Assembly: GCA_900317925.1 (NCBI GenBank)
Contig: ONIQ01000015.1
Location: 10,211-55,359, forward strand
Source: an uncultured Bacteroidales bacterium
Lineage (GTDB): Bacteria > Bacteroidota > Bacteroidia > Bacteroidales > UBA932
Reading direction: 5' to 3'
DNA: 45,149 bases
Position 1 is the first letter of the stretch, and each line of letters begins with the position of its first letter. The notes under the pieces are model-generated. The model had not been told where the DNA came from, did not search any database, and worked only from the letters and a program-made list of their open reading frames with translations. Positions 1 through 45,149 of the stretch are shown here, piece by piece. Made by a program: the position numbers and the translations under genes.

Positions 1-1188
1 TTTTCCGCTTATCTCCCCTTGCTGGAAGGGAAGCGGGTGGCCTTGTTGAGCAACCAAAGCGGTATTGTGGGCGACCAGGTTGAAAACTGGTGCCTGCGAG
101 GCGGCCAGGAAGTCACTCCCGAAATGGTCAACATCCCCTTTGGCGCCCCCTCCGACACCACCCGTCCTGTCACGTACGGCCCCCATATTCTGGATGTCCT
201 CCTGGAAAAGGGCGTGAACGTAGCGGCCATTTTCTCGCCGGAGCACGGTTTCCGCAACATGGCCGATCCGGGCGAACACGTTCAATCCGGCATCGATGAA
301 ACAACCGGCGTGCCCATCTTGTCGCTCTATGACAAAGGGTCCTATATGCCCAGCGAGGAAAGCATGGGGAAATTTGATGTGCTGGTGGTGGATATCCAGG
401 ACGTAGGCCTGCGGTACTATACCTATTATGTTACCATGCAGCACCTGCTGGATGCCTGTGCAGTCTATGGCAAACAGGTCGTGATCCTGGACCGCCCGAA
501 TCCCAACGGGTTTTATGTGGACGGACCCATCCTGGACATGAAGTACAAATCCGGTATCGGCAGCCTGCCCATCGCCATGGTCCATGGTATGACACTGGGA
601 GAGCTGGCCCGGATGATGAACGGCGAAGGCTGGCTGAAAGACAGCCTCCGGTGCGACCTGACCGTCATTCCCTGCCGGAACTACACCCACCGGACCCGGT
701 GCACCCTGGTCCTGCCGCCGTCCCCGAACCTCAAGGACATGCGGTCCATCTACCTGTACGCCTCCACCTGTTTCTTCGAAGGCACCGAGGTGACGGCCGG
801 ACGCGGAACGGCCTGGCCCTTTGAGATTTACGGCCATCCTGCCATGGAGCCGCGCGGCTTCACCTTCACCCCGCGCAGCATCCCCGGCGCCACGCATCCG
901 CGCTACCAGGACCGCCTCTGCCAGGGGGTGGACTTGCGCGACATTCCCATCGAACAGATCTGGGAGGAGCAGGTGAACCTGAACTATCTGATCGATGCCT
1001 ACCGCCACTTCCCGGCCGACAGCACCTTCTTCATGCGCCGCAACCACTTTGAACTCCAGATCGGAGTTCCCTACGGGCGCGAAATGGTACTGTCCGGCGC
1101 CTCGGCTGAAGAAATCCGCGCCCGCTGGGCCGACGACGTCGTCCGGTTCAAGGAGCAGCGCCGTCCCTACCTCCTGTACGAAGAATAG
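1..1188 (+). CDS. namZ: NamZ-type exo-beta-N-acetylmuramidase (GH171, DUF1343), 5' partial
   Basis: The reading frame is open from base 1, so the start lies outside the window and the signal peptide cannot be seen. The N-terminal part has the family pattern LLEGKRVALLSNQSG followed by FSPEHGFR, where the Glu of the EHG motif is the catalytic residue described for NamZ. The stretches VLVVDIQDVGLRYYTY and ILDRPNPNG are also typical of DUF1343 proteins. NamZ enzymes release N-acetylmuramic acid from the non-reducing end of peptidoglycan fragments, which suggests muropeptide recycling or scavenging. The gene ends with TAG at 1186-1188, and the same frame stays open for another 20 codons to TGA at 1249. 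It converges on the GH28-like operon. Family assignment is firm; substrate is by homology. Confidence 0.9.
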   Translation, partial: FSAYLPLLEGKRVALLSNQSGIVGDQVENWCLRGGQEVTPEMVNIPFGAPSDTTRPVTYGPHILDVLLEKGVNVAAIFSPEHGFRNMADPGEHVQSGIDETTGVPILSLYDKGSYMPSEESMGKFDVLVVDIQDVGLRYYTYYVTMQHLLDACAVYGKQVVILDRPNPNGFYVDGPILDMKYKSGIGSLPIAMVHGMTLGELARMMNGEGWLKDSLRCDLTVIPCRNYTHRTRCTLVLPPSPNLKDMRSIYLYASTCFFEGTEVTAGRGTAWPFEIYGHPAMEPRGFTFTPRSIPGATHPRYQDRLCQGVDLRDIPIEQIWEEQVNLNYLIDAYRHFPADSTFFMRRNHFELQIGVPYGREMVLSGASAEEIRARWADDVVRFKEQRRPYLLYEE

Positions 1189-1240
1189 GGGAAAGACATC
1201 GCCCTGGTAAAAGAACTGGCCGGGCGAATGGGTTGGGAGG

Positions 1241-2698
1241 TTATTTCTTGATATTCTTGCAGTTCTTGGCCACAAAGAATTTGGCCTTGCGATTGGAAAC
1301 GGTGGCGGTGACCTTCTGGAAGGAGGCGCCGTCCACGTCGTCCAGGACGATGGCGGGACGATAGTCGCTTTCGGCCGCGGTGATCTTCACGTTCCGGAAG
1401 GTAATGCTATCCGCGTGACGGACATAGAAACCCCAAGCAGGCAGCTCGCAGAACTGGGAGAACTCGGGATAGGCCTTCGGCATCTCGGGGACCTTGTCCA
1501 GTTCGTCGGTACCCACCTTCGCAAAGTCCGGACGGCCCGCACCCGGGAACTTGATCTCGATATTCTCCAGCAGGACGTTGCACACCGGCTGGTCCGCCAG
1601 CCCCACGATACCGCACGGCAGCACGTTGCGCGGCTGGTCCTCCAGGGTAGGTCCCTCATATTCAACGCCATAGTCCGGCTTGTCCATCGGCACTTCGGCA
1701 TAGAGGTTCCGGATGGTAATGCCGTTCATGGTGCTGGGCTTGTCACCGCGGCGCTGGCCCACATTCAAGTAAATGGGATTCGCGGTATTGTACGATTTCA
1801 GGCCGTCCACGACGATGTTTTCTGCAAAACCGCCGTCCACGCTCTGGATGGTGATGGCGCTGCGGAAGGTATCATAGACCACGTTGTCCAGCACCTGGAT
1901 GTTGCGGAAACCGCCCACGCCGAAGGTGCCGAACTTGATGCCGCTGGCACTGGACGTGATGGTGTTGTTGCGCACGATCACATCGTCGTTGCAGACATCC
2001 TTGTGATGGGATTTCAGGCAGATGCCGTCATCGGACGCATCCACGAAACAGTTCTGGATCACCGCATGGGTGCAGTCCACGATGTCCAGGCCGTCGTTGT
2101 TCCAGAAAGCGCGGCTGTTCACCGTCACGCCGTCGATCAGCAGGCTGTCCACCCGGTCAGTGGTGCAGGTCCAGCAGGCCGAACTGCGCATGTTGATGCC
2201 TTTCAGGGTCACGTTCCGGCTCTTGCAGAGATAAAAGAGGTGGGGACGATGGGCGGGGCGGCCCAGTTTGAGCGGATCCTTGATGACGCCCACGGCCACC
2301 TGCGCCAGGAAATTGTTGGCGAGTTCACGGCCCTGGCCGTCCACGACCCCCAGTCCCACGACGCCGATGTTTTTGGCGCCGTTGGAGATGATCAGCCCGA
2401 AGGCATCGCCTTCCTGGCGGTAGTCGTACGGATTGGTCGAGCCCACGAGAACGGCACCCTCGCCCAACTCGATGGTCACATTATTTTTCAGTTCAATGGT
2501 ACCGGTCAGGTAGCGGCCCACCTTGAAAATCAATTTGCCGCCACCCTCCTCGCTGATGAAATCGATGGCCTTCTGGATGGAGGTGGTATTCAGCGTGGTG
2601 CCGTTCGACTTGATGCCGAACATGGACGCATAATAATCTTTGGCCGAGGCGGAAACGGCAACGGCCAGACACATGATGGTGAAATATAACTTTCTCAT
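1241..2698 (-). CDS. Secreted GH28-like right-handed beta-helix protein (paralogue A)
   Basis: This 485-residue protein starts with a signal peptide ending near SASA-KDYY. The body is a polygalacturonase-like beta-helix. Two GH28 acid clusters are recognisable, NNDGLD (D202, D205) and SDDG (D223, D224), but the usual GHG motif is replaced by SASGIKFG. It is a close paralogue of the gene at 3258-4739, with the same block order and shared phrases such as DPLKL.RP, WNNDG.DIVDC and the C-terminal WGFY.RHA and YRPAIV. The start lies 7 bp after the stop of the truncated paralogue, so the three genes probably form one operon. The likely role is hydrolysis of a pectin-type or other uronate-containing polysaccharide in the periplasm or at the cell surface, but the substrate cannot be read from the sequence. 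Confidence 0.85.
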   Translation of the reverse strand: MRKLYFTIMCLAVAVSASAKDYYASMFGIKSNGTTLNTTSIQKAIDFISEEGGGKLIFKVGRYLTGTIELKNNVTIELGEGAVLVGSTNPYDYRQEGDAFGLIISNGAKNIGVVGLGVVDGQGRELANNFLAQVAVGVIKDPLKLGRPAHRPHLFYLCKSRNVTLKGINMRSSACWTCTTDRVDSLLIDGVTVNSRAFWNNDGLDIVDCTHAVIQNCFVDASDDGICLKSHHKDVCNDDVIVRNNTITSSASGIKFGTFGVGGFRNIQVLDNVVYDTFRSAITIQSVDGGFAENIVVDGLKSYNTANPIYLNVGQRRGDKPSTMNGITIRNLYAEVPMDKPDYGVEYEGPTLEDQPRNVLPCGIVGLADQPVCNVLLENIEIKFPGAGRPDFAKVGTDELDKVPEMPKAYPEFSQFCELPAWGFYVRHADSITFRNVKITAAESDYRPAIVLDDVDGASFQKVTATVSNRKAKFFVAKNCKNIKK

Positions 2699-2705
2699 AG
2701 CCAGC

Positions 2706-3242
2706 TTATTCGGGGAGTGAACAATAGCGGGTAGATTGGGCCGTATCGGTCAGGAACTTGATGGAAGGATCGATAACAGATGTGGAATTCTCCAGCAGGA
2801 CCGGCTCCGGAAGGGCCGTATCCGCGGGCAGGTATCCTTTGGCAACCTGGTCCTTGATGTTTGCTTCCAAAGCCTTGTGGCGGCACTCGATGACACCCTT
2901 TCCCTTGATGGCGATGTTTTGCGCATCCTTCGACCAGATGAGGGCCGGGGCGCCATTGTAGTCATAATAATTGGTGGAAGCCACCAACACCGCGCCTTCG
3001 CCCAGGTAGAGGGTTACATTGTCTTTGAGCTGGATGGCACCGGTAATGTAGCGGCCCACATAGATGCTGAGGGTACCGCCGCCATGGGCGCTGATAAAAT
3101 CGATGGCCCGCTGGAGAGAAGCGGTATTATCGGTTATTCCGTCGCTTTTGGCCCCCCAGACGGTTGCCAGGTAATTGTTTTCCTGGGCCAGGCAGCCCAG
3201 GGAAACGAGCCATGCGGTTATCGCGATAAGGATTCTTTTCAT
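2706..3242 (-). CDS. Short GH28-like protein containing only the N-terminal beta-helix coils
   Basis: This 178-residue protein has a signal peptide (cleavage near GCLAQ-ENN) and aligns by eye with only the first third of its two neighbours: WGAKSDGITDNTASLQRAIDF, then an NGGG-like AHGGG turn, YITGAIQLKDNVTLYLGEGAVL and a GKGVIE strand. It stops before the acid clusters that carry catalysis in GH28, and the last 50 residues do not resemble the paralogues. It sits between two full-length copies with gaps of 15 bp and 7 bp. Either it is a decayed duplicate that acquired a new stop, or it is a maintained non-catalytic accessory protein. The clean reading frame and tight packing argue against random decay, but not decisively. 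Confidence 0.7.
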   Translation of the reverse strand: MKRILIAITAWLVSLGCLAQENNYLATVWGAKSDGITDNTASLQRAIDFISAHGGGTLSIYVGRYITGAIQLKDNVTLYLGEGAVLVASTNYYDYNGAPALIWSKDAQNIAIKGKGVIECRHKALEANIKDQVAKGYLPADTALPEPVLLENSTSVIDPSIKFLTDTAQSTRYCSLPE

Positions 3243-3257
3243 AAGGCAGATTCGGTT

Positions 3258-4739
3258 TTATTCGGCATAAGAAGACTTGTACATAACCACCTGCTCCTTC
3301 GTGGCAGGGGCGGCCGCCTCATCATAGACAACCTCTTCCAATTTCAGGCCCTGGACATCGTCGCACACGATGGCGGGACGATAGTCGGCCTTCTGCGCCC
3401 GGAAAACGACGTTGCGCAAGGTGATGCCGGTGGCGTGACGCATGTAGAAGCCCCAGGCGGGCAGTTCTTTCCACTGCGAGAATTCGGGATAATAGGAAAT
3501 CATTTCATCGATGCCGTCCAGGTCTTCCGGGGTGGTGCCGCGGTAGGCATAACGCGGGTTGCCGCCGCCGGGGAAGACGATCTCGATGTTCTCCATGAGC
3601 ACATTCTCGATCTTATGGTTCGGGATACCGGCGATGATACACGGGGAAATGTTGCGGGGCAGATCCTCGATGGGACCCTCGTAGTTGTATCCGGCGTCCG
3701 GCTTGTCCAGCGGGACCTCGGCATAGACATTCCGGATGACGATGTTGCGCATATACGGGGGTTTGGGCCTGTTCCACCGCTCACCGGTCCGCAGGAAGAT
3801 GACGTTGCCGGTATGGAGGCTGCGGATGCCGTCCACGGTGATGTTCTCGATCTCGGCACCGTCCACGGCCGCAAACGTAATGGCCGAGCGGTAGGTATCG
3901 AAAATGGTCATGTTGCGGATGGTGAAATTCTTGAAACCACCCTTCGAGACCGTTCCGAACTTGATGCCGTTCGCGCTGGATCGACCCACGCAGTTCTCCA
4001 GGAGGACGTTCTTGCACATGTGGTTGGCGGAATGGGACTTGAAGCAGAAGATATCGTCGGCCGCATCGATGTAGCAGTTCCGGATGATCACGTCCTCGCA
4101 GTCCACGATGTCGATGCCGTCGTTGTTCCAGTACGATTTGCTATCGACCCTAATCCCCTCTACATAAACGTTGTGGCACTGGTCATAGGTCTGGTTCCAG
4201 CTGCCCGGATCCTTCAGGAAGACATCCTTGATGGTCACGCCGTCGCACTCCCGGAAGTAGATGTTCTGGGGACGGTTCACCTCGTTGGGACGGTCCAGTT
4301 TGAGGGGATCCTCAAAGAGGCCGCGGTGGATGTATTCCACCATATGGTTGGCCACGGTGAAGCCCCGTCCGTCGATGGTGCCGCCGCCCGTGATGCCGAT
4401 ATTTTTCTGCTTGAGGGCGAAGATCATGCTGGTCCAACCCACGTACGGGTCCTTGACATAGTCCCAGGGATTGAGCGAACCCAGCAAAGTGGCGCCCGAT
4501 TCGAGGTGCAGCGTAACATTGTCTTTGACATAGACGGTGCCCGTCACCCAATTGCCAGGGGTGAATACGACCCGGCCGCCACCGTTTGCGCTCGCAAAAT
4601 CAATGGCTGCCTGAATGCTCTTGGAATTGAGTGTAACCCCGTCCGCCCGGGCACCGAAATCCGCCACGAAATAGTCTTTCGCAGCCAGTCCGTATGCCGA
4701 CACGGATAGCGTCATCAGGAAAAAGAGGAATTTTTTCAT
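3258..4739 (-). CDS. Secreted GH28-like right-handed beta-helix protein (paralogue B)
   Basis: This 493-residue protein has a signal peptide ending near YGLAA-KDYF. The GH28-like acid clusters are NNDGID (D207, D210) and ADDI (D228, D229). As in paralogue A, the GHG motif is replaced, here by SANGIKFG. It is the first gene of the three-gene minus-strand operon. The promoter is less clear than others in the window: a weak TAAGTTTC box lies at 4781-4788. The TGTGGTG inverted repeat at 4816-4834 lies upstream but at a different distance (27 bp) from that box, so shared control is possible but not supported. The predicted role is uronate-polysaccharide cleavage, inferred from fold and motifs. Confidence 0.85.
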   Translation of the reverse strand: MKKFLFFLMTLSVSAYGLAAKDYFVADFGARADGVTLNSKSIQAAIDFASANGGGRVVFTPGNWVTGTVYVKDNVTLHLESGATLLGSLNPWDYVKDPYVGWTSMIFALKQKNIGITGGGTIDGRGFTVANHMVEYIHRGLFEDPLKLDRPNEVNRPQNIYFRECDGVTIKDVFLKDPGSWNQTYDQCHNVYVEGIRVDSKSYWNNDGIDIVDCEDVIIRNCYIDAADDIFCFKSHSANHMCKNVLLENCVGRSSANGIKFGTVSKGGFKNFTIRNMTIFDTYRSAITFAAVDGAEIENITVDGIRSLHTGNVIFLRTGERWNRPKPPYMRNIVIRNVYAEVPLDKPDAGYNYEGPIEDLPRNISPCIIAGIPNHKIENVLMENIEIVFPGGGNPRYAYRGTTPEDLDGIDEMISYYPEFSQWKELPAWGFYMRHATGITLRNVVFRAQKADYRPAIVCDDVQGLKLEEVVYDEAAAPATKEQVVMYKSSYAE

Positions 4740-4815
4740 ACTAACGATCTTACTTACTCTGCAATATCGGAAGATTAATTGAAACTTACAAGTTTTTCGG
4801 AAAATAATGGACCGA

Positions 4816-4862
4816 TGTGGTGGATATCACCACAAGAGGATTATTTCAAAGGGTTAGCTTTG
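4816..4862 (+). promoter_or_regulatory. Operator copy 1 and -7 box of the exported-protein operon
   Basis: An inverted repeat TGTGGTG-GATAT-CACCACA occupies 4816-4834. A Bacteroidetes -7 box, TAGCTTTG, occupies 4855-4862. The gap is exactly 20 bp, as at the two other copies in this window. No TTTG -33 element is seen at the usual place, which is where the operator sits. That layout is expected of an activator-dependent promoter with the operator centred near -41. The likely binder is the LuxR-type regulator encoded at 13601-14254 (inference). Confidence 0.75.
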
Positions 4863-4888
4863 CAATAAATGAATAATGAACGTTGCTT

Positions 4889-5536
4889 ATGGACAGATTC
4901 CGAATGATGAAATTATTCGTTGTGGCAATAGCCTGTGTCCTTGCCACCAGTGCTGCGGCAAGGGGGCGGGTGGGAGCCGGCTATCTCTTAGGAGGAACCA
5001 CACGCACTGATGAGACAGGCAAACAGCGATATCTCGCGCAAGGTCCTGTCGTTTATGCCCGCTGGAGCATTGACTTTTCCTATTATCTGGACCTGGACTT
5101 CGGGGCGGAATGGCGTTATCAGTTCATGAATTTTCCCGGTGGCGGCATCCATCCGCTTTCCGGGCTTCCGACCGGGGAGCGGTTCAACGAAGAGTATATC
5201 ACCGTGCCGCTCAACCTCAACTTCATTATCTCTACAGAAGACCTGGGTGCACTTGGATTTCTGGATTATGTCGGCACATACGCCGGTCCAAGACTGGACT
5301 GGTGTATTCTTTCTTACAACGGGAGCGACCGCTCTTCTTCTTTCACAAAGCAGGAAGGCCTTGCTTACAGGCCCCTCAACGTACTCGCCGGCATCGGCTT
5401 CTATTTCATTAAAGGGAAGTGGAGTTTTACCTTTACTGCCGATCATGGCTTCCTTGACCGCTGCACAAAAGACGACGTAAAACTGACGAACGACTGGTTC
5501 GCCTCTTTCAGGATTGGATTTGAATTCGGAAAATGA
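4889..5536 (+). CDS. Small outer-membrane beta-barrel-like protein, first gene of a six-gene operon
   Basis: This protein of about 215 residues begins with a signal peptide (LFVVAIACVLATSAAA). It then alternates aromatic and polar residues in a way typical of small outer-membrane barrels, for example GYLLGG, YARWSIDFSYYLDLDFGAEWRYQF and a C-terminal strand ending FRIGFEFGK. The longest frame opens with TTG at 4883. I prefer ATG 4889; ATG 4904 or 4907 would leave an equally good signal peptide. The stop overlaps the next start in ATGA. It is the first gene under the operator and -7 box at 4816-4862. Function is unknown beyond a probable outer-membrane location. Confidence 0.7.
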   Translation: MDRFRMMKLFVVAIACVLATSAAARGRVGAGYLLGGTTRTDETGKQRYLAQGPVVYARWSIDFSYYLDLDFGAEWRYQFMNFPGGGIHPLSGLPTGERFNEEYITVPLNLNFIISTEDLGALGFLDYVGTYAGPRLDWCILSYNGSDRSSSFTKQEGLAYRPLNVLAGIGFYFIKGKWSFTFTADHGFLDRCTKDDVKLTNDWFASFRIGFEFGK

Positions 5537-6357
5537 AACGATTGACTATAATTCTTTGCCTGCTTTGGCCTTTCGCGGCAGCGGCGCAAGTGAACTTGAG
5601 CCTGTTCGATACGGGTTTTCATGCGAGTACGGCTATCGGCCAACTGGAGGAAATGAGCGGGCAGCGTGTCAGCACATCTTCCTATAACTCCTATTACAAC
5701 TCCGGCACTACCCATCACTACTCCGGCACTACCGGGGCCGATGCGATAAAGGATGCCAAGAGCAAATTCAAAAAGCCGTCGGCCCGCCCGCAGAAATATC
5801 GCCCTCCGCGTCCCTCCAAGGCCCAAAAGGAGTATGCGCGTAAATTGAAAAAGTGGAATGACCGCTCGAAGAAAAAGAGAGAGCAGGCGGTAAGCGTCCA
5901 ACGCTACGCCCGCACCAGTAATTTCAAGTTGAAAAATGTCCGGCCCCTTCCGGAGAAATCTTCAGGGACGCCGATTCCCAGAATGATTATCATCAACAAT
6001 ATCCCGAAGCATATCACGCTGGACTACCCCGTTCACAGGGACACGGTCTGGAACAAACGGTCCGACGGAACCTTGGAAGGAACGGTCTGTGAGAGCAAGT
6101 ACTTCGCCTTTGGCGCCATTCCCGGGGAAGAAGGCTGGTTCAACGAATTCCGTTTCACCAATCCTTCCGACAAGGAAATCATCGTCAAGGTGGAATATGA
6201 GTTGAAATACGGCAGGGACGGAAAAACGCTCCGCGAGCAGAAAGTTATCCATATGCCGCCCGGAAGAATCAATGAGCCAAGTATTTACAACAACAGCCTT
6301 GGCGTCTATACCCAAAATAGCTGGCGTTACCGTATCTTAAACGTTACCAGGCTATGA
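5533..6357 (+). CDS. Exported protein of unknown function with a basic low-complexity middle
   Basis: I do not recognise the family. The 274-residue product has a signal peptide (LCLLWPFAAAAQ). A Ser/Tyr/Thr-rich stretch follows near residues 45-75, with a YNSYYNSGTTHHYSGTT-like run. Then comes a strongly Lys/Arg/Pro-rich segment (about residues 75-120) rich in KKKR-like runs. The C-terminal half looks globular and beta-rich. Start and stop both overlap neighbours by ATGA, so its translation is probably coupled to the barrel gene before it and the gene after it. The basic segment could bind an acidic polymer or partner, but that is a guess. Confidence 0.75.
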   Translation: MKRLTIILCLLWPFAAAAQVNLSLFDTGFHASTAIGQLEEMSGQRVSTSSYNSYYNSGTTHHYSGTTGADAIKDAKSKFKKPSARPQKYRPPRPSKAQKEYARKLKKWNDRSKKKREQAVSVQRYARTSNFKLKNVRPLPEKSSGTPIPRMIIINNIPKHITLDYPVHRDTVWNKRSDGTLEGTVCESKYFAFGAIPGEEGWFNEFRFTNPSDKEIIVKVEYELKYGRDGKTLREQKVIHMPPGRINEPSIYNNSLGVYTQNSWRYRILNVTRL

Positions 6358-7379
6358 AAAAGGTCTTGTTTATCATCCTGGTAGCGCTTTGCGCCCGGTT
6401 TGCCTGCCGGGCAGACACGTGGTCCGATATGCTCCGGGCCTATAAACTGGACCTGAGCACGCTGGTACGCGGAAACGGATACCAGTTCTTCCGCTCGGAA
6501 GCCGGAGGAATCGGGATTGCATACTCCGAAATTGACAGCTCCGGCGTGTGCCATTTCTCCCTTGCCATGGTCCCCGTGGAGACCCGTCTGATGCGCTGGC
6601 TGCCCCAAGCAGGAGCAAATTTCGTAGAAGTACAGGAGAATGGCTATACTTCCGGCGTCCTGGCCCTCCAGGAGGTGAAGGGTCCCGATACGGACCCCAG
6701 ACTGGGTAGCTTCAGTTATGTCATCGAGCCTAAAATATTGGTGGGTCCGGACGGCAGAATCCTGAACCTGGGGTACTGGGACGACAAACTCGTCTTCCTG
6801 GTGGAAAGGGACTCCGGGGTTTTCTGGGTAGGGGAGGACGGACAGAAAACAGAGGTTCCGGTCGCCAATCCTCCGGAGAACGTTTCCGCACCAACCCTTC
6901 GCATCGAGGATACGCGCGCCGTTGATATCGGCCTTAGCGTGTTCTGGGCCGACCGGAATGTCGGGGCCGATGCTCCCGAGGCGTATGGTGATTACGTCTC
7001 TTATGGGACCGAGGTCCCTTGGGACGGAGCCTGGAGGACGCCGACACACAGGGAGTTGAAAGACCTGGTCGAGAAATGCTCCTGGGAACTTACCGCTTAC
7101 AACGGCGTGAATGGATACAAAGTGACAGGTCCCAACGGGAATTCCATTTTCCTCCCGCTGGGAGGTGCGCGCTGGGATGACGGAACGATCGACCGTCCGG
7201 GGACAATAGGTGCCATTTTGTCCTCGGAACGCCCGCCCGGACAATACTATATCGATGTCGGGGACTTTTTTCACCTCCAGATGACTTGTAGTACTTCTCA
7301 GGAGTATCGTCATTATATCAGATATGTGGTGATTGCCGACGAAAAAATGAATCTCCGGCCCGTTTTACCAAAACCATAA
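6354..7379 (+). CDS. Exported protein with a C-terminal FISUMP-like (VDIGLSVFWADRNVG) domain
   Basis: The 341-residue product has a signal peptide (VLFIILVALCARFACRA). An N-terminal beta-rich region of about 180 residues follows. The C-terminal half carries the phrase order AVDIGLSVFWADRNVGA, YGDYVSYG, WRTPTHRELKDLVEKC and VTGPNGNSIFLPLGG. This is the pattern of the Fibrobacter succinogenes major paralogous domain, which is common in exported Bacteroidales proteins and has no assigned activity. It overlaps the upstream gene by 4 bp and lies 7 bp before the next, which carries a shorter version of the same domain. Confidence 0.75.
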   Translation: MKKVLFIILVALCARFACRADTWSDMLRAYKLDLSTLVRGNGYQFFRSEAGGIGIAYSEIDSSGVCHFSLAMVPVETRLMRWLPQAGANFVEVQENGYTSGVLALQEVKGPDTDPRLGSFSYVIEPKILVGPDGRILNLGYWDDKLVFLVERDSGVFWVGEDGQKTEVPVANPPENVSAPTLRIEDTRAVDIGLSVFWADRNVGADAPEAYGDYVSYGTEVPWDGAWRTPTHRELKDLVEKCSWELTAYNGVNGYKVTGPNGNSIFLPLGGARWDDGTIDRPGTIGAILSSERPPGQYYIDVGDFFHLQMTCSTSQEYRHYIRYVVIADEKMNLRPVLPKP

Positions 7380-7386
7380 AACTATC

Positions 7387-7845
7387 ATGAAAAAGTTGTC
7401 TATAATTCTATCAATGCTGCTTCTGGGCACTGTCTCCGCTTGCGCCCAGGAGGTACCCAAGGCAGTGGACCTGGGACTCAGCGTACAGTGGGCCGATAAA
7501 GACATCGCGCCCGAAACCGACATTCCTCAGGGCTGGAGAATGCCTACCCTTGCCGAAATCAAAGAGCTCCGCGAAGGCTGTACGCAGTCTTTCACGGAAA
7601 AAGACGGGGAGGAGTGGATTGTGTTCACCGCGAAAAACGGCAACAACGTATCCTTCCTCTATCCTATTGGCAGCCGGTCGGCCCGGGCGTTCGGCATTGC
7701 GGGCTCTGACGGATGCTACCTAAATGAAATCATATTGAATCCGCTCCTGAAAGATCCGGGACGGAATGGGTATTACACTTGGGAGGAACTGGGCGAGAGC
7801 CATTCAGGACAAAGAAAATATCCCGTTCGTTTAGTAAAAGAATAA
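7387..7845 (+). CDS. Short exported FISUMP-like domain protein
   Basis: The 152-residue product has a signal peptide ending near VSACAQ. It then goes directly into KAVDLGLSVQWADKDIA and GWRMPTLAEIKEL, the hallmark phrases of the domain in the previous gene, but the domain is reduced and lacks the GDY segment. The Cys in the signal region (VSACAQ) could be a lipobox, though the following residues fit signal peptidase I as well. Probably a duplicate of the domain in the upstream gene. Function unknown. Confidence 0.7.
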   Translation: MKKLSIILSMLLLGTVSACAQEVPKAVDLGLSVQWADKDIAPETDIPQGWRMPTLAEIKELREGCTQSFTEKDGEEWIVFTAKNGNNVSFLYPIGSRSARAFGIAGSDGCYLNEIILNPLLKDPGRNGYYTWEELGESHSGQRKYPVRLVKE

Positions 7846-7849
7846 AACC

Positions 7850-8317
7850 ATGAAACGACTTTTGTTTATTTGTATCGCCATCGTGCTTCTTGCCGCTTGC
7901 AAGGAGAAACGCTGTTTTACAGATGTAACGGGCGAAATCCATCTTGTCCGGATTGGCTTTGAGGATAAGAGTTTCAGGGATTTTACGGTAGTGTCGGATG
8001 TCCTGTATGCGGGAAGTGACACATCGTCCCGATATAAGATGATCTTCTACCTGCCGGACGGCTGGGACAACAGCTATCCCATTTTCCTGGACCGCTATGT
8101 CCCTACAGACGGGCCGGCATGGACGGCCTATCAGGGCATGCCGGTTGCCGAGGCGGCGCTGAACCAAGGTGATATGATTGTGGTGCTGCTTGCCTACAAT
8201 GAAGGGACCGCCATTCCGGACATCCTTCTGGCCGAGCATTTCCTCAAGCTGCACGATGACGACCTTCCCGGAGACAGCAAAAACATCCTCACGGCAGCCT
8301 ATTTCGATTTTGAATGA
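7850..8317 (+). CDS. Small lipoprotein of unknown function
   Basis: The 155-residue product has a clear lipoprotein signal, with the lipobox LLAAC at residues 16-20 followed by KEKRC. The mature part is predicted soluble, with no motif I recognise. The start lies 4 bp after the previous stop and the end overlaps the next start in ATGA, so it belongs to the same transcript. Confidence 0.7.
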   Translation: MKRLLFICIAIVLLAACKEKRCFTDVTGEIHLVRIGFEDKSFRDFTVVSDVLYAGSDTSSRYKMIFYLPDGWDNSYPIFLDRYVPTDGPAWTAYQGMPVAEAALNQGDMIVVLLAYNEGTAIPDILLAEHFLKLHDDDLPGDSKNILTAAYFDFE

Positions 8318-8763
8318 TGAAACCGCATTTACTCATCCTGCTGCTCCTTGCCTGTGCCGCCCGGGCCCAGACTCCCGAGGAGTTGTACGAAGCGTACAGT
8401 ACTCCTGAGACTCGCGCTGTCCTGGAACGTTTTGAGGAGGCCGAACGCCGGTCACAAGAGGCCGAGGCTGCGGCGAAGGCCCGGCGGACGCTGGCTCTGG
8501 GCGGAGCGATTCTCATCGGTCTTATTCCGCTTGGCTATATCGGCCGGGAGATTATCCGCAAGAAGAGCTGGAGGGACAATCCCGGCGGCACCGTCCGCGC
8601 ACTGGGTGTCGGCCTGGCCGGGGGCGCAGTCCTATTCGGCCTCAATTATGGCATCTTCTTGCTCAAAATGAGAATGGGCGATGCGTTTAACACGTCGCTT
8701 GCTTTTCTGTTAGTCGGTATCCTGATAGCAGGCAGCCTTTACCTGTTGAATCATCACGTATAA
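8314..8763 (+). CDS. Small membrane protein with coiled-coil-like segment, last gene of the operon
   Basis: The 149-residue product starts with a signal peptide (LLILLLLACAARAQ). A charged helical stretch rich in Glu, Ala and Arg (about residues 20-60) follows. Three hydrophobic segments come next: near LALGGAILIGLIPLGYI, ALGVGLAGGAVLFGLNYGIFLL and LAFLLVGILIAGSLYLL. The charged segment would face the periplasm if the first hydrophobic segment is cleaved. It ends 40 bp before the convergent WG-repeat gene. Function unknown. Confidence 0.65.
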   Translation: MMKPHLLILLLLACAARAQTPEELYEAYSTPETRAVLERFEEAERRSQEAEAAAKARRTLALGGAILIGLIPLGYIGREIIRKKSWRDNPGGTVRALGVGLAGGAVLFGLNYGIFLLKMRMGDAFNTSLAFLLVGILIAGSLYLLNHHV

Positions 8764-8782
8764 CTCCTGCTTCTGAAAGTAT

Positions 8783-8797
8783 AGGACGGGTCGTCCT
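8783..8797. terminator. Possible bidirectional terminator hairpin between convergent genes
   Basis: A 6-bp stem AGGACG/CGTCCT with a 3-nt loop lies in the 40-bp gap between two convergent genes, followed by TATTAATC on the plus strand. The stem is short and the T tract is weak, so this is only a candidate. Confidence 0.35.
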
Positions 8798-8803
8798 TAT
8801 TAA

Positions 8804-10615
8804 TCAAAAAATCACTCTTACCGTGTAATACACATCCTTGTCCCTCCAGGTCTCTCCCCCCACCGCTATCGTCATGGACTTGATGGCTGGATAGTCATCC
8901 AGAAGTACCAATTCAGAGGGAGTGATGTTTGCCCTTCTCTTTTCTTTGAAATACGGGGCCACATCAATGGGTACCGGGATTCTGATGATGTCCCAGGGAG
9001 ATTCTTCCAGGTAGGATTGGAAGCACTCGTTTTCCGTATCATATGTGCCAAATACAATACGATGCTTAGACTGTTTCATGTACTCGTCCACGGGCGCCGG
9101 AATGCGAGAGGACAGGAAGTTCCCCAGATTGGCCGGATCGGCAATCCTGGCCTGATAGTCGGCTTCCTTTTCAAACTCTCCCTTCTTCATGAATTCCTCT
9201 TTCAGTTTGGCGGTCTTTTCATTGTACCAGGAAGAGAAAGAAATCCCCTCTTTCGCCTCAACGTCAAGCGTGGTCCGGACTGGAATCAACCTGCCGTTGG
9301 AGCGGTAGTAACTTATACCGTCCTTTTCCACATATATGGTAATAACCTTTTCTCCGCCTTTCTTTATCCAGAAGGATTCCCGAATGTTCGTGTATTCGAT
9401 GGGAATGCTTTCCCCGCTGGGAAGCAAGGCTCCATAAAGACCGCCATTGCCGTAAATCGCGGTCCCGCCATTGCATAGGATGACGTTCTCGTAATCGAAA
9501 GGAACCAGGGTTTTCCCCTGCAGGTCCAGCACCCCGAACTTGCCGCCTTCCTCTTTTTGCGCCCGGACAATGCCGGTGGGAGAAACCGAGAGGCTGGCGT
9601 ATTCGTGAGGAAGAAGGTTATGGCCTTCCTTGTCATACAAGCCGAATTTTCCATATTTGCTGGCAGCGATATAGCCGGGTTGATAAATGGTGACCGCCTC
9701 GAACTGCTCGGGAAGCACGCTGAAGGCTTCCATCTTGTCAAACTGGTTCGGTTTTCTCTTTTTGCCCACTCTCCAGACGCCCCATATCATCTTGCCGTCT
9801 TTTCCGGGATTGCCCATAATCACAAGCAGAGTCCATCCTAAGTTTTCAGGGTTGGCGGCAACGCAACCCGCATATTTCACAGGAATGAGTTCGTGGCCAT
9901 AGCCCCAGCTGATGTTTGCTTCCACAAGGCCGTACTTCATGGGCGCATTATCTCCTTTCCCGGATTTCAGGCCCACGATGGCGACACAACCGCCGATCGC
10001 ATAGCCTTCCGAGTCCACGCCGGGAGAGCGTAAGTTGATAAAGTCATACTTGGGCTTGATCATCCACTGTCCGGGATAGTCTGTCATCTTCCCGTAGTTC
10101 TTGTCGGATTTCATCGTTTCCGTATACGTCCACGCATTTTTCCAAACGCCCAGTTTGTCTTTCCCGGAATCACGCAACACTACATAATCGGGGACCTTCT
10201 CTCCTCCGGACCGTTCATCATATTTATAACCAAGCGTGTGCCCCGGAACATTGGTGGTATAGCGCTTGTAGTCTCCTTTAGGTTCGGAATTCAGCCAGTT
10301 GGAAAGGGCATTTCCCAGGGCCGAGCCCACGGCCACAGCCGCCACACCGGCAGCGGCCTGGCTGGCAACTGACGAGGACGACGAGGATGACGAACTTCCT
10401 GCGGCACTACGGCTCTTGTAGTAAGGGCACCAGGTTTCGTGTTGCCAGGGATAGGTGATATTTCCCATCTCGATTCCGCAATAGGAACAGGTCTTCTTGG
10501 CGGATGTGGGGTTGGCGGTTGTTTGCTTTAGCGCTTGTCCCTGGCTCAGGCCAGCCTGGGCAAACAGGCTTACGGAAACCGTGAGGCAAAAAAGGAACGT
10601 AAGGATTCTTTTCAT
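8804..10615 (-). CDS. Secreted WG-repeat protein with N-terminal zinc-ribbon-like motif (paralogue A)
   Basis: This 603-residue protein has a signal peptide ending LFAQ-AGLSQ. Residues 43-63 hold C-x2-C-x12-H-x3-C (C43, C46, H59, C63), which looks like a metal-binding ribbon. A run of serines, then an Ala/Gly/Val-rich segment (AAAGVAAVAVGSALGNAL), follows. The rest consists of repeated beta units with phrases such as KYGLVE, KFGLYDKEG and KFGVLDLQGK, which fit WG repeats. The C-terminal region may be a separate domain. The promoter at 10637-10683 carries the shared operator. The whole N-terminal module is shared with the protein at 14938-16935. Location is periplasmic or surface; the partner is unknown. 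Confidence 0.8.
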   Translation of the reverse strand: MKRILTFLFCLTVSVSLFAQAGLSQGQALKQTTANPTSAKKTCSYCGIEMGNITYPWQHETWCPYYKSRSAAGSSSSSSSSSVASQAAAGVAAVAVGSALGNALSNWLNSEPKGDYKRYTTNVPGHTLGYKYDERSGGEKVPDYVVLRDSGKDKLGVWKNAWTYTETMKSDKNYGKMTDYPGQWMIKPKYDFINLRSPGVDSEGYAIGGCVAIVGLKSGKGDNAPMKYGLVEANISWGYGHELIPVKYAGCVAANPENLGWTLLVIMGNPGKDGKMIWGVWRVGKKRKPNQFDKMEAFSVLPEQFEAVTIYQPGYIAASKYGKFGLYDKEGHNLLPHEYASLSVSPTGIVRAQKEEGGKFGVLDLQGKTLVPFDYENVILCNGGTAIYGNGGLYGALLPSGESIPIEYTNIRESFWIKKGGEKVITIYVEKDGISYYRSNGRLIPVRTTLDVEAKEGISFSSWYNEKTAKLKEEFMKKGEFEKEADYQARIADPANLGNFLSSRIPAPVDEYMKQSKHRIVFGTYDTENECFQSYLEESPWDIIRIPVPIDVAPYFKEKRRANITPSELVLLDDYPAIKSMTIAVGGETWRDKDVYYTVRVIF

Positions 10616-10636
10616 GATACGTGGTCGTTAATACTA

Positions 10637-10683
10637 CAAAAATAAATAAATAATCGTTAGGTTTTGTGGTGAATGACACCACA
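10637..10683 (-). promoter_or_regulatory. Operator copy 2 and -7 box of WG-repeat gene A
   Basis: The inverted repeat TGTGGTG-AATGA-CACCACA lies at 10665-10683. Reading leftwards, a perfect TATTTTTG -7 box lies at 10644-10637, separated by exactly 20 bp. The spacer base composition differs from the other copies while both arms are identical, as expected for a conserved protein-binding site. The operator also sits 12 bp from the -33 element of the divergent kinase gene, so it could affect that promoter too. Confidence 0.75.
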
Positions 10684-10695
10684 TACGACACCTGA

Positions 10696-10727
10696 TTTGA
10701 TTATGTGACAAATAATGAGTATGTTTG
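10696..10727 (+). promoter_or_regulatory. Promoter of the histidine kinase/response regulator operon
   Basis: TTTG at 10696-10699 and TATGTTTG at 10720-10727 are separated by 20 bp, a full Bacteroidetes consensus promoter. It gives a leader of about 60 nt to the preferred start at 10795. A second TATCTTTG at 10781-10788 has no matching -33 element and would leave almost no leader. Confidence 0.65.
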
Positions 10728-10794
10728 TCTATAATGAAGAAAAAACAATCATGAGGCATAAAGATGCCATAGAAAAGTCTTATCTTTGCTATTG

Positions 10795-13608
10795 GTGAGA
10801 CGCTTTGCCATTATACTAAGTCTTTTGCTTTCATGGCAGATGAGTGCTGTGGAAAGGCGCTTTGTGAACTATGGCAGCGCCGACGGGCTTTCTTCCAATA
10901 CGGTCTATGCCATCGTCCAGGATAAAGACAACTTCCTCTGGGTGGGTACCCGCGGCGGGCTGAACCGGTTCGACGGGGCCCGTTTCCGGTCTTGGAAGGA
11001 ATTCGGACGCGTGAACGCCCTCACCGTGGACCGGCAGAACCGCCTGTGGATAGGCACCGTGGAGGGGCTGTATGTAAGGGACCCGGTCCGGGACGTGTTC
11101 AGCGAAGGGCCCAGAGGTCTTGTCCGGGCCCTGGCCACGGATTCCGACGGCCAGGTCTGGGCCACCGTAGGGGACACCCTCCTGCTCAGGCTTTCCTATG
11201 CCGACGGCATCCGGACCGAGGTCCGTACCCGGTATCAGAAAAGGGACCACGAAGGGGATTATCCCTATTTCCAGATCTTCGAAGCACCCGACGGCAAGCT
11301 ATGGCTGGGCGGACGGCTGACCTCCTGCCAATATATAGAAGACCGGAAGCATCCCCGGATTTGTCTTCCCCTCGGTTCCGGCCCTTGTCTGACCTCTTAT
11401 GCCTGGGACGGGAACCGGCTGCTGGCCATCTACGACCATTATAATACCCTTTGCACCCTGGAAGACGGCAAGTTGGTCACGCTGGGGAAGATGCCCGTCG
11501 CCCATGCCCGCCTGCTGACGGACAGCCGGGGGCGCCTTTGGGCCGCCGGTTCCTACGGCGTGGCCCTGATAAACCCGGACAAACCGGAAGACTCGCCCGT
11601 ATTCCGCCGCAGCCAGAAAGACCCTTACAGCCTGATATCCAACGAGTTATACTGCATATTCGAAGACCGGCAGGGCAACCTCTGGGTGGGTGGCGACAAC
11701 GGGCTGTCCGTCCTCTGCCCCACCCTGCAGCAGGTCCGCCGCGTTTCCGACGGGCAGGTTACCGCCCTGATGGAAGACCGGGACGGGAAACTCTGGATCG
11801 GCCTGGCCGAGGATCGCGTATCGCGCTTCTATCAGGACCGCGGCGGAACGGTCTATGTGGGCCTGTGGAACAACACGGGGTGGGAAGTATGGAAGGACGG
11901 CAGGATGCATAAGGAGCGCCTGAGCGGCCCTACCCCCCGGGAGCAGTGGCCATCGGCGGCCGAAAGCTTTGACGGCGCCAACTGGATTGCCGATTTTCTG
12001 GAAGACAGTGAGGGCCGCTTTTGGGTTGTCACATGGGAAGGCGTGGGACTCAATGAATGGGATCGCAAGGCCGGAAAGATGTTGCCACCCCACTGGCTCA
12101 GCCCCTTCCGCTACCCCACCCCGCAGGTAGATTCCAACATTTACGTGAGTTCCCGCCTGGGCAGCCGGGTAATCGAGGATGCCGGAGGGAATCTGGTTTA
12201 TGCCACCACCCAGGCGGGGGTCAATATAATTGACAAAAACACCGGCCTTGTAACCAAGTATCACAAAGGTAATTCCGATATACCGGACAACTACGTGACC
12301 GACCTCTGCCTGACCCCTTCCGGCACCCTGTGGGCCGCCACGCAAAGCGGCCTCTGGAGCCCTTCCGGCGCGCATTTTCTGGACGGGAAGCTGGTACAGT
12401 CGGTGCAGGCCGATGCAGCCGGCCGCCTGTGGGCCGGCACGGAGGAAGGGCTCTATTTCATCGACACGGACGGAAGCACCGGCGTGGCCCGCAAAGAATT
12501 GGGATTCCCCTCCGACATTTACGGAGAAAAGGTTTCCTGCACCCTCTCCGACGGTTCCCTGGCGTTTGGCGGCAGCGACGGCGCGGCGGTTTTCCACCCC
12601 GACAGCCTGCTGCGTGCAGGAAACGGCCGGTGGCAGCCGGCCCTGACCGAATGGGTCACGGAGGGCGCCTCCCTGCAGTTCGCCTTTTCCGCGGAGAACC
12701 TCGCCCTTGCCCCGCTCATCCGCTACCGCTACCGCCTGGACGGGGTGGACGAAAACTGGATTCCGGCAGATTATCCGCAGTTGGGCGGCCGGTACAACGG
12801 CCTCTTCCCCGGACGCTATACGCTTGAAATCCAATGCACCGACCTGTTCGGACGGTGGCAGGACGGCGCGTTGCGCCAATCGGTCCGGATCCGGCCTCCG
12901 GTGTGGCTGCGCTGGCCCTTCCTCCTGGGCTACCTCCTCCTGCTCGCGGGAGCTTTCCGACTCTTCGTGCGGTATCGTGAGAACCGCCAGCGGACGCTGG
13001 TCCTACAGGCGGAATTGGAGACGCGCAACCGCTTTTTCGGCATCATTTCCCACGACCTGCGGAACCCCGTTTCCGGGATGAAAACCCTCGCGCACGCTTT
13101 GGAGGAGGCCCCCGACGACCGCCTCCGGGAGGGTGTGCGCGCCATCGAAAAGGCGGCCGATCACACATCGGACCTGTTGGAAAACCTGCTGATGTGGTCA
13201 CTCGGCCGGCAAGGCGTGCTGCAGGCGGTTCCCCGGACGGTCCGGCTGGCCGATATCGTCTCGGATGCCGCCGCCGGCAAACCCATCCGCACGGAAATCC
13301 CGGAAGGATTCACCGTCACGACCGACCCCGACATGCTCACCACCTGCCTGCGCAACCTGCTGGACAATGCGGTCCGATACTCGCCGGAGGCCGGCTCGGT
13401 GCTGCTGTCGGCCGATGCGGAAAAGATTGTCATCCGCGACCACGGTCCCGGCATGGACGAAGAGACCCTCCGCCGTCTGTCCCGCCCCGGTCACCTCGGG
13501 CTTGCGATTACCCGCGAGCTGGTGGACAAGATGGGCTGGCGACTCATCGCCCGGAACCACCCCGACGGCGGCTGTATCATAACCCTCCTATTCCCCCATC
13601 ATGATTAA
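10795..13608 (+). CDS. Two-component sensor histidine kinase with periplasmic propeller and Y_Y_Y domain
   Basis: From GTG 10795 the product is 937 residues with a signal peptide (RRFAIILSLLLSWQMSA). The longest frame starts with TTG at 10786. The periplasmic part is a series of two-component-regulator propeller repeats (NFLWVGTRGGLNRFD, NRLWIGTVEGLY, NLWVGGDNGLSVL, GRLWAGTEEGLYFID). A Y_Y_Y domain follows, with YRYRLDGVDENW and LFPGRYTLEIQ. A single transmembrane helix lies near residues 704-727. The cytoplasmic part has the phospho-acceptor His at about 753 (ISHDLRNP), an N box NLLDNAVRYSPE and a G box DHGPGMD. No receiver or AraC domain is fused, unlike hybrid HTCS proteins. Its stop overlaps the regulator gene by 8 bp, so the two are a cognate pair. 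Confidence 0.9.
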   Translation: MRRFAIILSLLLSWQMSAVERRFVNYGSADGLSSNTVYAIVQDKDNFLWVGTRGGLNRFDGARFRSWKEFGRVNALTVDRQNRLWIGTVEGLYVRDPVRDVFSEGPRGLVRALATDSDGQVWATVGDTLLLRLSYADGIRTEVRTRYQKRDHEGDYPYFQIFEAPDGKLWLGGRLTSCQYIEDRKHPRICLPLGSGPCLTSYAWDGNRLLAIYDHYNTLCTLEDGKLVTLGKMPVAHARLLTDSRGRLWAAGSYGVALINPDKPEDSPVFRRSQKDPYSLISNELYCIFEDRQGNLWVGGDNGLSVLCPTLQQVRRVSDGQVTALMEDRDGKLWIGLAEDRVSRFYQDRGGTVYVGLWNNTGWEVWKDGRMHKERLSGPTPREQWPSAAESFDGANWIADFLEDSEGRFWVVTWEGVGLNEWDRKAGKMLPPHWLSPFRYPTPQVDSNIYVSSRLGSRVIEDAGGNLVYATTQAGVNIIDKNTGLVTKYHKGNSDIPDNYVTDLCLTPSGTLWAATQSGLWSPSGAHFLDGKLVQSVQADAAGRLWAGTEEGLYFIDTDGSTGVARKELGFPSDIYGEKVSCTLSDGSLAFGGSDGAAVFHPDSLLRAGNGRWQPALTEWVTEGASLQFAFSAENLALAPLIRYRYRLDGVDENWIPADYPQLGGRYNGLFPGRYTLEIQCTDLFGRWQDGALRQSVRIRPPVWLRWPFLLGYLLLLAGAFRLFVRYRENRQRTLVLQAELETRNRFFGIISHDLRNPVSGMKTLAHALEEAPDDRLREGVRAIEKAADHTSDLLENLLMWSLGRQGVLQAVPRTVRLADIVSDAAAGKPIRTEIPEGFTVTTDPDMLTTCLRNLLDNAVRYSPEAGSVLLSADAEKIVIRDHGPGMDEETLRRLSRPGHLGLAITRELVDKMGWRLIARNHPDGGCIITLLFPHHD

Positions 13609-14254
13609 AGTATTGCTGATAGACGATTCTTCCGTCTTTGCCCTGGGCCTCCGGATGGCCCTGGAGCGGAACAGCGACCTCCACCTGGCCGGCCATGTGA
13701 CCACGTCCGGCGAAGCCGTGGCCTGGCTGAACGCCCACCCGGAAGTGGATGTGGCCATCGTGGACATCACCCTGGAACAGCAGACCGACGGCCTGACCCT
13801 CCTGGGCATCCTCCGGGAAGCCTTCCCGCACGTGGCCGCCCTGGTGCTGTCGCACTATAAGATTCCGGCCTATATCATCCAGTCCATTACCTATGGTGCA
13901 CGGGGTTACCTGGCCAAGGATTCCGCCCCGGCCGAAATTGCCGCTGCCATCCGGAGCATCGCCAACGGGAACGGCGTCTTTTTCGGCACCACCCTCCCGA
14001 ACAAGGAGATTATCCGCCTGTTCGGCGGAGAAGAAAACCTGAACGCCCGGCGTCCGCAGGACCTTTCTCCCAAGGAACTGCAAGTGCTTCAATTGGTTAC
14101 GAGCGGATACAGCAACGCACAGATAGCCACGGCCCTGGGCGTTGCCACCACTACGGTGGATAGTTATAAGGAACGGATCAAAACCAAATTCGGCCTGGAC
14201 ACCCTGGTGGAATGCGTGGCCCATGCCGTCGCCTCCCATCTGGTGGAGGTGTAA
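13601..14254 (+). CDS. LuxR/NarL-type response regulator, cognate of the upstream kinase
   Basis: The 217-residue protein has a receiver domain with acidic pocket D8/D9, phospho-acceptor D55 (AIVDITL) and conserved K106 (GYLAKD). It also has a C-terminal LuxR-type helix-turn-helix (LSPKELQVLQLVTSGYSNAQIA, then TTTVDSYKERI). It overlaps the kinase gene by 8 bp. It ends 4 bp before the convergent gene at 14259. NarL-type dimers bind short inverted repeats, and the 7-5-7 repeat found at three promoters around this gene is a suitable candidate site. That link is inferred from location and spacing. Confidence 0.9.
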   Translation: MIKVLLIDDSSVFALGLRMALERNSDLHLAGHVTTSGEAVAWLNAHPEVDVAIVDITLEQQTDGLTLLGILREAFPHVAALVLSHYKIPAYIIQSITYGARGYLAKDSAPAEIAAAIRSIANGNGVFFGTTLPNKEIIRLFGGEENLNARRPQDLSPKELQVLQLVTSGYSNAQIATALGVATTTVDSYKERIKTKFGLDTLVECVAHAVASHLVEV

Positions 14255-14258
14255 AGGT

Positions 14259-14930
14259 TTAGTCCAGCATCCTGCCGTCGGAAGGGTCCAGGTGGTGCCA
14301 GGAACCGTCTTCCAGTTGGATGTACAGGCTGGGCTCGTCCTTGTACTTGAAATCCTTTAAATTGTTGTACAGACGCTCTCCCTCCAGGTTGAAGATGGAG
14401 TATCCTTCCTTGTCTTTTTTCAGGAAGGAGCCGATGATAAGGGCGTGCTTCGGAACAACCCGGATGTAGGCATACCGGGCCTCAAAGGCATAGGCCCTGT
14501 CCAGCGAATTCCCGGACTCCACAATCGGGACCAGTTTGTCATCCTCTATTTTGTACACGCCGCACTCACCGTTGCAGGACCACTTCCGGGTGGGATAATC
14601 GATCTGCTTGTCCCATCGGAAGCCCCAGTAAACGACTACCAGGCCCTGGGCCTCGGGAACATAGTCGTCTCCTTCCAGAAAATCCACTTCTGTCGGAGGC
14701 AGGAAGTATAGCGAACTTCCCTTTTTGTCAATGACCGGAGACGTGACCCAGGTTTTGGTCTCGTTATTCCAAATGGCCGTAACGGGAGCATCCTTGGTCC
14801 ATTTGTCTTTCCCGATTTTGATCTCATAAGGACCCATCTTCTTTCCCAGGTTCTTATTCTGCATCTGGGCATTCATGGCCGCGGGGACAAACAGGAGCGA
14901 AGCCAGCGCAAATAATGCTAATCGTTTCAT
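14259..14930 (-). CDS. Exported protein of unknown function downstream of WG-repeat gene B
   Basis: The 223-residue product begins at ATG 14930; an in-frame TTG lies just upstream. It has a signal peptide (LALFALASLLFVPAAMNAQ). The rest is beta-rich with phrases such as YSIFNLEGERLYNNLKDF and WGFRWDKQIDYPT, which recall WG-type repeats, but I cannot assign a family with confidence. It follows the WG-repeat gene after 7 bp and so falls under operator copy 3. Confidence 0.7.
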   Translation of the reverse strand: MKRLALFALASLLFVPAAMNAQMQNKNLGKKMGPYEIKIGKDKWTKDAPVTAIWNNETKTWVTSPVIDKKGSSLYFLPPTEVDFLEGDDYVPEAQGLVVVYWGFRWDKQIDYPTRKWSCNGECGVYKIEDDKLVPIVESGNSLDRAYAFEARYAYIRVVPKHALIIGSFLKKDKEGYSIFNLEGERLYNNLKDFKYKDEPSLYIQLEDGSWHHLDPSDGRMLD

Positions 14931-14937
14931 AATCAAA

Positions 14938-16935
14938 TCAATATAAATCTGAATAGTTCATGATGGGGCCCGTATAGCCTTTCAGGCCCGGATTTACATA
15001 ATGATAAGTTTTGCCGGAAGGCAGTTTCACATCCATCTCGGCAATTTGGGCAAAGTGCTGATAGATGAAGATTTTTGCAGTCTGTAGCAGGTCCTTGGTC
15101 CGGACCGATGCAAGCGCCTGGCGGAAGGCCGGGCCGTCCTCAATGGGCACAGTCAGGTAATAGATAGGGATGGCCGACAGGTTGCTGGTAAACGGGAAGG
15201 CACCCTTTTCGGCATCGTAGTCGTGCCAGTTGATGGTCATGCCGGTATTCGTCCCCACGGCCTTGTCCAACATGGACCGCAGGAACAACAGCGGAAATCC
15301 TTCCATTTTCTTATCGATATATGCCTCGTTGGCGGCGGGATCGGCCAGGCGGGCCTCGAACTGGGCCTGCGTTTCAAACTCGTCCTTCTTCTCGCCGTAC
15401 CCCTTGCGCTGCCCCCGGGCAATCATGAAATAATCCGTGGTCTTGAGGGAATTCAGGTAAAGGTAGAGGTCCTTCCGGTCCAGGATCAGGGGCTCCAGGA
15501 TGTATGTGCCGTCCGTCCAATGCTTTACGCCCCACTTCCCGTCTTTCTTCACAAAGAACATCTTCTTTCCCACGTATTCGTTGTTGAGCGGAGAGAAATT
15601 AACCAGTTCCGTGTCGTGGTCCACGATCTGGATGCCCTCGAACTCGGGCTCCAGCACGGTTTCTCCCTTGGCGTTGGCAAAGCCGTACAGGCCGTCCTGG
15701 CAGAATACGAAACCGTCCGGGGTAAAGGTCACTTCGTCATAAACGGCATCGGTCCGGACCCCGTCGTTGGTCAGGACAAAATACTTGTCCTCTCCATCCC
15801 GGCGGGCAGAAACGCCGTATTCGTCCACGTGCATACTGGCATGGACAAAAGGCAGGATCACCTCGCCTTTGGTGTTGACAAGGCCGCAATTGCCGTCGTC
15901 GGCCGCCGCCCAGGTCCACTTGGTTTTGGCGGTGATGGTTCCCACATCTTTGTATTTTACGGGAACCAGTTCCTTTCCGTCATCGTCGATGATGCCGGCG
16001 TGGCCGCCTTTCCAGACAATGGACTGCTTGTTGTAGAACTGGATGCTGTCGAACTGAGGCGCAGCCAATTCTTTCAGGGTGATGGGGTGTTTCTTGATTT
16101 CCGAAGGACCGGAACGGGCCACCTTGTACAGACCCCAGACAGGCTGGCCGGCCGGGCTGTTCTTCTGCAGCATCACCTTGTCCGATTTCAGGCTGAACTC
16201 CACATCCGTGGCCGGGAAGGGGGCGATGACCGAGGAATGCCCTTTGTAGCACATCGTACCCAATCCGAACTCATAGACATTCCATTCCGTCGAGGTGTTC
16301 CCTTTCTTGGTAACTTTCTGACAGGTAATGGCATACGGGTTGTTCATAAACTCGCCCATATAGATTTGCTCAAACTGCGGTTCCAACACCCAGAAGCCCG
16401 AAGTGGGCTGGGGGTCGCGGCCCGATTTGTTGAAGACATAGGCATTGTGCCAGATTCCCTTCTTGCCTGTCTTGGGGTCCCGCAGCACCACGCAGGTGTG
16501 GTCGTCGTCTCTTTGGTACTGGGTCGTGAACGAAACTTGTCCGCCGAAATTGTCGTTCCGGTAGTAATTGTTGTCTCCGCTGCTATGATCCATCGCGTTG
16601 GTGAGCAGGCTCGACAGGGCGCTTCCCAGCGCCATCGAGCCGGCGCTCAGGGCCGTGGCGGTCAAAGCCGAGGAAACCGAAGCGGAAGAAGAGGAACTGC
16701 CGCCGCCCGAGCCCTGGCTCCTATAGTAGGGGCACCAGGTTTCATGCTGCCAGGGGTAGGTAATGTTACCCATGGTGATGCCGCAGTGAGGGCAATGTTT
16801 CTTTCCGGCGGTAGGATTGGTTGTGGGATTCACAACAGCCTGGCCCTGACTTAGGCCAGCCTGCGCATGAGCAGAGACACCCGCCACCAGCATGAGCCCG
16901 CCCAGCAGGATTCGCAAAAAAAAGCCGTGATTCAT
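14938..16935 (-). CDS. Secreted WG-repeat protein with N-terminal zinc-ribbon-like motif (paralogue B)
   Basis: From ATG 16935 the product is 665 residues. The longest frame opens at 16965, but that start is upstream of or inside the -7 box at 16953-16960, so it is unlikely. The start at 16935 also gives a clean signal peptide ending SAHAQ-AGLSQ. The motif C48, C51, H64, C68 has the same spacing as in paralogue A, within a shared block including GNITYPWQHETWCPYY. A Ser/Gly linker and an Ala/Leu/Ser-rich hydrophobic stretch follow. After these come WG-type repeats (KKGIWHNAYVF, VWGLYKV, NCGLVNTKGE, LYGFANAKGE, KWGVKHW). Its promoter carries operator copy 3. Confidence 0.8.
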   Translation of the reverse strand: MNHGFFLRILLGGLMLVAGVSAHAQAGLSQGQAVVNPTTNPTAGKKHCPHCGITMGNITYPWQHETWCPYYRSQGSGGGSSSSSASVSSALTATALSAGSMALGSALSSLLTNAMDHSSGDNNYYRNDNFGGQVSFTTQYQRDDDHTCVVLRDPKTGKKGIWHNAYVFNKSGRDPQPTSGFWVLEPQFEQIYMGEFMNNPYAITCQKVTKKGNTSTEWNVYEFGLGTMCYKGHSSVIAPFPATDVEFSLKSDKVMLQKNSPAGQPVWGLYKVARSGPSEIKKHPITLKELAAPQFDSIQFYNKQSIVWKGGHAGIIDDDGKELVPVKYKDVGTITAKTKWTWAAADDGNCGLVNTKGEVILPFVHASMHVDEYGVSARRDGEDKYFVLTNDGVRTDAVYDEVTFTPDGFVFCQDGLYGFANAKGETVLEPEFEGIQIVDHDTELVNFSPLNNEYVGKKMFFVKKDGKWGVKHWTDGTYILEPLILDRKDLYLYLNSLKTTDYFMIARGQRKGYGEKKDEFETQAQFEARLADPAANEAYIDKKMEGFPLLFLRSMLDKAVGTNTGMTINWHDYDAEKGAFPFTSNLSAIPIYYLTVPIEDGPAFRQALASVRTKDLLQTAKIFIYQHFAQIAEMDVKLPSGKTYHYVNPGLKGYTGPIMNYSDLY

Positions 16936-16952
16936 ACTGCACCTGTTTTTTG

Positions 16953-16999
16953 CAAATGTAGCCATTCAGATGGAGCGTCTTGTGGTGCCGTTCACCACA
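16953..16999 (-). promoter_or_regulatory. Operator copy 3 and -7 box of WG-repeat gene B
   Basis: The inverted repeat TGTGGTG-CCGTT-CACCACA lies at 16981-16999. Reading leftwards, TACATTTG at 16960-16953 is a perfect TAnnTTTG box, separated by exactly 20 bp. The predicted leader to ATG 16935 is very short, about a dozen nucleotides. Confidence 0.75.
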
Positions 17000-17013
17000 G
17001 GGAGCAAAAGATA

Positions 17014-17045
17014 TTTGCTTTTCTTCCAGACTTATGATACCTTTG
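17014..17045 (+). promoter_or_regulatory. Promoter of the kinase-phosphatase gene pair
   Basis: TTTG at 17014-17017 and TACCTTTG at 17038-17045 are separated by 20 bp, a full consensus promoter about 30 bp upstream of ATG 17077. Operator copy 3 lies 14 bp upstream of its -33 element, so this divergent promoter could also respond to the regulator. Confidence 0.65.
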
Positions 17046-17076
17046 CTCCTGGCAAAACCCCGGGAGAATCACACCG

Positions 17077-17952
17077 ATGGAACAAACGAACTACCCGCAC
17101 ATAGACCTTTCGGCCTGGACACAGGTGGGCGAAGGCGGCAATGGCAAGACGTATGAGAATCCGTCTCGTCCGGGTGTTATCTTGAAAGTCAACAACGCCC
17201 GGTTAAGCACATTGGAGGCCGTAAAGCACGAGTACGACGTATCCAAGGCAGTGGAAAGCCTGGGACTGCCCGTTCCGGCCATGCATGAGATGGTCCGCGT
17301 AGGTGACGTCTATGCCTCCATCTCCGAGCTCGTCCCAAACAAGAAATCCTTATCCCGCATCTGCCACGACGAGCCGGAACGGATTGAAGAAATGGCCCGC
17401 CTCTTATGCCAGAAAGGGAAGGAACTTTTTGCGACGCCGTGCCATACGGATTTCTTCCCCAGCCGGAAGGAGCAGGTCCTCAGCGCCATCGACCGGGCTG
17501 GATTCGTAAGCAAGAAAAACCGCCGGATGATTCGTGCATTTGCCGAATCCGTTCCGGAAAATAGCCACTGCGTCCACGGGGATTTCCAGCCCGGCAACAT
17601 CCTACTGTCCGGAGAGCAGACCTACTGGATAGACCTGGACCGCTTCGCTCATGGCGATCCCCTGTTCGATATCGGCCACCTGTTCCAGATTTGCCAGGTA
17701 TATTCCTCCATGAAACAGGTCCAGGGGATCTTCCACATGACGCAAGCACAACTCCATCGCTTCTGGGATGCCTTTGCCCGGGAATACACCGGACAGGAGG
17801 ACCATGCGGCATTCGACCATCTCTGCGGCAAATTCGCCTGCATGGATATCATCTTGCGCACCCACTTCGTCAAACCGACCTTCGCGGAAAAGATCTTCTT
17901 TGGAATCTTTGTCCGGAAACTGGTAAAAACATACTTCTCCGATGAATCGTAA
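17077..17952 (+). CDS. APH-fold small-molecule phosphotransferase
   Basis: The 291-residue cytoplasmic protein has the aminoglycoside-phosphotransferase fold signature. A Gly-rich loop (GEGGNGKTYEN) leads into a Lys-containing strand (GVILKVN). The catalytic loop is VHGDFQPGNIL (HGDxxxxN) and the metal-binding segment is WIDLDRFAHGDPLFDIG. It most resembles the phosphotransferase family first named as a Fibrobacter succinogenes paralogous family. The substrate is unknown and there is no reason to call it a resistance gene. Its last 11 bp overlap the start of the phosphatase gene, so the two are co-translated. Confidence 0.8.
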   Translation: MEQTNYPHIDLSAWTQVGEGGNGKTYENPSRPGVILKVNNARLSTLEAVKHEYDVSKAVESLGLPVPAMHEMVRVGDVYASISELVPNKKSLSRICHDEPERIEEMARLLCQKGKELFATPCHTDFFPSRKEQVLSAIDRAGFVSKKNRRMIRAFAESVPENSHCVHGDFQPGNILLSGEQTYWIDLDRFAHGDPLFDIGHLFQICQVYSSMKQVQGIFHMTQAQLHRFWDAFAREYTGQEDHAAFDHLCGKFACMDIILRTHFVKPTFAEKIFFGIFVRKLVKTYFSDES

Positions 17953-18817
17953 ATTCCTCTTGATAATGGCCGTCCTAATTCCCACAAGCGTTTTCGCCCA
18001 GCAGTTTCTTCCGGTAAAAGGAATTGTGAACGCACGGGACCTGGGCGGTTATACGATGCTGGACGGCCGGATTGTCCAAAGCGGCAGGCTCCTTCGGGCG
18101 GCCCACCTCGCCGATGCCACGGATGAAGACATCCGCAACCTTGAGCGTCTTCCCGTTACTGCAGTCATCGATTTCCGAAAAGAACAAGAGAAAATGGGCA
18201 AAGTGGACCGGGAGGTTCCCGGCGCCCGCTATACGAGCCTTCCCGTCGATCCCAGCGGCAACGCCATGGCAACGGCCACCGAAGAGGAAAAGAAAAAGTT
18301 CTCCGGACAGAAGAAATTCGACGTCAGGAAGGTCATCGTGTTTGCCGCCTTTAACAAAAAAGCCCAGGCCGTTGCACGGGAAATGTATCCGACGCTGCTT
18401 TTCGATCCGGACTGCCAACAGCAGTTCGCCCGCTTTTTCCGGCTGGTCCTGGAAACCGATCACGGTGCCGTCCTCTTCCACTGCACCCAGGGGAAAGACC
18501 GTACCGGCATCGCATCGGCCCTGCTGCTGGCTGCATTGGGTGCCGATCGGGAAACCATCGTGGCCGATTTCGACGCGACCAACCGGGTCTATGAGAAAGA
18601 CGTGCGAAAGTACTCCCGGCGCGTGAAGTTCTGGGGCGGCAAGGAAGAAGAAGTGGGCGTCGTCAAGGCCTTCCTGGGCTGCAACACGGAGAATTTCATC
18701 AAGGCGCTGGACCGGATTGATCAGGAATTCGGCTCCCTCCAGGCCTACCTCAAAGGGCCCATCGGCCTCACCGACGCCGACATCCAAACCCTCCGCGAGC
18801 GCTATCTGGCGCGGTAA
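17942..18817 (+). CDS. Exported tyrosine-phosphatase-like protein (Y_phosphatase3 type)
   Basis: The 291-residue product has a signal peptide (LLIMAVLIPTSVFAQ). The family start motif NARDLGGY precedes LLRAAHLADAT and VIDFRKEQE. The phosphatase P-loop HCTQGKDRTG gives Cys-x5-Arg with the KDRTG version seen in phosphoinositide- and tyrosine-phosphatase relatives. The protein is predicted to be periplasmic. An exported phosphatase overlapping a cytoplasmic phosphotransferase gene suggests linked handling of one phosphorylated small molecule, but the substrate is unknown. Confidence 0.85.
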   Translation: MNRKFLLIMAVLIPTSVFAQQFLPVKGIVNARDLGGYTMLDGRIVQSGRLLRAAHLADATDEDIRNLERLPVTAVIDFRKEQEKMGKVDREVPGARYTSLPVDPSGNAMATATEEEKKKFSGQKKFDVRKVIVFAAFNKKAQAVAREMYPTLLFDPDCQQQFARFFRLVLETDHGAVLFHCTQGKDRTGIASALLLAALGADRETIVADFDATNRVYEKDVRKYSRRVKFWGGKEEEVGVVKAFLGCNTENFIKALDRIDQEFGSLQAYLKGPIGLTDADIQTLRERYLAR

Positions 18818-18881
18818 AGGACATAGAATGAATTGGCGGCAATAACTAGAATAACTCTGGTACTCGGCACCAACAAAAAAC

Positions 18882-18900
18882 GCCACCAGATGCAAGTGGC
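18882..18900 (+). terminator. Possible terminator after the phosphatase gene
   Basis: A 5-bp stem GCCAC/GTGGC with a 9-nt loop lies in the 109-bp gap between convergent genes. A run of five T follows about 13 nt later. Weak candidate only; nothing else is seen in the gap. Confidence 0.3.
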
Positions 18901-18926
18901 CTGTCACCAACTGCTTTTTAGGATAA

Positions 18927-19868
18927 TCATCTATTCCCGAACGCCATCAGTTCCTTCACGATTTCTTCCGAATCGTCGTGAATGCTGAGCGGGAGATTCT
19001 TGTATCGCCCTTTGGCCTGCAGGCCTTCGAGGAAGGGATAGACAGGCACATCTTCTGTCCAGAATTTGCGTCCGAGGAAAATCATGGGGCTGGCGAATCC
19101 GAAAGAGAGGTAGTGGTTCTGGGCGGCGTCCTGGAAGATTTCCTGGAGCGTGCCGGCGCTGCCGGGGGAGTAGATGATGCCTCCGAACGCGAGGGTCAGG
19201 AGGCCGTCTTCGCGGAGGCTGTTTTCGAAAAGTTTTGCGATGTGGGATGCGAAGGCGGCCGATGGTTCGTGGCCGTAGAGCCAGGTGGGGATGCTGAGAC
19301 TCTCATAGGGCCCGCGGGGGTATTTCTCCATGACCCGGAATGCGGTGGAAAGCCACCCGGCGTCATCGAATGAGGGAGAATCGGACAGTATCCGGAAGGC
19401 ATCTTCCGTTTCTTTTTCCGTGCGTCCGGCGAGCCATGCGCCCAGGTGAGTGGCCTCCATCGCGCCCGGGCCTCCTCCGCTCATCATCAGGAAACCTTTT
19501 TCGGTGAGCGTTTTGCTCAGGAGGGCGACCTGGCGGAACATCGCGTCCGTACGCAGAAGGGCGTGTCCGCCCATTATCCCAACACTCTTTCTGGGGTCGC
19601 GTCCTTCCAGAAAGCGGTTAAGAGCCTGGCGGATGGCATGGTCGTGCAAGGCCCGCCGTTTGGCCTCCTGCCCGGTGACGGCATGCTTGCCGGTGTCGAT
19701 GTAGTGCCGGTACACCTTGGCATCGTAGCATTGGCCGAGGGTGGTTTCATCGGACGCGTCGTACCCGGCGTAGAGTTCTTTGACGCTGTACAAGGTTTCG
19801 CGTGTGGTGGAATAGGGGGTCTTGTGCCTGGCGGCGGTCTTTGGCTTGCTGTAGTCGGGCGCGGTCAT
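18927..19868 (-). CDS. LOG-family (lysine-decarboxylase-like) Rossmann-fold protein
   Basis: From ATG 19868 the product is 313 residues. The longer frame to 19934 would place the -7 box inside the gene. The motifs SGGGPGAMEA and PGSAGTLQEIF match the two signature segments of the LOG / TIGR00730 family (GGGxxGxMxx and PGGxGTxxE). Proven members are nucleotide-5'-monophosphate phosphoribohydrolases. The long N-terminal extension and the reduced second motif (PGS for PGG) place it in a divergent, longer branch whose activity is not certain. Confidence 0.8.
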   Translation of the reverse strand: MTAPDYSKPKTAARHKTPYSTTRETLYSVKELYAGYDASDETTLGQCYDAKVYRHYIDTGKHAVTGQEAKRRALHDHAIRQALNRFLEGRDPRKSVGIMGGHALLRTDAMFRQVALLSKTLTEKGFLMMSGGGPGAMEATHLGAWLAGRTEKETEDAFRILSDSPSFDDAGWLSTAFRVMEKYPRGPYESLSIPTWLYGHEPSAAFASHIAKLFENSLREDGLLTLAFGGIIYSPGSAGTLQEIFQDAAQNHYLSFGFASPMIFLGRKFWTEDVPVYPFLEGLQAKGRYKNLPLSIHDDSEEIVKELMAFGNR

Positions 19869-19889
19869 GGTATTTTGTTTTGTGAAGTA

Positions 19890-19897
19890 CAAATATA
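19890..19897 (-). promoter_or_regulatory. -7 box of the LOG-family gene
   Basis: TATATTTG read on the minus strand lies about 20 bp upstream of ATG 19868. No good -33 element is seen. The left end of the integrated element (19934) lies only 36 bp further upstream, so integration may have altered the upstream control of this gene. Confidence 0.45.
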
Positions 19898-19933
19898 GGA
19901 ATAATTGGCATTTTCCTTGCCACGATGCCGGCA

Positions 19934-19958
19934 AGGTACTAATTGTAGCGGGAGTGGG
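19934..19958 (+). repeat. Left attachment-like repeat (attL)
   Basis: 25 bp identical to 25776-25800 except for A at 19941 against G at 25783. It begins AGGTACT and ends GCGGGAGTGGG. The sequence following it does not match the tRNA, so this is a partial copy created by integration. The 73 bp from here to the stop of the STAS-like gene hold nothing I can identify. Confidence 0.7.
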
Positions 19959-20031
19959 GATGGAATTGAATACGATCTTCCACCTCTATGACAAGAGCAA
20001 ACTATCCAAAAACTTGCAGAATTACTCCGGA

Positions 20032-20328
20032 CTACTTGCCGGCTATCTGCATTTGACGCCTCTTGAGGGCGGTGAGAATGCTGCGCTCGGCCATCGGGGT
20101 AAGGCCGGTGAAGGTGGTCTTGGACTTCAATTCGCCAAGAGACATCTCTAGAAGCAACTTGGCTATGCATTCATCTGCGAATGAGTTGGTAACGATGTCC
20201 ACGCCGGAGAAATCAAGCACAACTTTCTCATCCCCGTCCAGCAGCGGCCGAAGGTTGGCCCTTATTTGGGCTCCCAGGAGACGTGTCCCCATACTGTCTC
20301 CGTATGCTGAAAACTTAAATACTCTCAT
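20032..20328 (-). CDS. STAS-like domain protein (DUF4325 type)
   Basis: From ATG 20328 the product is 98 residues: a compact domain starting MRVFKFSAYGDSMGTRLLG, with a central strand-turn KVVLDFSGVDIVTNSFADECIAKL. That turn resembles the STAS segment around the phosphorylatable Ser/Thr of anti-sigma-factor antagonists (DFSGV...TNSFAD). It starts 1 bp after the stop of the ATP-binding gene. The pairing recalls anti-sigma kinase and antagonist partners, but no sigma factor is adjacent. Confidence 0.75.
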   Translation of the reverse strand: MRVFKFSAYGDSMGTRLLGAQIRANLRPLLDGDEKVVLDFSGVDIVTNSFADECIAKLLLEMSLGELKSKTTFTGLTPMAERSILTALKRRQMQIAGK

Positions 20329-20329
20329 T

Positions 20330-20980
20330 CTACCAAAGATTTTCAAGCCCTGAATCATTGTCCAGGAACAATTCATCAAACTCCTCAGCTGGATCTGTCT
20401 TGTGGTCAACCACCATACCCGGATCGATTACCATATTGGAGCGCAGTTCAAAATAAACAATTGTTCCCTGCCAGGGTTCAGATTCGGTTATGGCCATATC
20501 TCCATTGGCCGACAATGTATGATTGCCGGAGCGTATTATCAATTTATGACCGGCCGTGTTAATTAATTTGGAAGTGGAATACAAGCCAAACCCCATTCCT
20601 TTACCATCGGAGACTTTGTCTCTGATACAATACTTAAGGGCTTCCTGCTCCGAAATATCCGTATAATCCTGATTCTGGGCCAGGGAAGATAGGATTCCCA
20701 TCCCGTCATCGGCCACCAGAATTTGAATTAGATGCTGTGCTTCGGAATAACTGGTAATGACAATTCCATTCGTTTTTCCGGAATGGATGAGCACATTATC
20801 CATCACTTCGTAGAAACAATAACTCATTGCCTGAAGAAGAGAAGTCTCCACTTCGGGTTGATGAATCAACACTTCCACCAAACGGCGATACACCTGCTGG
20901 ATGTTCTTCTCGTCGAACATCTCAATACAGATATTGCCGCTTTCAGCAAAGTATTGATGAAGTAATGTATCTACGTTCAT
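20330..20980 (-). CDS. GHKL-type ATP-binding protein paired with the STAS-like gene
   Basis: The 216-residue cytoplasmic protein contains a Bergerat-fold ATP site: an N box YCFYEVMDNVLIHS, a G1 box VADDGMGI, and a G2-type segment SDGKGMGFGLYS. It has no phospho-acceptor His or sensor domain, so it resembles stand-alone serine kinases of the RsbW/SpoIIAB type rather than a sensor kinase. It is the first gene of a two-gene operon. A -7 box TATCTTTG lies at 21018-21011, about 30 bp upstream. The target is unknown. Confidence 0.75.
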   Translation of the reverse strand: MNVDTLLHQYFAESGNICIEMFDEKNIQQVYRRLVEVLIHQPEVETSLLQAMSYCFYEVMDNVLIHSGKTNGIVITSYSEAQHLIQILVADDGMGILSSLAQNQDYTDISEQEALKYCIRDKVSDGKGMGFGLYSTSKLINTAGHKLIIRSGNHTLSANGDMAITESEPWQGTIVYFELRSNMVIDPGMVVDHKTDPAEEFDELFLDNDSGLENLW

Positions 20981-21010
20981 GTTCGGTTATGCGGATAACC
21001 CACATCTTTG

Positions 21011-21018
21011 CAAAGATA
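21011..21018 (-). promoter_or_regulatory. -7 box of the ATPase/STAS operon within a palindrome
   Basis: TATCTTTG on the minus strand. The box lies in a perfect 14-bp palindrome, ATCTTTGCAAAGAT (21005-21018), which could be a repressor site or coincidence. No -33 element is seen at the right distance. Confidence 0.4.
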
Positions 21019-21066
21019 ACGATTCTTGCAAAAAGAATGAAAAAAGAGTTGATATTTCTCTCTTGG

Positions 21067-21222
21067 AGAGTGCTGTGTTATCCTGGTTGTGCTGTGCCCA
21101 AGGAGCTTTGCTACTACCTCCAGGCGTTTTCCTCTGTTCAGGCACCTGATAGCATAGGTGTGTCTGGCGACGTGGGAGAAGATAGGTTTGTCTATCCCGC
21201 ATAGGTCTCTTATGGCTTTTTG
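21067..21222 (-). pseudogene. Tyrosine recombinase (integrase) C-terminal remnant
   Basis: An open frame of about 52 codons reads KAIRDLCGIDKPIFSH, VARHTYAIRCL, RLEVVAKLLGHSTTRITQH. This has the HxxR box (HVAR) and the LLGH box of tyrosine recombinases. The nucleophile that should follow ITQH is a Ser (HS in place of HY), and the frame continues into unrelated sequence. Upstream it merges directly with repeat copy 1, which has replaced the rest of the gene. It is therefore an inactive 3' fragment, probably of the enzyme that inserted this element or a related one. Confidence 0.7.
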
Positions 21223-21338
21223 AGGGGGACTTTCCATGCCCCATCCACCAAAAAGGCCGTTTTGGTGGATGGCGAAGGCAAAAGGATGGCGAAGGCTGGA
21301 CGTTCCAACAAAAAACCGCCGCTTGCAAAGCGCCGGAG
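21217..21338 (+). repeat. Dispersed hairpin repeat, copy 1
   Basis: About 122 bp from TTTTTGAGGGGGAC to CGCCGGAG. It contains a perfect 13-bp stem (21241-21253 with 21260-21272, 6-nt loop), then GGATGGCGAAGGC units. A second small hairpin (CGCTT-GCA-AAGCG) lies near the right end. Copies 2 (23472-23590) and 3 (25589-25702) are in the same orientation. No coding function is supported, although frames are open across it. The 52 bp between this repeat and the cupin gene hold nothing identifiable. Confidence 0.8.
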
Positions 21339-21390
21339 CCAAAGCGCAGCGGTGCACAGAAGCAATCGGCGATTAAATATCGTTATCCGT

Positions 21391-21852
21391 TTACTGCTTC
21401 ACTGACAGCGGCAGGTCCTGCTGCGTGAGGTAGAACATGTAGAGGACGACGGGTTTGGTGCCGCGGTTCTCGCCATGGTGAACGGTGCCTACCATCTCGA
21501 CGACGGCCTCGCCCTCATGCACCACCTTCTCCAAACCGTCCTCGCTGATGATGGTCAGGTCTCCCTGCACCAGGATACCGAAGTTCATCACGGGATGATA
21601 ATGCATCCCTAACCGCTGCCCTGCAGGAATCTCGTATTTTATCCCCACAATCTCGGGGCGGCCCTGTAGGTAGTCGGGCAGATCTACGCCATCCCAGCTC
21701 TTGTCGGTGCGTATCAGTTCCGTCGTTACAACTTTCGCCTCGGCTTCATTTGCGTTAGCCTGACCGCATGAGGTCAGGAAAACACTTGCTGTCGCTGCAC
21801 CGCAGATTGTCAAGATAGTGGCCAGCATCCAATTAATGATTTTCTTCTGCAT
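21391..21852 (-). CDS. Cupin-domain lipoprotein
   Basis: The 153-residue product has a lipoprotein signal with lipobox LTSC. The mature part holds a single cupin barrel: GMHYHPVMNFGILVQGDLTI provides the first His-containing motif, and GTVHHGENRG the second. The metal ligands are probably the His residues of MHYHP and VHHGEN. The substrate cannot be predicted. It has its own promoter inside the end of hipT and is an isolated cargo gene of the element. Confidence 0.8.
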   Translation of the reverse strand: MQKKIINWMLATILTICGAATASVFLTSCGQANANEAEAKVVTTELIRTDKSWDGVDLPDYLQGRPEIVGIKYEIPAGQRLGMHYHPVMNFGILVQGDLTIISEDGLEKVVHEGEAVVEMVGTVHHGENRGTKPVVLYMFYLTQQDLPLSVKQ

Positions 21853-21872
21853 TTTAGTGTTTCTAAACCTTA

Positions 21873-21903
21873 CAAAGTTAATTTATTTCTTACACTTTTC
21901 AAA
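21873..21903 (-). promoter_or_regulatory. Promoter of the cupin lipoprotein gene
   Basis: On the minus strand, TTTG (21903-21900) and TAACTTTG (21880-21873) are separated by 19 bp, a full Bacteroidetes consensus. The -33 element lies in the last codons of hipT. Confidence 0.65.
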
Positions 21904-22840
21904 AAACTGCCGAAGACTGAGCATGGCGGCGGTGAAGAAGTTCAATATACAAGGTCTTGATTTCATCAGAAAGGAATGAGCGCTGAATCTCTTCCTCAAA
22001 CTTGGGAAGGAGGTCCACATACTTCTTCTTGACACGGTCAAAAACGATTTCCGGTACGCCGCATGTGCGGTATGCGTTCCTGAAGTCAGCATCCTTCATA
22101 CGCTTCTTCTTCCCGTTGAGAATGAGGGCTAACTCTTCGTCATCGACAGGATTGTTTATGGCGGCATTTAACAGGTCGTATGCCGGAGTGAGCACGGGCT
22201 CGCCGGCAGGAGAATATAGCGAAAAGTTCTTTAGGTGCATATCGTTATTCCCTGTAAGCCAGGAGAAATACACCAGCTCCAGAAAATCGACCATATCCAA
22301 CTGGGCATTGGCCGAGTACTTGCGAATAGCCTTTCCTATCTGCTCGTAGGAACTGCGATACTTGTGCTCGGTCTGGCGCTCCGTGAGCTGGCACATATCT
22401 TCCATCGCAATCTTCTCACCATCGGCCTTGCGGTCAATCCGCTTGGTCAGATAGCCGATGCTGCCGTCTTTCATGCGGATGAGCGTGTGCGGGACAATCT
22501 TGATTTTTGCGATTTCAGCCAGATGCATAGTCAAGTCTTCATTCTCGGGCAGCATCGCAAAGCGTTCCGTCTGCGGCTTGAAGATATAATCCCCCCAAAG
22601 GCCGACGATGGTCAGTTTCTGGGAGTCCTTGTGCTTATCCAGATTCAAGGACAGTTTGGGCTGGACGCCGGTCAAAGTGGCCTGCGACCGGATGACCTGG
22701 GCCGCCAATTCATCCATCTGCGCACGTGTGTAATCGAGCGAAGGAGCCGTGTGAGTTCCGAAGAACTTCCGGCAACAGGATTTGTGGAAATCGACCTCTC
22801 CGGGCTCGAGTTCCTTATAGCAATACAAGCACTTACTCAT
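21899..22840 (-). CDS. hipT: HipT-like serine/threonine kinase toxin with N-terminal zinc-ribbon-like motif
   Basis: The 313-residue protein is the kinase part of HipA split from its N-terminal domain. Family segments are GVQPKLSLNL, LWGDYIFKPQ, YLTKRIDR, GNNDMHLKNFSL (catalytic Asp and Asn) and TPAYDLLNA (metal-binding Asp). An extra N-terminal segment carries C4, C7, H19 and C22/C23, which could bind zinc. It overlaps hipS by 8 bp. In the tripartite HipBST systems known from enteropathogenic E. coli, HipT is the toxin and HipS counteracts it. Here the roles are assigned by gene order and domain split. Confidence 0.85.
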   Translation of the reverse strand: MSKCLYCYKELEPGEVDFHKSCCRKFFGTHTAPSLDYTRAQMDELAAQVIRSQATLTGVQPKLSLNLDKHKDSQKLTIVGLWGDYIFKPQTERFAMLPENEDLTMHLAEIAKIKIVPHTLIRMKDGSIGYLTKRIDRKADGEKIAMEDMCQLTERQTEHKYRSSYEQIGKAIRKYSANAQLDMVDFLELVYFSWLTGNNDMHLKNFSLYSPAGEPVLTPAYDLLNAAINNPVDDEELALILNGKKKRMKDADFRNAYRTCGVPEIVFDRVKKKYVDLLPKFEEEIQRSFLSDEIKTLYIELLHRRHAQSSAVF

Positions 22841-23165
22841 CGCCTTCCTCCTTTATGGGAATTACACTTACCGCGCCGATACAGTCCTTGCAACATAGAA
22901 GAAGCAGGGCAAATCTGTCCAGCTCGCTGATATCCGTATTGCGCAGTGCTACATCCAGAAGCCATCCTTCGGGAATGAGGCCGTCGAAGAACGGGAAAAG
23001 AACCTTAGACTGATATGGCTTGTCGGTCAACGGTAGAGTCAGGCTGACGGGCGCGGATGCAGCATCGGCAAGATACTCTTCGTTATATGAGAACTCATAT
23101 CCCTCATCTGTTTCTTTCAAGATGCCGGCGTTTATCCCTTTATATTGAATCAATGCTTTACTCAT
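22833..23165 (-). CDS. hipS: HipS-like small protein (HipA N-terminal domain)
   Basis: The 110-residue protein matches the stand-alone HipA N-terminal subdomain: SKALIQYKGINAGILKE, FSYNEEYL, PVSLTLPLTDKPY, LFPFFDGLIPEGWLLD and DCIGAVSVIP. It starts in an ATGA overlap with hipB and ends 8 bp inside hipT, so the three genes are translationally coupled. In HipBST the S protein is the antitoxin, unlike in classical HipBA. Confidence 0.85.
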   Translation of the reverse strand: MSKALIQYKGINAGILKETDEGYEFSYNEEYLADAASAPVSLTLPLTDKPYQSKVLFPFFDGLIPEGWLLDVALRNTDISELDRFALLLLCCKDCIGAVSVIPIKEEGDE

Positions 23166-23368
23166 CTTACCTTCTTTTGAGGAATCAGTTCATATCCAAA
23201 CAGGTTGAACACTTGGGCAACCTTGTCCAGACGGACGGTAGCCTTGCCTTGTTCCAATTCGCGCACGAAATTCAGGCCTACGCCTGATTTCATCGCCAGG
23301 TCCACCTGCGTGAGACCGTGCTCTTTCCGCAAGGATTTCAAAATTGAAGATATGGGGTTGCTATTCAT
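23162..23368 (-). CDS. hipB: HipB-like Xre-family DNA-binding protein
   Basis: From ATG 23368 the product is 68 residues; the longer frame to 23410 would run through the promoter. It is a single Xre helix-turn-helix: SLRKEHGLTQVDLAMKSGVGLNFVRELEQGK, ending LFGYELIPQKK as in HipB. It is the first gene of the hipBST operon. It probably represses the operon through the inverted repeats at 23371-23462. Confidence 0.85.
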   Translation of the reverse strand: MNSNPISSILKSLRKEHGLTQVDLAMKSGVGLNFVRELEQGKATVRLDKVAQVFNLFGYELIPQKKVR

Positions 23369-23370
23369 AA

Positions 23371-23462
23371 TTACATTCGTTCGGATGCAAATATACGAAA
23401 TAATTATCATATTACATCACAACGAATGTAATTTTTGCAAATAAGGGCCAAGTGCATCCGAA
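23371..23462. promoter_or_regulatory. hip promoter region with two nested inverted repeats
   Basis: A perfect 11-bp inverted repeat, TTACATTCGTT (23371-23381) and AACGAATGTAA (23421-23431), flanks a TATATTTG -7 box read leftwards at 23395-23388. A second pair, TTCGGATGCA (23380-23389) and TGCATCCGAA (23453-23462), encloses it. Such spaced operator pairs around the promoter are usual for HipB-type repressors, which can bridge sites. Confidence 0.65.
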
Positions 23463-23471
23463 AGGATGTAA

Positions 23472-23590
23472 TTTTTGAGGGGGACCTTCCATGCCCCATC
23501 CACCAAAAGGGCCGTTTTGGTGGATGGTGAAGGCAAAAGGATGGCGAAGGCAGTCCACACAAAAAAACCGCCGCTTGCAAAGCGCCGGAG
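23472..23590 (+). repeat. Dispersed hairpin repeat, copy 2
   Basis: About 119 bp, nearly the same as copy 1 from TTTTTGAGGGGGAC to CGCCGGAG, with the same 13-bp stem (23496-23508 with 23515-23527). Its left boundary lies in ATGTAATTTTTG (23466-23477), which is repeated 40 bp upstream (23426-23437). Its right end runs directly into the truncated RepA-like frame. Confidence 0.8.
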
Positions 23591-24028
23591 AACGACCTTG
23601 CCGGCTCCGCCAAACTGATGAACTTCTTTGACGCCGGCATCGCCATCGGCCAAAGCGCCAAGAGTTCGGAACTCCGCTATGTCAAACAGGTTAAAGTCCG
23701 CACCGGATTGAACAAGTACGATGGCGAGAAGGTTCTTCTCTTCAAGCTGAAGCAGGAACAAGGTTACACCCAGTTCATCTATGAAGACACGGTGAGTGAG
23801 GCCGATCATCTTCGCCAGAAGAATGCCCTCACTGAAGCCGAAGACCTCCAGGAGCTTATTGACCTCCAAGCCCAGAACAAGACCGTGCGGGAAATTGCTG
23901 CAGAAACCGGCTTTGCCCCTACCACCGTCCACCGCAAGATTAAGAAGGCTCTGGAGCTCGGTTACAAACCTTCCTGTTCTGTTCCGTTCCACAGTGGAGC
24001 GGAACAAGCGGAACAGTTTAATAATTGA
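23588..24028 (+). pseudogene. RepA-like AAA ATPase C-terminal remnant with fused helix-turn-helix
   Basis: The frame is open from the end of repeat copy 2, with a later ATG at 23618. It reads ENDLAGSAKLMNFFDAGIAIGQSAK, LRYVKQVKVRTG, then a family-like FKLKQEQG segment. This resembles the C-terminal end of the RepA/AAA_25 ATPases carried by mobilisable elements in Bacteroidetes. After it comes a helix-turn-helix (NKTVREIAAETGFAPTTVHRKIKKAL). Walker A and B must have been upstream and are missing, so this is a 5'-truncated remnant. If a start at ATG 23618 is used, the HTH part could still be made. Confidence 0.6.
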
Positions 24029-24088
24029 AAAATATTTAGCCGTGAACGATATTTTTTGTATCTTCGCGGCTGGATATTTTTATTACTT

Positions 24089-25552
24089 ATGAAATCACTC
24101 ATTATTGCAAGGGAAAGAGAGCAGGCCACGCTCAAAAGGTTGTTAGAAGAACCCACAGCGCAGTTTTTGGCTGTTTACGGCAGGCGTCGTATAGGAAAAA
24201 CGTTTCTGATTCGGGAGTACTTTGATGACAACTTTGCTTTCCGGCATACTGCCGTCTCTCCATTGGAATTGGAGAATAAAGACAAGAAACTTCTTTACAA
24301 AATACAGTTGGAGGAGTTCGCCCATTCCCTAGAGAAATACGGAGCGCAATTGGACGGCCCTCTTGTAAGCTGGTTTGACGCCTTTCATAAACTGGAAGAT
24401 ATGCTTGACCGCAAAAGGTCCAAGAAAAAGATGGTGGTTTTCATTGATGAAATGCCTTGGCTCGATACGGCCAAATCCGGATTCATGTCTGCCTTCGAGC
24501 ACTTTTGGAACGATTGGGGCTGTGCCAAGCATAATCTTCTTTTGATTGTTTGCGGTAGTGCTACTACCTGGATGTTGGACAAACTCATCAACAATAAAGG
24601 CGGGCTTTATGGACGCACCAATAGGGAGATGCATATGCATCCTTTCACTTTGAACGAGACGGAGCGATATTTCAAGTCTAGGAATATCACAATGGACCGC
24701 TATGATCTTGCCCAGACCTATATGATTATGGGCGGAGTAGCGTATTATATGTCTTTCTTTGAGCCCGGGAAATCCCTTGCCGATAATATTGACGATATCT
24801 TCTTCCGGGAGGGTGGCTTTCTCCGTGCAGAGTATGACCGTCTCTTTACGTCTTTGTTTGCCGACAATGAGAACTACAGGAAAATAGTTGAGGCACTCTC
24901 TGGGCTTAGGTATGGTGCCACGCGTGAGCAAATCTCCAACGTTACCGGCATCTCGGAGGGGGGAACTCTAAGCACAATGCTCAAAGCTCTCGTAAAGAGC
25001 GACCTGGTCTCTACTTATTATAACTTTGGAGAAACCAAGCGGAACCTCTACTACAAACTCACAGATATGTTCTGTCTCTTTTATCTTGGTTTTGTCAGCA
25101 AGAATCCCTCCAATAATCCACATTTCTGGCGAGACAATCAGGCTTCTCCGAAGCTCAACCGTTGGCGGGGAATCGCCTTTGAAGATGTTTGTTTTGTCCA
25201 TCAGGAGCAGATTAGAGTCTCGCTTGGTATCGCTGGAGTCCAGGCAGAGATATACCCCTGGCGAGCGACAGCAGATGGCGATGTGCCAGGCGCTCAGATA
25301 GACATGCTTATTGACAGAGCAGATCGTGTAGTGAATCTTTGCGAGATGAAATTCACTCGTGGTGACTTTGCCATAGACAAAGATTATGATGCCAAATTGC
25401 GGAATAAAATAGATGCACTATTGACAGCCACCAAGAACAAGATAAACATCCAGCCTACGCTAGTTACTACGTATGGCCTTAAGATGAACATGTATAGCAA
25501 CCGCATCCAACGGGTTGTGACCATGGACGCGTTGTTTGAGAAGGCTATTTAA
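24089..25552 (+). CDS. ATPase_2 / DUF234 family protein
   Basis: From ATG 24089 the product is 487 residues. It has an N-terminal STAND-like ATPase with Walker A GRRRIGKT and Walker B VVFIDEMPWLD, and a sensor segment LLIVCGSATTW. A winged-helix-like region (ATREQISNVTGISEGGTLSTMLKAL) follows. The C-terminal DUF234 domain has an IDMLIDR...NLCEMKF pattern that fits a PD-(D/E)xK nuclease core. This combination is frequent in Bacteroidales genomes and its biological role is not established. A weak -7 box (TATCTTCG, 24059-24066) lies upstream. It fills the cassette between repeat copies 2 and 3. Confidence 0.85.
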   Translation: MKSLIIAREREQATLKRLLEEPTAQFLAVYGRRRIGKTFLIREYFDDNFAFRHTAVSPLELENKDKKLLYKIQLEEFAHSLEKYGAQLDGPLVSWFDAFHKLEDMLDRKRSKKKMVVFIDEMPWLDTAKSGFMSAFEHFWNDWGCAKHNLLLIVCGSATTWMLDKLINNKGGLYGRTNREMHMHPFTLNETERYFKSRNITMDRYDLAQTYMIMGGVAYYMSFFEPGKSLADNIDDIFFREGGFLRAEYDRLFTSLFADNENYRKIVEALSGLRYGATREQISNVTGISEGGTLSTMLKALVKSDLVSTYYNFGETKRNLYYKLTDMFCLFYLGFVSKNPSNNPHFWRDNQASPKLNRWRGIAFEDVCFVHQEQIRVSLGIAGVQAEIYPWRATADGDVPGAQIDMLIDRADRVVNLCEMKFTRGDFAIDKDYDAKLRNKIDALLTATKNKINIQPTLVTTYGLKMNMYSNRIQRVVTMDALFEKAI

Positions 25553-25588
25553 TTGGCTCACAAAGGGCTCATATACAAGGGCGGTTCG

Positions 25589-25702
25589 TCCACCAAAAAC
25601 GCCGTTTTGGTGGATGGCGAAGGCGAAAGGATGGCGAAGGCAGCCAAGGATGGCGAAGGCTGGACGTTCCAACAAAAAACCGCCGCTTGCAAAGCGCCGG
25701 AG
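25589..25702 (+). repeat. Dispersed hairpin repeat, copy 3 (5' shortened)
   Basis: About 114 bp. It lacks the TTTTTGAGGGGGAC left arm of copies 1 and 2, keeps a 10-bp hairpin stem (25589-25598 with 25605-25614), and has extra GGATGGCGAAGGC units before the same right end CGCCGGAG. Same orientation as the others. The 73 bp between here and the tRNA-side attachment repeat hold nothing recognised. Confidence 0.75.
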
Positions 25703-25775
25703 ACATATAGGAAGTTTCGTCTGTGAGATGGGACATAGCCAACCAAGACTTATATGTGATGTTTGCACCTCTTTG

Positions 25776-25800
25776 AGGTACTGATTGTAGCGGGAGTGGG
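25776..25800 (+). repeat. Right attachment-like repeat (attR) overlapping tRNA-Met
   Basis: Second copy of the 25-bp repeat. Bases 25788-25800 are the 3' end of the tRNA-Met gene; the rest lies just downstream of it. The tRNA gene itself is intact. Confidence 0.7.
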
Positions 25801-25861
25801 TCACGATCCCACGACCTCCGGATTATGAATCCGACGCTCTAACCAGCTGAGCTACCCCGCC
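25788..25861 (-). tRNA. tRNA-Met (CAT)
   Basis: A 74-nt cloverleaf reads from GGCGGGGTAGCTCAGC to ...CTCCCGCTA. The anticodon loop TTCATAA gives anticodon CAT (plus-strand 25825-25827), and the T stem is GTGGG/CCCAC. The acceptor stem has G-U at both ends (1-72 and 7-66). CCA is not encoded. CAT could also be a lysidine-modified Ile tRNA; the sequence alone does not settle this, though elongator Met is more likely. Confidence 0.85.
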
Positions 25862-25885
25862 GTACCGTAGAAGGCACAAAAAAAG

Positions 25886-25956
25886 TTGAGATAGAAGGAT
25901 TCGAACCCTCACTGACAGAGCCAGAATCTGTAGTGCTACCATTACACCATATCTCA
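25886..25956 (-). tRNA. tRNA-Gln (CTG)
   Basis: A 71-nt cloverleaf has acceptor stem TGAGATA/TATCTCA, D arm TGGTGTAATGGTAGCAC, anticodon loop TTCTGGC (anticodon CTG) and T arm GAGGGTTCGAATCCTTC. It lies 24 bp upstream of tRNA-Met in the same direction and shares a promoter. Confidence 0.9.
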
Positions 25957-25996
25957 ATGTACCCGCCTGAAAAGGAATCCTTCCCATTTGGGACTG

Positions 25997-26027
25997 CAAA
26001 AATAGATATATTTTGCGATTCTGCAAA
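25997..26027 (-). promoter_or_regulatory. Promoter of the tRNA operon
   Basis: On the minus strand, TTTG (26027-26024) and TATTTTTG (26004-25997) are separated by 19 bp, a full consensus promoter about 40 bp upstream of the first tRNA base. Confidence 0.7.
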
Positions 26028-26066
26028 ATTTTCCGACCATTTTTTCAGAATCTATCCCGCAGCCGG

Positions 26067-27506
26067 TCAGGCACGGCGGCGAAGGAGGCACAGGCCGAGG
26101 AAGGTAAAACCGGCATTGAGCAGCAACAACTCATAGCTGAATTTGTAGCCGCCGAACCAGCGCTCGGAGTTCAGCTGGAGCACCAGGCAGAGCAGCGGGG
26201 CCAGGAAAGCCACCAGGGGAACCCAGCGGTCACGGACCTTCCAGCGGGTCAGGATGCCGAAGGCGAACATGCCCAGCAGGGGCCCATACGTATAACTGGC
26301 CAGCTTGTACACCGCATCAATCGCACTGGTATTGTTCAGCAGGTTGAACACCACGATCGTCACGCCCATCAGCACCGCCATCGCGATGTGCACCTTCTTC
26401 CTAACGGATGTAACCTGCGCATCGCTCTTGCCGGCCGTGCCGATGATGTCGATCGTAAACGAGGTTGTGAGCGAGGTCAGGGCCGAGCCGCCGGCGGAAT
26501 AGGCGCAGGACACCAGTCCGATGATGAACAGCACGCCCACCACGGGAGGCAGCAGGCCGGAGGTGGCCACCGCCGGGAAAAGCTTGTCACCCGTCTCGGT
26601 GATTCCGTTATGCGCGGCGAAAACGGACAGCAGCACACCCAGCGAAAGGAACATCGCGATGACCACAATCTGCAGGATGACGCTCACCACCAGGTTCTTC
26701 TGCGAATCGCGCACATTCTTGCAAGCCAGGGTCCGCTGCATCAGATCCTGGTCCAGCCCCGTCATGGCAATGACCGTAAACAAGCCCCCCAGGAACTGTT
26801 TCCAGAAGAACTGCGGATGGTTTACATCATCGAACCAGAACACCCGCGAAAGGCCGCTGTCGCCGATGGTGGACAGGATGCCGTGTCCGTCCAGCCCCAG
26901 GTCACGGGCGATAAACACGATGCACAGCACCACGGAAACAATCATGCAGAAGGTCTTGAGCGTATCGCCGCTGATGACGGATTTCACGCCGCCGCGGAAG
27001 GTATAGGCCAGGACGATGAGCATGGAAACCACCACATTGAGCCAGAACGGGAGGCCAAAGGGGTCGAACACCAGCAACTGCAGGGTCAGGCAGACCAGGA
27101 ATAGCCGCACCGAAGCGCCCAACATCTTGGAAATGAAGAAGAACCACGCGCCCGTCTTATACGAACTCACCCCGAAACGCTGGTCCAGGTAGCCGTAAAT
27201 GGACACCAGGTTCAGGCGGAAATATATGGGCGTCAGCACAAAGGCAATTACCAGGTACCCCACGAAAAAGCCCAGGCACATCTGCAGGTAGCCGAATCCG
27301 GATACGCCCACCATCCCCGGGACCGATACATAGGTAACGCCGGACATCGTGGAGCCGATCATCGCGAAAGCCACCACCCACCATTGGGTTTTGCGGGCGC
27401 CGGTAAAGAAGCCGGCGTTGTCGTTGCCGCGGCCCGAAAGCCAGGAAACCACCATCATCGCCGCAAAGTAGGCGATGACCGTCAAAAGGACTGCTGTTGC
27501 ACTCAT
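26067..27506 (-). CDS. Sodium:solute symporter (SSS) family transporter
   Basis: The 479-residue protein has about 13 hydrophobic segments. Family segments include FFTGARKTQWWVVAFAMIGSTMSGVTYVSVPGMV in the first helices, QFFWKQFLGGLFTVIAMTGLDQDLMQRTLACK, and SCAYSAGGSALTSLTTSF, which fits the Na+-site helix. The solute is not predictable. It starts in an ATGA overlap with sufD, so it is the last gene of the long operon. It carries substrate into the cytoplasm with sodium. Confidence 0.85.
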   Translation of the reverse strand: MSATAVLLTVIAYFAAMMVVSWLSGRGNDNAGFFTGARKTQWWVVAFAMIGSTMSGVTYVSVPGMVGVSGFGYLQMCLGFFVGYLVIAFVLTPIYFRLNLVSIYGYLDQRFGVSSYKTGAWFFFISKMLGASVRLFLVCLTLQLLVFDPFGLPFWLNVVVSMLIVLAYTFRGGVKSVISGDTLKTFCMIVSVVLCIVFIARDLGLDGHGILSTIGDSGLSRVFWFDDVNHPQFFWKQFLGGLFTVIAMTGLDQDLMQRTLACKNVRDSQKNLVVSVILQIVVIAMFLSLGVLLSVFAAHNGITETGDKLFPAVATSGLLPPVVGVLFIIGLVSCAYSAGGSALTSLTTSFTIDIIGTAGKSDAQVTSVRKKVHIAMAVLMGVTIVVFNLLNNTSAIDAVYKLASYTYGPLLGMFAFGILTRWKVRDRWVPLVAFLAPLLCLVLQLNSERWFGGYKFSYELLLLNAGFTFLGLCLLRRRA

Positions 27507-28090
27507 ATCGGATTGTTTTCTGCGAGGGCTGCGCGGACCGCGTCCTCAACCTGCGCCGCCAAGGCTTCGTCCCCGGCCGTAACCGGTGCCGCGAATGACA
27601 GGACCTGGAGAATTCTCGCTTCCGTTTCCGGAATGCCCCGCGAACGCATATAGAACTGTTCATCTTCATTCAGCCGGCCCACGGTGGCGCCATGCGAGCA
27701 CTGCACGTCGTCGGCATAAATCTCCAGCTGGGGAAGGGTTTCGATGTGCGCCTCGTCGGACAGCAGGAGGTTGTGGTCTTCCTGATAGGCCTGGGTTGCC
27801 CCGGCTCCCGGTTCCACCACCACCCGGCCGTAGAAACGGGCTCGCGCACGGCCGCCGGCGATGCCCCGGAAGGTCTGGCGGGAGGTACAACCCGCCACCC
27901 GGTGATGCACCAGGATGCGGATATCGACCTGTTCGTCGGCGGTGCTCATATACAGGCCGGTCACCTCCAGCGAAGCACCCTCGCCCACGAGGTCCACCGC
28001 CACGTCAATCTGGCGCGATTCGCCCGGAAGGACGATGTAGCGTAACACCAGCTGCTCGCCCGCACCCACGGTGTAGCGTTCCTGTTCCAT
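27503..28090 (-). CDS. sufD: Short SufD-type Fe-S assembly protein
   Basis: From ATG 28090 the product is 195 residues; a longer frame begins inside sufC. It contains only the SufBD beta-helix core and C-terminal helices: RQTFRGIAGGRARARFYGRVVV, AYQEDHNLLLSDEAHIETLPQLEIYADDVQCSHGATVG, EQFYMRSRGI and EARILQVLSFA. Canonical SufD is about twice as long, with an N-terminal helical domain missing here. The conserved Cys and His of CSHGAT remain. SufB, SufC and SufD form the scaffold that assembles Fe-S clusters. Confidence 0.85.
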   Translation of the reverse strand: MEQERYTVGAGEQLVLRYIVLPGESRQIDVAVDLVGEGASLEVTGLYMSTADEQVDIRILVHHRVAGCTSRQTFRGIAGGRARARFYGRVVVEPGAGATQAYQEDHNLLLSDEAHIETLPQLEIYADDVQCSHGATVGRLNEDEQFYMRSRGIPETEARILQVLSFAAPVTAGDEALAAQVEDAVRAALAENNPI

Positions 28091-28091
28091 A

Positions 28092-28838
28092 TCAGAAGCT
28101 GTCAAAGCCTTTACGCTCAATCAAATCTACCAGCTCGCGGCCACCCGTGGCAACGATGCGGCCGTCCTTGAGGACATGCACCACATCGGGCACCACGTAC
28201 TCCAGCAGTTTCTGGTAGTGGGTAATGATGATGGCAGCCTTTTCCGGTGTGTGCAGGGCATTTACGCCATCGGCCACAATCCGCAAGGCATCCACGTCCA
28301 GTCCGCTGTCGGTCTCGTCCAGGATGGAGAGCACCGGATCCAGCATGGCCATCTGGAAAATCTCGTTGCGTTTTTTCTCGCCGCCGGAGAACCCCACGTT
28401 CACCTCCCGTTTGGCGAATTCGCCTTTCATCTGCACGAAAGCCATTTTTTCTTTCATCAGTTTCAGGAACTCGGCCCCCTTCATGGGTTCCTCGCCGCGG
28501 GCCTTTCGGGCCGAATTCACGGCCGTCTTCATGAAATTGGTAATGGTGACGCCGGGAATCTCGACCGGGTACTGGAACGACAGGAAAAGCCCCTCCCAGG
28601 CCCGTTCTTCCGGGCTGAGGGCCAGCAGGTCGCGACCCCGGAAAGAGGCGCTGCCGGCCGTTACCGTATAATCCGGACGTCCCGCCAGCACGGCGGAGAG
28701 GGTGCTTTTGCCCGCCCCGTTGGGCCCCATCACGGCATGAATCTCGCCCGGACGGATGTCCAGGTTGATTCCCTTGAGAATCTCGCGCTCGCCGATGGAA
28801 GCGTGCAGGTCCTTGATGGACAGTAAAATATCACTCAT
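28092..28838 (-). CDS. sufC: SufC, Fe-S assembly ATPase
   Basis: From ATG 28838 the product is 248 residues. It is an ABC-type ATPase: Walker A GPNGAGKST, Q loop region FLSFQYPVEIPG, signature FSGGEKKRNE, Walker B LSILDETDSGLD and a switch His in IIITHYQ. The FQYP and DETDSGLD forms are SufC-specific. The gaps to pnuC and sufD are 1 bp each. Confidence 0.95.
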   Translation of the reverse strand: MSDILLSIKDLHASIGEREILKGINLDIRPGEIHAVMGPNGAGKSTLSAVLAGRPDYTVTAGSASFRGRDLLALSPEERAWEGLFLSFQYPVEIPGVTITNFMKTAVNSARKARGEEPMKGAEFLKLMKEKMAFVQMKGEFAKREVNVGFSGGEKKRNEIFQMAMLDPVLSILDETDSGLDVDALRIVADGVNALHTPEKAAIIITHYQKLLEYVVPDVVHVLKDGRIVATGGRELVDLIERKGFDSF

Positions 28839-28839
28839 G

Positions 28840-29469
28840 CTATTCATTATTCTTGTACAAACGCACCCAGGTGGCCAGCGACCACAGGCCATTGGCCAGG
28901 TAGAGGCCGCACACAATGGGCATAAACACGTGACCCACACTCAGATGCAGGATGATCTGGGTGATGTTCACCAGCAGCCAGGCCATCCAGCAGTCCCATT
29001 TCTTGAGGGCCGAAAGCAGCTGCGCCACCAGGATGAGTACCGTCACGCAGGAATCCAGATAAGGATGCGGGTCGTTCGGGAAAAGGCTGTCCAGCAGCCA
29101 GCCCCACACCCCCGCGATGAGGAAGACGGAGCCGATGGCGAAGAACCGTTCCGTCCACGAAAGCATGGAGACTTTCAAGGCCGTAGGGTCGCCGGCACTC
29201 TGCTCGTTTTCCCGCGGATGGGTCCACCGCCAATGTCCCAGCACGTTGATAGCCAGGGATATCGGCTGCAGCAGCAGGCTTGCGTACAGGTTTTTGTTCC
29301 AAAACAGGAGGAAGAGGGCCGTCGTGTACAGGTAGCCCACCCAGAAATTATACTTGGAGTTGCGGCCGGCCAGGAACACGCAGGTTAATCCCAGCACCGA
29401 GCTCACCAGGTCAATCAGCAATACCGGCTTGCCGGCGAGCTCAAAAATAACAATATCAAGTCCGTTCAT
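28840..29469 (-). CDS. pnuC: PnuC-type nicotinamide riboside transporter
   Basis: The 209-residue membrane protein has about seven hydrophobic segments. The family core is SKYNFWVGYLYTTALFLLFWNKNLYASLLLQ, with WRW, WTERFFAIG, YLDSCVTVLILVAQLL and WLLVNITQIILHL. The aromatic-rich helices match PnuC, which takes up nicotinamide riboside (or related vitamin) by facilitated diffusion. It is inserted between sufB and sufC with gaps of 9 bp and 1 bp. No riboswitch is seen. Confidence 0.85.
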   Translation of the reverse strand: MNGLDIVIFELAGKPVLLIDLVSSVLGLTCVFLAGRNSKYNFWVGYLYTTALFLLFWNKNLYASLLLQPISLAINVLGHWRWTHPRENEQSAGDPTALKVSMLSWTERFFAIGSVFLIAGVWGWLLDSLFPNDPHPYLDSCVTVLILVAQLLSALKKWDCWMAWLLVNITQIILHLSVGHVFMPIVCGLYLANGLWSLATWVRLYKNNE

Positions 29470-29478
29470 ATTCTTTGT

Positions 29479-30921
29479 TTATCCGACTGATCCCTCCAGC
29501 GATACCTGGAGGAGTTTTTGTGCTTCCATGGCGAATTCCATCGGCAGGCGGGAAAGCACTTCCCGGGCATAACCGCCCACAATCAGACCCACCGCATCTT
29601 CGGCGCCGATTCCCCGCTGCTGCAGGTAGAACAGCTGGTCCTCGCTGATCTTGGACGTGGTTGCCTCGTGTTCCACCACCGCCGTGGGGCAGAGACCCTG
29701 GATCACGGGGAAGGTATGCGCCCCGCAATTCGGTCCGATGAGCAGGCTGTCGCACTGCGAGAAATTGCGGGCCCCCACGGCGCCCGGATTCATGCGGACC
29801 AGGCCGCGATAGCTGTTCTGGCTGCGGCCGGCGCTGATTCCCTTGCTTACGATGCGGCTCTTCGTTCCCCGGCCCAGATGAATCATCTTGGTTCCCGTAT
29901 CGGCCTGCTGGAAATTGTTCGTCACCGCCACGGAATAGAACTCCGAAGAAGAATAATCCCCCTTGAGGATGGTAGAGGGGTATTTCCAGGTGATGGCCGA
30001 TCCCGTCTCCACCTGGGTCCAGCTCAAGTGGCTGCCGCTCCCCTTGCACAAGCCGCGCTTGGTGACCAGGTTCAGGATCCCGCCGCGCCCCTGGGCATCG
30101 CCCGGATACCAGTTCTGTACCGTGCTGTATTTGACATCCGCGTCTTTTTCGACCACGATTTCCACCACGGCCGCATGGAGCTGGTTTTCATCCCGCATCG
30201 GTGCGGTACAACCCTCCATGTAGCTTACGTACGAGCCTTCATCGGCCACGATCAGCGTGCGCTCGAACTGTCCGGTGCCGCTGGCGTTGATGCGGAAATA
30301 GCTGCTCAGTTCCATCGGGCAGCGGACCCCTTTGGGGATGTAGCAGAACGAGCCGTCGGAAAAAACGGCGCTGTTCAGCGCGGCGAAATAATTGTCGGAT
30401 ACCGGCACCACGGACGCCAGGTGCTTGCGCACCAGGTCCGGATGTTCGCGCACCGCCTCGGAGAAGGAGCAGAAGATGATGCCCTTTTCGGCCAGCGTCT
30501 TGCGGAAGGTGGTTTTGACCGACACCGAATCGAAGACCGCATCCACGGCCACCACGCCGGCCAGGGCTTCCCGCTCGTGCAGGGGGATGCCCAGTTTCTC
30601 GAAGGTTTCGGCCAGGGCCGGATCGATTTCTTTGGGGCGGTCGGCATCCTTCTTGGGTGCCGCGTAATAGATAATATCCTGATAGTCAATGGGCGGCATC
30701 TTCAGGTGACCCCAAGACGGCTGCTCCATCTTCTGCCATTTGCGGAAGGCGTCCAGGCGGAAATCCAGCAGCCATTGCGGCTCTTCCTTCAAGGCCGAAA
30801 TGCGACGGATGATGTCTTCGTTCAGGCCTTTGGGGATAAAGACCTGCTGCACATCCGTCACAAACCCTTCCTTGTATTCCTGGGAGGTGAATTCCTGTAT
30901 GATTTTATCAGATTCTTTCAC
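29479..30921 (-). CDS. sufB: SufB, Fe-S cluster scaffold protein
   Basis: The 480-residue protein has the usual SufB length and segments: [67 protein letters not shown] and [16 protein letters not shown]. The Cys of the last segment and the C-terminal Glu/His residues belong to the cluster-building interface with SufD. First of the suf genes here. The suf genes lie inside the larger operon with aroC upstream. Confidence 0.95.
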
Positions 30922-30927
30922 AAATAC

Positions 30928-32124
30928 TTACATTTTCAGCAAATCGGCCAGAACGATGGCCGTCACGGCCTCGACAATGACCGGGGTCCGCAAGGCGAAA
31001 CAGGTGTCATGACGGCCGGGAATCACCAGCGTATCCATTTCCTTGCGGGCAAAATTCCAGGTCTTCTGCGGTTTCCCGATACTGGAGGTAGGCTTGAACG
31101 CCACGCGGAACACCACCGGATTCCCGTTGGTGATGCCGCCGTTCACGCCACCCGCGCCGTTTTTGGACGGATGCACGGAAAAAGGCTGGCTCACGTCGTC
31201 GAAGGGATCGTTGTGCTGCGAGCCGCGCATGCGGGCCGCGGCGAAACCGTCGCCGAATTCAATGCCGCGCACGCCCGGGATGGAGAACACGGCATGCGAA
31301 ACCAGGCTTTCCACCGAATCGAAGAAGGGTTCGCCGAGGCCGGCGGGCACCCGGTCCACCGTGCATTCAACGATTCCGCCCACCGAATCCTGCGAGCGGA
31401 TGGCATCGTCCAGCACCTTGCGCCAGATATCGGCCGCCGAGAGGGAGGCTTCCTCCCCCGGTACCGGATAGCGGTCGCCCGTTCCGTGTGCCGCGGGATC
31501 CCGGGAGACCACGCCGCCCAGGCTCTCGTTCTCGTCGTTGCGCAGTTTCTCGCCTTTGGCGGGTTTTCCGCCTTCATCGGCCAGGAAATCCGATGCGCAA
31601 CCGGTCTTGATGCAGCCGCAACGGAAGAGGTCGGCAAGGGCCGCTTCGCGCGTAACGCCTCCAACTTCAATCAGTTCCGCATTCACCTGGCAGCCGATCA
31701 TCTTCTTGGCCACCACACCGGCTGCCACCAGGGGCAGGGTGATCCGGCCGGAGAAATGCCCGCCGCCGCGCGGATCGTTGAAATCCATCCACTTGACCGA
31801 AGCCGTATAGTCGGCATGGCCGGGACGGGGAATATCATTAAAAAGCTTATAGTCCGTAGAACGGGTGTTCCGGTTATGGAAAATAACGGTCAGCGGGGCT
31901 CCGGTGGTATATCCGTTGTACACACCGCTGAGGATTTCCGGCTCGTCGGCCTCGATCCGCGGGGTTGTACCCTTGGCACCGCTCTTGCGGCGGAGGATAT
32001 CGGCCGTAAAATCATCGACCGACAATTGCAGGCCGGGCTGGACCCCGTCCAGCACCACACCGATGGCCTCTCCGTGGGATTCCCCGAAGATGGACACCCG
32101 GAATTTCCTGCCGAAACTATCCAT
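30928..32124 (-). CDS. aroC: Chorismate synthase
   Basis: The 398-residue protein has the family signatures GESHGEAIGVVLDGVQPGL near the start, RRKSGAKGTTPRIEADEPEILSGV, RPGHADYTASVKWMDFNDPRGGGHFSGR and SKNGAGGVNGGITNGNPV. The enzyme converts 5-enolpyruvylshikimate 3-phosphate to chorismate using reduced FMN. Slightly longer than the usual 360 residues. The gap to sufB is 6 bp and to the upstream nagB-like gene 3 bp. Confidence 0.95.
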   Translation of the reverse strand: MDSFGRKFRVSIFGESHGEAIGVVLDGVQPGLQLSVDDFTADILRRKSGAKGTTPRIEADEPEILSGVYNGYTTGAPLTVIFHNRNTRSTDYKLFNDIPRPGHADYTASVKWMDFNDPRGGGHFSGRITLPLVAAGVVAKKMIGCQVNAELIEVGGVTREAALADLFRCGCIKTGCASDFLADEGGKPAKGEKLRNDENESLGGVVSRDPAAHGTGDRYPVPGEEASLSAADIWRKVLDDAIRSQDSVGGIVECTVDRVPAGLGEPFFDSVESLVSHAVFSIPGVRGIEFGDGFAAARMRGSQHNDPFDDVSQPFSVHPSKNGAGGVNGGITNGNPVVFRVAFKPTSSIGKPQKTWNFARKEMDTLVIPGRHDTCFALRTPVIVEAVTAIVLADLLKM

Positions 32125-32127
32125 GGC

Positions 32128-34065
32128 TTAGCAGAGTTTCAAGAAGACTTCAATAGCCTGGTATTCCGCCATTCCCAGATGATCGTAGAGCTTGGCGGTG
32201 TTCTGCGTGCGCTCTTCGGCCCGCTGCCAGAACTCGCGGGTATCGTCTCCGGGGAACGGGACGATATCCTTCTGGGAGAGGTGGCGGAAAATGGCATGGC
32301 GTTTCTCCACCAGCTCGTCCGGGCTCAGCGGAACGGCCATGTCCACACGATCCAGTTCCCACTCCATCCAGGCACCGCGGTAGAGCCAGATATTGGTCTT
32401 CTCCAGCCAGGTTTCGCCCGCTTCTTTCAGCTGTTCGATGGCCTCCAGGGCCGCCTCGGTACACACCCGGTGGGTGCCGTGCGGGTCGGCCAGGTCGCCG
32501 GCCATGTAAATCTGGTCGGGTTTGATTTCCAGCACCAGCTTCTTGATAATGTCGATATCTGCCTGCGTGCACGGGTTCTTCTTCACGCCGCCGCTTTCAT
32601 AAAACGGCAGGTTCAGGAAGTGGACGTTGGTGTCGTCATTCAGGCCGAAGGAACGGACCGCACCGCGGGCCTCGCTCCGACGGATCGCCCCCTTGATGTC
32701 CAGCAACGCACGCGGTTCCGGTTCACCCGGACGCTTGGTGGCGATGATCTTGCGCACCTCATCCACCTTGTCGGCAAAGCCGAGCTGGTGGGCGGCGTCC
32801 ATGATCTGGATCACCACGTCGTCATGCACCGCCACGTTACCGGAAGTCTCGTACGCCACATGGACGTCGTGTCCCTGGTGCACCAGGCGGATGAAGGTAC
32901 CGCCCATGGAAATCACGTCGTCGTCCGGATGGGGCGAGAAAATGAGCACCTTTTTGGGGAACGGGGTCGACTGGACCGGACGGGTGTTGTCGTCGATGGC
33001 GCCGGGCTTGCCACCCGGCCAGCCGGAAATCGTATGCTGGAGGTCGTTGAAAACCTTGATGTTGATGGCGCTGTAGGACCCGAACTTGTCCAGCAGTTCG
33101 CCCAGGGAATTTTCCAGATAATCCTGGTGGGTCAGTTTCAGGATGGGCTTGTTCACCTTCTGGCACAGCCACACCACGGCTTTGCGGACAAATTTGGGCG
33201 TCCACTCGCAAGGACCTACCAGCCAGGGCGCCACGACCCGGGTAAGCATCGAGGCCGCCGTCTCGTCGGTATAGAACCGGATATTGTCATGATTCTGGAA
33301 CAACGATGCCGGGATGGCAGTCGTGGCAGGACCTTCCACGATATCGCGCACCACCGATGCTTTCGCTTCGCCCCATGCCATGAGGATGATCTTCTTGGCC
33401 GACATCATGGTGCCGATGCCCAGCGTGATGGCCTGTTTGGGCGTGTCGGCGATATTGCCGTTGAAGTTCTCGGACTGGCGCTTGCGGGACTCATAGGACA
33501 GCATCACCACGCGGGAATGACTGCGGGGCGAAGAGCCGGCCTCGTTGAAACCCACCTGACCATTTGCACCGATACCGATTACCAGCAGGTCGATATGGCT
33601 GGCCAGGGTGTCGAAGCGGGCGCAGTATTCGGAAATCTGGTCCGGCGGAATGGTTCCGTCCGGGATGTGGATGTTCTCCTTGGGGATGTCCACCAGGTCC
33701 AGGAGCGAATCGTGCAGCAAGCGGTTGCGGCTCTGGGGCGCATCGGGCGCGGAGGGGTAGTATTCATCGATTGAGAAAACCTCCACATTGTGGAAGGAAA
33801 CATCGCCCTGACGGTAGCGGCGCGCGAGTTTGCGGTAGAGCGAAATCGGTGTAACACCGGTGGTGAGGCCCAGTTTGAAGGGACGCTTTTCGCCGGATGC
33901 CTGGTGATCCCGGATGGCTTTTACGATGATGTCCGCAATCTCCACGCTGGCCACCGAGGAGTCTTCCGCGATCTCGGTATAGATGGCTTCGTAATTGTGA
34001 AGAATTCCCTTGGGGATGTTTTTGTCAATAAGGCCCCCGTCTTTGGGGAGGTTGAAATGTTTCAT
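32128..34065 (-). CDS. NagB-like glucosamine-6-phosphate deaminase domain fused to a PIG-L deacetylase-like domain
   Basis: The 645-residue protein combines two domains. Residues 1-290 are NagB-like: GLTTGVTPISLYRKL (sugar-phosphate loop), FSIDEYY (D100, matching the general base D72 of E. coli NagB), and IGANGQVGFNEAG. The last corresponds to E. coli GNDGHIAFNE, so Asp and His of the catalytic DxH are Asn168 and Gln170 here. Residues about 370-640 are a PIG-L/LmbE fold with the metal motif HPDDD (H379-D383). The fusion is widespread in Bacteroidetes. The changed NagB site questions simple deaminase activity. The deacetylase half could act on an N-acetyl sugar. Confidence 0.85.
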   Translation of the reverse strand: MKHFNLPKDGGLIDKNIPKGILHNYEAIYTEIAEDSSVASVEIADIIVKAIRDHQASGEKRPFKLGLTTGVTPISLYRKLARRYRQGDVSFHNVEVFSIDEYYPSAPDAPQSRNRLLHDSLLDLVDIPKENIHIPDGTIPPDQISEYCARFDTLASHIDLLVIGIGANGQVGFNEAGSSPRSHSRVVMLSYESRKRQSENFNGNIADTPKQAITLGIGTMMSAKKIILMAWGEAKASVVRDIVEGPATTAIPASLFQNHDNIRFYTDETAASMLTRVVAPWLVGPCEWTPKFVRKAVVWLCQKVNKPILKLTHQDYLENSLGELLDKFGSYSAINIKVFNDLQHTISGWPGGKPGAIDDNTRPVQSTPFPKKVLIFSPHPDDDVISMGGTFIRLVHQGHDVHVAYETSGNVAVHDDVVIQIMDAAHQLGFADKVDEVRKIIATKRPGEPEPRALLDIKGAIRRSEARGAVRSFGLNDDTNVHFLNLPFYESGGVKKNPCTQADIDIIKKLVLEIKPDQIYMAGDLADPHGTHRVCTEAALEAIEQLKEAGETWLEKTNIWLYRGAWMEWELDRVDMAVPLSPDELVEKRHAIFRHLSQKDIVPFPGDDTREFWQRAEERTQNTAKLYDHLGMAEYQAIEVFLKLC

Positions 34066-34074
34066 TATCTGATG

Positions 34075-34944
34075 CTATAGATTATTATCGGACAAACTGA
34101 ACGTGTCGCCCTGGCGCATATCGCCCGTGGCAAGGCCTTTCTTGAGCCAGCGCATGCGCTGCTCGGAAGTCCCGTGGGTGAACGAGTCCGGCTGCACGGT
34201 GCCGGTGGCTTTTTTCTGGAGATAATTGTCGCCGATCACTTCGGCGCAGTGGAGGGCTTCCCGGATGTCGCCGTCGTCCAGGGAACGGTAGCGGTTGTTC
34301 TCGTCGTGGCCCCAGACGCCGGCATAGAAATCGGCCTGGAGTTCCAGCCTGACGCTGATTTTGTTGGCTTCGCTCCTGCTCACCCGCGACATCTGCTGAT
34401 GGGCTTTCCCCAGGGTTCCCAGCAGGTATTGTACATGGTGGCCCACCTCGTGGGCGATCACGTAGGCATAGGCGAAATCTCCGCCCGCGCCCAGCTGGCG
34501 TTTCATACTGGAGAAAAAGGAGAGGTCGATATAGACGCTCTGGTCGGCCGAACAGTAGAAGGGGCCCACCGAGGCATTGGCGCTGCCGCAACCGGACGTG
34601 GTGGCATTGGTGTAGAGGACCATCGTGGGCGCCTGATATTCCAATCCATATTGGGCAAACTGGGCCGTCCACACATCCTCCGTACTGGCCAGGATGCGTT
34701 TGGCAAAGGTGGCCAGCTCCTGTTCCTCCTGGGAGAAGGCAACCTGTTCCGTCTGCTGTCCACCGGCGGAAAGGCCGCCGTTTTGCTGGACGGCCTGGAA
34801 GATGTCGCCCAGGTCTCCGCCCATCAGGAGTGTCAGCAGGCCTACAATGAGGATACCGCCAAGTCCAAGTCCGGCTTTGGTACCGCCGGAAAGGCCCCTG
34901 CGGTCATCCACGTTCGTACTTTCCCGTCTTCCGTCTAGTTTCAT
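34075..34944 (-). CDS. YpfJ-family membrane-anchored zinc metallopeptidase
   Basis: The 289-residue protein has a cytoplasmic N-terminal segment, one transmembrane helix (LGLGGILIVGLLTLLMGG) and a metallopeptidase domain with the zinc motif HEVGHHVQ. The family features YCSADQSVYIDLSF, AYVIAHEVGHH, RLELQADFYAGVWGH and HGTSEQRMRW are all present. The target protein is unknown. It may share a transcript with the beta-helix lipoprotein gene 22 bp upstream. Confidence 0.9.
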   Translation of the reverse strand: MKLDGRRESTNVDDRRGLSGGTKAGLGLGGILIVGLLTLLMGGDLGDIFQAVQQNGGLSAGGQQTEQVAFSQEEQELATFAKRILASTEDVWTAQFAQYGLEYQAPTMVLYTNATTSGCGSANASVGPFYCSADQSVYIDLSFFSSMKRQLGAGGDFAYAYVIAHEVGHHVQYLLGTLGKAHQQMSRVSRSEANKISVRLELQADFYAGVWGHDENNRYRSLDDGDIREALHCAEVIGDNYLQKKATGTVQPDSFTHGTSEQRMRWLKKGLATGDMRQGDTFSLSDNNL

Positions 34945-34966
34945 CTTGTACGCTGTTTATTGGTCT

Positions 34967-36310
34967 TTATTTGTCATCATATACAACTTCATAGGGTCGG
35001 AACCATGCCATGACGGTCTTATGGAGGTCTTCCGCGTTAACTTTGTGGAAACCGACAACCGTATTCTCATACTCCACGCCCGGATAACCCAGGATATTGA
35101 GCCGGATCAGCGACCGGCCGATATCGGAATCGCGCACCCGGATGTAATCCACCGGCGTACGGGCCTGCAGCAGCAAGGGCACGTTCGACTCGATATAAAT
35201 CTTCTCCAGGGTAATGTTGCGCTGCACGACGTTCTGGGCTCCGGGGTAAAAACTGCGGTTCCAGTCACTATGGTCAAAATGCAGGTTGAACCCCAGGTGG
35301 CGCGGACGCTGGAGGTGGATGTTCCGGAACACGATGTTGCGCACCCCGGCTGTCAGGGTAATATCTTTGTCTTGCAACATGGTCCAGACATGTCCGTCGG
35401 CAAGTTTCCGGGTTCCGGAAGGATGGGTCGGCGGCACGGTGGACGGCATTTCGCCATGCTCCCGCAATCCCGTTGAACGATAGACCCGGCCATTGTGCAG
35501 CACGGCGTCGCCCTGGTGCTGGATGGACATCCCTTTTTCCCATTCCTTGAAGGAGCCGGCGGTCATGCGGGAGAAATACCCGATAACGGCGGCATCCGGA
35601 TCGGGAAGGTCCACGCAGTTTTCCACCAGGCCGTTTTCAATCCAGCCGATGCGGGGAGAATTCATCGGGAAATCCAGGCCGTTCATGGCCACGGCATCGT
35701 TGTCGGTGCGGAACTGGCTGTTTCGGATGACAAAATCGTGTCCCTTCCCCAGATGGATGGCATCGTGGAGGCCCTCCACATGCAGGTCCTCCAGGAGAAT
35801 GTCATCGAAATCGCAAACCTGGATGCCGAAACTTTTTTCGGGATAACCGAGCACCTGGGAATTGCCGATGGTCAGTTTTTTTACCCCAAGGAAAGCCAGT
35901 TCGCCACGCAGGCCCACAACCGGCGTATCTTCCAGGTTGCCGCCCATTCCGTTGCATTGAAGCAGGAGACCCTCGATGGAAATGTTCTCGTCGATGCTCC
36001 CGTCGAGGGCGCCGGCATTCATCAGCAAAGGCTGCGGATCCTTCCCTTCCGCCGGTATCTCACGACTGATAATCACCCCTTGGGCAAAAGAGAGCTTGGT
36101 ATTCGCCTTGATCAGCATCGTCCCGCATACCCGGTACATTCCCGGACGGGAGACAACTATCCGCCCGCCCTCGTCCAGACACTGCTGAAATGCCGCCTTG
36201 TTTGCCTCGGCCGAATTTTCCGGCAAAAAGCCGAATACGGCTGCATCACGTCCGCCTCCACAAGAAAGAGCGACAAACAACAGCGGTAAGATTCTCCATT
36301 GGCGTTTCAT
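34967..36310 (-). CDS. Beta-helix (pectate lyase/GH28-like) lipoprotein
   Basis: The 447-residue product has a lipoprotein signal (LLFVALSC lipobox). The mature protein starts like a pectate-lyase-type helix (CLDEGGRIVVSRPGMYRVCGTM), then repeats coil phrases such as NISIEGLLLQ, ILLEDLHVEGLHDAIHLGKG, FVIRNSQFRTDNDAVAMNG, and NIVFRNIHLQRP. An acid pair is present in TDNDAV. An insertion of about 80 residues (SFKEWEKG to LQDKDI) interrupts the helix. It is not a close paralogue of the GH28-like trio at 1.2-4.7 kb. Its promoter carries a palindrome. Confidence 0.75.
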   Translation of the reverse strand: MKRQWRILPLLFVALSCGGGRDAAVFGFLPENSAEANKAAFQQCLDEGGRIVVSRPGMYRVCGTMLIKANTKLSFAQGVIISREIPAEGKDPQPLLMNAGALDGSIDENISIEGLLLQCNGMGGNLEDTPVVGLRGELAFLGVKKLTIGNSQVLGYPEKSFGIQVCDFDDILLEDLHVEGLHDAIHLGKGHDFVIRNSQFRTDNDAVAMNGLDFPMNSPRIGWIENGLVENCVDLPDPDAAVIGYFSRMTAGSFKEWEKGMSIQHQGDAVLHNGRVYRSTGLREHGEMPSTVPPTHPSGTRKLADGHVWTMLQDKDITLTAGVRNIVFRNIHLQRPRHLGFNLHFDHSDWNRSFYPGAQNVVQRNITLEKIYIESNVPLLLQARTPVDYIRVRDSDIGRSLIRLNILGYPGVEYENTVVGFHKVNAEDLHKTVMAWFRPYEVVYDDK

Positions 36311-36330
36311 AACGAATCGGCTTTAATTGC

Positions 36331-36381
36331 CAAAGTTAATATTTTTTTTTCAGATACTGAAATTATGTACAAAATGTACAT
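36331..36381 (-). promoter_or_regulatory. -7 box and ATGTACA palindrome upstream of the beta-helix lipoprotein
   Basis: TAACTTTG read on the minus strand (36338-36331) is a good -7 box about 20 bp upstream of the start. A perfect palindrome ATGTACA-AAA-TGTACAT lies at 36365-36381, 26 bp further upstream. No TTTG -33 is present. A dimeric regulator is likely; the neighbouring kelch-AraC protein is a candidate, though AraC sites are more often direct repeats. Confidence 0.5.
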
Positions 36382-36388
36382 ATCCCAA

Positions 36389-36414
36389 ACGCCCACCGGC
36401 AAAACGGTGGGCGT
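36389..36414 (-). terminator. Hairpin after the kelch-AraC gene
   Basis: A perfect 10-bp stem ACGCCCACCG/CGGTGGGCGT with a 6-nt loop lies 55 bp beyond the stop of the regulator gene. It has no T tract on the minus strand, so it may be a transcript-end hairpin or a regulatory structure. Confidence 0.5.
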
Positions 36415-36468
36415 AATAACTGGGGCACCAACCCCGCCATGGCCATCCGTTGCGTAAAAGAATAAGGA

Positions 36469-38028
36469 TTACCGGGTACGCCACTCGGTAGGTGTCTGGC
36501 CGGTTTCTGCCTTGAAAGCCCGGAAGAAGGAGTTTTCATTGGAGAAGCCGGCCTCTTCGTAGATTTCCGACAGAGGCTTGGACGGCTCCTGTAGCATCCG
36601 TTCCTGGGCGTACCGGATGCGGTAGCCGTTCACGAAACGCGGGTAACTCATCTTGAACTGTCCGCTCAGGCAGGCGGAGACATAGGTGGAATTGGTATTG
36701 AGCCGAGTGGCCAGATCGGATATGTGCAGGTCTTTCTTCCGGAACAACTGCTCTTTTTCCATGAGCGCCACGATGCGGGTCTGGAGGTCCGGCGTAATGG
36801 TGCGGACCGCCTTCGGCGATTCTTCAACGGGCTTTTTGCGGCGCATAAACCACGCCGCCCCACCTATCATCAGCGCTCCCAGCGCGACGATCAGGATCCA
36901 AAGCCATCCGGCAACGGCCTTCCGCGGCTGGGTATAGCACATCAGCACGGTGGACCGGGCATCATACGCATCCTTGATGGTACCGCCCACCAGAAGGAAG
37001 CGTCCGTCGGGCAACGGCAGGGCCTCGGCTTTGTGCGGAAGGTTTTCAATGGGATCGGTATGGAAGACCTCCACCGACGCCGGCGTTTCCCGGTAACCGA
37101 TGCGCAACAGATATAGGCGGTTTTCGGCGTCGCGACCCTGTTTCCAGGCGGTGCCCGATACCGGCTCAACCTGGATGCCGCTTAACCAGTCAATGTCTCC
37201 CCACGGACCCGCCAGGGGGATGGGAAGGGCGGTCTCCACCAGGCTGAACCGTCCGTCGGACAGTTGCAGCAAGCCCATTTGGCCGTCTTTCCAGGCAGGG
37301 ATCAGGTAACTGTACTCCCCGATGCGATAATGTTCCGGCGGATTGGGCATGTGCAGGTTTTCGGTGGTCCATTCCTGCAGCAAGGGCTCCTGGAAGGACT
37401 CTCCCGAGAGCCGGTCCACCCAGCCATCCGGCAGGGGCTTCCCATAGTTGTCGGCCCATCCGAAAACGTAGGCGTCGTCCGGAGAGACCTGCAGCACGAA
37501 GGGAAGGTCCCGCGGGCAGGAGACCGCTTTCACCTGTTCGAACAGGCCGCCGGGCGTATAACACTCCAGGGCGTCGTGCGAGTACCAGTTGCCGGATACC
37601 AGGATACGGCCATCCGTCATCTCCATGGCGGTGGCATGGGTGCGTTTGTGGTCCAGAATGGGCAGGTAGGTGAAAACGTGGGTGTCGGGATGATACAGTT
37701 CCACACCCCAGGTCTGACCGATGCCGAAGGCCTCGTTGTAGCCGCCGCCCAGCAGGACATCACCGTTGGCAAGCTGGGTGCAGAAACCGGCGTCGTGCGG
37801 GTATAGCATATTCACGACGTGCCACTTGCCGTTACGGTAGTATTCAGCCGTAGGGGTGGGCACGAAGCCGGTGGTATGGCCGCCGAACACCGTATATTCC
37901 CCTCCCGAGAGCGACAGTCCGTGCGATTCCCGCGGGATGTTCAACTCCGGCAGACGCTCATGCTCCATGTGGGTAAAGGGAACATCCTTTACCCACAGTG
38001 TCAGAGCAATCAGAAATAGTAGTTTCAC
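36469..38028 (-). CDS. Membrane one-component regulator: periplasmic kelch-like sensor, one TM helix, cytoplasmic AraC domain
   Basis: The 519-residue protein has a signal-like N-terminus. A sensor region of about 350 residues follows with kelch-type repeats (LANGDVLLGGGYNEAFG, MTDGRILVSGNWYS, PDGRFLLVGGTI). A transmembrane helix lies near residues 371-393 (WILIVALGALMIGGAAWF), followed by MRRKKP. The C-terminus is an AraC-type DNA-binding domain (RKKDLHISDLATRLNTNSTYVSACL, then SEIYEEAGFSNENSFFRAFKAETGQTPTEWR). No kinase or receiver is present, so signalling goes directly across the membrane. Likely target: the beta-helix gene just downstream (inference). Confidence 0.85.
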   Translation of the reverse strand: MKLLFLIALTLWVKDVPFTHMEHERLPELNIPRESHGLSLSGGEYTVFGGHTTGFVPTPTAEYYRNGKWHVVNMLYPHDAGFCTQLANGDVLLGGGYNEAFGIGQTWGVELYHPDTHVFTYLPILDHKRTHATAMEMTDGRILVSGNWYSHDALECYTPGGLFEQVKAVSCPRDLPFVLQVSPDDAYVFGWADNYGKPLPDGWVDRLSGESFQEPLLQEWTTENLHMPNPPEHYRIGEYSYLIPAWKDGQMGLLQLSDGRFSLVETALPIPLAGPWGDIDWLSGIQVEPVSGTAWKQGRDAENRLYLLRIGYRETPASVEVFHTDPIENLPHKAEALPLPDGRFLLVGGTIKDAYDARSTVLMCYTQPRKAVAGWLWILIVALGALMIGGAAWFMRRKKPVEESPKAVRTITPDLQTRIVALMEKEQLFRKKDLHISDLATRLNTNSTYVSACLSGQFKMSYPRFVNGYRIRYAQERMLQEPSKPLSEIYEEAGFSNENSFFRAFKAETGQTPTEWRTR

Positions 38029-38049
38029 CCGGCTAAGTTACGAATAATA

Positions 38050-40224
38050 TCAGTCTTTCGAAACGATGTAAGGGAATTCGTCCTTGTCTTCATCGGTGTT
38101 CTCCTTCACGGAATAGCCTTCCGGCACAATGAATTTGGTATGTCCGCGCGGATTCGGGGTTCCGGCATTCGTATAGGTACGCGGGTCGATGGCAAACTTG
38201 CCGCCATACAGGTAGATGTCTCCCTGGTTGCTGCCAGCATCGGGATTCACGTCGAACAGCGTACCGAAGGAACCTCCGTAAATGTAGACATCTCCCAAGG
38301 CGGTGCCCACCCGGAACGTGCAGACGGTTTCATAATAGCCGCTGTTGATGGTGTAGACGTGGCCGTCGGTGTAGAATTCCGTGTACACCTCCATATCTTC
38401 CAACAATACCTTTCCGTAGAAGGTCTGGCCCGTATAACGATACCAACCGGCATCGCCGTCCAGACGGTGGCTGATGATCCCGTTCCTGAGACCGACGACC
38501 TTGTCCGGATCATTGTTCTGCATGTATAAATACTTGACAGTATGTCCGTTGAAATCGATGGTTCCGCTGGATTTCCTGATATAGACGAAGGAATTGCTCA
38601 AATCCTGTTGCAGGATCAGCAGGGGCTCTTCATCTGTAGAACTGTTGAAAGCGTCTGCCGAAAAGACGGCCCCGCTGGGAATGGGGTCCACGGTCAGTTT
38701 GCACTTGTCCTCGAGCCCGCCGTCCACGGTGGTGACGGTAATGGTGGTCTCACCTTCGGCCAAAACGGTAACGCGGCCATTGGCGTCAACCTTGGCGACG
38801 GTTTCGTTGGAACTGGTCCAGGTTACGTCTTTGTTGGTGGCGCCGGCAGGAATTACCTTGGCCTTCAGGTCAACGAGACCGCCCGCATAGCGCGTGGCTT
38901 CGGTCTTGTTCAGTTTGACAGCCGAAGGATGCACGATCTCACCGTAGAAAGCCAGGAAGGCGCGCACATAGTAGTCACACCATTTGGCGTTCCGCCGGGC
39001 GATGCCATCTTGAAAGTCGAAATGCCAGTTGTAGGTAGCGTCAAACTCGGAACTGGAAGCGTAGCAGTTCTTGGTAAGGAAGGCCTCGGGATCGACAATC
39101 TTGGCGTTGACCTTGTCATTGACATAGTCCGGATTCGCATCGTACAGGCTCAGTTCCTTTGTTTTGCCGGTCATGGCATGGATGGCCTGCTGCCACTGGA
39201 ACATAGAGGGCAGGAACCAGCCGGAGGTGCCTTCCGGCGCTGCAGCGGTGATGCCGTAGCGATCATGAATGGTATTGTTTTTTGCAGCGGCGAAAGCCTC
39301 CCAGGGCGATTCTCCCCGGCCCTTTGTGAGGCTGTATCCGGATTCTTTGTATTCCAACGACGAATGCAAATCACTGCTGTACTGGGGGTTGTCATAGTTT
39401 CCGGATGATGTCTTCCATTTGAATGTATAGCCGCTGCTGCTGACAGCATCTCTCATGGACATGGCCAGTCCGTGTGTGAAGCTGCCTTCGGCCGTTTCGC
39501 TGCCCACATAGACGATGACGGCCGATGCAACGGTACCGGATGCGACGGCGGATAGGATGGAAGGATACACCTTCCCGTCCAGACCGATTAGTTTCCCCAG
39601 ATCATCGGCGGTCACTTCTTTCATGGACTTCCCGTCTACCGGTTCCGGACGTTTCACCGTCACGGTGCAGGTGGCCTCTTTGTCTCCGGCCTTGGCCGTG
39701 ATGACGGCCTGTCCGGCGGCAACGCCCGTTACCACGCCATCGGCTACGGTGGCGATGGCCTTGTTGGAACTGGTCCACGTGACGGTCTTGTCCGTGGCGT
39801 TATCGGGCTGGACCTTGGCGGTGAGCGCAACGGTCTTGCCTTCCTCCACCTCGGCGGTGGCACCTTCTTCTATTGATATGCCCGTAACGGGAATCACCTT
39901 CGTGGTGACGGTAACCGCGCAGGTTGCGGTTTTGCCGCCATCGGCCGTCTTGACGGTAATGGTGGCCGTGCCGGCGCTGACGGCTGTTACCTTGCCGGTA
40001 TTATCGACCGTGGCGATGGCGGTGGCCGAACTGGTCCAACTGACGGATTTGTTGGCCGCATCGGACGGCGTAACCGTGGCACGGAGCTGGTCGCTGGTAC
40101 CTTCCACGAGGGAAAGGGTGGCGGGACTCACGCTCACGCCCGTTACGTGTACTTCTTGTTCGTCTTTCTTGCACGCGGAAACGGCAAGCAGGCAGCACAG
40201 AGCTGCAAAAAGGGCTTTTTTCAT
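38050..40224 (-). CDS. BIG2-domain lipoprotein with FISUMP/DUF1566-like centre
   Basis: From ATG 40224 the product is 724 residues with lipobox AVSAC followed by KKDE. Three bacterial Ig-like (BIG2) domains are visible: two in tandem after the signal (VTGVSVSPATLSLVEG ... NKSVSWTSSATAIATVDN; PVTGISIEEG ... DKTVTWTSSNKAIATV) and one later (KLNKTEATRYAGGLVDL ... NKDVTWTSSNETVAKVD). Between them is a domain with GWFLPSMFQWQQAIHAM and ASSSEFDATYNWHFDF, typical of DUF1566-like regions. The C-terminal part looks like a beta-helix (YIYGGSFGTLFDV, IYLYGGKFAIDP). Probably a surface adhesin or scaffold. It is 21 bp upstream of the kelch-AraC gene. Confidence 0.8.
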   Translation of the reverse strand: MKKALFAALCCLLAVSACKKDEQEVHVTGVSVSPATLSLVEGTSDQLRATVTPSDAANKSVSWTSSATAIATVDNTGKVTAVSAGTATITVKTADGGKTATCAVTVTTKVIPVTGISIEEGATAEVEEGKTVALTAKVQPDNATDKTVTWTSSNKAIATVADGVVTGVAAGQAVITAKAGDKEATCTVTVKRPEPVDGKSMKEVTADDLGKLIGLDGKVYPSILSAVASGTVASAVIVYVGSETAEGSFTHGLAMSMRDAVSSSGYTFKWKTSSGNYDNPQYSSDLHSSLEYKESGYSLTKGRGESPWEAFAAAKNNTIHDRYGITAAAPEGTSGWFLPSMFQWQQAIHAMTGKTKELSLYDANPDYVNDKVNAKIVDPEAFLTKNCYASSSEFDATYNWHFDFQDGIARRNAKWCDYYVRAFLAFYGEIVHPSAVKLNKTEATRYAGGLVDLKAKVIPAGATNKDVTWTSSNETVAKVDANGRVTVLAEGETTITVTTVDGGLEDKCKLTVDPIPSGAVFSADAFNSSTDEEPLLILQQDLSNSFVYIRKSSGTIDFNGHTVKYLYMQNNDPDKVVGLRNGIISHRLDGDAGWYRYTGQTFYGKVLLEDMEVYTEFYTDGHVYTINSGYYETVCTFRVGTALGDVYIYGGSFGTLFDVNPDAGSNQGDIYLYGGKFAIDPRTYTNAGTPNPRGHTKFIVPEGYSVKENTDEDKDEFPYIVSKD

Positions 40225-40348
40225 ACGATTGCGTTTTAATGTTCTACGCAAAGTAATGGAAAAAGCCCTCCAGTATCAATACCCTAAAACAAGATTTAAG
40301 GATTTGATAGTGAGATTTATGGGATTTGTCAGTCGCTCCCCGGCCGCG

Positions 40349-42070
40349 CTATTCCCTGATAAACGGCTGCAGGAACTCCGCAATCCGTTCCATCCAGGTG
40401 TAGCTGCCGGTTCCGGGAGACGCAACCTGCTGGAAGCAGTGCTTCCGGGTTGCCAGGGTGTGCAGTTCGCTCTGGATCCCCATCGCGCGCATTTTCTCCC
40501 ACGTCTTGACGGAGTTCATCGCGGCCCAGCCATCGGCATCGCCATGGATGAACAGCATGGGCGCGGTATCCACATCGAAACTGAATTCGGGCGCCAGGAC
40601 CGCATCGTCCTCGTTACCGCCGGCGGTGTTGGGACGCTCCAGGCCGTCCGTCAGCGCATAAGCGGGATAAATGCCGATTCCCCACTGCACCCTGCAGGAC
40701 AGCTTGTCGATGGCATCGATGGGATAATAGCTCCTGTGCCGCGAGGAAGTGACGCCCATGAGGGTCAGGTGCCCGCCGGCGGAAGAGCCCATGATGCCGA
40801 TGCGGTTGGGATCCAGGCCGAAGGAGGCCGCCTCGCTGCGGACGATGCGGATGGTACGCTGGAGGTCCTGCCACGCGGTCGTATGCTTGGCCAGCGGTTT
40901 GGCCGGACGCGGCGTGCGGTACTTCAGGGTTACCACCGCGATACCCAGCGAGTTCAGGTAACGGCGGACGGGAGCCACCTCGAAGCCGTCGGGATCGTTG
41001 TGGTTATAGCTGCCGCCGGAATAGATAATCTGGATGGCATGGGATTTCAGTTCCGCAGGGATATGCCATTCGATATAGGGCTCGCACTGTTTTTCCTGAC
41101 GGTCCGGCATCTTGCCCTCGGGCCACACGGCCTCTTTGCGATAAATGGCGCGGTCGGCATCGGACGCATAGCGGTCCATCAGCTTCTCCTCGGGCTGTAC
41201 TTCGCCCAGGAAGCCCATCTGGGTCATGAATTCAATGGCCCGCTCGAAGCCCAGGGCCATATGGGCCTTGTTGGGATAGAGGTGCAGCTCGGCCGGCACG
41301 CCCATGCGCCGGAGCTGGCGGTACACCTGCGTAGAACCGTTGGGTGAATAGGGATCCAGCCCGCCGTGATGCAGGCTGACGGGGCAGGTGTGCCCATCGA
41401 ACTTGAACACCGTGCTCAGTTTTACATCGGTCCCATAACCATCGCGGGTGGCGGGTGTTCCCGTTTCCCCGTCGGTGGTTACGTAAGCGGGCGAGTTGGC
41501 GATGGCCCAGTTGATGTGGCAGGGAAGCTCGTCGATCTTGTCAATCGGCTCATAGGCAGGCGTTTCCGAACTGGTAGCCAGCAGCAGGGTCAGATGCCCG
41601 CCGGCCGACATGCCCACCGCCCCGATTTTCTCCGGATCATATCCCCGTTTTTTGGCCTGGCTGCGGACCACGCGCACCGCCCGCTGACCGTCCTCCCAGG
41701 CACTCTGGTAAATGGGAAGGCCCTTCGGACGCGGGGTGCGGTACACAAAATTCACGCACTGCACGCCAAGGGCGGTGAGCTGCTCGCGCCAGTATTTGAT
41801 CAGGTGCATGTCGCAGCAATTCTGGTAGGAGCCGCCGGAAATCAGGATCATGCAGGTCCCGTTGGGATTGGCGGGTTTGTCGAACCATTCCAGATACGGC
41901 ATGCGATACGCATCGGGATTGAAATCCTTGGCCTTGGAGACATCGGTCATGGCCGCAATCTGATGTCCCTGGACATCCGGCATCTTGCCGGCCGGCCAGA
42001 CGGGTTGGCGCTCCCACGCAAACAGGCTTAGGGAGCAGAAAAGCAGCAAAAGAGAAAGGATCTTTTTCAT
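40349..42070 (-). CDS. Secreted tandem alpha/beta-hydrolase (esterase) with two related domains
   Basis: From ATG 42070 (42079 is also possible) the product is 573 residues with a signal peptide (LLLLFCSLSLFA). It contains two copies of one alpha/beta-hydrolase domain. Each starts VWP.GKMPD and has an oxyanion-type ISGGSY or YSGGSY, a VNFVYRTPRP or VTLKYRTPRP strand, a nucleophile elbow GMSAGGHL or GSSAGGHL, and a C-terminal HGD or HGG segment. The C-terminal domain has a clear catalytic His region (ATRKHCF). The N-terminal domain has NKAHMALG. It resembles carbohydrate or xylan esterases, but the substrate is not known. Confidence 0.8.
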   Translation of the reverse strand: MKKILSLLLLFCSLSLFAWERQPVWPAGKMPDVQGHQIAAMTDVSKAKDFNPDAYRMPYLEWFDKPANPNGTCMILISGGSYQNCCDMHLIKYWREQLTALGVQCVNFVYRTPRPKGLPIYQSAWEDGQRAVRVVRSQAKKRGYDPEKIGAVGMSAGGHLTLLLATSSETPAYEPIDKIDELPCHINWAIANSPAYVTTDGETGTPATRDGYGTDVKLSTVFKFDGHTCPVSLHHGGLDPYSPNGSTQVYRQLRRMGVPAELHLYPNKAHMALGFERAIEFMTQMGFLGEVQPEEKLMDRYASDADRAIYRKEAVWPEGKMPDRQEKQCEPYIEWHIPAELKSHAIQIIYSGGSYNHNDPDGFEVAPVRRYLNSLGIAVVTLKYRTPRPAKPLAKHTTAWQDLQRTIRIVRSEAASFGLDPNRIGIMGSSAGGHLTLMGVTSSRHRSYYPIDAIDKLSCRVQWGIGIYPAYALTDGLERPNTAGGNEDDAVLAPEFSFDVDTAPMLFIHGDADGWAAMNSVKTWEKMRAMGIQSELHTLATRKHCFQQVASPGTGSYTWMERIAEFLQPFIRE

Positions 42071-42139
42071 ATAATACATACAGATAACAGAGATTCATAC
42101 AAAGATTGCAATTTTTTTGATGATATGCAAGGCTAATGT

Positions 42140-42170
42140 TTTGAATTTATATACATTATGGTTATCTTTG
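42140..42170 (+). promoter_or_regulatory. Promoter of the small ORF and fimbrillin-like gene
   Basis: TTTG at 42140-42143 and TATCTTTG at 42163-42170 are separated by 19 bp. The start of the small ORF is about 26 bp downstream. A possible divergent promoter for the esterase gene (TTG, 20 bp, AATCTTTG) lies in the same 125-bp gap. Confidence 0.65.
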
Positions 42171-42195
42171 AAAAATTCAAACAACTCATAAAACA

Positions 42196-42342
42196 ATGGA
42201 TCTTAACAAAAAAGAACTGTACCTCTCACCGGAGGTCAAGACCGTCGAGGTGAAAATCGTAGGCGTCGTCTGCCAAAGTTTGGATGGCATTGAGTCTATC
42301 CGTGAAGGTTATGGTCCTGCCCAGGAAGTTATATGGGAATAA
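42196..42342 (+). CDS. 48-codon small ORF preceding the fimbrillin-like gene
   Basis: ATG 42196 opens MDLNKKELYLSPEVKTVEV and ends AQEVIWE-TAA. It has a consensus promoter just upstream and ends 13 bp before the lipoprotein start. Short peptides of this general form (YLSPEVKTVEV..., a Val/Cys core, acidic/aromatic end) are often seen ahead of fimbrillin or BACON-type genes in Bacteroidales, so I regard it as real. It has no signal peptide. Function unknown; a leader peptide or small partner is possible. Confidence 0.7.
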   Translation: MDLNKKELYLSPEVKTVEVKIVGVVCQSLDGIESIREGYGPAQEVIWE

Positions 42343-42355
42343 GGAGGCCACAACT

Positions 42356-43675
42356 ATGAAGAGAATTACAAACATCCGTACCTTGGCCACCCTGCTCATG
42401 GCATCGGCCGCCATTGTTTCCTGCTCCGTCAAGGAGGACATCTTCGAAGAGGAAACCACTATTAAGGAAGAACCTGCTAAGGTTTACACCCTTTCTGTCA
42501 ACGCAACCAAAGGCGGTGATGATGAAGCCACCAAAGCCCTTTCGCTGGAAGGCAAGACGCTCAATGCCACGTGGTCCCAGGGCGACGCGGTGGAGGTATG
42601 GACCAGCGACGGCACCACGACGAAGTACGGCACGCTGACTGCCGAGACCAGCGGCGCAAGCACGAAGCTGAAGGGCACGCTGTCGTCGCTGCCCAGCAAT
42701 GGCCAGTCGCTGCTGCTGAAATATCTCAGCCCCGCCTACGCCACGCAGGACGGCACGCTGACAGGCTCGGAAACGAGCATCGACCGCGTGTGCGACTATG
42801 CCACAGCCACGGTGACGGCTACCGTCGCGGGCAGCAACGTGACGGCCACGGATGCCTCGTTCGTGAACCAGCAGGCCATTGTGAAGTTCACGCTGAAGGA
42901 CAAGGACGACGCATCGGCACTGAGCGTAAACAAACTCTTTGTCACCGTCGGCGGCACCACCTGCGAGGTCACGCCCGCCGCCGCCATGAGCGAACTCTAC
43001 GTGGCCGTGCCCGCCGTCGCCAGTGGCCGCGTGACGCTGACGGCCCAGAAGACGAGCCTCGGGTTCACATTCTATTACGACTATCTCAAGACGGGCGCGA
43101 CCTTTGCACAGGGCCAGTACTACGCCATCAACGCCTCGCTGACTCTGGTGAAGAATATAAACGTGGCCACAACTGCCAGCCTGGGCCGCGTCGTCGCTGC
43201 CGACGGCATGATGTATGCATGCGTGGAGTCGGCAACAAACGCAGGCACCACCGCCATAGCCGTGATAACCGAACGGAACAGTTATGTGTCCCTCTACGGA
43301 GCCATCGCTATCAGCGAGGAGAGCTGGGGGATGAATTGGTCCGATGCAAAAAGTGCCTGCGAGGGCAAGACTCCGAAACTTGACGGTGCCAACTGGCGGT
43401 TTCCCACCGTTGATCAGTGGAAGTCCATGTGCGCGGCCAACGGGGGGAATGAGTACAATTACACCGGCCTGGACGCGCTCATCACCAAAGCTGGCGGTTC
43501 ACCATTGAGGACTGATTGGTTCTACTGGACGTCTTCGCCTGACGAGGTTAACAGTAACTATAAATACCACGTGTCGTTTAACGGAAATGGCAGTTTATAT
43601 TTCCGTAATGGCCAAGATCAGTCCAACAAAGTGTATGTCCGTGCCTTCCTCTATTTTGTTGGCAAAACTAATTGA
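42356..43675 (+). CDS. Fimbrillin-like lipoprotein with C-terminal DUF1566-like domain
   Basis: From ATG 42356 the product is 439 residues; a longer frame to 42284 runs through the small ORF. The lipobox is AIVSC, followed by SVKED. The N-terminal half is Thr/Ala/Ser-rich and resembles the fimbrillin family (YTLSVNATKGG, LNATWSQGDAVEVW, QGQYYAINASLTLV). The C-terminal part has YVSLYGAIAISEES, LDGANWRFPTVDQWKSMCAANGG and WFYWTSSPDEVNSNYKYHVSF, a DUF1566-like module. Probably a surface or fimbrial tip component. Base composition in the middle is more GC-rich than its ends. Confidence 0.75.
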   Translation: MKRITNIRTLATLLMASAAIVSCSVKEDIFEEETTIKEEPAKVYTLSVNATKGGDDEATKALSLEGKTLNATWSQGDAVEVWTSDGTTTKYGTLTAETSGASTKLKGTLSSLPSNGQSLLLKYLSPAYATQDGTLTGSETSIDRVCDYATATVTATVAGSNVTATDASFVNQQAIVKFTLKDKDDASALSVNKLFVTVGGTTCEVTPAAAMSELYVAVPAVASGRVTLTAQKTSLGFTFYYDYLKTGATFAQGQYYAINASLTLVKNINVATTASLGRVVAADGMMYACVESATNAGTTAIAVITERNSYVSLYGAIAISEESWGMNWSDAKSACEGKTPKLDGANWRFPTVDQWKSMCAANGGNEYNYTGLDALITKAGGSPLRTDWFYWTSSPDEVNSNYKYHVSFNGNGSLYFRNGQDQSNKVYVRAFLYFVGKTN

Positions 43676-43768
43676 ACGGTTAAAACCCCGTCGCATAGCG
43701 TGTCCCGTGACTGCGCCGTGCCCATGATAGCCGATTTGGGTACGAATAGGAGCGCGATTGATAATAGC

Positions 43769-43796
43769 GCAAAAGCGGTCTTCGGGCCGCTTTTGC
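43769..43796 (+). terminator. Strong intrinsic-type terminator
   Basis: A perfect 10-bp stem GCAAAAGCGG/CCGCTTTTGC encloses an 8-nt loop TCTTCGGG, followed by TGTTCAT. It ends the fimbrillin-like transcript or insulates the start of the insertion sequence. The rest of the 142-bp gap holds no other gene; the left terminal inverted repeat of the IS should lie here but I cannot identify it without the right end. Confidence 0.7.
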
Positions 43797-43817
43797 TGTT
43801 CATAAGCGCCAATCAAC

Positions 43818-44252
43818 ATGGACAAAGACACATCACAACTTCAACTCTATCAGCACTTTCTTAGCTTCTTTATGCCGGAGGGTATCCTGGACTTCTTCGA
43901 ACCCGTATGGATGGAGACACAGTCCCTGGACTCACGTGAGAGCAAGAAGGACATCCTGTACAGTTCTTCCCTTCACATCTACCTGGATGAACGGGACAAT
44001 CGGCCCGATGACCTGCAAGAATTGCGTCCTAACGGCTTCACGGAGGAGACGGTCATCTCGGACTTCCCGGTCCGGGACAGGAAGGCCGTCCTCCATGTGC
44101 GTCGCCGCCGATGGCTGACTCCGGAGGGAAAGAACGTGGTGTTGAACGTATATCCGCTGGCCGCCACCGGCACCCGCTACTGCGCCGAGTTCGCGGCTTT
44201 TTTAAAAGATAGTCTTGGATACGACGCCGGTGACGGCACGCTCCCTTGGTAA
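43818..44252 (+). CDS. ISAon1-type transposase, N-terminal ORF
   Basis: The 144-residue product has the family start QLQLYQHFLSFFMPEGILDFFE and segments RPDDLQELRPNGFTEETVISDFPVRDRKAVLHVRRRRW. It matches the N-terminal region protein of ISAon1-type elements. A TTTTTTAAAA run at 44198-44207 lies near the end of the frame. The C-terminal catalytic part continues in the +1 frame from about 44206. Confidence 0.8.
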   Translation: MDKDTSQLQLYQHFLSFFMPEGILDFFEPVWMETQSLDSRESKKDILYSSSLHIYLDERDNRPDDLQELRPNGFTEETVISDFPVRDRKAVLHVRRRRWLTPEGKNVVLNVYPLAATGTRYCAEFAAFLKDSLGYDAGDGTLPW

Positions 44253-45149
44253 GTTCTTTTTCTCGGATGGAGACACCCTTGAGCGTTGCTACAAGGACTC
44301 GCTGAGCGGGTTCCGGGAGTGGTATCAGCTGGAGCACGCTTCCGACTGGGTTCTGATTGAGGAGAACATCGGCGAGCACCTGAGTATTGACGAGACCTCA
44401 TTGCAGGATGACCTGTTCACCTTCCTGTCCAACAAGGAGGGCCACTGCAAGAAGGGGTCGATTGTGGCCGCCGTCCGCGGCACCAAGGCCCAGGACGTTG
44501 TGGAAGTCCTGCTCAAGATACCGGAAGAGCAGCGCCTGAAAGTCAAGGAGGTGACCATGGACTTGTCCGAGAGCATGGCGGATATCGTGACGCAGGCCTT
44601 CCCGAATGCGACCATTGTCCTGGACTGCTTCCACATCATGAGGCGCTGCAATGACGCCATCGAAGAGATGCGCCTCCGCTGCAAGCGCGAAGCCCAGGCC
44701 AAGGTCCGCAAGGAGAAAAGAGAGTTCAGGAAGCGCCAGAAGCGCAATGCGGCCCATCGCCGATGGTATCGCAAGACGCATCCCAAGAAGTACAAAGGCA
44801 AGACCAGAGGCCGCAAGCCGGCCCGTAAGAACGAGAAGTTCAGGCCTACGGTGCTAAGCACGGGCGATACGCTGGTGGAACTGCTCACCCGCTGCAGATG
44901 CGCACTTACACAAACGCCGGACAAGTGGAGCGAACGGACCAAGGAGCGGATGGACCTGCTCTTTACAAAGTATCCCAAGATAAAGGAATCCTATGAGATT
45001 GTGAATAAACTCAGAGCCATCTTCCGGAGCACATCTCTTGGCAGGGAGGCTGCCCGCGTGAAGTTACATGGCTGGTACAAGGCCGTCAACCGCTGCACCA
45101 TCCGCGAAATCAAATCGGCCCGCGACGCCATCAAATCCAGGGAGGACAA
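44215..45149 (+). CDS. ISAon1-type transposase, catalytic ORF, 3' partial
   Basis: The frame is open from 44206 after a TAA at 44203-44205 and runs off the window end. TTG 44215 is the first usable start; there is no ATG early on, so it may be reached by frameshifting or coupling from the first ORF. It reads TARSLGKFFFSDGDTLERCYKD, then the DDE-type segments MSIDETSL-like LSIDETSLQDDLFTF and VTMDLSESMADIVTQAFPNATIVLDCFHIM. A long basic region (KRKxxRK) follows, then RPTVLSTGDTLVELLTRCR. The third acidic residue is expected beyond or near the cut. Confidence 0.8.
   Translation, partial: MDTTPVTARSLGKFFFSDGDTLERCYKDSLSGFREWYQLEHASDWVLIEENIGEHLSIDETSLQDDLFTFLSNKEGHCKKGSIVAAVRGTKAQDVVEVLLKIPEEQRLKVKEVTMDLSESMADIVTQAFPNATIVLDCFHIMRRCNDAIEEMRLRCKREAQAKVRKEKREFRKRQKRNAAHRRWYRKTHPKKYKGKTRGRKPARKNEKFRPTVLSTGDTLVELLTRCRCALTQTPDKWSERTKERMDLLFTKYPKIKESYEIVNKLRAIFRSTSLGREAARVKLHGWYKAVNRCTIREIKSARDAIKSRED

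Follow-up and report, generated by a model that had tools for sequence, protein, structure and literature searches.

Regulators of the NarL/FixJ (LuxR-type) family, among them DevR/DosR, OsdR, VraR and NarL, combine a REC domain with a GerE domain, a layout shared with the response regulator described here. OsdR, a NarL/FixJ relative, is described in the accessible part of its report as binding a 16-nt palindrome (PMC5069765). The half-site at our locus differs, being TGTGGTG in a 19-bp layout. FimR of Porphyromonas gingivalis is LuxR-type as well, and FimS/FimR is likewise a two-component system. The accessible text on it has the regulator activating a surface-protein gene and binding the mfa1 promoter, and gives no FimR operator sequence (PMC1974823). 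Its targets differ from those found here. Sensors of the Bacteroides HTCS type carry Reg_prop and Y_Y_Y domains, as does the kinase at this locus. However, HTCS have a fused AraC-type domain, and the predicted sites of HTCS and SusR are direct repeats, according to the accessible part of PMC3878776, whereas here the kinase ends in HATPase_c, the GerE regulator is a separate protein and the site is an inverted repeat. The sequence-only reading knew of no named regulon with this site; in the open-licence literature, as covered by titles and abstract openings (and by passages for PMC8757827), we likewise found no description of the operator, and a search for the motif in consensus notation matched no paper.

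The operator and its distance to the -7 box

The features of the window (the whole stretch of 45,149 nucleotides that was analysed) that matter to the argument are as follows.

4816..4834, + strand: operator 1, TGTGGTG-GATAT-CACCACA, exact match
4855..4862, + strand: -7 box TAGCTTTG, 20 nt past operator 1
4889..8763, + strand: A1-A6, putative operon that follows operator 1; its first ATG lies 26 nt past the box
8804..10615, - strand: WG1, protein with WG repeats, a signal-like N-terminus and a Cys/His motif, after the operator 2 box
10637..10644, - strand: -7 box TATTTTTG, 20 nt past operator 2
10665..10683, - strand: operator 2, exact match, flanked by WG1 and the kinase gene
10720..10727, + strand: box TATGTTTG, kinase side of operator 2 at 36 nt, preceded by TTTG (10696-10699) at 20 nt
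10781..10788, + strand: box TATCTTTG, at 97 nt from operator 2 and adjoining the kinase start
10786..13608, + strand: sensor histidine kinase (Reg_prop propeller, Y_Y_Y, HisKA, HATPase_c)
13601..14254, + strand: response regulator (REC and GerE), proposed operator-binding protein
14259..14930, - strand: gene B, second gene past operator 3
14938..16935, - strand: WG2, WG-repeat protein, first gene past operator 3
16953..16960, - strand: -7 box TACATTTG, 20 nt past operator 3
16981..16999, - strand: operator 3, exact match
17038..17045, + strand: box TACCTTTG, beyond operator 3, at 38 nt, preceded by TTTG at 20 nt

The sequence-only reading had reported three 19-bp inverted repeats with identical 7-bp arms, each exactly 20 bp from a TAnnTTTG box. 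An exact pattern search for TGTGGTG-N5-CACCACA recovers all three operators, and the distance holds for each. No further exact copy occurs elsewhere in the 2.18-Mb assembly (75 contigs), and the reversed control pattern has no exact match in this genome. With two mismatches allowed, four further places appear in the assembly; we read these as chance, since the reversed control gives two. A search at up to three mismatches added no operator in this genome beyond the three.

The distance is fixed far beyond the window. That reading had suggested looking across genomes for the site with 18-22 nt to the box. Our scan of named genomes, covering operator-to-box distances of 8-38 nt, gave 27 strand-matches at exactly 20 nt, 26 of which belong to Bacteroidales/Bacteroidia records. 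Another 11 fell at 36-38 nt (2, 4 and 5, respectively), one of these in Heyndrickxia (L024), and no other distance within the range had more than two. A match in Flagellimonas (L034) lies inside a 305-codon open frame and was set aside. Over promoter clusters the 20-nt stretch between operator and box is not conserved in sequence, and conservation of arms and box is partly built in, because the sites were selected by match. The 5-bp spacers had been called unrelated. They do differ among the three operators found here, but a weak constraint shows when 31 promoter clusters are compared, as A dominates at position 2 and T at position 4 (27/31 each).

The accessible part of a study in a Flavobacterium assigns -12 to -5 to the -7 box (PMC9723704). 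With the box so placed, the operator covers -51 to -33 with its centre at -42. Its end falls at the -33 place, and a site at this fixed distance overlaps the upstream promoter element. The class II-type position proposed from the sequence is thus supported by the fixed 20-nt distance. The same proposal had the operator taking the place of a missing -33 TTTG. The geometry fits, but the absence says little, since few of the other promoters of these loci have TTTG at 19-21 nt either (9/112 box-plus-ORF candidates; TTG in 18/112). Among promoters beside operators, an exact TTTG at 19-21 nt occurs only at two window promoters and at one in G306. A canonical TTTG at -33 of the kinase-side promoters was considered and rejected, as none is present at the kinase-side boxes of other relatives.

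The same regulator and site could in principle serve repression, with a dimer covering the -33 region and blocking RNA polymerase until a signal frees it. Repressors also sit at the -33 place that the operator overlaps, and one of them could equally be held at a fixed position. We nevertheless consider this unlikely. A fixed 20 nt, together with a second fixed place on the kinase side (-68 to -50), suits contact with RNA polymerase better than occlusion. In addition, the promoter beyond operator 3, where TACCTTTG leads to an APH-like gene (17077-17952), has its own TTTG and keeps no fixed distance: 38 nt separate it from the operator in the window, against 26 nt in G306. It is probably independent of the operator.

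The response regulator and its co-occurrence with the site

The protein at 13601-14254 has a REC domain (PF00072, 1.1e-15) and a C-terminal GerE helix-turn-helix (PF00196, 4.5e-15); its nearest solved relatives are DevR (3c3w) and VraR. In alignment to DevR, the acidic pair, phospho-Asp and Lys of the NarL/FixJ type are present (D9, D55, K106). These residues and S84 are invariant in 29/29 orthologs; at position 8, 27 orthologs have E and 2 have D. The recognition helix is near-invariant, its residues Y189-K-E-R-I-K194 being identical in all 29. Orthologs of at least 47% identity were found only in the family sample (at least 56% there) and in Bacteroidales records found by DNA pattern; the best match in the order sample reaches 37%.

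Site and regulator travel together, a co-conservation that the sequence-only reading had named as support for its proposal. The family sample comprised 299 genomes, nine of them regulator-positive (score above 240 bits), with three weaker matches (31-36% identity) counted as negative. The operator followed at 20 nt by the box, with up to two mismatches, occurs in 7 of the 9 regulator-positive and 2 of the 290 regulator-negative genomes (Fisher p 3e-11), counts that are not independent because the genomes share ancestry. The reversed control pattern matched 4/299 family genomes at two mismatches. Both regulator-positive genomes that lack a match carry TGTGGCG/CGCCACA-type variants. As for the two regulator-negative matches, that in G282 is an exact operator inside a long open frame and that in G227 looks real. 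Among named genomes picked by DNA pattern alone, an ortholog is present in 19/21 with the 20-nt distance versus 4/18 without it (p 2e-5). The operator marks a real regulon. It had been called local, which holds in its own genome; relatives that carry the regulator have operator sites on other contigs too.

Several candidate sites were rejected. Exact operators alone occur in five regulator-negative family genomes (G165, G282, G051, G055 and G076), all without a box at 20 nt and within open frames of 357-895 codons, and were read as coding; three share a GVVLITTK-type peptide. A 3-mismatch site in G007 (L114:4283), near a distant regulator, lies inside a 1469-codon open frame and was attributed to chance.

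Linkage by itself is no proof of binding, and the site could belong to another transcription factor and merely travel with the gene cluster. G227 and also G305 (~1.5 Mb) have good-looking sites, and no regulator ortholog was found in either. We regard this explanation as very unlikely, given that regulator-positive genomes carry sites on further contigs, that 288/290 regulator-negative family genomes have no site at two mismatches, that the kinase gene adjoins an operator in nearly every genome (below) and that the recognition helix is near-invariant. Three coincidental repeats, or three copies of a mobile repeat, can be dismissed: 7/100 shuffles of the window do reach five matches at up to three mismatches, but the exact arms stand between differing spacers and flanks, and the distance peak and cross-genome co-occurrence refute this reading.

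A second fixed distance and a model for the regulon

An operator adjoins the kinase gene in 27 of the 28 genomes with a readable upstream region, the window included. A second fixed distance before this gene is a new observation: in the 26 relatives that have an operator there, operator and box are 37 nt apart in 15, 38 in 8, 48 in 2 and 20/60 in 1. Autoregulation is therefore implied. At positions 6/14 these 26 operators read T/A in 13 cases and C/G in 6, a symmetric change. The window is an exception, with atypical kinase-side geometry; its TATCTTTG box matches in place the usual box of the relatives, 37-38 nt from their operator. G306 is the genome closest to the window, with its regulator at 98%, and no operator adjoins its kinase gene. 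Comparison with relatives also makes GTG at 10795 the more likely kinase start, rather than 10786.

Our favored explanation, which we consider likely on the sequence evidence, is activation by the regulator at 13601-14254. Because the site is palindromic and co-occurs with the regulator, we infer binding as a dimer to a two-fold site, with TGTGGYG-rAwTy-CRCCACA as the predicted target of this NarL/FixJ-type protein. The kinase (10786-13608), presumably answering a signal, would phosphorylate the regulator. At target promoters the dimer, at about -51 to -33 and touching the -33 place, would then activate transcription from TAnnTTTG in class II fashion. The system would also activate itself, as in most relatives an operator sits before the kinase-regulator operon's own box, 37-38 (or 48) nt away and centred at about -59 (or -70). 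The kinase-side 37-38 nt and the target-side 20 nt are 17-18 bp apart, which is not a whole number of helical turns. More tentatively, one regulator might work in two geometries, class II for its targets, at -42, and class I-like for its own operon, at -59 or, a helical turn away, at -70, with the operator fully replacing a weak -33 at target promoters and operator-gene cassettes inserted around the pair.

To our knowledge, few activated promoters have been well mapped for the unusual primary sigma factor of Bacteroidota. In the present case a site, a distance rule, a likely regulator and its targets emerge together from sequence in 29 genomes, and they offer a directly testable model for how an activator may function where the -33 element is weak. 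The predicted targets are small operons of exported proteins and lipoproteins, and the regulon provides an initial entry point to a group of uncharacterised exported proteins. The first genes after operators look exported in 31/31 cases by a crude rule applied without a control, and the six G306 genes (L049) corresponding to A1-A6 pass the crude export rule. Structures predicted for two of the target families were of low confidence (mean pLDDT 39.2 and 54.0).

Many of the 29 genomes are metagenome-assembled Bacteroidales from ruminants.

Operators and their distance to the promoter box

Inspection of the window bore out the three operators (TGTGGTG-N5-CACCACA) of the sequence-only reading, their TAnnTTTG boxes and the 20-nt spacing between them. 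The features concerned are:

4816-4834, operator 1
4889-8763, A1-A6, putative operon, targets
8804-10615, WG1, WG-repeat protein, target
10665-10683, operator 2
10786-13608, sensor histidine kinase with propeller sensor
13601-14254, regulator, REC and GerE domains
14259-14930, gene B, target
14938-16935, WG2, WG-repeat protein, target
16981-16999, operator 3

No further exact operator occurs elsewhere in the assembly (2,177,383 bases, 75 contigs), where 2-mismatch matches number four, against two for the reversed pattern run as a chance control. A relaxed consensus (TGTGGYG-rAwTy-CRCCACA), with three mismatches allowed and the box fixed at 20 nt, gives five matches in this genome: operators 1-3, with operators 1 and 3 each matching a second time in reverse.

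A scan of the collection of named genomes found 44 stretches in which a TAnnTTTG box lies 8-38 nt downstream of an exact operator. The sequence-only reading pointed to 18-22 nt, and the distances do peak there: among boxes within 60 nt of an operator, 27 strand-matches lie at 20 nt, with 2 at 36, 4 at 37, 5 at 38, 3 at 48 and no more than 2 at each remaining distance. Bacteroidales or Bacteroidia records supply 26 of the 27, from 24 stretches (13 titled ruminant rumen, omasum or abomasum); the other, from Flagellimonas (L034), falls inside an open frame. A Heyndrickxia stretch (L024) belongs to the 36-38 nt group.

Some of these records are close relatives. Collapsing by downstream identity gave 31 promoter clusters, a combined set that also takes near-matches (up to three mismatches in total) from fetched family loci and counts the operators of L046, L047 and L101 twice, read from both strands. 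The main base is held in 29-31 clusters at 12 of 14 arm positions, the variable ones being 6 (T 27, C 4) and 14 (A 24, G 7), though arm and box conservation is partly by construction, since sites were picked by operator and box match. The lack of conservation between operator and box is not a product of site selection: the first of the 20 nt carries 1.25 bits (A in 27 of 31) and the other 19 at most 0.60. Within the operator spacer, 27 clusters have A at position 2, and 27 have T at position 4. In 26 operators beside kinase genes, with related genomes tallied separately, positions 6 and 14 pair as T/A 13 times, C/G 6, C/A 5 and T/G 2; by these counts, the arms tend to vary together, as a dimer site would.

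Co-occurrence of operator and regulator

At a threshold of 1e-25, 12 of 299 family genomes match the regulator, nine strongly (>240 bits, 56-100% identity) and three more weakly (31-36%). In the order-level sample 19 of 393 genomes match, and none besides the window's own exceeds 37% identity. Operator, 20 nt and box, with up to two mismatches, were found together in nine family genomes (seven of the nine strong-regulator genomes, G227 and G282), against four for the reversed control. In the two remaining strong genomes (G269, G236) the operators at 20 nt are of the TGTGGCG/CGCCACA type, with three mismatches, and lie one mismatch off the relaxed consensus. Because inspection at three mismatches covered only regulator-positive loci and G227, the fair figure is 7/9 regulator-positive versus 2/290 other family genomes (p 3e-11), the co-conservation that the sequence-only reading had named as support. 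The exact operator, box disregarded, occurs in 9/299 family genomes (reversed control 2); four are regulator-positive, and in the other five it lies inside open frames of 357-895 codons. The G282 site is also in coding sequence. The G227 site looks real: its promoter at L107 (G227:C73) is a good operator-20-box match, and the genome, 96% complete, yielded no regulator ortholog.

The DNA pattern alone reached 39 named genomes (given for 40 of the 44 loci), of which 23 carry a regulator ortholog (47% identity or more). By hand tally, it is present in 19 of 21 genomes with the 20-nt spacing and in 4 of 18 without: L018 (22 nt), L058 (21 nt), L026 (38 nt only) and L032 (20 nt, one mismatch in the box). 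L034 and G305 have the 20-nt site without an ortholog. Family and named sets overlap by three genomes (identical contig positions), making 29 regulator-positive genomes in total.

These 29, with G227 and G305, were searched with the relaxed pattern and box at up to three mismatches. Matches number 87 versus 12 for the reversed control (summed by hand); the 87 include operators read a second time in reverse, and a part of them must have arisen by chance. All genomes but one have between 1 and 7 matches (30/31); the exception, G301, has its box at 22 nt. The sole match in G309 (three mismatches) is probably chance, and the single match in G336 has three mismatches because its box lies at 21 nt.

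Two operator geometries and the case for activation

Kinase upstream regions were inspected in the 29 regulator-positive genomes. A contig end truncates one of them (L156), G306 (L139), the nearest relative (regulator 98%), has no operator there, and operator 2 takes this place in the window. In the 26 that remain, the operator (up to three mismatches) lies 37 nt from the box in 15, 38 nt in 8 and 48 nt in 2 (L157, L158), and in the last 20 and 60 nt from a box. Clustering by intervening sequence leaves 14 clusters, 11 of them at 37 or 38 nt. In G309 (L145), whose operator was chosen by hand and then confirmed, the gene is a 279-aa kinase matching residues 706-936 of the window kinase; the operator at 38 nt is retained although this kinase lacks the sensor propeller. 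On the opposite side, eight of the 26 lack an exact box within 50 nt (two, L106 and L146, have a one-mismatch box there at 20 nt); in several genomes, then, it is apparently the kinase promoter for which the operator is maintained. If the box is placed at -12 to -5, as in PMC9723704, operator centres fall at about -42 for targets; for the kinase they fall at -59 or -60, moving in the two 48-nt genomes to about -70, one helical turn past the usual 37-38 nt. Such a pair of fixed geometries is unusual.

The sequence-only reading took both the missing -33 TTTG and the fixed distance as signs of activation. The first is weak, since TTTG is scarce at other promoters too: these loci, 539,718 bases in all, hold 112 other box-plus-ORF candidates, of which 9 show TTTG and 18 TTG at 19-21 nt, amounting to a slight peak. 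Among kinase-side boxes listed with the promoters beside operators, the window's is the sole one with TTTG 19-21 nt away. It is the fixed distances that argue strongly for activation, and the best-supported reading is that a regulator dimer would sit on the operator at -42 and activate the target promoters. The site, its spacing, co-occurrence, symmetric variation and linkage are observed; we infer that this protein binds the operator and that this kinase phosphorylates it, as well as the direction of control and the signal. Operator and regulator would form a new regulon of a kind already known.

Targets and locus arrangement

By a crude signal-peptide rule, used without a control set, all 31 cluster first genes pass (one is the kinase itself), as do 65 of 81 listed downstream genes, a list that includes doubtful reading frames. 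A Pfam scan of 19 target proteins (9 window, 10 relatives) gave three above cut-off, all WG repeats; the others had matches below cut-off or none. In the family sample, only the window's genome and G269, both regulator-positive, have full-length WG2 relatives; distant ones (33-41%) occur in four family genomes without regulator or site. WG1, WG2 and targets at L030, L102 and L110 share an N-terminal Cys/His motif, CxxCG...H...C, which was seen by eye, is invariant in seven aligned rows and may point to a metal or redox site.

In G306, A6 is directly followed by the kinase gene; the window has WG1 and operator 2 between these two genes. After operator 2, positions 10683-10795 match the 3' end of the G306 A6 gene and the kinase leader, a remnant that would be the scar of insertion of the WG1-operator 2 block, or of recombination. 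Kinase and regulator in G327 are followed by genes resembling the APH-like (30% identity) and phosphatase genes; in the window and G306, gene B, WG2 and operator 3 sit between regulator and APH-like gene. From these differences in order, the kinase-regulator pair seems to have gained operator-plus-target cassettes on its flanks, or else these were lost elsewhere.

Further genes in the window are:

1241-4739, three neighbouring genes whose matches are GH28 or pectate-lyase-like (for the middle gene, below the Pfam cut-off)
17077-18817, APH-like kinase gene, with an 11-nt overlap into the tyrosine phosphatase gene that follows
21899-22840, gene with a HipA_C domain
38050-40251, protein carrying several Big_2 (bacterial Ig-like) domains
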